Assembly (NCBI RefSeq): GCF_964355755.1
Contig: NC_092673.1
Coordinates: 18,295,001-18,359,000, forward strand
Direction of reading: 5' to 3'
DNA from: Antedon mediterranea
Taxonomy: Eukaryota > Echinodermata > Crinoidea > Comatulida > Antedonidae
Length of the DNA: 64,000 bases
In this document: in pieces, positions 1 to 64,000 of the stretch
How the letters are laid out: the number at the start of each line of letters is the position of its first letter
Position numbering within the stretch: position 1 is the first letter of the stretch
Translations under genes and position numbers: made by a program
The notes under the pieces: generated by a model
Database searches by the model: none
The model's input: the letters and a program-made list of their open reading frames with translations, nothing else
Told to the model about the DNA's origin: nothing

Positions 1-85
1 CGTAAGACTTTTTTATTTTTGTGATGTATTGAAATGTTAAACTTCAAACTTCGAATTGCAATAAAGAAACATTGAATCGAATACA

Positions 86-529
86 ATCTATATATAAATT
101 ATGGTTAATTCTGACATAGGCGAGCACAATGCAAAAACTTCGGTACAAATCTCCGCCTTGGATACCTACCTTATCTATCTGAGATGTACCGCGAAACGTA
201 GATTTGATAACATTAGTGTTCACGCCAACGCTATTGTTCCATATTTATATCTTAGGAAGATATATAAAGAGTTTTTTAACAACATTTATGATTTCAACAT
301 TAGATTTTCCTTTCAATTTCAATTCTTCCCTAATTTCCGGGTTTAAGATAAGTTCACCTTGCAACAACCTTAGTTTCAAATATTTTCTCTTTTTTAAACA
401 CAAGGGAGCAGTTAAAATAATAGATTTGACCCTAAAGGTGACTGGAAACAGGCACTTTCCATCAATCAATACAGTGTCCCTTTGGAAGACGAAAAATATG
501 TCAGAATTAACCATAATTTATATATAGAT
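86..529. repeat. Hairpin-forming element with 33-bp perfect inverted ends
   Basis: Bases 86-118 and 497-529 are exact reverse complements (33 of 33), enclosing about 380 bp. The ends start ATCTATATATAAATTATGG. No convincing target duplication is visible next to the ends. Short ORFs start inside each arm, so both begin with the residues MVNSDI; this is a by-product of the symmetry, not evidence of coding. A small MITE or a local inverted duplication would explain it. Confidence 0.6.
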
Positions 530-919
530 ACCACGCGTGTGTGAAGGTACAGTAGTTAAATAATAGGAATTATACTGCAAATTAATAAAGATCAAATTAA
601 ATATACGCCATAAAGAATCAGAATATATTGTGGGGAATAGTATTATAAAATTACATAGGGAGATTTGATGATAAGACATTTTTCGAGTGAAATCCCGATA
701 GCTGAGTTTTATTGAGTAAGCTTGCAGGAATAACTGTAGGCTATCTTCCTGTGTCCCATTAGGACCAAGATGTCTGCCCATGTTGCAAGCCGTAATGTCT
801 TCTTTCTTGGGCCCACTCTGTCACGGCAGTTAGTTTCAAAAGATGATTAAATTAAATAATGTATTAATAATTATTAGGATGGTATTCATTTGAATAAACG
901 CCTCTCAAATAAAACATCA
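530..919. other. No gene recognised
   Basis: AT-rich sequence with no ORF that resembles a known family and no clear repeat structure. It lies between the hairpin element and the Copia gag remnant and may be decayed transposon sequence. Confidence 0.4.
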
Positions 920-1333
920 CTTTGAATAATTTTACATGTCTTACACCATCGCTGTGAGTTAGTTTGTTTGTTTTTGTAACAGTCTTTTGCTTTATGTCCA
1001 GGCTTTTTACATTTGTAGCAGATTACTGTAGTTGTTCAATTGGATAAGTTTTCATGACGGAGTCGTTAACGTTGGTATTTACCATTTTGCTGGCCTTTAA
1101 ATTCTCTTCATAATTTTTGAGAGAGGTCTTAAATTCTGATAATGTTGGCTGATTTTTCTGTGTTTAGCGTATTATACTCTTCTGGTAGTCCTTTCAGTAC
1201 CATTGACATTAGCAGTGAATCACTGACAACTTCCCCTGCTGTTTTTAACGACACTCCAATCGTTTCTGCTTTCATCTTCAAAGAACATAATTATAAGTAC
1301 ATTGTTATTACTCTCGGTTTTCCTCTACCCAGG
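920..1333 (-). pseudogene. Copia-type gag, C-terminal part with zinc knuckle (broken)
   Basis: Read on the minus strand this encodes GKPRVITMYL, then a stop where the family usually has the LYTEL-type segment, then KMKAETIGVSLKTAGE and VLKGLPEEYNTL, motifs typical of Ty1/Copia gag (UBN2-like). Further on comes a CCHC zinc knuckle, CYKCKKPGHKAKDC, at about 979-1020. Several in-frame stops lie between the segments, so this copy is dead. Its N-terminal half lies at 2391-2676, on the other side of an inserted DNA element. Gag normally packages the element RNA. No protease, integrase or RT of this element is seen, since it runs off or is lost to the left. Confidence 0.75.
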
Positions 1334-2390
1334 CAGGCCCGTAGCCAGGGGGGGTTTTTATGGTTCGGGCGAACCCCCCTTTACAGCGAACCCCCCTTAA
1401 CCGACTGCGAACCCCCATCCCCGACATGCCCAATACCTCACCCCAATCTGCGAAAATCGTCCAAATACGTGCCCCACAGTACAAAAAGTTGTTCGTAAAT
1501 TAAAAAATTTGTTAACTCGTTCGGAATAACTCATACAGTACCTTCTTCCCTGTATGAGCGTACTTCGAGCGATATAGTCTGTAAAGAGTTGCAAATGAAT
1601 TGCCGATTTTAACCTGAAAAATAAATGTTTGGTCCCTGCATGTAACATGATATTGACGCGTCTCACAGCGAGCTGGGGGACGAACGATTCGTACAAAGGA
1701 CACCGCCAGAAAACTGCGTACCAATTGTTTAGATCACTGGCAGTCAGGCAGCATGCATAAAGTATATACAGTAGCCTTCCGACATACATCAGTATTTATG
1801 TGTGGCTATGAAGTATAATGTATCATAGAGGATTATAGTGAATATTAATATTTTACACTATAATATCTATGGTATCATGTACTGTAGTTCACATTATGAC
1901 ATCCGATTATTTTTTTCTAGACCACCAGCCGATACGTACTCAAATGTATCAATATCACCTATTTACATTGGCATATTTAATTTCCTCAACAAATTGCTGT
2001 AAATAAATATTATAGATAGAGCTATAATAAGAATTGCATTTGCCTTCACCCAGTGTGCTTTTTTCGGGGCTTTTCCTAGACGTACGTTCGCATTGAACTT
2101 GAACGCAAAACAAAATATCGAGTAAATGATCAAACAATTGGCGGTTCCGCACAGAGCACGCGCATCTAACATACGGCAACAAATGTTATCGTTTAAATAG
2201 TCCACGAGTCCAAGTACGATCGTTTTGCTCATTGGTAGCATGCTGCATGAGAGTGTCTTTTCCGGCCATCTAGGGGTGTCATTTAACAAAATTTGCTTCG
2301 CCTCAGGCCCACCCCAGGGGGATGGGGGTGGGGGTAACCCAAATACTTAATGTGCGAACCCCCCCTTGACAGATCCTGGCTACGGCCCTG
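1334..2390. mobile_element. hAT-like non-autonomous DNA transposon, copy 1
   Basis: Ends are CAGGCCCGTAGCCAGG and, inverted, CAGGGCCGTAGCCAGG (one mismatch). It is flanked by 5-bp CCAGG / CTAGG, an imperfect target duplication. A second copy at 58320-59682 has the same ends and a perfect 5-bp duplication GTTGG, which fixes the boundaries. Runs of G and C follow each end (GGGGGG and CCCCCC). Short minus-strand ORFs inside have no recognisable transposase motif. It inserted into the gag coding region of the Copia element. The superfamily is inferred: CAGGG ends fit hAT, but most hAT elements duplicate 8 bp, so another superfamily is possible. Confidence 0.75.
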
Positions 2391-2676
2391 CTAGGTAATG
2401 TTCACGAAGGATTGTTAGCGCTTTACGCCCATCATCTTTAGCATCACGAATAATCAGTGATAGCGACCTGTCATCTAGACATTGAACAAGCTCCGCAAAA
2501 GCATTTGCATTCTTGTTTGCATCAGGAGGATATTCGTCTCCTGGATTTATTACACCATGCAACTTCTGTAGACGCATATATCCTAAGAACTTAACTTCCC
2601 AGAGTTCATACTGGGACTCATCGCCGTTGAATAATATTCTTCTGGGCCCATAACCTGTTAGATTATGAGTAGCCAT
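2391..2676 (-). pseudogene. Copia-type gag, N-terminal part
   Basis: Minus-strand reading starts MATHNLTG at 2676 and continues with LFNGDESQYELWEVKFLGYM and LSLIIRDAKDDGRKALTILREHYL, the typical start of Copia gag (DUF4219/UBN2). It stops being gag exactly at the 5-bp target duplication of the hAT-like insertion; the next gag residues continue on the far side at 1333. The start fits the usual leader position just inside the LTR at 2731. Confidence 0.8.
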
Positions 2677-2730
2677 AATCTCGACTTGGAAGCAAACAAC
2701 AACGGATAAAAATAAGATATAACTCAACAG

Positions 2731-3045
2731 TGTTACATGAGAACTTGAACTAACAGTTTATTCAGAACTTGTATTATATTATATATGTACAGTACAATGA
2801 AATGTGATTGGTCAGTTAATAACCAGAAAAGAGGTGGGGCATTCCACCTATCAGTACATCAGGTACTTATACACCTGTCATTAATAAAGGTGCTAAATCA
2901 GATGTGTTTAGTATAACTTGACAACTGACCTCCACTAGGGTATAATTATTGACTGGTTCCAAGACTACAAGACTGGTATCACTGACAACTTAATGGATCA
3001 TATAAACAGACTTATTATAATTAGATGAGAGCCTATACTTCAACA
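2731..3045 (-). repeat. Copia LTR, copy 1
   Basis: On the minus strand it begins TGTTGAAGTATAGGCTCTC and ends GTTCTCATGTAACA, with TG..CA borders as in Copia LTRs, 315 bp. It lies directly upstream of the gag start on that strand. The ten bases AACTCAACAG border it at 2721-2730 and again at 3046-3055, between this LTR and a second LTR, so the arrangement is LTR - 10-bp leader - LTR rather than LTR - body - LTR. Confidence 0.7.
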
Positions 3046-3055
3046 AACTCAACAG

Positions 3056-4206
3056 TGTTACATGAGAACTTGAACTACAGTTTATTCAGAACTTGTATTA
3101 TAATATATGTACAGTACAATGAAATGTGATTGGTCAGTTAATAACCAGAAAAGAGGTGGGGCATTCCACCTATCAGTACATACACCTGTCATTAATAAAG
3201 GTGCTAAATCAGATGTGTTTAATAGTATAACTTGACAACTGACCTCCACTAGGGTATAATTATTGACTGGTTCCCAGACTACAAGACTGGTATCACTGGC
3301 CCCGTTTCTGCTGCCAAAAATATACCGTATATATACGGTATATTTTATATACGGTATATTTTTTGGCAGCAGAAATGGGTCTCATAAAAAATATACCGTA
3401 TATATATGCGGTATATATACCGCATAAATATCCCCATCGTTTGTGGATATTATATTATACGGTATATTCCAAAATATACCGTATATTTCGTACCCCGTTT
3501 CTGCTGCACTCAAAATATACCGTATATGTGACCCGGCCCATGACACGAGGTCAAAAACTAACAGAGCGTGACGCGTTTGTTTGGTTTTTCTGCTGCATTG
3601 ACACACACGTGTATAATAAGCAAGCAACAGATCAAAATATCACTGTGGACTGAAGAAATAACTATTTTTGCAATTCAATTGTGGGGAGAAGCGAAGGTTG
3701 GGGGGAGACTACATGGCAACAGAAGAGATACCGAGATTTACAAAAGTATCTCAAACAAAATAAAAGCAGAATTTGTGGTAGACTTAATAACACCAAAGTT
3801 ATCGGCAAACGCCGTCGTCTTCTTTACATGAATGTAGTCAATGCCCATTCTACATTTCTAGATTGTTTGTGCGATGTAAATTCGTTGCCACTTCTGATCA
3901 TTAGATTTAAAATAGAAAGCAATGCTAAGACGTTTTGAGAAACCATCATTGTTTTGTTTTTGTCATGTAACCTCACTACACGAGACTCTAGGTCAATCCA
4001 TACTTCCGTCTCACAAAATGCATTTTGGGTAATGAAAGCCAACTTTTTTTACAGCCCACCCACGAAGTATGTGCAGCGGAAACGGTGTACGAATTTCATA
4101 TACGGTATATATACGGTATAGTTATACGGTATATTTGGGAGTGGCAGCAGAAACAGGGCCACTGACAACTTAATGGATCATATAAACAGACTTATTATAA
4201 TTAGAT
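3056..4206 (-). repeat. Copia LTR, copy 2, split by a MITE and truncated
   Basis: Bases 3056-3297 and 4161-4206 together match the LTR at 2731-3045 almost base for base. The copy is interrupted by the element at 3298-4160, with a 3-bp ACT duplication. It ends at about 4206, before reaching the terminal TGTTGAAGTATAGG sequence present in copy 1. Confidence 0.7.
3298..4160. mobile_element. Harbinger-like MITE rich in palindromes
   Basis: Ends are GGCCCCGTTTCTGCTGCC and, inverted, GGCCCTGTTTCTGCTGCC, with 3-bp target duplication ACT. Comparison with the intact LTR copy 1 shows the empty site directly. Subterminal DNA is packed with the palindrome ATACCGTATATATACGGTAT, and further copies of the end sequence (GGCAGCAGAAA, CCCCGTTTCTGCTGC) occur inside at about 3365 and 3494, as if ends had been duplicated inward. 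No transposase ORF. End sequence and 3-bp duplication fit PIF/Harbinger; this is inference. Confidence 0.7.
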
Positions 4207-5088
4207 TCTTCTTTTTGAAATTTGGAGGTTTTACAGTATAAGTTTTATATCGACTTTATTTCTGCTAAATCTTTATAAATAACCGTTTAAATCAGTGGGT
4301 CGTCATCGTCAGATGGGTCAGCAACTGTTATTTTGCATTGCAGGTCAAAGTTACACAGCATTAACCGTTATTTTTAGTTTTTAGGCTGCAATTTAACAGG
4401 TTGCTGAAAATTGGTCCTGTTAATTTAGTCACATGGTTAATAATCGTAACTGCAAGCTGGTAATCTGTCAAACAACTATTATGGATAAAATAGTTTAATT
4501 ATGATTAAAACACCATAGCCAGTTTTTCCAACCAGGTGATATTTAATAATAATGTAGGTTTTAGCAATCACAATGTATGAGAGCCCCTGAATATCAACTG
4601 CCATTAATTTTTCCAGCTGGAAGTTTTATCTTCTATAAATAAAGTTGAAATAAAAAAACAAATAAAACCAATAGGCTTGAGAGTCCAAAGTTTAGTTTAA
4701 TTTACAATCTTGAAATACAGTAACAACATCATACAAATTTAATTACTTTTATGATTATGTTCCTGTCTGAATGGATAGTTTTTTACATAATGTAAGTATA
4801 AAATACATAAGTGTGACTTTTGTGTAGTTTAATTATTATTAATATCCTAATTTCTTTTACTATTCTGAGATTATTGTAACAATACAGACATTAGTTTTTT
4901 TAATTGCTATCTTTTGAATGCAAATTTTTGAGCCATAATTACAAATTTATTATGAAAAAGAAAACCCATTTTTAAAAGCAACTTATTAACTTTGTTCAAA
5001 GATTATGAAAATCATGAATATTCTTTTTATCAATGGTCATTTTCATAAATACACAGATAATGATGCATTATTTCTTGCATTTTGACAG
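4207..5088. other. No gene; upstream intron relic of locus A
   Basis: No coding sequence recognised. Towards its right end short stretches (GAAAAAGAAAAC near 4954, and ATCAATGGTCATTTTCATAAA near 5029) match intron sequence upstream of the ankyrin exon of locus C (near 52568 and 52687). The duplication therefore included intron as well as exon. Confidence 0.45.
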
Positions 5089-5178
5089 GAAAAATTTGGT
5101 ACAAGCCTTGGACAGGAAGGATTTACAAGCAATTGAACAAATTTGAAGGACAGAGCCAGATCTAGTTTTGCCCCAAGT
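5089..5178 (+). pseudogene. Decayed ankyrin-repeat exon (locus A)
   Basis: After a TTTTGACAG acceptor the frame reads NLVQALDRKDLQAIEQI, stop (TGA at 5144-5146), RTEPDLV. This aligns with the intact ankyrin exon at 52751-52827 in locus C (LHRNDFQTVKHICRTQPDLV); the stop replaces a cysteine codon. The donor site is not clearly preserved. The remnant sits about 1 kb upstream of UPA-domain exons, with no Roc or COR sequence between, so the central part of the ancestral gene appears deleted here. Confidence rests on a 60-70 bp match in the same frame plus matching upstream intron. Confidence 0.65.
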
Positions 5179-6111
5179 CTAGTTATTTCGAGGCTTTTCC
5201 ATGTTTGTAAGACGCTTATAGAAATTGATTTGCAGACCGCAAACATCAGATAAAAATGACGTAGGTTAACATACCTATATTTGGCTATATGGGGCGGGCT
5301 GTATGTAAATATGAATGATTAAATGGATGTCATTTTGGTTTAAAAAAGAGTACTTACGATCGAGACGAGTAAGACTTTTAGTTGAAACTGAAACAACAAT
5401 TGTTGAAATGTAAATTGTGACATGTATTATAAGAGTGTTGCCCAGTGTTTGTGTTGTTTGTTACAATAACAAGACTACTGTAGGCCTAGCGGTTGTACTT
5501 GTATGAGCAAACTGGCAACTAAAATGCCAATATGGGCCTTGCTATACATACCACCGTCATTACTACGCTGGGCAGGTTGGATCTGGGTGGGAATTAATGA
5601 TAACAATAAGATCCAGTTTTCCTGTTTTTGGGGAAAATCCCATTACAGTACACTGTTTACCAGACTAGGCGTATAAAACCATTTCCATATCTAGCATTCA
5701 CAGAAACTTACATCATCACATCATCACTTCGCGTGTACACTAAAATCAAATGTACATACGCGTGTGTGTCTCCACATCATCAAAACATAACATAGCACAT
5801 GCGCATCATCTTAGTTGTTCAATCTTTGAAATTTCCAAAAATGCATATTTTCAAGTAAGTAGCCAATCGCATGCAGCTGTAACCAATCAACTGGATAATC
5901 GTATGCACCAAGAATTCTTGGTTTCAAGCTCAAGTAGTATACGTATGAAACCATAAGTGCCAAAATATTTATCTTTTTTGCCATAACACATTTTTTGTCA
6001 GAAAAACTTTTTTCTACATACCTATACTACCACTACCTACCTACCCATCAATTTTTGGGTATTTAACAAAACGCACAATACATTTTTTTTTTTGGGGCCT
6101 TTAACATTGAA
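5179..6111. other. No gene recognised between ankyrin and UPA remnants
   Basis: No Roc, COR or ZU5 coding sequence could be read here in any frame. This is where those exons would lie if locus A had once matched locus C followed by locus B. An internal deletion is the likely explanation. Confidence 0.4.
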
Positions 6112-6342
6112 AATCGTGTTAAAGATAAAAGGAAACAAAGAGCATTGAAAAGTGATGAAAAGGACATAAAGGTCGTTGATTGTATAATGTTTAATTATTT
6201 CAGTGGGTACACTTTACTAGGTCGTCTAAGAAATTTCTTTAGAGCTAGTACGACAAAAAAACTGATGTTAGTAGTTTTTGGAAAGATGCTTGCAAATGAA
6301 TATCAACTTCAAATAAGACTTTGTAAGCCGTCAGATGTAAAG

Positions 6343-7415
6343 GTAATTACTATAATTTGTTATGTTTAAAAATTGTATTGTGATAATCTGATTCAGTTGA
6401 TTAAAATAGATTACTGAGAATCTTGTATTTGGTAGATAACAATACTAATCAACAATACTAAATCTCTTTATGCAACTATTTATTTGTATTAGTATTTGTA
6501 TTATTGTTTGTTTCTTGTGATATGAACTAAAAATTGAATTAAATCAATTAAGTTATTACCTATAAAAGTACCAAAAATGATTGTCAAAAAGACATTTTTA
6601 GTTTAGCATTATTTGACCGATGATTTGCTTGTTGCACAACATATTTTTTTCATGCAAATAATTTAAAGTAGCATATCTTGATAACATTTGGACTGATTTT
6701 CAGATGATATTGATATCTTTGGAATGTTGTTTTAATTATTTAAAATATCATTCTTTATTTTCACACAACTATGGAATGATCTGCTTGTGATGATCTGTAA
6801 ATTCATTAACTTTGACCTTGGATTTCATCTTGTGAGATAAGATAACATTTTGTAAAAATTATCCCCTACATTAAGCTTGATTCCCACTTGGACAGAGGGT
6901 ACACACAATGCAAGTGAGTTGACCAATTACAAGCAACAGTTAGGATGAAGGATCCTTAGTCAAGTTACTCTGGTTGCATTTATGCCATAGTGTCCGAGTG
7001 AGAACCAAGCTTTATATAAAAAAACGTTAGGATATACTATTTTTTTGGCTGCTTTTGAGCTGTTATTTGTACTTTACTAATATAAAATACTTTTTGATAG
7101 TGAAATTCATACCAAATTTAGCTGAATAACTGTCTATATTTTCAGAATATCAATGGTTTTTATTAGTTTTCATGGTCCAGATATATAATTATTACTCCTC
7201 TTCACCCAGTGGTGGTTAGCCCAGATAAATAGACATTTCTTTGTATCAGTTTTTTTATTGTCTTTAAATTGATTGATGATTTAATTGAATTGATTCCTGA
7301 TCATTTACAAAAGAAAGAAACATAGGTTATTATTGCATTGTATAACTTACTCTTCCCTTATAAAATAAAGAAATGTGTACACAAATAGTATATTAAATAT
7401 AAATATGTGTTTCAG
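6343..7415 (+). other. Intron of locus A
   Basis: GT at 6343 and TTTCAG at the right end. AT-rich, no coding sequence or clear repeat seen. Confidence 0.5.
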
Positions 7416-7550
7416 ATGATAGAAGAAGAGCACAGAGAATTGGGTGAGCAGCATTTAATAGCACCTGTACATATATTTGCTTTGTATAAAGACATGAACA
7501 TTGCTGTAGCAGTATCAGAACAGGAATGGAAAATTCAGAAAGCAAAACAA

Positions 7551-8900
7551 GTAAATGTAATACCATTATTATACCATAGAGATATGTTCACTATAATATC
7601 TCTATGATTATACAAATTATAGGTACAGTATCACAATATTTTTATATGTTTTAGTACTGAATGTGATTTACACTTAATTGTAAACACATGAGTTTGGTGT
7701 AATGGGTATATTTGTATTGTATTTTGTATTTTATTCTTGCACATTCAACAGTGTATACACGTTGTTTGTCCAGCGGGGGCCAACTGCAGTACGTATAAAA
7801 AAATACACGTTATACGTTCAGCGACTGTACGTATAACTATCTTTTATTATACTGTACGTCCAGTGGCGGTACGTATATCCTCCCTAAATATATAAACATG
7901 ATATAATAATATTCCTAAGTTCAAATCCCCTTTTTTGGTCATTTTAAAAATATTATTTTATGTTAATTAAAAAAAAAATGTTTGTGACATGACATTTCAA
8001 GTTCGACAAGGTTCTGATGGAAACTGTGACCTGTAGACAATGAAATATATTAGGTTTTTCTTTTTTTATTGTTACCTTAACCTTTGACCTAAGGCTAGGT
8101 CATCAAATCATAGTTTGAAGGGTTAATAATCATCCACCAGTCTAGCAGCAATTCAGTGCAGGCTGAAGCTTCCTCTTTATAAAACACCATTGTGTAGGAC
8201 CAGATTACCGGTATTTTCTCATTTTTAGATTTCTCATTTAGACATATTCCAGGGAAAAATGTATTTTAAAATTTTGTTTAGCAATTATTGCTAATCAAAC
8301 TGATTTTTTAGTTGAGAAACATAGTTTTGTATTGTATTTTTTGCTACACAATTTTAGAAATGTGTAGCAATAAGGTTGTTTTGTATAGCTTTTTGCTATG
8401 CTACACTGGCGAAATTATTCCCTGTATTCCACAGTAAAATTAATTTAGAAAAATTAATTCTGTAATGGTAAAAATTAACTATAAAAAAGCATCCATCATC
8501 CTTATCTTATAACTAATATTGAAACGTAAGATTTTGTGACACCTTACCAAAAGTCGGATTAATTTTTTTATCTATTAAACAACATCATTTGACAAATTTG
8601 TTTTTCTCCAAAAATAAAACTTTCAGACATTACATTTAGAAAACTATAAATTGGGCCAGTTGGTGACCAATATTGAGAGAGTTGATTGAAAGCGTAACCA
8701 GTATAAAAAAATATACTGCAAAATAATGGTTTTTTGACATGACCTTGAGTCAACTACTGTAGCATCTTGAATGTTGACCTTTTTTATGGTTTTTGCCAAC
8801 ACCACTGGTTTAAACAGTATTTTATTATAAACAGTTTATTTTAACAAACCATTGGAGCTGCTGTAACTTTTTATCTGAGTATGGCTTCTTTTTTTTCTAG
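7551..8900 (+). other. Intron of locus A
   Basis: Bounded by GTAAAT at 7551 and TTTTTTCTAG at 8900. Apart from the palindromic GTACGTATA cluster at 7745-7890, no recognisable content. Confidence 0.5.
7745..7890. repeat. Cluster of GTACGTATA / TATACGT motifs
   Basis: Three degenerate units combine a TACGTATA-type palindrome with a GTCCAG(C/T)GGCGG or TTCAGCGACTG spacer. They sit inside an intron of locus A. Similar CGTATACG clusters occur at 14150-14365. Confidence 0.45.
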
Positions 8901-9214
8901 ACTGTCGCTGCTGAATACCTATGGCGTGAAACACCTTTGAAGACATTTCTTTTAGAAAGAGGTAATTCATCAGCAAAAGTCCTAAAGGCAACATTATTAC
9001 TGTCACAAGAGTCAAATGATATTGATCCAGTAGAAGTGTATTGTAAGTATTTAAAATGCAACAAGTCTAAATTTAGAATGATGATTGTAATAAATAAAAT
9101 GCAGTATTCAAATAGTGGTAATCAGACATTAACCATCCATGACTATAACTACTGTACCATTTTTAGAGTAGGGGTGGAAACAATGTAGATATTGGCTTGT
9201 TTTTTTTATCTAGC

Positions 9215-9320
9215 ACTACAATAATAATAATAATAATAATAAGCTTTATTTAATCACGGATACTTAACTCAACTAAAAGTTGTTTTTCAGTAAGACCATG
9301 CTCAAAGGAAAACACCAACA
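9215..9320. repeat. (AAT)n run with repeat tail
   Basis: Eight ATA/AAT triplets are followed by AAGCTTTATTTAATCACGG and TTTTTCAGTAAGACC. This looks like the 3' tail of a retroposon. No body was identified. Confidence 0.35.
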
Positions 9321-9679
9321 ATAATAAATGTAAAAAGCAGATATCAAATCAAATAATAAAACAATTACAGAAGCAAAAAACAAAAGCAGATAATAAAACA
9401 ATTACAATGAAATAAAATGAAACAAGGATACACTTTGGTTACATTAGTCCAGTCAGTCTAATGATATACCCACCACAAATTGCAATAGTAACAAAGCAAG
9501 TATTTTTTAATTCCATATAAAGTGTAGAACGACATACTAAAAGTCATCGAAAATCCAAGCATTGGATAAAGGGGTCAGAGGTCAATGAAGGTCATTTTAA
9601 GTCAAAATTAATATTCACCATTTATTACATATATTTAACCATTTGAAATACATTATATACAAGTGTGATTTATAATCTT

Positions 9680-9964
9680 AATGTTGTTCGATTTATATAG
9701 CGCTTTTATACAATCAAAAGATTGTCCCAAAGCGCTGAGAGAAAAACAGAAAGAAATTACAAAGAAAAAAGATGGGGTTTTAAGAGTGTTTTGAAAACAA
9801 TGATAGAGGATGGATTTTTAATAGGATCAGGAAGATTTTTCCACAGTTTAGGAGCTGCAACTGCGAAAGCTCGATCACCAGAGGTCTTAAGGCGACTGGG
9901 TGGAACAAAAAGTGCAGATGGATTAATGGTTGTCCGAAAGCTTATTAAATTTTCTATTCAGTGA
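9680..9964 (+). repeat. Dispersed SINE-like repeat fragment
   Basis: Begins near ATTTATATAGCGCTTTTATA, a motif shared by many dispersed repeats of marine animals, and contains an 80-codon open stretch (FFHSLGAATAKARSPEVLRRL) recalling the translated sequence of a widespread repeat. It lies in the large intron of locus A. Treating it as a gene is not justified. Confidence 0.35.
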
Positions 9965-10439
9965 TATCAAACTTATTGTCATTACATTTTATTTAGAATG
10001 TCATTTTTGCTGAAAAACACAACATAATATGTCAATTTTGGCTAAAAATGTTGTTTTCGCTGTAAACAACAATGGTATACACACAGGGATACCTTGGGGT
10101 GAACATTTCAGTCCAACGCGATACACATGACCAGTTCAAGATGTAGCATGAGTGACATCTCCGTTCCTGTTGCTTCTGGATGATCTACATTCCATTTTTC
10201 CAGATAGCATTTTTTTGTTGGCATGGTTACAGAATTTATATTGGGATGTATAAGTATAATATTTTAACGATTTTTTAACCAGTAGTAGAAATACAAAGAT
10301 GTTCAACAGCAGTTTGACAATGACCTCCATGTTGTATGACGTTCGGACTGTCTGGGCTGGATTGTCAACGGACCTGGTGATTGAAAAGGTTTCTATGAGA
10401 AGCATCGAAGAAAACCAGAGGTTTGACCAGAGGTAGAGG

Positions 10440-11710
10440 AATGAGTACATCCAGACCAAATCTGCGCTGAAATGAATGTAATGCCTTGCAATAGTATCAG
10501 GGCGCAACATAATACCTTATGGCCACACGTCAGGGATACAATGACAATTGAAAAATCAATTTGGTTACGACTCGGAGACTTCATACCATTGACACAAGAG
10601 TTACCGCAGGTGACTCGGAATATTGGCAATGTGTTATTAAGCATTGGATATTTTGGATGGATGTTAGGCCAGAAAGTCTTGCAATGTATATGACAACAAA
10701 GTCATATGTACATACAGGCAAATATGTGTGCATCGATCCTACAGTTCCAGAGGAACAACTTCCTTCTGAATAGTCTAACACATCCATCTCACTGAATGAT
10801 GTCCAGTAGGCCTACATTCTAGATGGTAGTGCTCTACTGCACAGCATTCCATGGAATAGTGTAGAGATCTGCAAAAGATATTGCTCTGCCATCATAGTCT
10901 TTGATGGTTATGAAAGCGGCTCGTCCACTAAAGACGGCGCACATGGTAAGGTGGGTCAGGTGGTAGTGTCCCTGTACATTTTACCAGTGACATGTTCCAC
11001 GAAAAAGGATCACTTTCTGTAACAAACAACAATTTATAAATCTTCGTAACTAGTATTTGAACAACATGGCAATGAGTGAATGCAGCTGCTGATGCAGATG
11101 TTCTTTCAGATAGTACAAAAAACCATTAAATCAGCAAACAGGAAAACATCTTGTAATATTCTTTAGACTGGAACTGGTTCAATACAACCAGTACTTTTGA
11201 GAGACGTCTGTGATAACCTTCTGTTTGCTCATGCGATACTGGTGACACAATATTACATCCAGAGTTTTCGGAATTGGAAAACAAGTGGCTCTAAAAAAAA
11301 GCTTGTCATTGCACTTATTTCTTGACATGCTGTAGTTTTCAGATGCAAACAAGCTACAAAGGATGACATTGTGGTTGCTAGAGAAAATGCTTTAGTGTGT
11401 CTGTACAATAGATGACATGGACAACGTGGAATGCCTTTGTATTATATATATTTCTATAAGTACAAACTTGCATATCGCCAACTTCATAAGCGTATCCCAA
11501 CCAAGGTACTTAACATCATGTTCAAGTTCAAGTTATCTTTTAGCAATGGAGTGGGGTTGGTATGTGTACCGAGGACTGGGGATGGAAGATCAGATGATGG
11601 AAACATGGTTCCTCTACACACAGACTTAAAGCCAGCACCTGAGTATCTCCTTGAAGTATTCAGGGGTAACTAGAAATAAATGTGGTGAATGCAATGGCAT
11701 TGCACTGAAC
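10440..11710 (+). pseudogene. Degenerate copy of an uncharacterised repeat-borne gene family
   Basis: Broken segments read in the plus direction: AYILDGSALLHSIPW near 10814, AIIVFDGYESGSSTKD near 10893, and PLHTDLKPAPEYLLEVFRGN near 11611, followed by CGECNGIAL. From memory, an uncharacterised protein family abundant in aquatic invertebrate genomes carries an LDGGALLHR-W segment, a VFDGY..GPSTKD motif, and near its end a WGW..DG...DMDAGPESLL-type segment with trailing cysteines. The order here is the same. Many stops and frameshifts make it a pseudogene. It sits in the last large intron of locus A. Function of the family is unknown to me. Confidence 0.5.
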
Positions 11711-12509
11711 TAATACCCGAATAAGAAAGTGATACTGATGACATATATATGTTTCTATTTGAAGGATTAAACAATATATAAGTTAATACATGTTGATACT
11801 AATATCATCAAAAATCTATTTAGTAAATCATAAGTTGATTCCAAATTATCAAGACGCAATAGTACATACCGCTAATTGAATTGTTCTTCTAGCTAGCATC
11901 ATTTTTCCTATTTCAAGACGATACAGTAGGTACAGGAAAAACATTATTTGCACCAAATACTTCCAAAATATAGATATAATATAGAAACATAATTTAGTTT
12001 AGTCTAGTTAACATCATGTTTCCTATTGTACAGAAAAAACACAATTTTTATTAAATTTATCCGCAATGCATTATGACATATGACATTGCAGTTAATCATT
12101 TTTTAAAGGAAAAAATGAGTTTTGTTTATTTGTCAATAACTTTTTGACCTCTAAATATTAGTGTTGTAGGCCTATTATTATTATTTTTTTTTTGTAATTG
12201 CATAATAGACAGAAATATATATTCTACACATTTATATTTATATAATTGAGATTGGATTATAAAACCACAAGTTATGGGCATAAATGTTACCCCCTACCCC
12301 AAAAATATTTACGGAATAAAATCACTATCCTATAGTTGTTGAGATTACGTAAAAAATAATGTCTTCCAATTCTTCAATTTTCGGAGACTTTTAATATGTC
12401 ATTCTAAACTAAATTTGGAATAAAAAAATCAATGTTTCGTTACTATTGCAATTTGTGGTGGGTTTATCTCTAACTATCACTAGATTGACTGGATTACATT
12501 GATTGGTAT

Positions 12510-13470
12510 GATTTCGATCCAAGTCGGCCCTAAACCGTCTCGGCCAAAGTCAAGTTGGCCCCAAGTCAACTCGGCCTCAAGTCAACTCGGCCTCAAGTCA
12601 ACTCGGCCTCAAGTCAACTCGGCCTCAAGTCAACTCGGCCTCAAGTCAACTCGGCCTCAAGTCAACTCGGCCTCAAGTCAACTCGGCCTCAAGTCAACTC
12701 GCCCTCAAGTCAACTCGGCCTCAAGTCAACTCGGCCTCAAGTCAACTCGGCCAAAAAATAATCGGTCAACTCGGCCCCGTTAAAGTATGGAACGCAAAAG
12801 GTGCAAATGAAGATTGGGATTGATAAAATAATATTTCTTCACAATTTTTTAACTATTAATAATTCTGACTTTTAATGAATATTAATATTTAGCAAAAAAA
12901 ATAGAAATGATTTCACCAACTTTCCTTTATTTACGTTTAATAAAATTTCAAATTGCACAATTGAAAACAATTCGTAGCTGCGCCTCCCTGCGCCTTTGGC
13001 AGCTTTTTCGATATCTACAACTGCTACGTGTTTTCACTGACCGGGGGATTCCCCTTTTTTTTAAACGCAAATCATGGACAAAAACGATATGTACGATCAT
13101 TTTTTCTATGGCCAAATGGTGGAACGTAGGCCTCCGTCTTCGATTTACTAAAATGCGGTACCTGCACATGTTTTTGTAACACGCGGGTACTTATATTCAT
13201 ATCGGCAATGAGTTCATTTTTTTATATGATATTATTTAATTATATTATTTTTTTTATTCATTTTTTTAAAAGCGTGATAGTAAGAATCATAATAATATTA
13301 AGCACTTTTTGCGTTCCATACTTTATTGTGGCCGAGTTGACAGATTAGTTTTTGGCCGAGTTGACGTGAGGCCGAGTTGACTTGAGGCCGAGTTGACTTG
13401 AGGCCGACTTGACGTGGGGCCGACTTGACTTTGGCCGAGACGGTTTAGGGCCGACTTGAAATTTTTTGAA
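12510..13470. mobile_element. Foldback element with iterated 16-bp arms
   Basis: The left arm (about 12514-12810) contains roughly 13 tandem copies of TCAAGTCAACTCGGCC. The right arm (about 13300-13465) holds the same motif inverted, GGCCGAGTTGACTTGA, in about 5 copies. Outside the arrays both arms share CCTAAACCGTCTCGGCC and its complement; inside, AGTATGGAACGCAAAA and TTTTGCGTTCCATACTTT are mirrored. So this is one large inverted repeat whose arms expanded unequally. The middle (12830-13290) is AT-rich without coding potential. It ends 30-40 bp before the 13500 exon of locus A. Confidence 0.75.
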
Positions 13471-13530
13471 ATAATGATTACATATTTTATTTGTTATAGG
13501 CGATGTTGAGACATCAAGACCAAATCTAGG

Positions 13531-13800
13531 TATGTTATATTAATTATGGTAATGATGTAGATTAAGTCTGTTTTCACCTTGACCAGAGGAAAGGCATAAA
13601 CCAATACATATGAGGCAGATACTAGATGCAGCGGCTGCCATAAGAGTCAGCATTGCTGATTTCAAATTTTTTCAGGTGTTATGTATAATATTAATTATGG
13701 TAATGATGTAGATTAAGTCCGTTTTCACCTTGACCAGAGGAATAGCATGCCAATATGTCTGGGGCAGATACTAGATGCAAGGGCTGCCAGCAGTTCTGAT
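13531..13800. repeat. Two-copy tandem duplication, about 155 bp
   Basis: ATTAATTATGGTAATGATGT, then GTTTTCACCTTGACCAGAGG and CAGATACTAGATGCA recur in order at about 13538-13640 and 13690-13793. The duplication begins just after the donor of the 13500-13529 exon and may have displaced the following exon. Confidence 0.6.
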
Positions 13801-14089
13801 TTTAAATGCTTGATGGGACCCCAGCTACCAGACGGTCTCTCATCCAAGCTCCAACCAGGTCCAAAGTTGCTTAACTTTGGTCATCAGACAGAAAACATGA
13901 TAAGGCCGTATCATATCATGCTAGAAAAACAACGTCTAGTAAAATACAGCACCAAATTTTCATTCGCGAAAACTATGAACTAAATCATCATAGGGAATTT
14001 AATGTACATATACCGACTGAAAAAAAACCAAATTGTACATTAATTATTGAAGTCAAGATGCTCCTGCGATCGTAAACGTATGCTATCGT

Positions 14090-14375
14090 CGTCTTGTAAA
14101 AAGAGGGACAGTCCCTTTTCGCTTGGTAATACGATGCAGTTTGTATACACGCGTCGTCGTATACGGATCATATACGGATCGTATATGGAGCGTATAATTA
14201 GGAAATTGTTTATAAATGATCGTATACGGTTCGTATATGTTTATTATGCGGGCAGGAACTTCCGAATTGACGTATACGTTTCGTATACGAAGTGGACTTC
14301 CTATACGAAACATATACGAAACGTATGTAAATCGTATACGTTCGTATACGGTTTTTTTGCAAAGGGTTGGCTGCC
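14090..14375. repeat. CGTATACG palindrome cluster
   Basis: At least ten CGTATACG, CGTATATG or CATATACG cores occur between 14148 and 14360, many extended to TTCGTATACGAA-like palindromes. The cluster is preceded by a small hairpin AAGAGGGACAGTCCCTTTT. Both strands remain open for 60-130 codons because the motif lacks stops; no protein is implied. Probably the body of a foldback MITE. Confidence 0.55.
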
Positions 14376-14381
14376 TTCATT

Positions 14382-15561
14382 TCAATGGGAAAACACACCA
14401 GTGCTGAGAGATAGATTAAATATTTTACATAATGGTTCAATTATGTAGATAGCAACAATTTTAATCATAGTTGTGGTTATTCCATCAGGTCCAGGAGATT
14501 TACCTGTTTTTAGTTTGTTAATAACAGATAATATCTCAGCACCAGTGGATTGGATATCAGTGAAATTGGCGTAGCCAGCATGCGAAATACAAGAATTATT
14601 ATTTAAAAGGTGGTCAGGGTCGTCATGAGTAAAATTAGCTGAAAATCTTTTATTGAAGGCCTCAGCAATGATCTTTGGGTTGTTGACACGATTACTCTCG
14701 ATGACAAAGGTATCAGTGCCGGAACTGTTTACAATGGTCATTTTTTTAAAAAAAGTTCTTTAGATAACTTTTATATGATTTTTTAATTTTAGATTTCAAG
14801 TCATTACGAATACGTTTGTATCTATCCCACTTGTCGTTATTTACAGACCTAATGGCTGCTTTATAAAATCTTTTTATTTTTCTAATTAAACTAAAAATCT
14901 CCCTTGAGGTTTTTTAGGGCACCTTTTGGCCGACCTTAGGGGCACAACATCATTAATAGCTGCAATAAATTTACATTTAAAGTTTAACCATAACTCATTC
15001 ACGTCAGTGGAATCACAGTTCCAGTTAATATTTGCGAATTTTTCAATTAAACGTTGGGGAAATTTTAGAAAAATCATAAAAAATACCCGCTGGTCTTGAA
15101 ATGTACTCCTTTAAGATACAAAGTTTGAAGGAAACTCCTTCATGATCACTGTCAACACCTGGATGATGTTGAATATCAGCTACCATATCAGTACTACTAG
15201 AGTAAACATGATCGATAATTTTATTAGCCGAATTCTTATTGTAATGCGTGTAAAAGTTAACACATTGCCTTAGATTTAAGACGTCTATTGTGTTTTGCAT
15301 ATTTCGTTGTTCCGTTAAAATTGTGGCAGTAGATTTAAAATTAATGTTAAGGTCACCTGCAATAATTATTAAACTGTACAAATAGGCGTCCACTAACACT
15401 TGATCGACACATTCCTGGAGCTTTTCGAAGAAATCCACTCTGCTATCCGGAGGTCTGTACAGCGTCCCTGCTAAAATGTTCCCGTGTTTGCTTTCAATTG
15501 TATACCATATTAGCTCGATTCCGGGACAGGAATAATTAAGACATGGTGTCAAATGCCTCAA
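14382..15561 (-). pseudogene. Fragment of a CR1/Jockey-type LINE (endonuclease plus start of RT)
   Basis: The minus-strand reading 15561-15043 is an APE-type endonuclease part: GTLYRPPDS, IIAGDLNINF, IDHVYSSSTD and SDHEGVSFKL. It shifts frame at about 15050 and continues as NELWLNFKCKF, and, after another shift, 14741-14382 has INKLKTGKSPGPDGITT, the start of the RT domain. The catalytic FADD box and everything after are missing, as is the N-terminal part. The element would nick target DNA and reverse transcribe its RNA; this copy cannot. Confidence 0.85.
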
Positions 15562-16080
15562 ATAAACGCCACCATTCCTTCAATAGAACACCATGTGGAA
15601 CAAACGCCCCGCCACATGCATTTACACAATAATTGTATCACGTCAACACATTTCATTAACTACCATAATCTACAATTTACCAAGCATTTTGACATAATTT
15701 TATCACTTTTTGATATTAATTGTGCTGTATTTTTTTACATCTAGGTGGTATTTATTTGATTATACATGTTACCATATTATACCCCAAATAAAGATGCCTC
15801 CTTTCCCCCTAAAAACCCTTTTGAACAATAAATGGCTGGGGCGTTTAATCGGATACATATGGCAAGTTACTTCTAGCATTCTGAAAAGAACTGTTGAGCT
15901 TAACGTTTCTATCAAAATGTCCTCGGGGACAGCAATAACTAGTACTTGAAATTAAAACAATTTAAAGTATCAGTTATTGCATAACATTACTGTCTACGGA
16001 TAAGTTGTGTAGATATGTTTTTTGTTTGAAGCATTAGTAATAGTATTTCTGTTCATCTTTTAACTACATTTTCTATTACA
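15562..16080. other. No gene recognised
   Basis: AT-rich sequence, no family or repeat structure seen. Confidence 0.4.
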
Positions 16081-16480
16081 ATGAATGTAAATATGTATAT
16101 TTCGAACAATTTAAGTTTCTACGACCAGTACTTACAGAGATATGAAGATGCCCTGGTATGTGGGTCAAAGGTCAGAAATGGCATTTCTGATCATTTTTGA
16201 CTAAAATGCTCCATTAGATGGAATATAAATGCATGCCTTCTGAACATTTTGAGACCAAAATTGACTTGCTGCGACCAGTGGTTGCCGAGATACAAGTACC
16301 TTTTTTTATTTGTTCATATAACCCTTGACCTTGACCTTTTGTAACATTTTTAAAAATGTGTAACAAATAAAATATATATTTCGAACAATTTAAAACCAAA
16401 TTCAAGTGTCTACGACCAGTAGTTACGGAGATACATACATGCCCTGGGTTATGGGTCAGAAATGGAATTTTCGGTTATTT
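16081..16480. repeat. Degenerate tandem repeat, about 285-bp period
   Basis: ATATTTCGAACAATTTAA followed by CTACGACCAGTA(C/G)TTAC and GAGATA..ATGCCCTGG appears at 16097-16165 and 16376-16450, with a weaker related unit (GCGACCAGTGGTTGCCGAGATA) between. A fragment with similar sequence (CATTTTCAAAATGTGTA) lies at about 53671-53687 in an intron of locus C. Confidence 0.5.
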
Positions 16481-16970
16481 TTTACTAAAATGTCCTATTA
16501 GACTGAATATAAATATAATTGCATATAAATACAATGAAAAGTAATTTAGTCATGTTGAGAGTCATTAGTTCTATTTAATTAATTTATCAATCTTACGAAA
16601 TAAATATTTAACGTTCATCATATCTAGACGTAAAAAGTCTAAACATAATTTAAAAACACAGTGTAAATATCTACAATAGAATGAGTATTGTATATACTGT
16701 TCATATAATTATGAATAAGCTAGTGTAATGTTGATCCACAACAGAAACTGGCCACAATGAAAAAAAAAACAATGAAAAGCTTTTTTTGTTATGTAACTTT
16801 TCTATAATTATAACTATAATATATAAATAATTTCTGCATGGTAAAAATAAACACATGTGTATGATACATCAAGGTGAAATAAAACAATTTGCATTGTGTA
16901 ATGAAGACAATTGTGGCAATGACTATTTATCAAATACCATTAAAGTAATATCTTAATTTCTATTCTGCAG

Positions 16971-19783
16971 ATCAAATTATGGAAGTAATTGTGGATTCTA
17001 CTGGTGGAATGCTTCATCTTAAGGAGGCAGACATAAAGTTGGAGATACATTCTGAAGCAATTGAAGGGAAGAAAGTTAAAGTAACGCTAGAACATTGTTT
17101 TGAGGAAACAGACATGCCTGTACTTCATCCTCGTGAAACCATTATATCACCTATTGTTAAATGTGGACCAGAAGGCACCATCTTCAACAAGCCCTGTTTA
17201 CTGTCATTTCCACACGATGCTGTAAATGAAGAGAATTGGGAATTCACTCTACTTGTTAAAGATCGCATTCAAGATGATTGGAAACAAATAGCATTGAAAA
17301 GTGATGAAAAGGATGTTCATTTTACTTTAAGCAAAGGTCTATGTTGTATAACGTTAAATCATTTCACTTGGTATACACTAAGGGGTCTAGGAAAATTATT
17401 TCGTGGTATGAAAAAAATGTCATTATTAGTTTTTGGAAAGATGCTTGGTGTTGAATATCAACTTGAAACAATACTTTGTAAGCCGTCAGATAATCAGGTA
17501 ATTACTATTTGTTAAACTGCATTTGAATAAGGTATATATCTTGTTTTACTGTTTAAAATATTGACATTAACTATTAAATACAGTAGTTGCTTTGTCACAA
17601 TTTATTCTAGAAAGGATAGATTGTATTTTATCAATAATTCTGTAGCTAGAGAAAACATTGAATTAATTAAATTAAATTGTCATTTTATTTATTTTAAATA
17701 TGAAAAGTGCAAGAAAAAAAATGCATTGAGATACACCTAACTCCAGACCTGGGTGTTCACAGGCACCTACAGTTAAAATTATTATCATTTTATGTAATAA
17801 TTAACTACACTGTCAAGATGTAAACATGATTGCATTGTCTAGCCTGCTCTTCCTTCGAATAATTATCAAGAAACAATGTACCAATAAAAATAACATATTC
17901 AATGTGTTGTTTGTACAGTATTAAATATATATTTCAGGCAATAGAACAAGAACACATGCGAAGTGGTGAGCAGATGTTAAGATCACCTGTAGAAATACTC
18001 TCTATGTATAATGACATGAAAATTACTGTTGAAGTATTAGACAAGAAATGGAAAATTCAAGAGACCTCTAAAAAACCACAGGTAAAAACATGTGTTGAAT
18101 AAAAATGTAATAATGTAATACTATATACATTATTATACAAATTATAGATATTATACAGCATCACTATGGTAGGTTGAAATGGTGAAGAATATAATTATAT
18201 TAAATCTAGGACCCTAGAATAGGCAGCTGAGTAACTTAATCAACAAACTACAACTCTGCGCATCAAATGACTTTTTTTGTAGATTGTCCCCGCTAATTAC
18301 CTATGGCATACAAGACCAACAAAGACATTTCTTTTAATAAGAGGTAATTCATTATTAAAGGCAAGAGTGTTACTGTCACAGAAGTCAAATGATATTGATC
18401 CAGTACTTGTGAATTGTAAGTATTTGAAATGCTTTGGTAAAAAAACAAACGCGATGTGTTCATAAAACACAGTAATAGTGTCTTTGGTTGCATATATACA
18501 AATAATCTGTGTTTGTTTTTTATTGAAAAAATTATTTTATTTGTTACAGGTGTTGTTAATACAACATCAAAACAAACCTTGGGTATGTTATTATTTATTC
18601 TATTGTACTAATCTATACGTTGTTATAATGTTCCATTCCACAGAACAGAAAACTGGCATTCTATACTACAAAAATGTACCTTTAGTGCTACCAATAAATA
18701 AGATTTAAAATCTCATTTTGATTATTTATAGGCATTAGTAAGGACATAAATGAAGGAGCATCATTGGGTAACCTATGGCATCCAAGTAAGTTACTATTAT
18801 ACAAATAATGTAGATAATATTATGGTTATTGTTGATTAACAAGTTTTAATACTGTAATGATAATATTTGTGAAAATGATGATAATGCTCCTTTAGAATCA
18901 TAGTAGTTCTCTATAAAATGTAAGACTGTGTTAAATGCAAGGAATATAATTTATTTATTTGAAAATACCTCCCGAAAGATAAGCAATAGTTATATGTTAT
19001 AAGGTACAAGGCATAGACAGTTAAAAAGGTCATCATAATATAATTCTACAAATACTTTGTAAATCATTCAAAATTATGAAGAATTTACATTGTAATTTTA
19101 CAGTAGAGGGGAGAAAAACAACAAAAACAAATGTATATATTATTTTTACTCAAACTCATTTTGATTGGAATCAGTAAAAATAATAATCATTTTCAAAATA
19201 ATGACCAGTAATTTTATTTGCAGATTCTAAAACTTATGACAATTTCCGAATTCTAAAAGCTAATCTTGGTAAATGCTTTGGAGGGGAAAAATGCTGTTGG
19301 ATAAGGTTCCTACTATTTAATAAGTTGGATGTTGGTGAAATTACTAATCAAGATTTTAATGCAAATGACTTGCTCAATGAACTTGAAGACAAAGGTTTAA
19401 TCTCACCAACCAATGTTAATTTGCTGTTAGAGGTCACGAAAACATCTGAAATAGCACAAGCCAAAGATCTTGTATCAAAGTATATAACAGACAACAAGGT
19501 TGAGAATAAACATACTGGTAAAACCAAGTTGTCACCTTACAGAAAGCGACTGTTTAAGGCCCTGAAACAAGTTGACCAAGATGCATTACGTAATGTTACT
19601 TCTTTCTACGAGTTAAGAAGATATAACTTCTCCAATGTATGGAATGCAGTTCTCCATCTGGAGATGAATGGAAGATTAACAGATGATCCAGACAAAATAC
19701 AAACGTTTGCAGATTGTGTTGGAGGAATGGCAGGAAACATGCTGAACACGTTTAATGTTCTTACTGAACCATTCCCAAGGTAA
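16971..19783 (+). CDS. ZU5 - UPA - death effector domain protein (locus B, 5' end not found)
   Basis: Six exons join in frame: 16971-17497, 17938-18081, 18283-18415, 18550-18582, 18732-18785 and 19224-19783 (phases 0,0,1,1,1), about 480 codons. Exon 1 holds a ZU5 domain (VDSTGGMLHL ... ISPIVKCGPEGTIFNKPCLL), then the UPA domain starts (CCITLNHFTWYTLRG, LLVFGKMLGVEYQL) and continues through exons 2 and 3 (EQEHMRSGEQMLRSPVEIL, WKIQE, FLLIRGN). After a short linker the last exon encodes a death effector domain: LKANLGKCF, IRFLLFNKLDVGEI, NDLLNELEDKGLISPTNVNL. Its second half (SPYRKRLFKALKQVD) is helical-looking and unassigned. ZU5-UPA units form intramolecular locks in UNC5 and PIDD; DEDs recruit FADD/caspase-8-type partners, so a role in death or innate immune signalling is inferred. 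Exon 1 starts mid-codon, so upstream exons must exist. The stop TAA lies inside a donor-like AAG|GTAATT, so the true 3' end could differ. Confidence 0.85.
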
Positions 19784-20610
19784 TTGTAATGTAAACTATT
19801 CATATCTTTCATTTTTGTTTTAAAATGTTACATGGTGGTAATTTAATTTGTCAATTTGATAATAAATTGTTATTTCTATAGTTATTATAAATATACTACT
19901 GAATTTATTACATAATATTTTAATTACTCTTCAACTGTTTTAGTTGAACAATGACTTTTTACAGTTGATTGCAGACTTTGCAAAACGGTTTGATGAACGT
20001 GGACTCCTTAACAGCCTACAACTTACAAGTTCTATTCATAGAAATGGTAGATGTTGCAGTATATACAGTACCCACTAGACTAGACTCATTATTGTAAAAC
20101 AGATAGCATCTGACGATCATAGGTATGGAAGGCAACAAACCTGGCAAAAACCACTTTGCAACAATGTCTTTGTGGCCTTTTTGAGATAGCCCTGTTAAAT
20201 TGAATTTTGAATAATTTCAACTGTATTATTACAGAACCCCTATTAAGGGGACACCTTTGCGACCCAAAAAATTGTTCCCGTAATATGGTTTTTAGGGTGG
20301 GGAAGGTGCTTGGCCGGAGGAAAAAAATATACCAAAAACAATAATTTAACTGTCAAGCCAGAGAAAGTATCATAATTGTTATCATAATTATTATGATATC
20401 CATTTTTTTTATAGAAATGAATAACTATTTGGTATTTTTGTTTGTTTTTGTAATGGAAAAAAATTGTTGGTCTTCCTATTTGAAAATGGACTTTTTGGAT
20501 TTTTACGATAAATGACAAAAATTGTATTTTAAATCAAGAAATCATGTAATAATTGGACCCATGACAACCTAAGTGTATCGTAACCAAGACAATAATGTGT
20601 TCCATTCAAC
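19784..20610. other. 3' flank of locus B, no gene confirmed
   Basis: A short open stretch after a TTTTTACAG acceptor at 19964 reads LIADFAKRFDERGLLNSLQL, but its phase does not join the preceding exon without an immediate stop. The rest shows no coding sequence. Confidence 0.35.
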
Positions 20611-21100
20611 AACACAATTTGTTGTGGATAAATCTAAAAGCTGTAGGAATCCCTGTATTGATAGTACAGGGATTTTAACAACACAATTTGTTGTGGATAA
20701 ATCTAAAAGCTGTAGGAATCCCTGTATTTATAGTACAGGAATTTTAACAACACAATTTGTTGTGGATAAATCTAAAAGCTGTAGGAATCACTGTATTTAT
20801 AGTACAGGGATTTTAACAACACAATTTGTTGTGGATAAATCTAAAAGCTGTAGGAATCACTGTATTTATAGTACAGGGATTTTAACAACACAATTTGTTG
20901 TGGATAAATCTAAAAGGTGTAGGAATCCCTGTATTTATAGTACAGGGATTTTAACAACACAATTTGTTGTGGATAAATCTATAAGCTGTAGGAATCACTG
21001 TATTTATGGTACAGGGATTTTAACAACACAATTTGTTGTGGATAAATCTAAAAGCTGTAGGAATCACTGTATTTATAGTACAGAGATTTTTACAAAAAAT
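20611..21100. repeat. 69-bp minisatellite, seven copies
   Basis: Unit AACACAATTTGTTGTGG..., period 69 bp, seven copies with few differences. Each unit carries two hairpins: CACAATTTGTTGTG and CCCTGTATTTATAGTACAGGG. Because 69 is divisible by three, one plus frame stays open (repeat peptide TTQFVVDKSKSCRNPCIYS plus four residues), which explains a 184-codon ORF. No promoter or splice context supports translation. Confidence 0.9.
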
Positions 21101-21129
21101 TACCAAATTGTTAATGATAACTATTAATG

Positions 21130-22350
21130 ATGTGCAATTGTCAGTCTGTGTTAACTGTCACCATTTTTAATTCATATTTTGCGATATCAATGTTGTCATT
21201 CTTCATGCTGCATTTTGGTTAAAGTGTGGCCTACTGTACTTAATAGGCCTAACAATAAATATAATAAGTCAATTCACATTAATATTTTGTTCTTTCTTTT
21301 CTAAGTTTGCAAAAAACAAAACATGACAAACACATATGTGTTTGTTCTGTTTTGTTTTTGTAATTTTAAACAAATTTACATTAATTATAAATAACTAACA
21401 TGTGCATATTATTCAAATGAGACCAGGTAAACGGAAGTACAGAATGATGTTTAAATATAATGAATTGAATAAATAAATTTGTTTGTACAGAACTGAATTA
21501 TATTTTTTATATGAATGAATTTTCTAATACCTGTTTGTTAAAAATGAAATGTTTTATATTTTGATATTTTTCACTTTTAATTCAATTTTGTAAATTAAAA
21601 CTCAATTGAGTATTTATGCTGCTGTGTTTTAATGTTTATATTCATATTTTTTTAATAAATACTAATGAATGAAAAGCTTTTTTGTGTTTGTAAGGATTGT
21701 GTGTTTGTTTGGAAGGGGGAGATTTTAACATCGAGGTGATCATTATACTGTATCAAAATGTACGTGCTTTGCTATTCATTGTATATTATACAAAATATCC
21801 ATTCCACCAATCCAGAGAGTAATAAAGTTCTTCGTAGACAAATGGTGGTTGCGCCCTCTATAAAAAATAAAAGTTTATTCACCCAACAAACCACTCTCAC
21901 AACATGTCGAAGAATGTCAAACACAAGAAGTAAGTTTTTGTTTCATCCTAGGCCTACCTACTTAGTACTATATTATATCAGCCTAGATAGGCCTATAGGC
22001 CTAGCTAGGCTAGTTCTAACTAGCTGGGGCAGGCCCTACCTCTAGTTATCAAAGGCTTTTAGCCCTTAGCTAGGCCTATACTAGTGGGCCTAGAGTAGAA
22101 TAGAGACAGGCCTGCTGAGGGAGTCGCCACAACTTGTCGTTAGAGAACAGACATCAACTGCATTGTGATTGGTCCTAAGACGAACATAAACACATGGATG
22201 GATGAGGATATTTTAAAGGGGGATTCTGGGTTTAAAATTGCTTTTAAATATCGTTTTTTATTAAATAAAAAATATTATAACTAGGCCTAGCCGCCTATAC
22301 TTACTTACTAGGCCTATATATACAAACTAAACTAACACTATAGTATAGTA
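21130..22350. other. No gene; AGGCCTA-rich stretch at right
   Basis: AT-rich without coding sequence. From about 21950 to 22330 there are many AGGCCTA / TAGGCCTA and CTAGCTAGGC palindromes, a common texture of echinoderm-like genomes. Confidence 0.45.
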
Positions 22351-22354
22351 TACG

Positions 22355-23175
22355 GATTAGGCCAAGTTGAGCCGCCGACAAGTTAAGCCGCGCGCCACCA
22401 GAAAAACGTTATTTTCTATGAAACGCCAAATGCTAACTTTTGCCGGTGCTTGTTTCTATTTAATAGAAGTTATATTTATATAGATATAGATATAACGATG
22501 TATACGGTATTCAAAAGTTTATATATCATGGTTTTTAGTATATATTAAAATTATTAAATATTATAGCGTATAATAAAAGAAATAATTATGAAAATCTGAC
22601 TTGTAGATCCCAAAATGTAAGGCCTAAAACATCACCCAAAATGATCGTTTTTAGCCAAAAATGATGTAAGTAAGTATGCACTAGGCCTACTCCATTTTTC
22701 GGTAAAATAATTACATAAAATCACCGTTTTTTAGTAAAATATTTTGTGTATTAAGATTGTAAAATTCAATAAAATATGATATTAAAAGATAGTAAATAAA
22801 AAATAATAATTATTTAACCTCATTCGAATATCAATACTCTATAGTCCTGACAGACAATGTGATTTTACGTGGTAGGCTTACACGCGAGAAAAATATTATG
22901 GAGTACACTGCATTTTTACCTTGAAAGATTAAAAACAATTAAATTATTAAATATGACTACTTTCCTTTGCTGTGTTGTTATGGTGGTTCAAACCAACAAA
23001 ATTGTAGAATGTAATTATATATTCTTTATTTTCATGACACAATAAACCTAAAGACCATGAACTTATGTACTAGGACACCACTCTATCACTACGCGAAATG
23101 TCGTAAAAGACGCACTGGGCGTTTCATAGAAATTACCGGCGGCTCAACTTGTCGGCGGCCCAACCGGTCATATGC
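22355..23175. mobile_element. Foldback element, about 820 bp
   Basis: The left arm (22355-22435) has GTTGAGCCGCCGACAAGTT and TTTCTATGAAACGCC. The right arm (23115-23175) has the complements GGGCGTTTCATAGAAA and CGGCGGCTCAACTTGTCGGC. Outermost parts hold TATACGG and CCGTATA. The interior is AT-rich, without ORFs. The GGCC.AGTTGA motif recalls the arms of the element at 12510-13470. Confidence 0.65.
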
Positions 23176-23390
23176 CGTATATACATACATACAATCGGAA
23201 TTAAAACATGTTAAACTTCAATACATCTAAACTAAATACTACAGTACAATCAAAATCAAAACATATTAAAAATTACAATACAATCGGAATTAAAACATGT
23301 TATTGTTAAACTACAAAACAACTAAACTAAATATCACAATCGGACGAGCATAATTGAAGATTTATTGACATAATTTATAATTATATGTTT

Positions 23391-23745
23391 TTTGTTTGTT
23401 TTACTGATCACCTGATACATTTACATTAAATGTTAAATGTAAATAAATGAAACGAATGTAGATACAGAAACAAAATCATAATGGTAACAGATTCATTGAC
23501 GTAATTATGTTTATTTGTTTTACTGATTACCTGATACATTTACATTTAATATTAAATGTAAATAAATGAAACGAATATAGATACCATAGTTAAACAAAAT
23601 GGTAACAGATTCATTGATGTAATTATTATGTATGTTTGCTTTACTGATCATCTGATAGCCTACATTTACATTTAATGTTAAATGTAAATAAATGAAACGA
23701 TTGTAGATACAGAAACAAAATGGTAACGGATTCATTGACGACATA
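23391..23745. repeat. Tandem repeat, three units of about 120 bp
   Basis: TTTTACTGATCACCTGATA followed by ATTTACATTTAATGTTAAATG, a short palindrome, AAATGAAACGAA.GTAGATAC and GGTAACAGATTCATTGACG recurs at about 23399, 23519 and 23640. Shorter ACAATCGGAATTAAAACATG repeats precede it at 23192-23300. Confidence 0.7.
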
Positions 23746-23879
23746 TTTATGTATTTTAGTTTTTTGTTTTACGACGACTCGGCTATACTAGTTGAACCTA
23801 TTTCCCATCTTTTTATAATGGTATAGTCCATACAAGTCGAGGTGGCCGAAAATGGCACCTGATCCTATTGTTTTAATGG

Positions 23880-24135
23880 CAGGTCTTTCTTCAGAAGGGC
23901 CTAGACCTAGAATTTTTTATTTAGCCAGGCTAGGCCTAGGCCTAGCCTACACAGACAGCCAATACGGCGCTAGGCCTACGCCCATAATCTAGTAACTAGG
24001 CCTAGCCTAGGCCTACTAGCTAGGCCTAGTAGTACTGTACGTAGAGAGGCATTAGGGCCAGGGGTAGCCTTCTACCTAGGCCTACTATTCTCTTTTAATC
24101 TAGGCCCTACCTTGTAGGCTAGCCTAGTAATAATG
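23880..24135. repeat. Dense TAGGCCTA palindrome cluster
   Basis: More than ten AGGCCTA or CTAGGCC cores in 250 bp, for example around 23930-24085. Related clusters occur at 21950-22330, 25370-25410 and 30940-30980. No gene is present. Confidence 0.6.
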
Positions 24136-24639
24136 ATGTAAGGCGATCAGAGAAACTTAAACCAATAGACGATTTTCGTGCTACGGAAGCCATCTTGCAG
24201 AATATGTACAACAAATAAAACATATATTTAGATTAATATTAAGATAATAAATGTTTGCTGATGTCTTTAATATGACTGATAGCCCCCTGGACCAGTCCAG
24301 ATCAAATTTGAGATAACAAATTAGGCCTATTATAAGAGATCTGTGGAGCCCAAAAGTCTTTAGTATGACTTTGTAGTCCCCAAAACATTTTTTCATAGCT
24401 TTCATTCAATCACCATACTACTGTTATTGAGATTAAATAGTAAAGTTCATTAATAATGGATACAAAAGAAACATATTGTGGTTTTGGTTTACAAGTTGAA
24501 ATAATTAATTAGGCCAGACAAAATATATTGTTAAGTTACCACTCTTCCCTGATTTTTTTAGCCTCTTCTCTTTTTCTTTTCTGAGTGACAACAAAATAAC
24601 TAACAATTACGATAAATCATTACATTTTATTTTACCAAC

Positions 24640-24822
24640 AGGAACAATTTTATTACATTAAATAGTTTCTTAAAGTTGAAAATAGTGATTCATTTGTTCG
24701 TGTTTGAAGGAATTAGTATCACTTTATTTCAAGATGGTAGCATAAAACAATATTGATGACCTATTAAAGCATAGTACTTTAGTAAAAAAAAAAAAGCCCT
24801 TGATGCTTAACAAGTATATATT
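24640..24822. repeat. Dispersed repeat shared with 42230-42425
   Basis: AACAATTTTATTACATTAAATA, GATTCATTTGTTCGTGTTTGA, GGTAGCATAAA and TTAACAAGTATATA occur in the same order in both places with scattered mismatches. No coding capacity. Confidence 0.6.
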
Positions 24823-24956
24823 TTTTGACCTTATAAAACAGGTATTCTAAAATGTGAAACCTCAATAGAGTATGATTTAAACACTAGCATTCGTTTCCTT
24901 TCTTTTTGAATAATTGAAGTCGTGAATAATTATGTTTTAACTTCCTGTTTTTGCAG

Positions 24957-25590
24957 TTAAAGCCCCATTCCCTACGTTTTTTAGATCTAATTTAAGATCA
25001 CAAACTATATTTAATGTAAAAATAATACTATATGGTCCTATTGCGATTAAATTTTTCGTCTTTAAACGGTTAAAAATGTGAAAAATAAATCGATTCTAAT
25101 AATTATAGCGGCCCGCTATAAATCCCAAAATGCATTGCGCGCAGATTGATATTTTTGTTTTTCACCTGTAATTCGCCCACTTTTCGATCGATCGTGAAGC
25201 CAAAACAAATGGAAGACTCCTAACTTTTCAGCGAAAATACCGGGTTTTCCCCAATTTGTATCAACGGAGTCTGGCAAAAATAGAAAGACAATTAATGCAG
25301 CAACTATACAACGTCAGGGTAGGTATATAGCTAGCGTACGATGTTCGTACGTTATCGATGTTTACCAGCTAGGCCTACAAAACTAAGCCTAGCTAGGCTA
25401 GGCCTAAGACCGTCCACGAGAGGTCGATCGCCGCGAGCTACTTAGGTAGTGCATTGTTTCTCACTTTTTATCATAATTTACCATAAAACGTACATTTAAG
25501 ACAAGGAATGACATGGTTTAATGTTTTTAAAGTGATATATATGTATTATTTTCCAAAAAACGTCCAAAATTGCAGGGAAGGGGTCTTTAA
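24957..25590. mobile_element. TTAA-type MITE, copy 1
   Basis: Flanked by TTAA at both ends, with inverted ends AAAGCCCCATTCCCT and AAAGACCCCTTCCCT. Length 634 bp including TTAA. The interior has GCGGCCCGCT and GTACGATGTTCGTAC palindromes plus an AGGCCTA patch. Two relatives lie at 28964-29203 (truncated) and 30552-31161. TTAA duplications fit piggyBac- or Kolobok-like transposases, which would have to be supplied in trans. No transposase ORF. Confidence 0.8.
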
Positions 25591-26074
25591 GTATTTTGCA
25601 AGATTGTTTGAGGAAGTCAGTATTGTATTTGGTGAATATTCATTTATTTATATTCAAACACAGTAAAATATTGTACATGGTTTGAAATTATTTTTGTTTA
25701 AAAAAAAATATAAAAATCAGTTAAGAAGGTTAAAATTTTGTAAATACAGATAAAGCACATATAAATTCAGATAAAATACATCATTTAAAATACAAAATAC
25801 AAGTAAGATTGGTGTGTGTAAGGGAATAGCATAAAATGACTACTGTTTCCATGTTTCATTGAATTGCCTCATTACAGTAGGGAGAAACGAGTTTCTCATC
25901 CTATTGGTTTTCCATCTTGGGTACACTAAACGCCTTGACAATTGCTAAAAAATCACTCACCTGAACCGCATGAGCGCGCAGTAAGCTCTCTATTTGTTAG
26001 AGAAAGAAGACAGGGTTTTTAGTCAAAATAACGATTTAGATTTATCTGCCAATTGTGATATCGATGTTTCACAA
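25591..26074. other. No gene recognised
   Basis: AT-rich spacer between the first TTAA element and the duplicated segment. It has no counterpart beside the second copy of that segment, which marks the duplication boundary at about 26075. Confidence 0.4.
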
Positions 26075-26534
26075 ATAAGTAGTATATTATGCTATTGAAA
26101 TTAGTAAATTTTAGGTCATAATTTATTATTTCAAGCCCAGCTAGGCCTTCCTCTAGTAAGCCAGCCTTCAATTGGGCGAAAACATGCAGCCTGTCCACCA
26201 GGCTACTAACGAGATAGGCTAGTTTGTCTAGCCTAGGCCTAATATCGTCAAATGGTCATGATTAGAATGTCAAATGTCCACAAAATTTACGTTACTATTT
26301 ATTTAGTATTCTTTCAAATAAATACAACTTGTAATGCAAACTTATGAACCAGAAAAAAAATGTTGTATTTTGTTTGTAATAGTCTCTGATTTCCTACATA
26401 TTTAAATAACTGTACAGGAAGTAATATAATAGAACATTACATTATTGTTTCAGGTGCTGAAGGGTTAAGGGGGTGATTTATTATTTATTATTTTATTACC
26501 TGCCTTCACTATCCAATCAATGTATATGTCATCT

Positions 26535-28062
26535 TCTATCTATCTTCTATCTATCTAGGCAATTAGTTCATCCATTGTTGAATGAAGCCCTCCTCATAAC
26601 ATTTCCATTTCTGTCTAATTCTTGCTGTCCTAGTCCATGCAGCCGTTCCAATGTATGTTGTTAGATCATCTCTCCACCTTCTTTTTTGTCTTCCTCTTTT
26701 CCTCTTTCCTACCCTTGGTTGCCATTCTGTTAATCTGTATGTCCATCTATTATCTTGAAATCTCGCCACATGCCCAGCCCATCTCCATTTTGATTGTCTT
26801 ACTTTCTCCATTATATCTTTAACACCTGTCTTTTTTCTTATGATTGTATGATTTACCCTGTCTCGAAGCGATAAGTTCATCATCTTCCTTTCCATTGCTC
26901 TTTGAGTAGTTGTAAGTTTCTGTTCAAGTTCCTTTGTTATTGCCCATGTCTCTGAACCATATGTCATACTTGATAGCACACATTGGTTAAATAATTTCTT
27001 TCTCAGTGACATTGGTATACTCTTGTCAGTCAACATGTGTTTGTGTCTGCCAAAATTCATCCATCCTGCTTTTATTCTTAACATAACTTCTTCCTTCGTG
27101 GTGTCTTCCATTTTCAGTGTTTGTCCTAGATATTTATATTCTTCCACTTTTTCTAGTTTCCGGCCCTCTATTTCAATGTCTTCCTGTGTGTCAAAGTTAG
27201 TCATGTATTTTGTTTTGTCTTTGTGCATAGTAAGTCCGATTGATTTACTCTCCTTATTCAGACTTGAGAGTTGGTTTTTCATATCTGCAACTGATGTTGA
27301 AATCAATGCCACGTCATCCGCAAAACGAAGGTCTGTAAGCATTTCTCCATCAATAGTTATACCTCCATTAAGCTGAGCCTTTTTGAATACTTCTTCGATG
27401 GTTGCTGTGAATATCTTTGGGGACAGAGTATCACCTTGTCGTACCCCCCTCTGTATATGAACCTCTCTTGATATATCATTATCAATATGGATTCTGGCTA
27501 TTGCATCAGTGTAGATATCTTCTATGATTCTGACGTAACCTTCATCAACATTTATTTTTCGGAGCGCCTCAAACATATCCAAATGATCAATAGAATCGAA
27601 TGCCTTTTGGTAATCCACAAAGCCAAGACAGAGTTTGAGTTGGTATTCACTTGCCTTTTCAATTAGCTGGTTTATTGCTTGTAGATGATCTATTGTCGAG
27701 TACCCTGCTCTGAAACCTGCTTTTTCTCTAGGTTGGTTGTTGTCTAAAACATCTCTTATTCTGTTATGGATTATTTTAGTGAAGATTTTGTACAGATGAG
27801 ACAAGAGGCTAATGGGACGGTAGTTTTTAACATCTGCTTTGTCCCCTTTCTTGAACAAAAGAATGATCTTGGCTTCTTTCCATGCTCTTGGTATCTTCTG
27901 TATCACTAAGATTTGGTTGAAAAGTTTTATTAGCTGTTGGATTATCTCCTCCCCTCCTTGCTTGATGATGTCGCTTGTAAGTTCATCGTTTCCTGGTGCT
28001 TTATCATCCTTCATGCTCTTTAATGCTTCCTCCACTTCTTTTTCCAGTATCGGTGGTATATC
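26535..28062 (-). mobile_element. 5'-truncated RTE-clade retrotransposon
   Basis: Inserted with an 8-bp target duplication TGTCATCT (26527-26534 and 28063-28070). The empty site is visible in the sister duplicate at about 29650-29660. The 3' end on the minus strand is a short microsatellite tail of (ATAG)n type immediately after the stop codon region, a hallmark of RTE elements. The endonuclease half is missing through 5' truncation. Confidence 0.9.
26563..28062 (-). CDS. RTE-type reverse transcriptase, open over about 500 codons
   Basis: The minus-strand frame is uninterrupted. RT motifs in order: KAPGNDEL (about residue 24), FKKGDKADVKNYRPISLLS (about 75-90), CLGFVDYQKAFDSI (about 150), GVRQGDTLSPKIF (about 210), LRFADDVALIST with the catalytic FADD (about 250), YLGQTLK (about 315). 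After the palm comes the C-terminal part typical of RTE: SETWAITKELEQKL, RAMERKMMNLSLRDR, SKWRWAGHVARFQDNRWT, RPRVGKRKRGRQKRRWRDDL. The enzyme would copy the element RNA at a nicked target. The apparent ATG at 28066-28068 lies within the target duplication, so it is host sequence and not the native start; the native ORF began further upstream with the endonuclease. No frameshift, so insertion is recent. Confidence 0.9.
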   Translation of the reverse strand, partial: DIPPILEKEVEEALKSMKDDKAPGNDELTSDIIKQGGEEIIQQLIKLFNQILVIQKIPRAWKEAKIILLFKKGDKADVKNYRPISLLSHLYKIFTKIIHNRIRDVLDNNQPREKAGFRAGYSTIDHLQAINQLIEKASEYQLKLCLGFVDYQKAFDSIDHLDMFEALRKINVDEGYVRIIEDIYTDAIARIHIDNDISREVHIQRGVRQGDTLSPKIFTATIEEVFKKAQLNGGITIDGEMLTDLRFADDVALISTSVADMKNQLSSLNKESKSIGLTMHKDKTKYMTNFDTQEDIEIEGRKLEKVEEYKYLGQTLKMEDTTKEEVMLRIKAGWMNFGRHKHMLTDKSIPMSLRKKLFNQCVLSSMTYGSETWAITKELEQKLTTTQRAMERKMMNLSLRDRVNHTIIRKKTGVKDIMEKVRQSKWRWAGHVARFQDNRWTYRLTEWQPRVGKRKRGRQKRRWRDDLTTYIGTAAWTRTARIRQKWKCYEEGFIQQWMN

Positions 28063-28963
28063 TGTCATCTACTATAGTGTAATTAATTGTATAAACAGCC
28101 CCTTTAATTTAATGATATATTCAGCTTTCATCATCTATGCCATTTTCATCTATTCTATTTTCATCATCTATTCATCATTGATAGAAATTTCTTTGATGCA
28201 ATTTTCATCATAACCAATAAATTGCGTAAGCGATGTTTCATAGATTCTGGTTTCACCAAAATATGTTCTGCTTGATGTTAATGAATAGTTTTCAGTTATG
28301 ACATCGAAGAGAGCTTAGTTGTACAATCTTCATGGTAAATTCAAGCTAATTTACTACTGATGTTTATACTATGTATGCTGGTTTTGCATAAAATTGCATA
28401 TAAGCAAGCTGCATCACTTTAATCGTCCCTAGATAATTATACTAATTTATCTAAATAAATGATATTAAAGCTTGTTAATATTTATTTATTATACCATAGT
28501 AAAAATTATTTTCACAGCATAGGTTTATAGTATTACTGTATGTTGACCAGGTTTATATAAGATGTTCCATCCACAAATTTTAGAGAATGGCAGGCACTAA
28601 ATCAACCGAAACAAAAGTAACATTGATAAAAAAAAAAGATTCTTGACAATCACAACAGGTTCAATGCAGATCACTTAACCTTAAAGAAGGCAAGACTGAT
28701 TGAGGAAGTAATGTAATTCACAGAATAAGGAAAGAGGGTGTTGGCCCTTGGTATAACAATAAGCATCTTATAATAGGCAGCTTCTATGATCGGACTGTGC
28801 AATTTTGAATGTAATGTTATTTTATCATGTATGTTTCTTTAGATTCAGTGTGTAAATGTGAGTTGTAATAGTATAGTTATTTATTTCATTTTATAATACT
28901 GTATTTTTACTTGTTGTAATTGTACAATGATCGTTTAGTATCAAACAGTATTTATACGATTAA

Positions 28964-29203
28964 TTAAAGACACCTTCCCTACGTTTTTCAGATCTATTTT
29001 AAGATCACAAACTATATTTAATGTCAAAATAATACTATATGGTCCTATTGCGATAACTTTTTTCGTCTTTAAATGGTTAAAAATGTGAAAAAATGTGAAA
29101 AATAAGTCGATTCTAATAATTATAGCGGCCCGCTATAAATCCCAAAATGCATTGCGCGTGGATTGATATTTCTGTTTTTCTTCTGTAATTCACCCACTTT
29201 TCG
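28964..29203. mobile_element. TTAA-type MITE, copy 2 (right part missing)
   Basis: Starts TTAAAGACACCTTCCCTACG and follows copy 1 to about CCACTTTTCGAT, where it is joined directly to the second duplicated segment. A local AAAATGTGAAA repeat is doubled here. The break is a duplication junction, not an element end. Confidence 0.8.
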
Positions 29204-30551
29204 ATAAGTAGTATATTATGCTATTGAAATTAGTAAATTTTAGGTCATAATTTATTATTTCAAGCCTAGCTAGGCCTTCCTCTAGTAAGCCAGCCTTCAA
29301 TTTGGCGAAAACATGCAGCCTGTCCACCAGGCTACGAACGAGATAGGCTAGTTTGTCTAGCCTAGGCCTAATATCGTCAAATGGTCATGATTAGAATGTC
29401 AAATATCGACAAAATGATACTATTTATTTAGTATTCTTTCAAATAAATACAACTTGTAATGCAAACTTATGAACCAGAAAAAAAATGTTGTATTTTGTTT
29501 GTAATTAGTTTCTGATTTCCTACATATTTAAATAACTGTACAGGAAGTAATATATAGAACATTACATTATTGTTTCAGGTGCTGAAGGGTTAAGGGGGTG
29601 ATTTATTATTTATTATTTTATTAGCTGCCTTCACTATCCAATCAATGTATATGTCATCTACTATAGTGTAATTAATTGTATAAACAGCCCCTTTAATTTA
29701 ATGATATATTCAGCTTTCATCATCTATGCCATTTTCATCTATTCTATTTTCATCATCTATTCATCATTGATAGAAATTTCATTGATGCAATTTTCATCAT
29801 AACCAATAACTTGCGTAAGCGACGTTTCATAGATTCTGGTTTTACCAAAATATGTTCCGCTTGATGTTAATGAAAGTTTTCAGTTATGCCATCGAAGAGA
29901 GCTTAGTTGTACAATCTTCATGGTAAATTCAAGCTAATTTACTACTGATGTTTATACTATGTATGCTGGTTTTGCATAAAATTGCATATAATCAAGCTGC
30001 ATCACTTTAATCGTCCCTAGATAATTATACTAATTTATCAAACTAAATGATATTAAAGCTTGTTAATATTTTATTTATTATACCATAGTAAAAATTATTT
30101 TCACAGCATAGGTTTATAGTATTACTGTATGTTGACCAGGTTTATATAAGATGTTCTATCCACAAATTTTAGAGAATGGCAGGCACTAAATCGACAGAAA
30201 AAAAAGTAACATTGATAAAAAAAAAAGATTCTTGACAATCACAACAGGTTCAATGCAGATCACTTAACCTTAAAGAAGGCAAGACTGATTGAGGAAGTAA
30301 TGTAATTCACAAAATAAAGAAATAGGGTGTTGGCCCTTGGTATAACAATAAGCATCTTATAATAGGCAGCTTCTATATTGGACTGTGCAATTTTGAATGT
30401 AATGTTATTTTATCATGTATGTTTCTTTAGATTCAGTGTGTAAATGTGAGTTGTAATAGTATAGTTATTTATTTCATTTTATAATACTATATTTTTACTT
30501 GTTGTAATTGTACAATGATCGTTTAGTATCAAACAGTATTTATACAAATAA
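29204..30551. repeat. Duplicated segment, copy 2 (empty site)
   Basis: Matches 26075-26534 joined to 28071-28963. At about 29650-29660 the sequence runs TATATGTCATCTACTATAG without the RTE, giving the pre-insertion site. The few differences from copy 1 are single bases and small indels. Confidence 0.85.
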
Positions 30552-31161
30552 CTAAAGACACCGATCCCTATGTTTTTTAGATCTATTTTAAGATCACAAA
30601 CTATATTTAATGTCAAAATAATACTATATGGTCCTATTGCGATAACTTTTTTCGTCTTTAAATGGTTAAAAATGTGAAAAATAAGTCGATTCTAATAATT
30701 ATAGCGGCCCGCTATAAATCCCAAAATGCATTGCGAGTGGATTGATATTTCTGTTTTTCACCCACTTTTCGATCGATCGTGAGGCCAAAACTAACTTTTC
30801 AGCGAAAATACCGGGTTTTCCCCAATTTGTATCAACGGAGTCTGGCAAAAATATAAAGACAATTAATGCAGCAACTATACAACGTCAGGCTAGGTATATA
30901 GCTAGCGTACGATGTTCGTACGTTACCGATGTTTACCAGCTAGGCCTACAAAACTAAGCCTAGCTAGGCTAGGCCTAAAGACCGTCCACGAGAGGTCAGT
31001 CGCCGCGAGCTACTTAGGTAGTGCATTGTTTCTCACTTTTTATCATAATTTACCATAAAACGTACATTTAAGACAAGGAATGACCTGGTTTAATGTTTTT
31101 AAAGTAATATATATGTATTATTTTTACAAAACGTCACAAATTGTAGGGAAGGTGTCTTTAA
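30552..31161. mobile_element. TTAA-type MITE, copy 3
   Basis: Begins CTAAAGACACCGATCCCTA (the TTAA degraded to CTAA) and ends TAGGGAAGGTGTCTTTAA. Near full length, with one internal gap of about 20 bp relative to copy 1. It closes the tandem duplication on the right. Confidence 0.8.
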
Positions 31162-31506
31162 TGTTTTATATTCTAATGGTACAAACAATGGCATCTAGTG
31201 TTAATATGTCAACAAATGACCAAACAATCCTATAGGCCTAGCTAGTAATAGCAATTAGCCTAGCAAGGTAGAAAGGCAACAATTCTATTACGAAATTTCG
31301 ACAGGCAACTGAAACTTATCTACTAATTCTAAAAACTAACTAAAGGATTGACTAATTCTGGTAGAGATTAAAGATTAAGAGATTAATTAATCAAAATCAT
31401 AAAAACAATCTAAAGCTATAAATTGAATTGCTTTTTTTGTCTAATTTAATACATGTATCTCAAACCATAGAGATATTACTATAATATCGATCTCTATGCT
31501 CAAACC
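31162..31506. other. No gene recognised
   Basis: AT-rich spacer. A small imperfect palindrome, CATAGAGATATTACTATAATATCGATCTCTATG-like, sits at its right end, and a similar one occurs near 7576-7605. Confidence 0.4.
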
Positions 31507-32929
31507 TGCCAACTTTTTCAGTGGCCAATGCGTGAGACATTAAATTAAATTGTATATAGCGCCCTCTATGTTATAATAACTTGAAAAACGCCCTGAGCTG
31601 TATGTTAAATTTTTTGCCGAATTGAGTTTGGCTTTCCTGTACTACTGTACCTCAACCATAAAATACAAATAAACATAGGCTTTAATAGGCCGGTCATTCT
31701 AATTACCAAAATCAACCGAAAACAACCAAAACAACTGAAAACAGCCATAAACAACCAAAAACAACCGAAAACAAAATAAAATAATCTAAATACCGAAAAC
31801 AAACCGAAAACAAAATAAAATAATCTAAATACCGAAAACAAACCGAAAACAAAATAAAATAATCTAAATACCGAAAGCAAATTTGTATATACATTTTTAA
31901 TGTCGCCCTCTACTGATGGGTGTTTCTAGAGTTAAGACCATGACAGAGAGAAGGTTAAGACCGTGTGCGCAAAAGCCAAGGAAGACCCTACGAAATGGTA
32001 GTGTGCACAAAATACAACTAAAAATCGTACAATCAATCATTGATAACATCGCATTTACTTACATACAGAATCTATGAAAATATTTTAATTTTAGTCATTT
32101 CGATTTTTGATCCAGAAACCAACGCATTTACTCCTCACAATAATTGTGAATACGTTAATCCATAGTATAGAAAGTAAATTGACTATGGTTAATCATGATC
32201 AATTTAATTATAGATTTTCAAAGATAATAATACAAAAATGATATTTTTAAGAATATTGATAACATTAGGGACTATAAAGTATACTTAAAAGAAGCTCACG
32301 ATAAAGGATTCACAATAAAATCTATTCAGTAAAATTACCGTAGTCGAGTAAATAACGTTTTTATCCTTAATCACTTCAGTATAGTGATGAAAACGCAAAG
32401 TTAGGTAAAATCATGCTTTGTTTTTGAAAATCTAAAGACTAAAAACGAAATGTGTTAGATTTTGTAAGTAAATGTAGTCTACGGTGTATATCATTGAATT
32501 TGTACAATTTTTTTTAGTTGTATTTTGTGCACACTACCATTTCGTAGGATCTTCCTTGGCTTTTGCGCGTGTGGTTTTCTCTCTGTACGGTCTTAGCTTT
32601 AGAAACACTCATCAATAGAGAGCGACATTAAAAAAAATATTAATTTTTTATTTTGTTTTTGGTTTGTTTTCGATTGTTTACGGTTGTTTTCGGTTATTTT
32701 TGGTTGTTTTCGGTAATTAGACTGACCCGCTTAGGCTATTTATGCTCAAATTCAATGAAGTGTAGTCTTGGACTATTTTCCCTTCAAAATAGGCAAGTTA
32801 ATTTCAAAATAATGTTTTTCTGAATATTTTTTTTTTTGATGCGTAAGAAATAGCTACATATGCGTGAGGCATAACAAAATTGGACCTCATGCGTGAGACT
32901 CATGCATTGTGCATAAGAGTTGGCAGGTG
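31507..32929. mobile_element. Nested foldback element with CCGAAAACAA repeats
   Basis: Outer ends ACCTGCCAACT and AGTTGGCAGGT are inverted, with GCGTGAGAC also mirrored. Inside, from 31692 to 32727, ends GGTCATTCTAATTACC and GGTAATTAGACTGACC bound a second inverted repeat whose arms share CGAAAACAACC runs, ATGTCGCCCTCTA / TAGAGAGCGACAT, CCTACGAAATGGTAGTGTGC and its complement. The left arm carries three 39-bp repeats (31775-31880). The centre (32050-32500) is AT-rich with no ORF. Confidence 0.7.
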
Positions 32930-32936
32930 TACAGTA

Positions 32937-34972
32937 TACCATTTTCATCATCAATGCCATTTTCATCATCTGCAATTTTCACCATCAATACAATTTTCAC
33001 CATAAATATAATTTTCAGCATCGATACAATTTTCACCGTCAATACATTTTTCACCATCAATACAATTTTCACCATCAGTACAATTTTCACCATCAATACA
33101 ATTTTCACCATCAATTTAATTTTCAGCATCGATACAATTTTCACCATCAATACAATTTTCACAATCAATACAATTTTCACCATCAATATAATTTTCACCA
33201 TCAATACAATTTTCACCATCAATACAATTTTCACCATCAATACAATTTTCACCATCAATACAATTTTCACCATCAGTACAATTTTCACCATCAGTACAAT
33301 TTTCACCATCAGTACAATTTTCACCATCAAGACAATTTTTCACCATCAAGACAATTTTTACCATCAAGACAATTTTCACCATCAATACAATTTTCACCAT
33401 CAATACAATTTTCACCATCAATACAATTTTTACCATCAGTACGATTTTCACCATCAGTACAATTTTCACCATCAATACAATTTTCACCATCAATTTAATT
33501 TTCACCATCAATACAATTTTCACCATCAATACGATTTTCACCATCAATACAATTTTCACCATCAATACGATTTTCACCATCAGTACAATTTTCACCATCA
33601 GTACAATTTTCACCATCAATACAATTTTCACCATCAATACAATTTTCACCATCAATACGATTTTCACCATCAATACGATTTTCACCATCAGTACAATTTT
33701 CACCATCAGTACAATTTTCACCATCAGTACAATTTTCACCATCAATACGATTTTCACCATCAATACGATTTTCACCATCAGTACAATTTTCACCATCAAT
33801 ACAATTTTCACCATCAATACAATTTTCACCATCAGTACAATTTTCACCATCAATACAATTTTCACCATCAATACAATTTTCACCATCAATACAATTTTCA
33901 CCATCAATATAATTTTCACCATCAATACAATTTTCACCATCAATACAATTTTCACCATCAATACAATTTTCACCATCAATACAATTTTCACCATCAGTAC
34001 AATTTTCACCATCAGTACAATTTTCAGCATCAAGACAATTTTTCAGCATCAAGACAATTTTTACCATCAATACAATTTTTACCATCAATACAATTTTCAC
34101 CATCAATACAATTTTCACCATCAGTACGATTTTCACCATCAGTACAATTTTCACCATCAATACAATTTTCACCATCAATTTAATTTTCACCATCAATACA
34201 ATTTTCACCAAAAATACGATTTTCACCATCAATACAATTTTCACCATCAATACGATTTTCACCATCAGTACAATTTTCACCATCAGTACAATTTTCACCA
34301 TCAATACAATTTTCACCATCAATACAATTTTCACCATCAATACGATTTTCACCATCAGTACAATTTTCACCATCAGTACAATTTTCACCATCAGTACGAT
34401 TTACACCATCAATACGATTTTCACCATCAGTACAATTTTCACCATCAGTACAATTTTCACCATCAATACAATTTTCACCATCAATACGATTTTCACCATC
34501 AGTACAATTTTCACCATCAGTACAATTTTCACCATCAATACAATTTTCACCATCAATACAATTTTCACCATCAATACAATTTTCACCATCAATACAATTT
34601 TCACCATCAGTACAATTTTCACCATCAGTACGATTTTCACCATCAATACGATTTTCACCATCAGTACAATTTTCACCATCAATACAATTTTCACCATCAA
34701 TACAATTTTCACCATCAATACAATTTTCACCATCAATACAATTTTCACCATCAATACAATTTTCACCATCAATACAATTTTCACCATCAGTACAATTTTC
34801 ACCATCAATACAATTTTCACCATCAATACAATTTTCACCATCAATACAATTTTCACCATCAATACAATTTTCACCATCAGTACAATTTTCACCATCAGTA
34901 CAATTTTCACCATCAATACAATTTTCACCATCAATACAATTTTCATTATCAATACAATTTTCATTATCTGTG
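32937..34972. repeat. 18-bp satellite array, about 113 copies
   Basis: Unit ACAATTTTCACCATCAAT repeated over 2 kb, with recurring variants (CAATA/CAGTA, ACAATT/ACGATT) arranged in higher-order blocks such as 33480-33640 and 34150-34320. As the period is a multiple of three and the unit lacks stops in most frames, both strands show ORFs of 190-424 codons with six-residue repeats (FTINTI, NFHHQY, MVKIVL, CIDGEN). These are by-products of the repeat. Confidence 0.95.
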
Positions 34973-34975
34973 CCA

Positions 34976-36548
34976 TTTTATTGATGCAATTTTCATCATG
35001 ATGATGATTAGGTTTAAAAAAGGTGGTAAAAAACTTTTTTTTAACCAGAGGCTTCCATTGGTACACCAAAGAGACGTAAAAAAATGAATTCATAAAAATG
35101 CAATATATAATATGTTATGTACCCAATATATCGTTTATTATTGTTCTGAAAAAATAATAAATAATAATGATATACATTCCAAAAATTTATAAATTAACAT
35201 ATTTCTCGTTTTCGGCAGGAAATTTAACTGAAAATATTGGAATCTAATATCAAATAACCAGGCCATTTACTTTGGTGTTTATTTTGTTAAGTTGGAATAA
35301 ATTCCAGTTGATAAAGTAATTGTTAACAATAACTAGATATGAATATCAATCAATATGTTATTACAAAATAGAAAAAAAAAATCATTAGAAGAATGTTGTA
35401 AACATTTAAAAATAAATCACTTTGGGAATTGACAATTTAATAATTATCATTGTCAAATTGACCTTATAATATACTAGCAATTTTACCTGCCTGAGGTTTC
35501 AAACTTAGTTTAAAGCCTTCTCAGTACATAACACCCGACTCCAGTATCTCCCTATATTCGCCAACCCCCACCCCTCTTTAATAACACCCCCACCCCTCTT
35601 TAATAACACCCCCACCCCTCTTTAATAACACCCTACACTCTTTTTTTAAAAAAATAAATTCTTCCCCCAACAAATTCAATTCAACTTTAGCTTCAAAATG
35701 AGAGGGGTATACATAGCTATGATATGCCTATGGTTTAAGTACGTTGTAAACTGTGTAAATGAATAGGTGTCATATTGACTGATAATTAAAATATCTAATT
35801 TTGGTATTGTGTTCCCTCCCCCAGCCTTCTTTCTCCTTTAGCCATCCCAGCCACAATTAACTAACCTTAACTCTACCCCAGGACAGTTCAAATGTAGTAA
35901 CTTTTCCTAGTACAATTCCAATCATTATACTTCATTACGCCAGTATTTCAGCTCCCCCTCCTCCCTCCTCCTTCCCAACACACCCCAGATACTGGGTGAT
36001 GCGTTTAGACGGTTCCAGTACTAATAATGTTAGCCATCACTCCAACCCATAATCCCTCAGTGGCAGTTTTCAAATGTAGTTTAAAACGTTCCCAGTACAG
36101 TTTCAGTCATGGTGATAGGCCTACATCCCCACCCCAAACTCCCAGCCCCTTCCCAGTGATAATTAAAATACTTTAACAATTTCCTACCACAATTCTGGTC
36201 AATTTTATAGCCTACCACCCCTACCCTAAGCAAAATCCCCACTATCCCCTGAACCCCAACTCTCACATCCTATCTCCCCACCCCCTCTCCCACTAAATCC
36301 CCGGACTTTTTGAAATGTAGTTTAAAACCTTCCCAGTACAATTGCGATCATTTTGATACCCCATATGTATGGTTACATGCAGAAACAGAAATTTGTATAA
36401 TGAACAAACATCGAAAGTATTTTCACATTTAATTTTTCCTTTTCTCTTCATGTCAAGCAATTTCTGTTATTTTCTTCATCACGTCTGTCTAATGAGTGAG
36501 TTCTCTCCTTTCAATTAGTTTAGTATGTCAACTTCAGATATTTGGGTA
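34976..36548. other. No gene; C-rich degenerate repeats
   Basis: 35575-35635 holds three copies of a 24-bp AATAACACCCCCACCCCTCTTT unit. From 35500 to 36360, stretches like AAATGTAGTTTAAAACCTTCCCAGTACAATT recur at roughly 200-bp spacing among CCCC-rich runs. No coding sequence. Confidence 0.5.
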
Positions 36549-38082
36549 TAGACCGGCAGCCCAGAGACATTTGGTTAGATGAGCTAGGTACCAATATCTG
36601 ACTATTTGAGTGTGTTGGGGGTCACTTGAAGTGAATGAAAATGGGAGTCTGCCGGGTACCCCCTGCTGCGTCTAGACCGGGGGGACCCCGAAACGTGCTA
36701 AAAAATCGGCACAGGTTAGATGAGAGAGATACCACCCAATTTTACCACCATGGGATGCCCATTGGCATCCTTATAACAGTATCACAAACGACAGACTTTT
36801 TCTCTGCTGCAAAAGGCCCGCCAGACCCCCCGAGGGAGGGCCTAAAATGGGGTTAGCATAGATGAGTGAGGTACCACTCAAAATCAATTCCAAACGAACA
36901 AGTTGTGTTCATACAATACTAAATGGATAACAACAGACTAATTGTCTGCTGCACCGCAAGTGCCAGACACCCCAAAGTTAGACTAGAAGCCCCCCTTCCC
37001 CCAACTAACCCAGCTTAGATATTGTAGATACCACCAGCAACCAATGTTATATGATTTAGCACATTGTAAGCAATACCAAATGACCTATTACAGACTATCT
37101 GAACACTGCCCTGGCCCTGGCAGACCCCTCTAAAGTTAGACTAGAGACCCTCTTTCCCCAACTAGCCCAGCTTAGATATTGTAGATACCACCAGCAACCA
37201 ATGTTATGATTTAGCACATTGTAAGCAATCACCAAATGACCTATTACAAACTATCTGTACACTGCCTTGACCCTGGCAGACCCCTCTAAAGTTCGACTAG
37301 AGACTCCATTCCCCCAACTGGCCTAGCTTAGATATTGTTGATACCACCTGCAACCAATGTTATAATTATGATTTAGCACATTGTAAGCAATACAAAATGA
37401 CCTATAACAGACTATCTGTACACTGCCTTGGCACTGGCAGACCCCTCTAAAGTTCCCCCATTTACCCCAAGTATATAGCCTACCTTAGATATTGTAGATA
37501 CCACCAGCAGCAAAAAAATAACCACCCAAAACAACATGTTTAATTGAATAAAGTTTAACTTTAATCAAACTAACACAAAACAATTGAAAATATATCAATG
37601 ACGATAAAATGACCATTACCATTCTAAAGGGGAAAATAGTTTAAGAGTTTCAATTAAAACTTATATAATTATAAGCCAAATATATATAACAAGTATGGAT
37701 TCGGGTAAATTTAGCATTCCTTGCCTTTGGATGTCAAAGATACATCCGTCTGTAACTCTTGGACATATTTTGAGAGAAAGCTTAGTAATCACCCTAATCA
37801 AATTCAGGATGGTAGTAACTTAATCTAAAGTGATTTGATTAATTAATAGTGGGTAATTTTAAATGCTGTATATTATAATCTTAATCCTGTATTCATATGT
37901 ATATATATATATTTATAAATCCAAAGGCAAATTACTGAAAAAATGACAATGCTGTGGGTATCAGTGGCTGGATCTCAATGGAGATACAAAAAAAAAGCGA
38001 AAAGCTAAATCAAAACGATAAAGTAAACAGCCAGAAAAGTTAGCAGAGCTTTCGCGCAACACTAGCCCTTCATCAGTGCAAG
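36549..38082. repeat. Left arm of the 5.4-kb inverted repeat
   Basis: Complement of 41975-40441. Tandem subrepeats occupy 36975-37510; the Penelope-type terminal sequence occupies about 37920-38082. Confidence 0.8.
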
Positions 38083-38329
38083 TCTTATATAGATGCGTTG
38101 AGGCTGCAAACGTGCTCAATTGGAATCAAGAGCGAATATATATTTTTATAAAGTAGATGGAACACGGACGTCTATTACACGGTGTTTCACGTTAAACGAT
38201 CTTCAGATAGACTGAACAATACCGTATCTCGATCGAAAAAAATATTTAAAAAAAAAATTATAAATATATATAATTTTTTTTTATGTACTTTATTTATGTA
38301 GATATGTAGTACTGTATCTATTAAAAAAG

Positions 38330-40010
38330 GTATTTGAACAAAATTAGAGATCTCAATGAGATCCAAATTGACAATTGCCGCAAAATCCTCACTGAGTTTG
38401 ACGTTGAAATTCACTCTAGAACTAAGAAGTTGAAAAGAGAACTTCCTGCATCCTAGTTTCAAAACAAACTCAGGATTATCGCCAATGACTGCCGTAAACA
38501 ATCAACGGTAATGGCCCGAAGGGAACATCACAAATTTGGTCTACCATGCAGACTTGGTCATTTCAACACAAATGACTCTACCTTCGGATGACTTCAGGGC
38601 TTTTAGGAAACCCTGCAGAAGGTTCGTTGGGACATATAACAAGAATCAGAGCAACACCTCTGATTCAGTTGTTGAAATTGTCGACTTTCCGAAGGAGAGA
38701 AAAAACTTCCTTCCCGAGGACTTAAATTCTGCCCAAAACCAAGGCAGGTCGGCGCACAACAACTATCTTTGGATATAGAGTCTTTTTCTAGAAGATTACG
38801 ATTACGTGAATATTTTGCTGATTCAGACAGCAGCACCACACAAAACGAAGGCAACGTTAACAAATTTAAACCAAAAAGTTCCTGGAATCCACCTAAAAAT
38901 CGTTGTCCAGCTTTAGAAACATTTATCCAGGCTATTGAGGAGGATGTACAAAACTACGTCCCGAGTCCAGATAAACGTGACAATCTCAAAACAAGAGAGG
39001 CAGGCCATTGCCAAATTGCGTCAGCGTAATGATATCATCATTAAACCCGCTGATAAAGGTTCTGCCACTGTTGCTATGGACATCAAATTTTATTAAGAGG
39101 AATCCTTAAGACAGCTTCATTATATATCGTAAACTCACAACGGAACCCACCCCGGAAATTGCGGATAAGGTGGCAAAATCTGTTTCTGTGATGGTAAAAA
39201 AAAACACTCCATCGATCCTAAGATTTACAGTTACCAAATCCACTAGTAGCGTTGATTTTGTGGACACTATAGTGACCATAGAAAATGGTACTCTCAAAAC
39301 TGACCTATTCCGTAAACCCACTGATAAAAATATGTACCTGCTCCCTAGCAGTTGTCATCCCCAACATTGTACTAAAAACATACCGAACAGTAAAGCATTA
39401 CCTATCAGACGTATCTGTTCTTCAGATTTAGATTTTCAGAATCGTACCGAAGAACTAACCGGACATCTCCGGAATAGAAATTACAAACCTATCAACCTAG
39501 GTTGCCTCCATTACGGGGCTATTAATTTATTGAGAAACATATGCCCATTCTACAGTCCACAGAACGTCTCAGGACTGTTTTTCCGGAACCACCCATTATT
39601 GCATTTCGTAGACCTCCCAACCTTCGTGATATAGTCAGATCCAAATGTAAGAGTGAAATTAACTCTCATGACAGTCAAAATTTGGGCAGTCACCTTTGCG
39701 CCAAATCTTGCAAAACTTGTTCATTGGTTGATTCTACTGAAAAATTTAAGAGTAACCAAACTGGCCACATTTTTCGGATAAGACAATCAATTAATTGTCT
39801 AACCAAAAACGTCATTTATCTCATATACTGTAATATTTGTGGCAAACAGTACGTCGGAGAAACCAAAAACACTCTCCATATGAGAATGACACAACACAGA
39901 TCAGCTATCAACACATTAAAGCTTGTTCAACCTGTAGCCGAACATTTTAATTCATCTGGTCACTCGATAACAAATTTCAGAGTTATTGCAATATTCCATG
40001 TGTCAAATGG
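38330..40010 (+). pseudogene. Penelope-like element ORF with RT core deleted
   Basis: Plus-strand segments in several frames: KIRDLNEIQIDNCRKILTEF near 38337, FRAFRKPCRRFVGTY (38595-38640), DIIIKPADKGSATVAMD near 39033, TPEIADKVAKSV, then directly FTVTKSTSSVDF.DTIVTI, LFRKPTDKNMYLLPSSCHP, and finally, in a new frame, PPNLRDIVRSKC, a CAKSCKTC cysteine pair and the GIY-YIG endonuclease segment VIYLIYCNICGKQYVGETKN (about 39811-39870). In intact Penelope elements several hundred residues of RT palm lie between the PADKG segment and the FTV.. segment; here they are absent, so no catalytic YADD is present. Frameshifts occur near 38770, 39030 and 39600. It cannot move by itself. Confidence 0.85.
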
Positions 40011-40440
40011 AGCGACAAAACTTGCAAAGACAAGGAAAACCACTGGGAATTACAACTTAAAACCACAAAACCTTTTGTACTTAACATTAGAAACATACTC
40101 CCAGGTTGGTAAAATTATTCCATTGTCTACCTACATTTAAGTATCAATATTAACCACCATTTAAGCTGTTTTTAGTCGCGTGGACGCGACTCTATAGTTC
40201 ACTATGTCGGCGGTCGGTCGGTCTGTCGGTCTGTCTGTCGGTCCGGTATCACTATGCGTTTTAGCACGCGACTTATGGCTGTTGGCCGTGTTTAGTTTCA
40301 TTCCAAAATTGTTTATACTGTATCTCTACCAAGCTACCTTCTTTGTTTTCTACTCTTATTCAGACTCCACCCTGTCTCCTTTTGTTGTATTTCTTTTATT
40401 CCTGTCCACCCAGGCAGCACTTGCCAGCTCTTATCCTTCA

Positions 40441-41975
40441 CTTGCAATGATGAAGGGCTAGTGTTGCCCGAAAGCTCTGCTAACGTTTCTGGCTGTTTTA
40501 CTTTAGCCTTTTGATTTAGCTTTTCACTTTTTTTTTGTATCTCCATTGAGATTCAGCCACTGATACCCACAGCATTGTCATTGTTTCAGTTATTTGCCTT
40601 TGGATTTATATATATAAATATATATAGAGGATTAAGATTATAATATACAGCATTTAAAATTACCAACTATTAATTAATCAAATCACTTTTGATTAAGTTA
40701 CTACAATCCTGAATTTGATTAAGGTGATTACTAAGCTTTCTCTTAAAATAGGTTGCAAGAGTTACAGACGAATGTATCTTTGACATTCAAAGGCAAGGAA
40801 TTCCAGATCCTCACAATTCTTAGCAGGAATGCTAAATTTACTCGAATCCGTACTTGTTTATATTTGGCTTATATAAGTTTGAAGTGAAACTCTTAAACTA
40901 TTTTTCCCTTTAAAATGGTAATGGTCATTTTATCGTCATTGATGTGATATATTTTCAATTGTTTTGTGTTAGTTCGATTAAAGTTAAACTTTATTCAATT
41001 AAATATGTTGTTTTGTGTGGTTTTTTTGGTGGTATCTACAATATCTAAGGATATACTTGGGGTAAATGGGGGAACTTTAGAGAGGTCTGCCAGTGCCATG
41101 GCAGTGTACAGATAGTCTGTTATAGGTCATTTGATATTGCTTACAATGTGCTAAATCATAATTATAACATTGGTTGCTGGTGGTATCTACAATATCTAAG
41201 CTAGGCCAGTTGGGGGAATGGAGTCTCTAGCCGAACTTTAGAGGGGTCTGCCAGGGCCAAGGCAGTGTACGGATAGTTTGTAATAGGTCATTTGGTGATT
41301 GCTTACAATGTGCTAAATCATATAACATTGGTTGCTGGTGGTATCTACAATATCTAAGCTGGGCTAGTTGGGGAAAGAGGGGTCTCTAGTCTAACTTTAG
41401 AGGGGTCTGCCAGGGCCAGGGCAGTGTTCAGATAGTCTGTAATTATAGGTCATTTGGTATTGCCTACATGTGCTAAATCATATAACATTGGTTGCTGGTG
41501 GTATCTACAATATCTAAGCTGGGTTAGTTGGGGGAAGGGGGGCCTAACTTTAGGGTGTCTGGCACTTGCGGTGCAGCAGACAATTAGTCTGTTGTTATCC
41601 ATTTAGTATTGTATGAACACAACTTGTTCGTTTGGAATTGATTTTGAGTGGTACCTCACTCATCTATGCTAACCCAATTTTAGGCCCTCCCTCGGGGTTC
41701 TGGCGGGCCTTTTGCAGCAGAGAAAAAGTCTGTCGTTTGTGATACTGTTATAAGGATGCCAATGGGCATCCCATGGTGGTAAAATTAGGTGGTATCTCTC
41801 TCATCTAACCTGTGCCGATTTTTTAGCACGTTTCGGGGTCCCCCCGGTCTAGACGCAGCAGGGGGTACCCGGCAGACTCCCATTTTCATTCACTTCAAGT
41901 GACCCCCAACACACTCAAATAGTCAGATATTGGTACCTAGCTCATCTAACCAAATGTCTCTGGGCTGCCGGTCTA
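40441..41975. repeat. Right arm of the 5.4-kb inverted repeat
   Basis: Inverted counterpart of 36549-38082. Bases 40204-40440, just inside, contain a CGGTCGGTCGGTCTGTCGGT run and belong to the Penelope core. Confidence 0.8.
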
Positions 41976-41978
41976 GTA

Positions 41979-44493
41979 GTCTACAGGTAGGTTCTAGAAT
42001 GTGTTTTGACATAATTTTAGTAAAAAGATAAATATATTGCCACATATGGTGTTTCATACATATGCTAATTTATCGATTATCGAAAAAAAACACAGTGGTC
42101 TCCAAAAAAAATTGAAACGCTATCCGGTGGACTAACATAAAAAAGAGAATATTAACTACAGACTTGGGGCAAGTCGTCTAATATTTAGGCAACTAATCTT
42201 TGTTATATGGATGATTTTACCAATGTACAGAAACAATTTTATTGCATTAAATATTTTTTCTTTAGTTTAAAATGTATGTCAGTATAGTGATTCATTTGTT
42301 CATGTTTGAAAGAGTTGGTGTCAGTTTATTTCAAAATGGTAGCATAAATCAATGTCGATGACCTATTACAATATAGTACACTCTCCCTCCCCTGAAATTG
42401 ACACTTAACAAGTATATATAACTTTACTTATTTAATTTAACTTTACAATCAATTGTGTTAATAATTAATGCATTTTAAGTTAAAGGCCAAAACTCAAATA
42501 GCGAAAGCTGATTTGTTTTGGTCTTTTTTGTCATAATTGTTAATGAAGTTTTTATATTATATTATGAGAGTGACAAATAAAGTATTTACACAATATATAT
42601 ATTTTGGCATTATGTGTACAATATGTTATTACAAAATAGACAAATAATTACAAGAATATATTATTTTATTATTATGTTATGAGAGTGACAAATAAAGTAT
42701 TTACACAAGTATATATATTTTGGCATTATGTGTACAACATAAATATAAAAAAAGATATTTTAAGTTTAAACACTCAAGTCGCTAGCATTACAAAGAATCT
42801 ACAATTTATTTTTAAAGAATTGTAAGGCAATTTAAAAAAATGTCCTAAATAGGATAGTTTTTGCAGTTTAATAAGCATGACAGATTTGCTCCTGTGTACT
42901 GAAATCCATTAAAGATATATTGTCACCTGGAAAATATATATATATTTTTCTTGAATATGCAATTTTAATGTCATAATAGTTATTCACTTTGACCAAAAAT
43001 TGGAGCGAAAATAAAATTTTTTACCTGAAAATAATGCAAAAAATAGTCAAATTATCAGACAATGGGTTGAAACTGCAGAATTCCCTATTCAAAGTTTGAT
43101 TTTATTAATCTTCATTTTTCATGTTTTTGGGGGACAATATATCCAGTACCCTGTGGACCCCTGTTGAATAAATTTGAACCTGGTGAACTTAAGAACAACA
43201 ATAATTAATGTTTAAATTTAAGCAACAACAAAATAAAGCTTATTGACTGATGATTGACAGTTTGGATGTATTTGTCATTGTCATGATAATAAAACAATTT
43301 AAAATAAAAAAGTAAACAAAATGTTTTTATTGTTCATGTGGATTGTTATTTTTTGTTTAATTTTGCATAAAGCATGCACACTCACAGATAGTGTATCTTA
43401 GTTTCATTATGCAAATTACGATTTTGTAGGTTAGATATTCATAATTAGGTGATACATTTGATATAAGGGCACTCTCCATACTAATTGGGAATTTAGGTGT
43501 AAGTTTCATTTTGATTGGTTCAGAAATGGTAATGGTAACATGCATAGTGAACAGGCTTGTTGTGGTTTTTGTTTATTATATATAATTTAAATTTATATAA
43601 ATTATTTAATAATTAAGTTAATATAAATATCAGGATAAGGATAAAACTGGTCAACAATTGTGGACAAATATTTCACTGTCACCTATCACCATCCTCGGCA
43701 TTCTATTTCCTATGGTGACATCCAGAAGAGGATTAGTTGGAACTGGAATTAGAATGGCGCTGTGAGAGTATCACTGAAATATTCATTAAAAAAATATCAT
43801 GTTGTTTACAACAACTAACACATAAGAATAATCATTTGTGAATTTAAATACTTGGTAATATCATGAAGGAAATAAAAAAGGATTACATTATTTTTTCCTC
43901 CATGATAGTACACAGTGTGTCTTGCTTTTGTGTGTACACTTTTATTGACTTAACCAACTTGACTGGACAATATCCAGATGCCAATTGTGTAGTAAAATGA
44001 TTTCATATGCTCTAGTTAACATGTTCTTTACAAAAGGTTGTTCTTTGTTAATATGAAGTATATAGAAACTACTTACTGTATAATAATATAAGTTGACAAC
44101 TTATATTTTCTGTTATTTTCTAGTATGCAAGACTGACTCTCAAAGTCATGTGACACACAGAACGCTGTAAACCGGGTGTTGGCACTTAGCATAACAATAA
44201 ACACCTTTGACGATGGACCAGGGATTGGAGGAATATTCAGACCTACAAGGGTAATTTATGGTTACCAATACCAGCAACTCTTTATGAATTTATTGTTAGT
44301 GACTGTGAGTTATATTATTCTTGTTTTCATTTCATTACAGTAATTTAACGTTTTAAGCTCTTTGTCATCTGAAAGTTACAAATAAACAGTACAGTTAAGC
44401 ACACAAGACACATGAATTTTGCTTTATCTAATCCAGCAGACGTATTTAGTGTGAGAACATAGATTACAATTTTTTTGTGATAAACTTACAGTA
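41979..44493. other. Repeat-laden intergenic stretch, no gene
   Basis: It includes the dispersed repeat copy at 42230-42425, a two-copy tandem repeat at 42550-42740 (TATGAGAGTGACAAATAAAGTATTTACACAA) and the MITE at 42909-43148. Near 44185 a short sequence GGGTGTTGGCACTTAGCATAACAATAA resembles part of the duplicated segment at 28735 and 30328. No coding sequence recognised. Confidence 0.5.
42909..43148. mobile_element. Small MITE, 240 bp
   Basis: Inverted ends TTAAAGATATATTGTCACCTGG and GGGGGACAATATATCCAG. The interior CACTTTGACCAAAAATT ... TCTTCATTTTTCATGTTTTTGGG also occurs at 52010-52190 as a second, less complete copy. Confidence 0.55.
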
Positions 44494-44545
44494 AGCTCTG
44501 TCTACACTATCAAACTATTTTGACAAAAGGGTCAGGTCAGGTCAT
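44494..44545. mobile_element. Half copy of a short MITE abutting the 31-bp satellite
   Basis: AGCTCTGTCTACACTATCAAA matches the end of the complete 103-bp element at 51782-51884. It stops at GGTCAGGTCAGGTCAT, where the satellite begins. Confidence 0.6.
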
Positions 44546-45336
44546 ACAGATCATCTTCAGGCAGTAACACCAGCATGCAGGTCATCTTCATTCAGTAACA
44601 CCACCATACAGGTCATCTTCATTCAGTAACACCAGCATATAGGTCATCTTCATGCAGTAACACCAGCATACAGTAATTTTCATCCAGTAACACCAGCATA
44701 CAGGTCATCTTCATTCAGTAACACCAGCATAAAGGTCATCTTCATGCATTAACACCAACATACAGGTCATCTTCATTCAGTAACACCAGCAAACAGGTCA
44801 TCTTCATTCAGTAACACCAGCATACAGGTCATCTTCATGCAGTAACACCAGCATACAGGTCATCGCCATCCAGTAACGCCAGCATACAGGTCATCTTCAT
44901 GAAGTAACACCAGCATACCGGTCATCTTCATGAAGTAATACAAGCATACAGGTCATCTCCATCCAGTAACGCCAGCATACAGGTCAATCTTCATGCAGTA
45001 ACACCAGCATACAGGTCATCTCATTCAGTAACGCCAGCATACAGGTCATCTTCATGCAGTAACGCCACCATACAGGTCATCTTCATCCAGTAACACCAGC
45101 ATACAGGTCATCTTCATTCAGTAACACCAGCATACAGGTCATCTTCAATTAGTAACACCAGCATACAGGTCATCTTCAATTAGTAACGCCAGCATACAGG
45201 TCATCTTCATCCAGTAACACTAGCATACAGGTCATCTTCATCCAGTAACACCAGCATACAGGTTATCTTCAGTTAGTAACGCCAGCATACAGGTCATCTT
45301 CATTCAGTAACACCAGCATACAGGTCATATTCAGTA
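44541..45336. repeat. 31-bp satellite, left block, about 25 copies
   Basis: Unit CAGGTCATCTTCATTCAGTAACACCAGCATA, with recurring variants (CATGCAG, CATCCAG, AATTAG; ACACCAG, ACGCCAG, ACACTAG). The array is direct and uninterrupted, with no unique spacers. It is cut by the LINE at 45337-50182 and resumes at 50183. Confidence 0.95.
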
Positions 45337-45826
45337 TTCAGATAATATTTATTTAGATAATAATGAATGAATATATACAAAATAGAAAAAAGATATTAAA
45401 GTGAACATAGATAAAGCAGTAATTGGTAGTCATTATTATCATGGATCCCTTCTAGAAGTTAAAAACTTGTCTCGTAGGGACCCATAACAAAACACATTAC
45501 TAAAAAAATATAAATAACCTAGAATATAATTATATAATTTAGGATAAAAAATTACAGTATAATAACATAACTAACATCTTCTTTATAAAAATTATTTAAA
45601 TTATATTTCAATAGTTTCATGATAATTATAAATGAAATAACTACCGATATTGGTAAATGAAAAAAAAATATGTATACATAAATTATAATTCCAGTATATA
45701 TATAGTATATACTATATATACATTATATATAGTATAGATTAAAGATTGCAATAATATACAACAACTAATATTTTGTGTAAGACATAAATAGTATATGAGT
45801 ATAAATAATGATAATAAGCATATTAA

Positions 45827-48800
45827 CTAAGCAGTATAATATTTAGATATATAATGATTCTTTAACTTTTTTCGGAAAGTAAATAATGATATTGACGTTT
45901 TGATATTTGGTGGGATATGATTCCACAAATTAGGACCTGATATAGTTATAAAAAATTTAGTTTTTGTTAGTCTAGCAAAAGGAATGTTTAAATGAGAAGT
46001 TCTTAAATTGTAATTGTGAAATTTGGTACGTTTACAGAGCATATCAATCATAGAAATAGGAAGTTGGTTTTTAAAATAATTAAACATAAAACTGGCAACT
46101 TGAACATTGTGGATATCCGTTAATTTTAATATACCAAGACGTTTAAAAAGGGGTTCAGATGAGGTTCTATATGGTGAAAAAGTAATAATTCTAGCTGCAC
46201 GTTTTTGTAATTTAGTTAATCTAGCAATATTAGAAGAGTAATCTGCAGCCCAAATAATGTTACAATACTGGAAATAAGGAAGTACAAGTGTGTTATAAAG
46301 AGAAATTAAAATATTTAGAGGGAAGAAGTGCTTAAGTCTGTTAATAATACTAATAGATCTTGATATTTTTTTCGAAACGTAATTTTGATGACTGGTCCAT
46401 TTGAGGTTTTCATGAATATATACACCTAAAAAAAGTGTTTCAGTTTTGCGTTCAATTTGAATTCCGCCAAGAAGTATATTTAGGTCATCAACTTTTAGTT
46501 TACGTTGAGAATTGTGAAAAATTAAATAATTTGTTTTAAGAGTATTAATAAGTAATTTGTTTGAAATAAACCAGTCACAAAATTTTGTTAATTCATCATT
46601 GAATGTAGTAAATAATAAATCAATATTGGAATTAGAGTAAAATAAGGTGGTGTCGTCGGCGAAGGATATTACTTGCAATTTGTTACTGACATTAGCCAGA
46701 TCATTAACATAAATAAGGAAGAGCAATGGCCCAAGCACAGATCCCTGTGGCACTCCGCAAGTAATATCCATCGTCGACGATGTACAAGATCCTAATGCAA
46801 CATATTGTTTTCTATCTTTCAAATAACTATTAAACCAATTCAATGAAATACCTCTAATTCCATAGCACTCAAGTTTTTTAATTAAATTATCGTGATTAAT
46901 AACATCGAAGGCCTTTGAAAGATCAATAAATAAACTTAATAAATTTTCTTTTGATTCAAATGAATTTGTAATATTATTAATAAGATCTAAAACGGCATGG
47001 GATGTAGAGTGATTTTTTCGAAAACCATATTGGCGTTTATTAAGTATATCAAATTTTGTGAGATAATCAGAAAGTTTAGAATACATGAGTTTTTCAATAA
47101 TTTTGGAAAACACTGAAAGTAGTGATATTGGCCGGTAATTAGATAATTGACTTCGTTCACCTTTCTTGAAAATGGGCACAACTTTAGCTAGTTTTAAGTG
47201 TGTTGGAAAAGTGCCAGATAAAAAAGATGAATTTATACAATGGGTAAGTTGGTGGATGATTAAGGGAGATATAGATTTTAAGACACGAGCAGTAATACCG
47301 TCAGATCCAGACCCTTTATTAGAATTTAGATTGTATATAGTTAGGTTAACATCATCAATTGAAACTGGGCTAATATAAAATGAGTTGGCAAACGCAGAAT
47401 GAAGATAAGATAATGGATCAGTTATATTAGTTGGCATACTATTAATAAGATTAGGACCAATTGTAGAAAAATAGTTGTTAAACGATTCACATATCTCTTT
47501 TTGAGTTTTGTAAATATTATCACCGTCTTTAATTAGATTCGGGTGCTTGTTATTATTATTACCTTTATTTAAAACAGAATTTATTACAAGCCATGTGTTC
47601 TTCAGATTACCTTTATATCTATCAAACTGGGAAGTATAATAATTCTTTTTAGCAGTGCGACAAAGATTAGTGAAAATATTATTATATTTTGTATAGTTTA
47701 ATTTGTCATTATTACTACGTGTGTGCATATATTTGTTATAAAGTTTATGTTTCCGAGAACTACATTTTAAGAGAGCAGATGACATCCATGGTTGTTTAAA
47801 CGTTTTATTTGATTTTATACTACTTTTAACCAAGTGTCTGGAGTGGATATTTGTAAATTTTTCAATAAATATATCAAAACTCAATCTTGGGTCACAATCA
47901 AATATCATAGACCAGTCTTCACCTTCTAAATCAATCGATAAGGCATTTAGGTCGTTTATACGAAATGAATAGTTGGCGCTATTATCATCAAGGTTTTGAT
48001 CATTAATTTCTTGATCAATGAACTGAAATATAGGAAGGTGGTCGGAGATATCATTAAGTAAAACACCAGCAACTATTTTATAGTTAGATTGTTTGGAATA
48101 AAAATGATCAATCAAGGTGGCCGAAGTTGAGGTAATCCTAGTTGGTTTTGAAATAGTTGGAAAAAAAGAATGGGAAATTAAGGTATTTAGGTAGGTGTTT
48201 GTTAATTTATGGTTATGGAATTTTAATAAATCAATATTGAAGTCTCCCATGAGATGACAATTTTTGTTTTCATTGTTAATTTGGGTTAATACATTATCGA
48301 CGGATTTAGTAAAAGAATCTAGCCCTCCACAGGGGGCTCTGTAAATAATGCCTATAATATCATTTTTTGTCTTTGAATTTTCAATCTCAACAAAAAGTGA
48401 TTCGGAAAGGTCGTCTGGTAATTTTAAGTCATTTCGAATTGTAATGCTAATATCATTACGTATAAAAAATGCAACTCCTCCGCCAATTTGATTATTGCTT
48501 CTATTGCTTGCAAAGAAGGAGTAGTTAATGAAAGGAATAGGGGAGTTTTCATTATACCATGTTTCACTGATACCGATTATGGAAAATTTGTTATTAATTG
48601 AATTCAAAAGGCATTCGAGATCATTAACTTTATGCGTAATACTTCTAATATTAAGATGCAGGAGAGATAGTTTAGTATTAAAGGATGTATTAAACTTAGA
48701 ATTAAATTGTGAATAATCATAAAAGCTGCATTCATCTAGGGTAACTGACTGTGAATTGAGATTATTAATTAGTTGATCAAAAGATTCATCATATTTGTCA

Positions 48801-48916
48801 TTTTCATTGTAATTAACTGGATTAAAGGTTATGTTAGAAATATCATTGTTGTTAGTAAGTTCAGAGTTCACATTAAAGTCATAAAAAGGAAGTAAGTGAA
48901 GATAATTAACATTCAT
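45827..48916 (-). CDS. LINE ORF2: APE endonuclease - reverse transcriptase (1029 aa)
   Basis: The uninterrupted frame starts [14 protein letters not shown]. The endonuclease spans about residues 80-300: [64 protein letters not shown] and SDHLPIF, including the catalytic E, D, N and H residues expected of APE-type enzymes. The RT spans about 530-830: [84 protein letters not shown] and the catalytic SFADDTTLF. The C-terminus ([29 protein letters not shown]) is typical of CR1/Jockey-type LINEs. No RNase H segment is evident. It would nick genomic DNA and prime reverse transcription there. Confidence 0.95.
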   Translation of the reverse strand: [1029 protein letters not shown]

Positions 48917-49111
48917 TAAAAATAGCTGCGTATACTGTAGCGTTATCTAAAAAAGAAATACAGCAATAAGCATGCATGAGACTGTATACATTAATACATA
49001 ATTAATGAGAAGCAAAATAAACAATTCTTGAAATAAAAATATATTATAGGTAATATTTCGGTTGACGGTAAGTAGAGTCAAAGTAAAGTTAAATTATTGC
49101 GACGACTAGAA

Positions 49112-49960
49112 TTACTCAGTAGCTACGGGGGCATGTGCTTCCTTGAGGTTCGGGTAGTATTTGGCAAGATGATCCATGTCGATGAATGTGCGAACATAAC
49201 CATTTGCATCTATGTAACGCAATTTGTCAAGGTGGAGCCAGGCCTTTACTTTGTTGGAATGCAGGTATTTCATCGATGAGTATAATGCCTTTCTTCTACT
49301 TATCACTCTGCTGGTAAAATCATTATTTACGTAGATGTTATTATCTTTAAATTTAGGTCTCACTTTTGGAGCTGCCTTGCGTACTCTTTCTTTAGTGGAA
49401 TATCTGAGAAAGTATGCAACAAGTGGTCTCGGTTTATCCCTGGTGGTATTACGTGGTCCAACTCGATGGGCTCGTTGTATATCATCATTAGCGATTTTGA
49501 TGCCGGTGGTATTAGAAATAAATGAGGAAAGGAAATTAACAGTACCTTCACTATCCTCCGCTTGTTCGGGTATGCCAGTAAACCTCAGATTGTTACGGCG
49601 TTGACGTCCTTCTAGGTTGTCGATTTTGTCGCGTATCTCTTCTATGCATTCCGTAGTGGATTGCTGCGTATCCTCGGCAATATCCTTCAGCTTAAAATCC
49701 ATGAAATCAGAATTTTCCTGCATATCGGCGTGCAAATTCCTCAGTTCTTTTTGTAAACCGGTGATTTCAAGATTGAGGATGGTAATGTCTTTTTCCAAGG
49801 AGACAATCTTGGTGACTGCGTCGCATAATGTAGATTTAATATCAGCAATGGTTTTGCAGCCCATGATTGACTTGATGAGAGTCGACAGCCAGGTGTTCGG
49901 TTCAGCGGCGCTAATATTTAAATTAGAAATATTTGGCTCTTTGTTTTCCACGTTGGCCAT
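49112..49960 (-). CDS. LINE ORF1 nucleic-acid-binding protein (282 aa)
   Basis: Starts MANVENKEPNISNL. Residues about 45-120 are a coiled coil (TKIVSLEKDITILNLEITGL, ECIEEIRDKIDNLEGRQRR). Next comes an L1-ORF1-like RRM segment, NNLRFTGIPEQAEDSEGTVN, IQRAHRVGPRN and RPLVAYFLRYSTKERVRKA, and a basic C-terminal domain (VISRRKALYSSMKYLHS). Such proteins form trimers that coat the element RNA and act as chaperones. The NNLR.TGIPE motif after a coiled coil is the diagnostic feature. It lies 195 bp upstream of ORF2 on the same strand. Confidence 0.9.
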   Translation of the reverse strand: MANVENKEPNISNLNISAAEPNTWLSTLIKSIMGCKTIADIKSTLCDAVTKIVSLEKDITILNLEITGLQKELRNLHADMQENSDFMDFKLKDIAEDTQQSTTECIEEIRDKIDNLEGRQRRNNLRFTGIPEQAEDSEGTVNFLSSFISNTTGIKIANDDIQRAHRVGPRNTTRDKPRPLVAYFLRYSTKERVRKAAPKVRPKFKDNNIYVNNDFTSRVISRRKALYSSMKYLHSNKVKAWLHLDKLRYIDANGYVRTFIDMDHLAKYYPNLKEAHAPVATE

Positions 49961-50182
49961 TGTAGATGTTTAGTTAGAATAAATAACAAAAGTGTACCTA
50001 TATTTAATGCAACCGATACGTTCACTATCCAGGTAGGTATACAGGTCTCATGCAGTTAGTAGCTTATCCTTGCAACATGCTATCACAGGTAAGCGAGTAC
50101 TGTATCTAAAAACGTATACGTGTGAGAGCTCCGCTCAAACACGTCTGCACTCGACGAAGGACAGTCAATCAAAAAAGAATTC

Positions 50183-51416
50183 ATTCAGTAACGCCAGCAT
50201 ACAGGTCATCTTCATCCAGTAACACTAGCATACAGGTCATCTTCATTCAGTAACACTGGCATACAGGTCATCTTCATGCAGTAACGCCAGCATACAGGTC
50301 ATCTTCATCCAGTAACACCAGCATACAGGTCATCTTCATTCAGTAACACCAGCATACAGGTCATCTTCAATTAGTAACACCAGCATACAGGTCATCTTCA
50401 ATTAGTAACGCCAGCATACAGGTCATCTTCATCCAGTAACACTAGCATACAGGTCATCTTCATCCAGTAACACCAGCATACAGGTCATCTTCAGTTAGTA
50501 ACGCCAGCATACAGGTCATCTTCATTCAGTAACACCAGCATACAGGTCATCTTCATTCAGTAACGCCAGCATACAGGTCATCTTCATCCAGTAACACTAG
50601 CATACAGGTCATCTTCATTCAGTAACACTGGCATACAGGTCATCTTCATTCAGTAATGCCAGCATACAGGTAATCTTCATTCAGTAACACCAGCATACAG
50701 GTCATCTTCATGCAGTAACACCAGCATACAGGTCATCGCCATCCAGTAACGCCAGCATACAGGTCATCTTCATCCAGTAACACTAGCATACAGGTCATCT
50801 TCATTCAGTAACACTGGCATACAGGTCATCTTCATTCAGTAATGCCAGCATACAGGTAATCTTCATTCAGTAACACCAGCATACAGGTCATCTTCATGCA
50901 GTAACACCAGCATACAGGTCATCGCCATCCAGTAACGCCAGCATACAGGTCATCTTCATGAAGTAACACCAGCATACCGGTCATCTTCATGAAGTAATAC
51001 AAGCATACAGGTCATCTCCATCCAGTAACGCCAGCATACAGGTCAATCTTCATGCAGTAACACCAGCATACAGGTCATCTCATTCAGTAACGCCAGCATA
51101 CAGGTCATCTTCATGCAGTAATGCCAGCATACAGGTAAACTTCATCCAGTAACACTAGCATACAGGTCATCTTCATGCAGTAACACCAGCATACACGTCA
51201 TCTTCATTCAGTAACACCAGCATACAGGTCATCTTCATTCAGTAACACCAGCATACAGGTCATCTTCATTCAGTAACACCAGCATACATGTCATCTTCAT
51301 TCAGTAAAACCAGCATACACGTCATCTTCATTCAGTAACACCAGCATACACGTCATCTTCATTCAGTAACACCAGCATACATGTCATCTTCATTCAGTAA
51401 CACCAGCATACATATG
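50183..51416. repeat. 31-bp satellite, right block, about 40 copies
   Basis: Continuation of the 44541 array after the LINE. Longer blocks are repeated inside the array: the order of variants at 50570-50730 recurs at 50760-50930, and the series with CATACCGGTCATCTTCATG at 44895-45050 recurs at 50940-51115. Block-wise duplication of many units at a time is implied. Confidence 0.95.
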
Positions 51417-51781
51417 CAAGTTAATTGTCGTTGCCTTTAATGCAAAGGTATCTGTCTGATGGAATTATATTTTATACATGCTGTATGTATGGAAACACAT
51501 ACAGTGATGTTGAAATATAAAATGTTTCTGCTGGAGTAGCTTTCATTGTGTATACATTTTCACCAGTTTTATGTTCAACAGTCTGATGATACTGAAGTTT
51601 CCATTCCATTTGTATATCCAGTAAGCAATTGATTATTATCAGTATATTCTTTGTACCACACAGTTACTGTGACACAAACAATTGGTATTTTTTGCATTGC
51701 ATTGTTTTGAATACAACACACATATTAGGAATTAATGATGATTCGCACTAGTTTCTTTTATTTCCTGAAAATTATTTGTAA
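51417..51781. other. No gene recognised
   Basis: AT-rich flank between the satellite and a short MITE, with no coding sequence. Confidence 0.4.
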
Positions 51782-51884
51782 AGCTCTGTCTACACCACCA
51801 TATATGGACATGATGAGGTCATATCACTACCCTATTTGAGAACATAACAATTTCTTTGTCAAGTTTGATATTGTAGACAGAGCT
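51782..51884. mobile_element. 103-bp MITE
   Basis: Inverted ends AGCTCTGTCTACA and TGTAGACAGAGCT around a 77-bp core containing GAGGTCATATCACTACCC. A half copy lies at 44494-44545. Confidence 0.7.
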
Positions 51885-52009
51885 GTGGTTTGTCTAACAA
51901 AAGCTATGCATTTAATAACCTCAGGCTACAGAGTTGGAGATATGAACATTTAAAATCAGACAATTTGATAGCTATAAAGATGTATTATTCCCCATATAAA
52001 AATAATAAT

Positions 52010-52190
52010 TCATTTTTTTTTTGTTGAATGCCATTTTAATGTCCCATAATAGGTATCCACTTTGACCAAAAATTTGATTGAAAACATTTTTTTACCTGAA
52101 AAGTGATTAACTTTATTAAAACTACAAAATAACTAGCTATTCAAAGTCTGATTTAATTAATCTTCATTTTTCATGTTTTTGGGTGACAAT
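52010..52190. repeat. Second copy of the 42.9-kb MITE core
   Basis: TTTTAATGTC.CATAATAG, CACTTTGACCAAAAATT and TTAATCTTCATTTTTCATG follow the order seen at 42970-43130. Ends are not preserved. Confidence 0.55.
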
Positions 52191-52199
52191 CTTTAAACT

Positions 52200-52310
52200 T
52201 ATATTTTAACAAAATGACATTGTTGTGAGTATCAGTAGCTGTTTCTCAATGTACAAATATAATAAGCAAAAGCTAAATCAAAACGACAAAGTAAAACAGC
52301 CAGCATCAGA
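52200..52310. repeat. Fragment of Penelope terminal sequence
   Basis: ATGACATTGTTGTGAGTATCAGTAGCTG.TTCTCAATG and AAAGCTAAATCAAAACGAC.AAGTAAAACAGCCAG match the inner arm of the 36.5-42 kb element (about 37940-38035), in the same orientation as its left arm. Confidence 0.7.
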
Positions 52311-52750
52311 AACATCTATATTATGGTATATTACTTCAATAGGAATTTAGATAGTTAGATAGAAATACAGATAGTTTACATACCAGGAAAGATTAAATGT
52401 TTACCTTTTATATTTTCAGAAGAGAATGTGTAGGCTTTTATACTAGAGGCTATCAGCATTAATAAATGTTAAATGAAGACACTGTATTTTGAAAATGGAA
52501 AGGTAGGTTTTTTAATTTTATTATTTCAAATCAAAAAGATTAACCTTCAATTAATTTATAGTTTAAATGAAAAAGAAAACACTTTAAGATATTATTTTGA
52601 GAAAAGTTACTTTTCAAATACAAACATAAATATTACAATTAAAGGGCCCATTTTCATCAAATATAATGATGATAATATTATTTTCATCAATCGTCATTTT
52701 CATAAAATAATGTAACATTTCATTATAATCTTTTATAATCATTTTAACAG

Positions 52751-53995
52751 CTTTGCACAGGAATGATTTTCAAACAGTTAAACACATTTGTAGAACACAG
52801 CCAGATCTTGTGACATCTATCAATGAGGTATTAACAATATATTTTCATAATGATTAATATTAACAAAAAGAAATTCTTTTCATTGAAATTTAAAATTGTT
52901 TACTACATTATTTAGCTGTAATTTTTGCTGCTGTTTATATAGAAAGAAAACCAATTTCACATAATGTCTGTTGTTATTTATAAACTTTATTATTTTGATT
53001 CCTTTCCAGGATGGGGACACTCCACTACATGAATATCTAAGAACAGTAAATCCTACCTTAGATATAGTGACTTGTCTTGTACAGAATGACACATCTGCAG
53101 CAACATTGCAAAATAAGGTAATCTACAGGTATTTGCTAGTGTAGTAGGCAACCATTCTCTGCAGTAAACCATTCTATTTATCAATAATGACAAATAGGAT
53201 TTTTTACTACATTATTTAGCAGTACTTATTGCTGTTGTTTATATTGACAGAAAACCAATTTCACATAATGTCTGTTATCAGTATTTATAAACTTCATGAT
53301 TATGATACCTTTCCAGGATGTATATTGGAAATTGACTATACTATAGTTATGTGCTTAAACCATTTAAAACAAACTAAATTGATCAAAAAGCCAAATTCCT
53401 GGCCCCCAGCCAAAAGTAATCTTTGTTCCTCCTGTTGATTTATTTTTGGATTTGCCCCTGGGTACCCTGATTTGAGTGCCATTGTGAATTTCAACTTGTC
53501 AAAAATAGATTTAGACTTGTCAATTATAGATGAGGAAATCTCTAGATTGATTATTATTATTATTACATTTATCTTGTTACACTCTATAACACAGGCTAAC
53601 ATTCTATTTACTGATGAAACATATGTGCGTTTGTTCATATAGCCTTTCACCTTGACCGTTTGACCATTCAACACATTTTCAAAATGTGTATACCAAGCAA
53701 AAAATTGACCACCCTAAACCAATTTCTGAAGTCAAATTCTCTGGACATCAAAGTAGCTACTACAGTATCATTAATTATGACCATTTTAGATTTGTTTTCT
53801 TTTTAGTAGAACAACCTAATGGCACACATGATGTGTAATTAACCAATCAAATCAGATACACTAGTCAGGTGTGTTATAAAACTGTATATGTAAATGTATG
53901 TGTTTTATAGGAAGGGAATACATCTGTGAATGTTTTAGAAAATAACACGCAGATGGTTTACCAAGAAAAAAACAAGATTTTAAAGTTCTTTGACA
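52751..53995 (+). other. Ankyrin-repeat exons of locus C
   Basis: Exon 52751-52827 reads LHRNDFQTVKHICRTQPDLV. Exon 53010-53117 is one repeat length (36 codons): DGDTPLHEYLRTVNPTLDIV, with the TPLH box, then TCLVQNDTSAATLQNK. Exon 53911-53995 starts with the partial repeat EGNTSVNVLENNTQM. The D-G-T-P-L-H signature supports ankyrin repeats, usually protein-binding. The first exon begins mid-codon, so more repeats lie upstream, perhaps outside recognisable range. Confidence 0.75.
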
Positions 53996-56900
53996 GTAAG
54001 TGAAGTTTTCTAGTAAAGTTTTAATTAATAAACTAAAGGTCTGCCAGTTTTTAATTTTGTTCTAAAATGGGAGTGATTAAGTTAAGACAGTGGAACCGTA
54101 ATCCAGTCATAATATCAACAAAGGTTCAAGGTTCACCTGCTCCATGTTTCTGGTAGAACGAGTCTTCTTGGATAAGGACTATAAACTGTAATTTCAGTTT
54201 ACATAAATGCTTGTGTGCACTTTGAAGAACCTAGTACATACATTTATAAGGATGAGTAGGGGTTACCTCAGTTTACTTGTTCACACACAGCCACTGTCTT
54301 AGAATTGGCAACAATGACTTGACATGACCCTAAGGGGAAAAGAACTATTATGAAAGATTTATATTTATTTTTACTTTATAATTTTATATTAGAATTGTTA
54401 ATCCCTGCCGAAATATATGCCAAAGGTGCAGATGCAATTAAGATATATAAAGATGAGCTACAAAATGGTGAAATTGCAGTTGTAAATTCAAGGTGTATGT
54501 TTCTTGGAAAAGAAGGTGCAGGCAAGACTAGTTGTGTAAAGGCTATGCTTGGAGAAAGGTAACAAGTAAAATTGATATGTGTATATGTAGTAACTCTAAA
54601 GTTTTTTTTAACTAAAAAAACCCCAAAAAACCTGTGTTTATACCAATCCCCAAACTTTGGCTATTGTTTACTTGCTTTGTCCTATTGTAAACTAAAGCCT
54701 AGTTTGGCTTAGTTCACATACTACCAGTCTATCTTGTGATGACCAGTCATCTCAGACTATGCTACTTTATATATTAGACACTGAAATATAACAAAAATAT
54801 TAGGTTAATTTTGATTTCAGGTTTTTAAAATTTAATTTTTGTAATCAAAGATGTATAAATATATGGAGTTTCAATCTTGAGATTTTGCTTTTTAAAATTA
54901 TTGTCAAACTTATATATTAACTATATACAACTTATAAATATTGTTCAACTTTACTAATACATTGTTATAATAGATTCAATTCCAGAGAACCATCTACTTA
55001 TGGTATCGTTACAACTACAGTGTTTCAGGCAACTAATAAGAGCAAAAGGGTGAAAGATGTAGAGGGTAAGAGTCAAAGAAATGCTATTGGAAAATATTGA
55101 TTAACTTCTGTATATAACACATTAATCATTTGATAAAGTAAACATTTTACATTCAAATTGTTGCTATAAATTTAAACCTTAGTTTTGGAGTTCCATTATT
55201 AATCTTACTGTACATTGTATAACAGCAGTTGAATGACATTTTGGACAAATGCTATTAAGTACTGTAGTTAGAAATATGTAGACTCATAAATCTGCTAGTA
55301 GGCCCTGAACCTTAAAATAACAAATTTATGTCTTCCTTTAAATAACAAATTTATGTCTTCCTTTAAATAAGATTCCATAACACAATTATAGTCATAATTG
55401 GGTTTACTGAACATTAACCTCTTATTTTCAATACCTTCAACATTTATACCAAATTCGTAGGTATATTGAGTATATTGATATACCCACTAGTGAAAATGCT
55501 GTACGTTGTCTTGTCTTGCCACGACTGGACTATTGTAATTCTTTACTTCTTGGCACATCTAGCAAAGAAATCAAACCCTCTTGAAAAAACACACCTTAAG
55601 AGTTTATTGCGCCACTAGTTTGGAACCAGCTTCCACTTAACCGTCAGTGTAAGCAATTCAAGTCACTTCTAAAATCTCACCTTTTTTAATAATTCTAGTT
55701 GGTCTTTTAGCGCTGTGAGACATCAGTAAATAGTGCTTTGTAAAAGTTTATTATTATTCTTAATAATAAATATCACACTATCACTTAATATTGTTGATCT
55801 ATAAATAATACATTTATTTTTCTTTCTTTGTAAAGGTGCTGAACTATCCAAGCAAATTCGTGCACATGCGTTAGAAAAGAAATTAGATGAAGGTAGGCAC
55901 ATACTAAAACATTAAAATGTTATTATTTTTTATATCTGCAGATTTAGGTATATCAAGCAATATTACCATAGTGCTTTTTTTTATTGTTTTTAAAAGGCAA
56001 TGATAACAGCTTGGCTAAAGTTTGGAATATTGTAAGGAAAGGTTTAACAATGGCAACAGGAAAGGTAGATGTGAGTGACATAACTAGTATTTGGGACTTT
56101 GCTGGTCAACTAGACTACTATATAACACACAGGGTATGTTTGTCTTAATTATCCTCGAGTCTTTTCTTGATAGTGAAATCAACATGTGATTCTTTTACTT
56201 CTATCTGGATTTAGATACAAGTAAATATATCTGTATCATCATAATAAAAATGACAATAGAAGATGTTGGGCAATAATAACCAACATAATACAGACAATAG
56301 ACGATGTTGGGCAATAATAACCAACATAATAATGACAATAGAAGATGTTGGGCAATAATAACCAACATAATAATGACAATAGAAGATGTTGGGCAATAAT
56401 AACCAACATAATACTGACAATAGAAGATGTTGGGCAATAATAACCAACATAATACAGACAATAGAAGATGTTGGGCAATAATAACCAACATAATACAGAC
56501 AATAGAAGATGTAGGGCAATAATAACCAACATAATACTGACAATAGAAGATGTTGGGCAATAATAACCAACATAATACTGATAATAGAAGATGTAAGGCA
56601 ATAATAACCAACATAATAATGACAATAGAAGATGTTGGGCAATAATAACCAACATAATACTGACAATAGAAGATGTAAGGCAATAATAACCAACATAATA
56701 CTGACAATAGAAGATGTTGGGCAATAATAACCAACATAATACTGATAATAGAAGATGTAAGGCAATAATAACCAACATAATAATGACAATAGAAGATGTT
56801 GGGCAATAATAACCAACATAATACAGACAATAGAAGATGTTGGGCAATAATAACCAACATAATACAGACAATAGAAGATGTTGGGCAATAATAACCAACA

Positions 56901-59900
56901 TAATACTGACAATAGAAGATGTTGGGCAATAATAACCAACATAATACAGACAATAGAAGATGTTGGGCAATAATAACCAACATAATACTGACAATAGAAG
57001 ATGTAAGGCAATAATAACCAACATAATACAGACAATAGAAGATGTTGGGCAATAATAACCAACATAATACTGACAATAGAAGATGTTGGGCAATAATAAC
57101 CAACATAATACTGACAATAGAAGATGTAGGGCAATAATAACCAACATAATACTGACAATAGAAGATGTAGGGCAATAATAACCAACATAATAATGACAAT
57201 AGAAGATGTTGGGCAATAATAACCAACATAATACTGACAATAGAAGATGTTGGGCAATAATAACCAACATAATACAGACAATAGAAGATGTTGGGCAATA
57301 ATAACCAACATAATACTGACAATAGAAGATGTTGGGCAATAATAACCAACATAATACTGACAATAGAAGATGTTGGGCAATAATAACCAACATAATAATG
57401 ACAATAGAAGATGTTGGGCAATAATAACCAACATAATACAGACAATAGAAGATGTTGGGCAATAATAACCAACATAATACAGACAATAGAAGATGTTGGG
57501 CAATAATAACCAACATAATACTGATAATAGAAGATGTAAGGCAATAATAACCAACATAATAATGACAATAGAAGATGTAGGGCAATAATAACCAACATAA
57601 TACAGACAATAGAAGATGTTGGGCAATAATAACCAACATAATAATGACAATAGAAGATGTTGGGCAATAATAACCAACATAATACAGACAATAGAAGATG
57701 TTGGGCAATAATAACCAACATAATACAGACAATAGAAGATGTTGGGCAATAATAACCAACATAATACAGACAATAGAAGATGTTGGGCAATAATAACCAA
57801 CATAATAATGACAATAGAAGATGTTGGGCAATAATAACCAACATAATAATGACAATAGAAGATGTTGGGCAATAATAACCAACATAATACTGACAATAGA
57901 AGATGTTGGGCAATAATAACCAACATAATACTGACAATAGAAGATGTTGGGCAATAATAACCAACATAATAATGACAATAGAAGATGTTGGGCAATAATA
58001 ACCAACATAATACTGACAATAGAAGATGTTGGGCAATAGTAGCCAACATAATACTGACAATAGAAGATGTTGGGCAATAGTAGCCAACATAATACAGACA
58101 ATAGAAGATGTAGGGCAATAATAACCAACATAATACTGACAATAGAAGATGTTGGGCAATAATAACCAACATAATACAGACAATAGAAGATGTTGGGCAA
58201 TAATAACCAACATAATACAGACAATAGAAGATGTTGGGCAATAATAACCAACATAATACTGACAATAGAAGATGTTGGGCAATAATAACCAACATAATAC
58301 AGACAATAGAAGATGTTGGCAGGCCCGTAGCCAGGGGGGGTTTTTATGGTTCGGGCGAACCCCCCTTTACAGCGAACCCCCCTTAACCGACTGCGAACCC
58401 CCATCCCCGACATGCCCAATACCTCACCCTCATCTCCGAAAATCGTCCAAATATGTGCCCCACAGTACAAAAAGTTGTTCGTAAATTAAAAAATTCGTAA
58501 ACTCGTTCGGAATAACTCATACAGTACCTTCTTCCCTGTATGAGCGTACTTCGAGCGATACGTGTCTGTAAATTTCTAAGAGTTGCAAATGAATTGCCGA
58601 TTTTAACCTGAAAAATAAATGTTTGGTCCCTGCATGTAACATGATATTGACCCGTCTCACAGCGAGCTGGGGCACGAACGATTCGTACAAAGGACACCGC
58701 CAGACAACTGCGTACCAATTGTTTAGATCACTGGCAGTCAGGCAGCATGCATAAAGTATATAGCCTTCCGACATACATCAGTATTTATGTGTGGCTATGA
58801 AGTATAATGTATCATAGAGAATTATAGTGAATATTAATATTTTACACTATAATATCTATGGTATCATGTACTGTAGTTCACATTATGGCATCCGATTATT
58901 TTTTTCTAGACCACCAGCCAATACGTACTCAAATGTATCAATATCAGCTATTTACGTTGGCATATTTAATTTCCTCAACAAATTGCTGTAAATAAATATT
59001 ATAGATAGAGCTATAATAAGAATTGCATTTTCCTTCACCCAGTGTGCTTTTTTTCGGGGCTTCTCCTAGACGTACGTTCGCATTGAACTTGAACGCAAAA
59101 CAAAATATCGAGTAATAATGATCTAACAATCGGCGGTTCCGCACAGAGCACGTGCATCTAACATACGGCAACAAACGTTATCGTTTAAATAGTCCACGAG
59201 TCCAAGTACGATCGTTTTGCTCATTGGTAGCATGCTGCATGAGAGTGTCTTTTCCGGCCATCTAGGGGTGTCATTTAACAAAATTTGCTTTGCCGATACG
59301 TACTCAAATGTATCAATATCAGCTATTTACATTGGCATATTTAATTTCCTCAACAAATTGCTGTAAATAAATATTATAGATAGAGCTATAATAAGAATTG
59401 CATTTGCCTTCACCCAGTGTGCTTTTTTCGGGGCTTCTCCTAGACGTACGTTCGCATTGAACTTGAACGCAAAACAAAATATCGAGTAAAATGATCAAAC
59501 AATTGGCGGTTCCGCACAGAGCACGCGCATCTAATATACGGCAACAAATGTTATCGTTTAAATTTAACAAAATTTGCTTCGCCTCAGGCCCCACCCCAGG
59601 GGAAGAGGGTAGGTATGGGGGTGGGGTGACCCAAATACTTAGTGTGCGAAAATCCCCTTGACAGATCCTGGCTACGGCCCTGGTTGGGCAATAATAACCA
59701 ACATAATAATGACAATAGAAGATGTTGGGCAATAATAACCAACATAATAATGACAATAGAAGATGTTGGGCAATAATAACCAACATAATAATGACAATAG
59801 AAGATGTTGGTCAATAATAACCAACATAATACTGACAATAGAAGATGTTGGGCAATAATAACCAACATAATACAGACAATAGAAGATGTTGGGCAATAAT

Positions 59901-62900
59901 AACCAACATAATACAGACAATAGAAGATGTTGGGCAATAATAACCAACATAATAGTGAACATAAATATTTAGGAGTATGGATAGATGAAAAACTGTCATG
60001 GAACGCCAACACTGCCAAAGTCTATGCGAAGGCAAACCAAAGATTGTACTTCTTAAGGAAATTAAGAAACTTTAATATTGGCAGAGATGCGCTGTCTCTA
60101 TTCCATCAGGCTATGATACAGTCCATATTAACATTTTGCTGTATTGTATGGCTAAATAGTTTATCTAAGTATAACTCAAATAAATTACAGAGAATAATAA
60201 AAATGGCTAAGAAGGTAATAGGTGCAAACGTCCCATCTATCCATGATATATGCGATAAGGTTATGGAGAAAAAACTAAAATGTATAATTAACGACCAGTC
60301 TCATCCTCTTTTTAACTTTATAAATTTCAGTAGATCCGGAAGGATGATTCCTTCAATTAAGAAGACTGAGCGTCATAATTCCGTGTGCAATCAGGCAATA
60401 CAACAAGCAATTTAAAAGATAACTTGAGACGTTTTATATTTTATTCTTTATATAGTATTTTAATATTTATACTGTTCATAATGTTTTATACATAAGCATA
60501 TTTTCTTATATATTATCTTATCCATTGTATAGTATTGTATGTTTTTAACTGTTGTTATTTTTATTGTAATTTGAACCTTGGAAGGCAAATTTCATTTACT
60601 GTGTATTTGACAATAAATTTTAACTTGAACTTGAACTTGATAATACTGACAATAGAAGATGTTGGGCAATAATAACCAACATAATACTGACAATAGAAGA
60701 TGTTGGGCAATAATAACCAACATAATACTGACAATAGAAGATGTTGGGCAATAATAACCAACATAATACTGACAATAGAAGATATTGGGCAATAATAACC
60801 AACATAATACTGACAATAAATGAAACATGTATATTCTCTGTTTTGTTTGTGCCATAGCAAGTTTTTTACAGTTTTGTATTTTAGTTATTTTCTATATCCA
60901 ACAGTATTAATATTAACTTTTTTGGTAGCCAAAAATTGAAAAAACTATATTTCTTTATTATTTATAAATTATAAATGTTGACTTTATTTAGAGGATAATA
61001 TGTAAAGCCTCTATGCACTTCACATTAAAAGTAACAAGTTTTCAATTACAAAAACAAAGAAATAAATGAAAAATAGGTATTCATTTTGTTTCATTTTAAG
61101 TTATTTTTTGGACGCACCTTTATCAATGCAGTGTGCCACTGTTGTAAAAGTAAGGTTTAATTATAATATTCTATCTATTAACCTTTACATTGTATTTATA
61201 TCTTTCAGTTCTTTCTGACAAACAAAGTATCATACTATGTTACGTTTAATGTGATGGATAACTTGAACGAACTAGCTAATCCACGAGATTCATCAATTGT
61301 AAGTTCACCAAGTATTTAAGATTATTTTGTAAAATTTATCAACAGAGAATTGTTTATTTTTTAATTACAATTACATTTTGATTTTAGGATTCCCTAGGAA
61401 TGACTAATTTGGACATGAATTTGTTCTGGATAAGGACTATTTATGAACATACTGTGTTAAAACACAATTCAGGAAACCCCATTTTCATTGATGGCAAGAG
61501 TATAGCATCGCCTCCTATCTGTTTGGTTGCTACCCATATGGATAAATTGTCAGGGACAGAATCAGAAAAACAGATGAAGGTAATAGCTGTAGTATACATT
61601 TATAACTTAAACATCATTTGACTCTACACATTTATGCACATTGCTTATTTCTGAATGGTAAATCAGAACGGATAAGCATCACATGAAATAAAAGAAGAAA
61701 CCTTTTTTTGTATTGTTAATATAAGAATACAATTTTACTAATTAAAGGCTGAGAAGATGTTCATGCAGATGTTTGATGCAATGAAAGGAATGCCGTATGC
61801 CAAGCATGTAGATCGTGAAATGTACATGGTGGATAACACTGTAAAGTCACATGAAGGTATTGAAAAACTTAAGCGAAATGTTGGTAGATACATGAAAGAA
61901 ATGGTGATGAAAGTTCCTGTAAAGTGGGTTGATTTGCAAGAAAGGTTGCAAATAATTGGAAAAACAAGATTGTACATTACCTTGACAGAGGTAAGGGTTT
62001 GAATTACTTTTGTTTTCAATGTATAGTTATAGAATTCTATCATTCAATATGTTGTGTGTGTACTCAGAAGATTTACTTCAGAGGTAAATAATTGTAATCA
62101 AACATTAATCAGTAATTATAGTAATTATTTAGTCAGTGATGCGGCCGTGAACATCAGTCTGTATTGCACCTTCCAATAGTACTGTCCTGTTTAGTTATTT
62201 ATTTGTCAAATGAATTTAGTGTAATAATTATTATTAAAATGTCAATTCTGCTTTAGGTTTCTAAGATTGCAACTCAATGTGGAATTCCTCAAGAAGTACT
62301 CACCACTGCCATAAGTTATCTGAATGACACTGGAATTATCATGTACACTGGCACTAATGAGAAATTAAGAAACATTGTGATAACAAATCTTCACTGGATG
62401 ATTGAAATTTTGACAAAAGTCATCACAGTATTTACACCAATGTTTGAAATGGTTAGTAAATGCATATTATATATAACTAGACTTGTATATCAGTAGGTCT
62501 ATTACATTTAGAATCTTTTTTTTTTTGTACACAGAAGAAAGCAGAAGATCGGAAGCAATTACAGAAGCTATGGGGAAAGCTTAGCAATGAAGGAGTTCTT
62601 GAAGAGATGTTACTACGTTATTTGTGGCGGAATGAAGATGAAGATCTTTTTGATGTTTTTGTAGAACTGATGAAAGTATTTTGTTTGCTCTTTGAGAAGA
62701 CAAAGGTAGGCACATAGTATACACTTTTAATGATTTAAAAAAATGTAACTGTAAAGCTCTTACCTAAAAATATAAAACTAACCACTTGTATTAATTTATG
62801 TGTAATTGTGATATCATATTATAATAACAGGAAATTAAAGAAGCTAACCGGATATTTTTAGTTTCCTGTCGAATGAAAGTTGACAAAAAAGACATTTTGA

Positions 62901-63960
62901 AAGTCACAGCAGATGACACACAAACAGTATCAATTTACCTGACTCCGACAGACTTCCTATCTGATGCTGTGTACCACACATTGGTTGTTGCATTTCTTGA
63001 ATTGATGACAGAAAAGGGTAGTGATGATTCAGAAGTGTTCCGGAATCGTAGTGACTTTAAATTTAGTGGTCACACTTTAAGCTTAGGTTCTGTGAAAATT
63101 TACCATGAAAAAGAAAAGCCATGTGCTTTAAAGGTTTGAAATTAATTACTACTTTTTCTATTAATTATATTCTAATTTTAATATTTAATAAAAATGTGTA
63201 TATAAAGAGAAAACATAAAACCAATTAACGTTGAATATCGTATATATATGCATTCTTCTGTATTACACACTTTTTTCTTTAATAGTACAACAAACCTTGC
63301 TTTACTAATTTTGTAACGATGTATTGTTCCCTCAAAACATGACAAATTAATTATATATTATTATATTCTACTTTCAATATTTAGTAAAAATTTGTATTTA
63401 AAGAGAAAACATAAAACCAATTAACGTTGAATATAGTATATATGCATTCTGCTTTATGCCAATGTATTACGCATTTTTTTCTTTAATAGTACAACAAATC
63501 TTGCTTTACTAATTTTGTTTATTTTAACGATGTATTGTTCCCCCCAAAACATGACAAATTAATTAAAAATTTGACGTTAAATAGCCCATATTGCAGTTTT
63601 AATAAAGTTATTCACTTCCGTAAAAAAAACAACAAACAACAGTAATGATTTCACTTTTTACGTGAATAACTATTATGTGACATTAAATAACATTTTTTAA
63701 AAATAACAATTTTTGAAATTATTTTTTCAGGGGAACAATGCAGTATATCTTTTATATTTATGTTCCATTTCAATGTTTATGTGTTATATGTGTTTATCCA
63801 TCTGTATTGATTATCAAAAGTCATAGATAAATGTCGTAATATACTGTGTGAATGTTTTTCTTGACAGCTAGAAATATCACGCTGGAATAAAATTGATGAT
63901 GAAAGAAGTGATGGCAAAGAAACAGAGGTATCTGAACCAGAACCGAGTGTCTGCATGGAG
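52751..63960 (+). CDS. Ankyrin - Roc GTPase - COR protein of the ROCO family (locus C, both ends open)
   Basis: Fourteen exons join in frame: 52751-52827, 53010-53117, 53911-53995, 54393-54558, 54974-55065, 55836-55892, 55997-56133, 61209-61298, 61388-61579, 61748-61990, 62257-62451, 62535-62705, 62831-63133 and 63868-63960, about 625 codons. Order: ankyrin repeats, Roc, COR, then an acidic stretch (DDERSDGKETEVSEPEPS) before the right edge. Roc motifs are complete: GKEGAGKTS (P-loop), a switch I STYGIVTTT, WDFAGQLDYY (DxxG), ATHMDKL (in place of TKxD). ROCO proteins bind GTP through Roc and dimerise through COR. Neighbouring locus B encodes ZU5-UPA-DED, and degenerate locus A combines remnants of both types, so this gene may itself continue into ZU5-UPA-DED beyond the window. 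No start codon is identified. The 5.1-kb intron after 56133 is filled with satellite and transposons. Confidence 0.9.
53200..53335 (+). pseudogene. Duplicated intron end with remnant of an ankyrin exon
   Basis: Bases 53200-53318 repeat 52897-53009 (ACTACATTATTTAGC, GAAAACCAATTTCACATAATG, CCTTTCCAG). After the acceptor, GATGTATATTGGAAATTGAC replaces GATGGGGACACTCCACTAC. So an ankyrin exon with its upstream intron was duplicated and the exon then lost. Confidence 0.65.
55490..55760 (+). pseudogene. 3' fragment of a CR1/L2-like LINE in an intron
   Basis: Plus-strand reading VRCLVLPRLDYCNSLLLGTS, a gap, then LVWNQLPLNRQCKQFKSLLK and HLF, followed by an AT-rich tail AAGTTTATTATTATT. These are the last residues of LINE ORF2 with an internal deletion. 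It lies between Roc exons 55065 and 55836. Confidence 0.7.
56242..58319. repeat. 41-bp minisatellite in the Roc intron, about 50 copies
   Basis: Unit GACAATAGAAGATGTTGGGC followed by AATAATAACCAACATAATACT. Main variation: AATACT, AATACA or AATAAT; GTTGGG, GTAGGG or GTAAGG. The period is not divisible by three, but the unit lacks stops on the minus strand, so all three minus frames stay open for about 700 codons (LVIIAQHLLLS, CWLLLPNIFYC, YYVGYYCPTSSIV). The array continues at 59683-59954 and 60641-60820, after two insertions. Confidence 0.95.
58320..59682. mobile_element. hAT-like non-autonomous DNA transposon, copy 2
   Basis: Same ends as the copy at 1334-2390 and perfect 5-bp duplication GTTGG of the minisatellite unit. 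It is longer because about 280 bp are duplicated inside: the stretch beginning CCAATACGTACTCAAATGTA at 58917 recurs at 59294 (CCGATACGTACTC...). It is about 95 percent like copy 1 by eye. Confidence 0.8.
59683..59954. repeat. 41-bp minisatellite, middle block
   Basis: About 6.6 units, between the hAT-like element and a LINE fragment, in the same orientation and phase as the main array. Confidence 0.9.
59955..60640 (+). mobile_element. 5'-truncated LINE fragment inserted in the minisatellite
   Basis: Flanked by TAATA (59950-59954 and 60641-60645). The open frame to 60415 encodes the last part of a LINE ORF2: EHKYLGVWIDEKLSWNANT, LRKLRNFNIGRDAL, LTFCCIVWLNSL, KVIGANVPSIHDICDKV and SHPLFNF. After the stop come about 220 bp of 3' UTR ending in an (ACTTGA)n tail. 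No RT catalytic core. It differs in sequence from the full LINE at 45337. Confidence 0.85.
60641..60820. repeat. 41-bp minisatellite, right block
   Basis: About 4.3 units, mostly AATACT variants, ending the array. The remaining intron to 61208 is plain AT-rich DNA. Confidence 0.9.
61748..63133 (+). other. COR domain exons of locus C
   Basis: Exons 61748-61990, 62257-62451, 62535-62705 and 62831-63133, all phase 0. Signatures: VPVKWVDLQERLQII (COR start), VLTTAISYLNDTGIIMYTG, LRNIVITNLHWMIEILTKVI, KLSNEGVLEEMLLRYLW, LFDVFVELMKVFCLLFEK and RIFLVSCRMKVD. This matches COR-A followed by COR-B as in Roco proteins and DAPK1. A kinase domain does not follow within the window. Confidence 0.85.
63153..63570. 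repeat. Tandem duplication of about 200 bp in the last intron of locus C
   Basis: AAAGAGAAAACATAAAACCA, TTAACGTTGAATAT, TTTTTTCTTTAATAGTACAA and CGATGTATTGTTCCC recur in order at 63207-63340 and 63400-63560. No exon is included. Confidence 0.75.
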
Positions 63961-64000
63961 GTAATTATAAGATTATCACTTTTAAACAAATTTATCATGT

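Follow-up and report, generated by a model that had tools for sequence, protein, structure and literature searches.

A locally duplicated ROCO family as candidate GTPase-gated death-fold sensors in the crinoid Antedon mediterranea

The crinoid Antedon mediterranea probably carries a lineage-expanded, locally duplicated ROCO family of GTPase-gated death-fold sensors, of which one ankyrin-Roc-COR module (here called locus C) lies at the right-hand end of a 64,000-bp window (the whole stretch of DNA analyzed; NC_092673.1, positions 18,295,001 to 18,359,000). The order of Roc-COR, a tandem caspase-8-like death effector domain (DED), Death-like exons, hydrophobic exons, and a ZU5-UPA block varies in this genome. 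In most cases a DED exon comes next after Roc-COR; in a few, (Death or DED)-ZU5-UPA does.

Locus C exons were detected by translation and by protein identity (50 to 91%) to a compact paralogue on C11 (below, C11), with bounds of 53010-53117 (ankyrin), 54395-54559 (Roc G1), 54972-55097, 55999-56142 (G3), 61209-61301, 61388-61579 (G4), and 61745-63136 (COR) and a last exon ending at 63960. Features of the locus, with exon borders as finally assigned, were as follows (window coordinates, except for the last line):

53010..53117, + strand, ankyrin-repeat exon (DGDTPLHEYL...LQNK), 50% identity (E, 1e-7) to the C11 ankyrin exon
54393..54558, + strand, Roc exon 1 with G1/P-loop GKEGAGKTS and a phase-1 acceptor, 89% identity to C11
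54986..55065, + strand, Roc exon 2, switch I region, 61% identity to C11, in the splice chain
55997..56133, + strand, Roc exon 3 with G3 DFAGQ, 63% identity to C11, in the Pfam Roc match of the joined protein
56244..58319, no strand, 41-bp tandem repeat of 50.6 copies within the Roc exon 3/3b intron
61209..61298, + strand, Roc exon 3b, 90% identity to C11, in the splice chain
61388..61579, + strand, Roc exon 4 with G4 THMDK, 80% identity to C11, in the splice chain
61748..61990, + strand, end of Roc and start of COR-A, 87% identity to C11, Pfam COR-A in the joined protein
62257..62451, + strand, COR-A exon, 79% identity to C11, genome COR-A match of 32 bits
62535..62705, + strand, COR exon, 91% identity to C11, in the splice chain
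62831..63133, + strand, COR-B exon, 89% identity to C11
63868..63960, + strand, exon 11, post-COR linker, 69% identity to C11, in the splice chain
C4:18359041-18359248, + strand, exon after exon 11, outside the window, ending with a phase-1 GTAAGT donor

A sequence-only reading of the window had described this exon chain as phase consistent, and the located ankyrin, Roc, and COR exons do join without a stop in one frame (53.0 to 64.0 kb, + strand, splice-site model). The joined chain, with a few of the splice sites used scoring below 0, is 681 amino acids (aa) long including the ankyrin exon, and from the Roc exon to the exon just beyond the window edge it is 625 aa long in 11 exons. On the joined protein, Pfam scored COR-A at 62.8 bits against a cut-off of 35.3 and Roc at 29.2 against 27; no ankyrin repeat was called. 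Unjoined, the exons gave a COR-A score of only 27 bits, and 32 bits in the genome search (150 of 188 candidates scored); the genome search with the Roc family, in which 150 of 256 candidates were scored, had no match inside the window. The ankyrin assignment follows from identity to the C11 copy, in which Ank scores 22.4 bits against a cut-off of 21.1, and COR-B in that copy falls slightly below its cut-off (25.1 versus 27 bits). The ankyrin-to-Roc splice modeled at locus C and C11 is probably wrong, and an exon is probably missing from the chain there, because the homologous Roc acceptor at 54393 is phase 1. The motifs GKEGAGKTS (G1), DFAGQ (G3), and THMDK (G4) assign the locus to the Roc G domains, and COR directly after Roc places it among the ROCO proteins. 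The COR part matches structure 3dpu ("Rab family protein"; E, 6e-8), a bacterial Roco. No kinase was matched in three forward frames at 52.0 to 64.0 kb, with 21.0 to 52.0 kb scanned in fewer frames. Three paralogues (412 to 482 codons) gave dN/dS ratios of 0.17 to 0.20, and a fourth, compared over 165 codons, gave 0.33, so the reading frame is not due to chance; judged from these substitution ratios, purifying selection acts on locus C.

A ZU5-UPA-DED tail had also been suggested as possible at locus C, and this part was not borne out: a search of the 20 kb past the window edge found no ZU5, DED, or death domain for the locus before a second, diverged ROCO, which begins ~3 kb beyond it. For DED, this absence is read against a set of genomic DED places that is a lower bound (at least 299); for ZU5, the genome search (69 of 69 candidates scored) found none between C4:18312260 and 18433486. 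The second ROCO has its own hydrophobic exon and a DED at 84.4 kb (extended coordinates), and its G4 reads THKGK. Its P-loop exon is truncated, which, with no DED or ZU5 found before it, would suit a decaying locus C that has lost its tail and is followed by a relic. We consider such decay rather doubtful, as the 11 exons of locus C are stop free with a dN/dS of 0.17 to 0.33, and two sister loci (C4:16097498 and C4:17058120) keep the same order of a ROCO and then a second ROCO, so the arrangement is inherited and not a fresh decay. The two ROCOs might also be parts of a single product that carries both Roc-COR modules, then a hydrophobic, membrane-like stretch, and a tandem DED at its end. In each of the sister loci, a phase-1 donor after COR meets a phase-1 acceptor of the following Roc with no stop at the join, and in the window's second ROCO the exons for COR', post-COR', the hydrophobic segment, and DED are phase compatible. 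The truncated P-loop exon and the poor score (−3.9) of the DED acceptor used in that chain nonetheless make a double-ROCO protein unlikely here. Locus C, one ankyrin-Roc-COR module, retains GTPase motifs and a downstream splice donor, and because its own DED was not found, it may be a tail-less regulator or decoy or may splice to the DED of its neighbor.

The ZU5-UPA-DED gene described upstream of locus C does lie on its strand, 33 kb away, at 16971-19779, behind a partial copy. Features of this part of the window were as follows:

6067..9044, + strand, second, partial ZU5-end/UPA copy (UPA-like exons at 7419-7550 and 8901-9044; ZU5-end-like reading in frame at 6067-6366)
16971..17497, + strand, ZU5 exon, phase 1 in and 0 out, reading HFTWY where autoproteolysis would occur, Pfam ZU5 at 67.7 bits
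17938..18081, + strand, UPA exon 1, phase 0-0, 43% identity to the C11 UPA exon, in the splice chain
18283..18415, + strand, UPA exon 2, phase 0 in and 1 out, 62% identity to C11, in the splice chain
19224..19779, + strand, tandem DED exon, phase 1 in, 42% identity to C11 dedB, with splice sites and a caspase-8-matching family profile

Pfam ZU5 had no match in window positions 1 to 10000, and the partial copy, in which no ZU5 core was detected, is likely a gene fragment. The ZU5 exon of the gene matches UNC5B (3g5b; E, 2e-9). ZU5, UPA, and a death fold follow in the order of the PIDD/NLRP1/CARD8 type, with UPA assigned by paralogy and DED (20.5 bits) below the Pfam cut-off; Pfam reported UPA for the C1b paralogue only, also under the cut-off (22.8 versus 27 bits). 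The DED exon does not exit at phase 1; its best donor is phase 2, immediately before an in-frame TAA, and it may be the last exon of the gene. An AlphaFold model of this exon alone, made without an alignment, was uninformative (pLDDT, 39.6) and was not used. A single gene across both window loci was rejected, with ZU5-UPA-DED upstream of the ROCO (the wrong order) and 33 kb away. Roc/COR gave no match in the 15 kb upstream of the window ZU5, and neither ZU5 nor DED turned up for locus C in the 20 kb past the window edge, so the two genes are separate units of one module pool and not halves of one gene.

Elsewhere in the genome, fusion of Roc-COR to DED or ZU5 is well supported by element order and exon structure. 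Within 15 kb downstream of 81 COR-B exons, the next mapped element was a DED (54) or a ZU5 (1) in 55 (54 if an intervening COR-B also disqualifies), against 5/81 upstream and 0/81 on the opposite strand; 500 local shifts of the map gave a mean of 8.5 and a maximum of 20. The median distance from COR-B to DED/ZU5 was 5.3 kb, with starts as near as 0.94 kb. The Roc exon search scored 150 of 151 candidates; the DED searches scored 150 of 464 and 150 of 441, so that their counts are lower bounds, and the map included 149 of the 150 DED matches of one search (C11:20700550 was left out). ZU5 is the minority partner: Roc/COR precedes it at five C1 loci and lies within 15 kb upstream at 7 of 63 ZU5 places, 4 of which also have a DED within 15 kb downstream.

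One open chain of 18 exons and 1348 aa, at C11:20.70-20.72 Mb, comprises Ank, Roc, COR, DED, ZU5, UPA, and DED. Its freedom from stops split by a splice is imposed, since a first chain had two stop codons at splices and the model then forbade split stops in this chain and every subsequent one. The joined protein was above the Pfam cut-off for ZU5, COR-A, Roc, and Ank. A better dedB acceptor at C11 gives a stop in a split codon, as does a direct UPA-to-DED splice at C1c, so an exon is possibly missing between UPA and DED; a guessed C11 exon ("upa2") had no acceptor and was dropped. Two C1 loci examined have Roc, COR, Death-like, ZU5, and UPA exons in order, the Death-like exon after COR in one C1 relative scoring 16 bits (below the cut-off of 22.6). 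At C1b, Roc exons 3 and 4 could not be linked, and the locus was joined from COR onward only; C1c was joined only from the post-COR exon onward, with some nonhomologous sites. In the two joined proteins with a DED, its score was under the Pfam cut-off. A protein joining Roc-COR to ZU5-UPA-DED, as raised for locus C, is thus supported at the level of the family, through the order at 55 of 81 COR-B exons and the C11 chain, and is not supported at locus C itself.

Twelve Roc-COR-DED loci were fetched for intron phases, and the 10 with a detectable post-COR exon were counted (C8 and C4b were left out). The post-COR donor and the DED acceptor were phase compatible in all 10: the post-COR exon had exactly one positive-scoring donor at each locus, phase 1 every time, and each locus also offered a DED acceptor of that phase (in C11d, a phase-0 site outscores it). 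These borders bear on a rival reading in which DED or ZU5-UPA-DED genes merely neighbor the Roc-COR genes, kept adjacent by tandem duplication of a block, with intergenic gaps between them. Two observations favor separate genes: the 15 kb upstream of the ZU5 in the window gave no Roc/COR match, as at all but 7 of the 63 ZU5 places, and several DED exons elsewhere resemble the start of a coding sequence, with methionine preceding the domain. Against them stand the single positive, phase-1 post-COR donor followed by a phase-1 DED acceptor at 10 loci, the C11 linker and first DED exon (phase 1-1, with no methionine before the domain), the proximity of COR-B and DED starts, and the empty opposite strand; we judge separate genes improbable. 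For Roc exon 1, the top-scoring acceptor was phase 1 in 8 of 9 loci, C1b having a phase-0 top acceptor and a weaker phase-1 site at the homologous position. All 23 DED-cluster ZU5 exons sampled were phase 1 in and 0 out. Among 20 DED exons picked for spread, some of which lie behind a COR-B, the top acceptor was of phase 1 for 10, of phase 2 for 6, and of phase 0 for 4, and the top donor was of phase 1 for 16 and of phase 2 for 4. From Roc onward, the outer borders of the modules sampled are mostly phase 1, so that these modules can be exchanged in frame.

The DED exon family profile (14 members) covers caspase-8 residues 2-169 and thus both DEDs (E, 4e-7), making it a tandem DED; all 14 members had a Pfam DED match at E values up to 1, that of the window member being below the cut-off. 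HF[S/T/C] was read in 22 of 23 fetched DED-cluster ZU5s (SFT in the remaining one) and in the window, C11, C1a, and C1b copies. As proof of autocleavage the motif was rejected, as 12 of 17 control ZU5 loci share it (four without a readable residue, one SFT); this control set, one member of which had no match in phase sampling, is not clean, as L033 and L034 (C4) resemble the family.

In the sensor reading, ankyrin repeats would sense a ligand, and GTP/GDP exchange by Roc would control COR-mediated dimerization. The exposed tandem DED could then nucleate caspase-8-like filaments. ZU5-UPA, where present, would restrain the death fold and, like its counterparts in PIDD, NLRP1, and CARD8, may free it by cleaving itself at HF/[S/T/C]. 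A bolder extension, which we offer tentatively, is a combinatorial repertoire in which many death-fold sensors arise by shuffling of phase-1-bordered modules (Roc-COR, Death, tandem DED, hydrophobic segment, and ZU5-UPA); its Roc-COR-Death-ZU5-UPA-DED branch might be a GTPase analogue of NLRP1, with Roc-COR replacing NACHT and N-terminal loss freeing a UPA-DED fragment to seed a caspase-8-type filament. Common phase-1 borders would give a simple, testable account of receptor repertoire diversification.

ROCO proteins are known chiefly as kinases (LRRK2 and DAPK1) or LRR proteins, and DAPK1 has ankyrin repeats. DAPK1 (ROCO group 3) acts in cell death signaling and has a kinase before Roc-COR and a death domain after it (PMC6337361), an order of Roc-COR and then a death-fold domain shared by the family here, whose tail is instead a tandem DED or Death-like plus ZU5-UPA and whose copies number in the dozens. 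ZU5-UPA before a death fold, with an HF/S-like motif at the cleavage position, resembles PIDD1, NLRP1, and CARD8 (PMC3210808); a figure legend there lists FIIND sequences of death-effector-domain proteins, so that ZU5-UPA with DED is not new alone. The differences are a switch module that is Roc-COR in some loci, a tandem DED, and a putative cleavage motif, HF[S/T/C], that is not specific. UNC5 netrin receptors (ZU5-UPA-DD) share the ZU5 match to 3g5b, but UNC5B reads QLG at the aligned position, not HF[S/T/C], and UNC5 lacks Roc-COR. The tandem DED of caspase-8/FLIP is matched over its full pair by the DED exon family, although here the tandem DED is attached to a ROCO or to ZU5-UPA. Among invertebrate immune-type proteins, Roc-COR is combined with TIR or Death domains in NG1/NG3 of sea anemones and in the TLR/MyD88 ROCO hybrids of Aplysia, and the parts of the sources cited describe no DED or ZU5-UPA on those proteins (PMC5094078, PMC9334734). 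Exon-level exchange of death-fold domains between receptor genes is described for RLRs of lophotrochozoans, onto which DED, Death, CARD, or IG domains have been grafted; those are helicase receptors with an N-terminal graft, and the terms "intron phase" and "phase 1" are absent from that main text (PMC8998645). The open-access literature searched (no preprints) yielded no Roc-COR joined to DED or ZU5-UPA, which may still be published. If the sensor reading is true, the family would be a natural system for how Roc-COR dimerization governs death-fold output, and Roc-COR coupled to a caspase-8-type tandem DED, sometimes with an inflammasome-type ZU5-UPA lock, would be a GTP-gated counterpart of the NLRs.

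The window (C4:18295001-18359000 of genome assembly G000, plus strand) belongs to a 354-Mb genome in which whole-genome searches found COR-A and ZU5 exons in tens of copies, many of them on C4 at about 16 to 20 Mb; the window's ROCO gene (locus C, 53.0 to 64.0 kb, running past the right edge) is therefore hard to judge alone. Translation gave the reading order ankyrin, Roc, COR. Exon by exon, Pfam gave COR-A at 27 bits in single window exons, below threshold, and a genome search (150 of 256 candidates scored) gave no Roc match inside the window, which is no surprise with exons this short. Joined with a splice-site program, the exons gave a stop-free protein of 681 amino acids with COR-A and Roc both above Pfam cut-offs, matching, among PDB sequences, the COR-containing “Rab family protein” 3dpu (a bacterial Roco) and LRRK2 Roc. 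The phase-consistent ankyrin-Roc-COR chain of the sequence-only reading is thus borne out by joining and domain search, with a doubtful ankyrin-to-Roc junction, because the homologous Roc acceptor is phase 1; an open chain starting at the Roc exon with that acceptor has 11 exons and 625 amino acids. dN/dS was 0.17 to 0.20 against three paralogues (412 to 482 codons) and 0.33 against a fourth (165 codons).

A compact paralogue on contig C11 (20719000 down to 20699001) carries the locus C exon set at 50 to 91% protein identity. Behind it on that strand come, in this order, a linker, one DED exon, one ZU5 exon, the UPA exons, and another DED exon; the stretch between ankyrin and the final DED fits within 12 kb. 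Used as a ruler, it placed locus C's Roc-COR exons within the window; it likewise placed the upstream gene's ZU5, UPA, and DED exons at 16.97 to 19.78 kb, where a same-strand ZU5-UPA-DED gene had been claimed. Joined, that gene would encode 454 amino acids (Pfam ZU5, 67.7 bits; DED, 20.5 bits). The C11 chain joined into 18 exons and 1,348 amino acids without a stop (ZU5, COR-A, Roc, and Ank above Pfam cut-off; DED and COR-B below). A single Ank-Roc-COR-ZU5-UPA-DED protein, as earlier proposed, is accordingly predicted at C11 and not at locus C, for which no ZU5 or DED was found between the window edge and a second, diverged ROCO.

Past the edge, the linker exon after COR-B (post-COR exon) of locus C lies at C4:18359041-18359248 and keeps its phase-1 GTAAGT donor. 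About four copies of a ~76-bp unit (post-COR exon end plus donor) stand at ~64.2 to 64.55 kb (window numbering extended; stretch L001); each of four paralogous stretches compared has one. The second ROCO (same numbering) has its first Roc exon (the P-loop exon, truncated) near 67.1 kb, G3 at 73.6 kb, and a G4 reading THKGK, then COR, an exon judged hydrophobic by eye, and DED at 84.4 kb. That hydrophobic, membrane-like exon (83910-84101, phase 1-1; L002/L009) makes a membrane-anchored version possible. The order, a ROCO and behind it a second, diverged one, recurs on C4.

ROCO-ROCO loci on C4
C4:16097301-16107300 (L084), sister locus, second P-loop intact
C4:17057901-17067900 (L085), sister locus, second P-loop intact
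Window end plus L001/L002, third locus, ROCO and diverged ROCO

In both sister loci the donor after COR and the acceptor of the second Roc share phase 1; the modules there join in phase, which makes a double Roc-COR protein possible. With no ZU5 or DED found for locus C, in-phase joining at the sister loci, and a truncated second P-loop in the window, locus C may lack a tail, may form the first part of a double-ROCO gene, or may be spliced to its neighbour's DED.

Genome-wide, we mapped at least 92 Roc P-loop exons, at least 84 COR-A, 81 COR-B, 63 ZU5, and a very large set of DED exons (at least 299 distinct places). Among the matches listed, the next mapped same-strand element within 15 kb downstream of COR-B was DED (54) or ZU5 (1) in 55/81 cases (54/81 when a COR-B lying in between rules a case out as well; median distance, 5.3 kb), against 5/81 upstream, 0/81 on the opposite strand, and a mean of 8.5 (maximum, 20) in 500 local shifts of 50 to 500 kb. 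At least 17/63 ZU5 places had DED within 15 kb downstream, at least 7/63 had Roc/COR no more than 15 kb upstream (C1, five; C11 and C9, one each), and at least 4/63 had both. These positions therefore point to Roc-COR-DED as the common form and Roc-COR-ZU5-UPA as a minority.

Because module copies are related, the following phase counts are not independent trials: a single positive-scoring post-COR donor, in phase 1, and a phase-1 acceptor ahead of DED were each present in 10/10 Roc-COR-DED loci tested; the top acceptor of Roc exon 1 was phase 1 in 8/9 loci, with mostly weak scores; and ZU5 was entered in phase 1 and left in phase 0 in 23/23 retrieved copies (control ZU5s were mixed). The UPA block exits at phase 1, and Death-like, linker, and hydrophobic exons are phase 1-1. 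Against a strict phase-1 rule, ankyrin exons exit at phase 0, the best donor of the window DED exon is phase 2 and immediately 5' of a stop, and a stop terminates several DED exons. Among 20 DED exons sampled for spread, the top acceptor was phase 1 in 10 and the top donor in 16; the reason may be that first coding exons are among them. Most modules from Roc onward can nevertheless succeed each other without frame shift, which would be the simplest historical account of the varied architectures. Several DED exons, with a methionine ahead of the domain and a phase-1 donor, resemble the first coding exon of some other gene, and DED is therefore probably an N-terminal module as well.

The ZU5 exon has a match in UNC5B; a profile built from 14 DED exons aligns with caspase-8 across its two DEDs (E = 4e-7) and gives weak matches to FLIP and FADD. 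Two C1 loci examined, C1b (joined from COR on) and C1c (joined from the post-COR exon on), carry a Death-like exon between post-COR exon and ZU5 (16 bits, below Pfam cut-off; second copy 54% identical); their Roc parts were identified but are not in the joined chains. HF[S/T/C], at which PIDD cleaves itself according to the excerpted text of PMC3210808, is kept in 22/23 retrieved family ZU5s, yet also in 12/17 controls, so it is compatible with self-cleavage and no argument in its favour.

Other features of the window and genome were as follows.

Additional features
C11:4574278-4645866, plus strand, array of long reading frames with Pfam Roc match
C11:17546311-17602884, minus strand, array of long reading frames with Pfam Roc match
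Window 45830-48946, minus strand, retrotransposon-like frame (1,039 amino acids; endonuclease and reverse transcriptase)
Window 26566-28068, minus strand, retrotransposon-like frame (reverse transcriptase part)
Window 15046-15579, minus strand, retrotransposon-like frame (endonuclease part)
Window 32936-34963, tandem repeat (18-bp unit, 113 copies)

Many C11 array frames have ~950 to 990 amino acids, some fewer, and their Pfam Roc match is split into two segments separated by ~1.2 kb (positions 1-50 and ~37-117); they may encode either a G domain split by a long insert or a different GTPase family. The 18-bp repeat is consistent with the long open frames that overlap there on the two strands.

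Roc-COR dimerises under nucleotide control in ROCO proteins, ZU5-UPA is a lock from which UPA-death-fold fragments are released, and tandem DEDs seed filaments in caspase-8/FADD biology. By analogy, Roc-COR would here be a nucleotide-controlled dimerisation unit, ZU5-UPA a lock and cleavage site, after UNC5, PIDD, NLRP1, and CARD8 (for the cleavage site, excerpt of PMC3210808), and tandem DED a filament seed; we infer that switch, lock, and output may be coupled in these predicted proteins. ROCO architecture is treated in prior work on ROCO proteins (PMC6337361, in part). In the open-access literature searched, no description of Roc-COR joined to DED or ZU5-UPA was found. Related forms are DAPK1 and, in the available portions of the cited papers, anemone and Aplysia ROCO-TIR/Death proteins (PMC5094078, PMC9334734), TRADD-N proteins with UPA-ZU5 (PMC8195603), FIIND sequences of DED proteins on record (PMC3210808), and RLRs with a grafted DED (PMC8998645).
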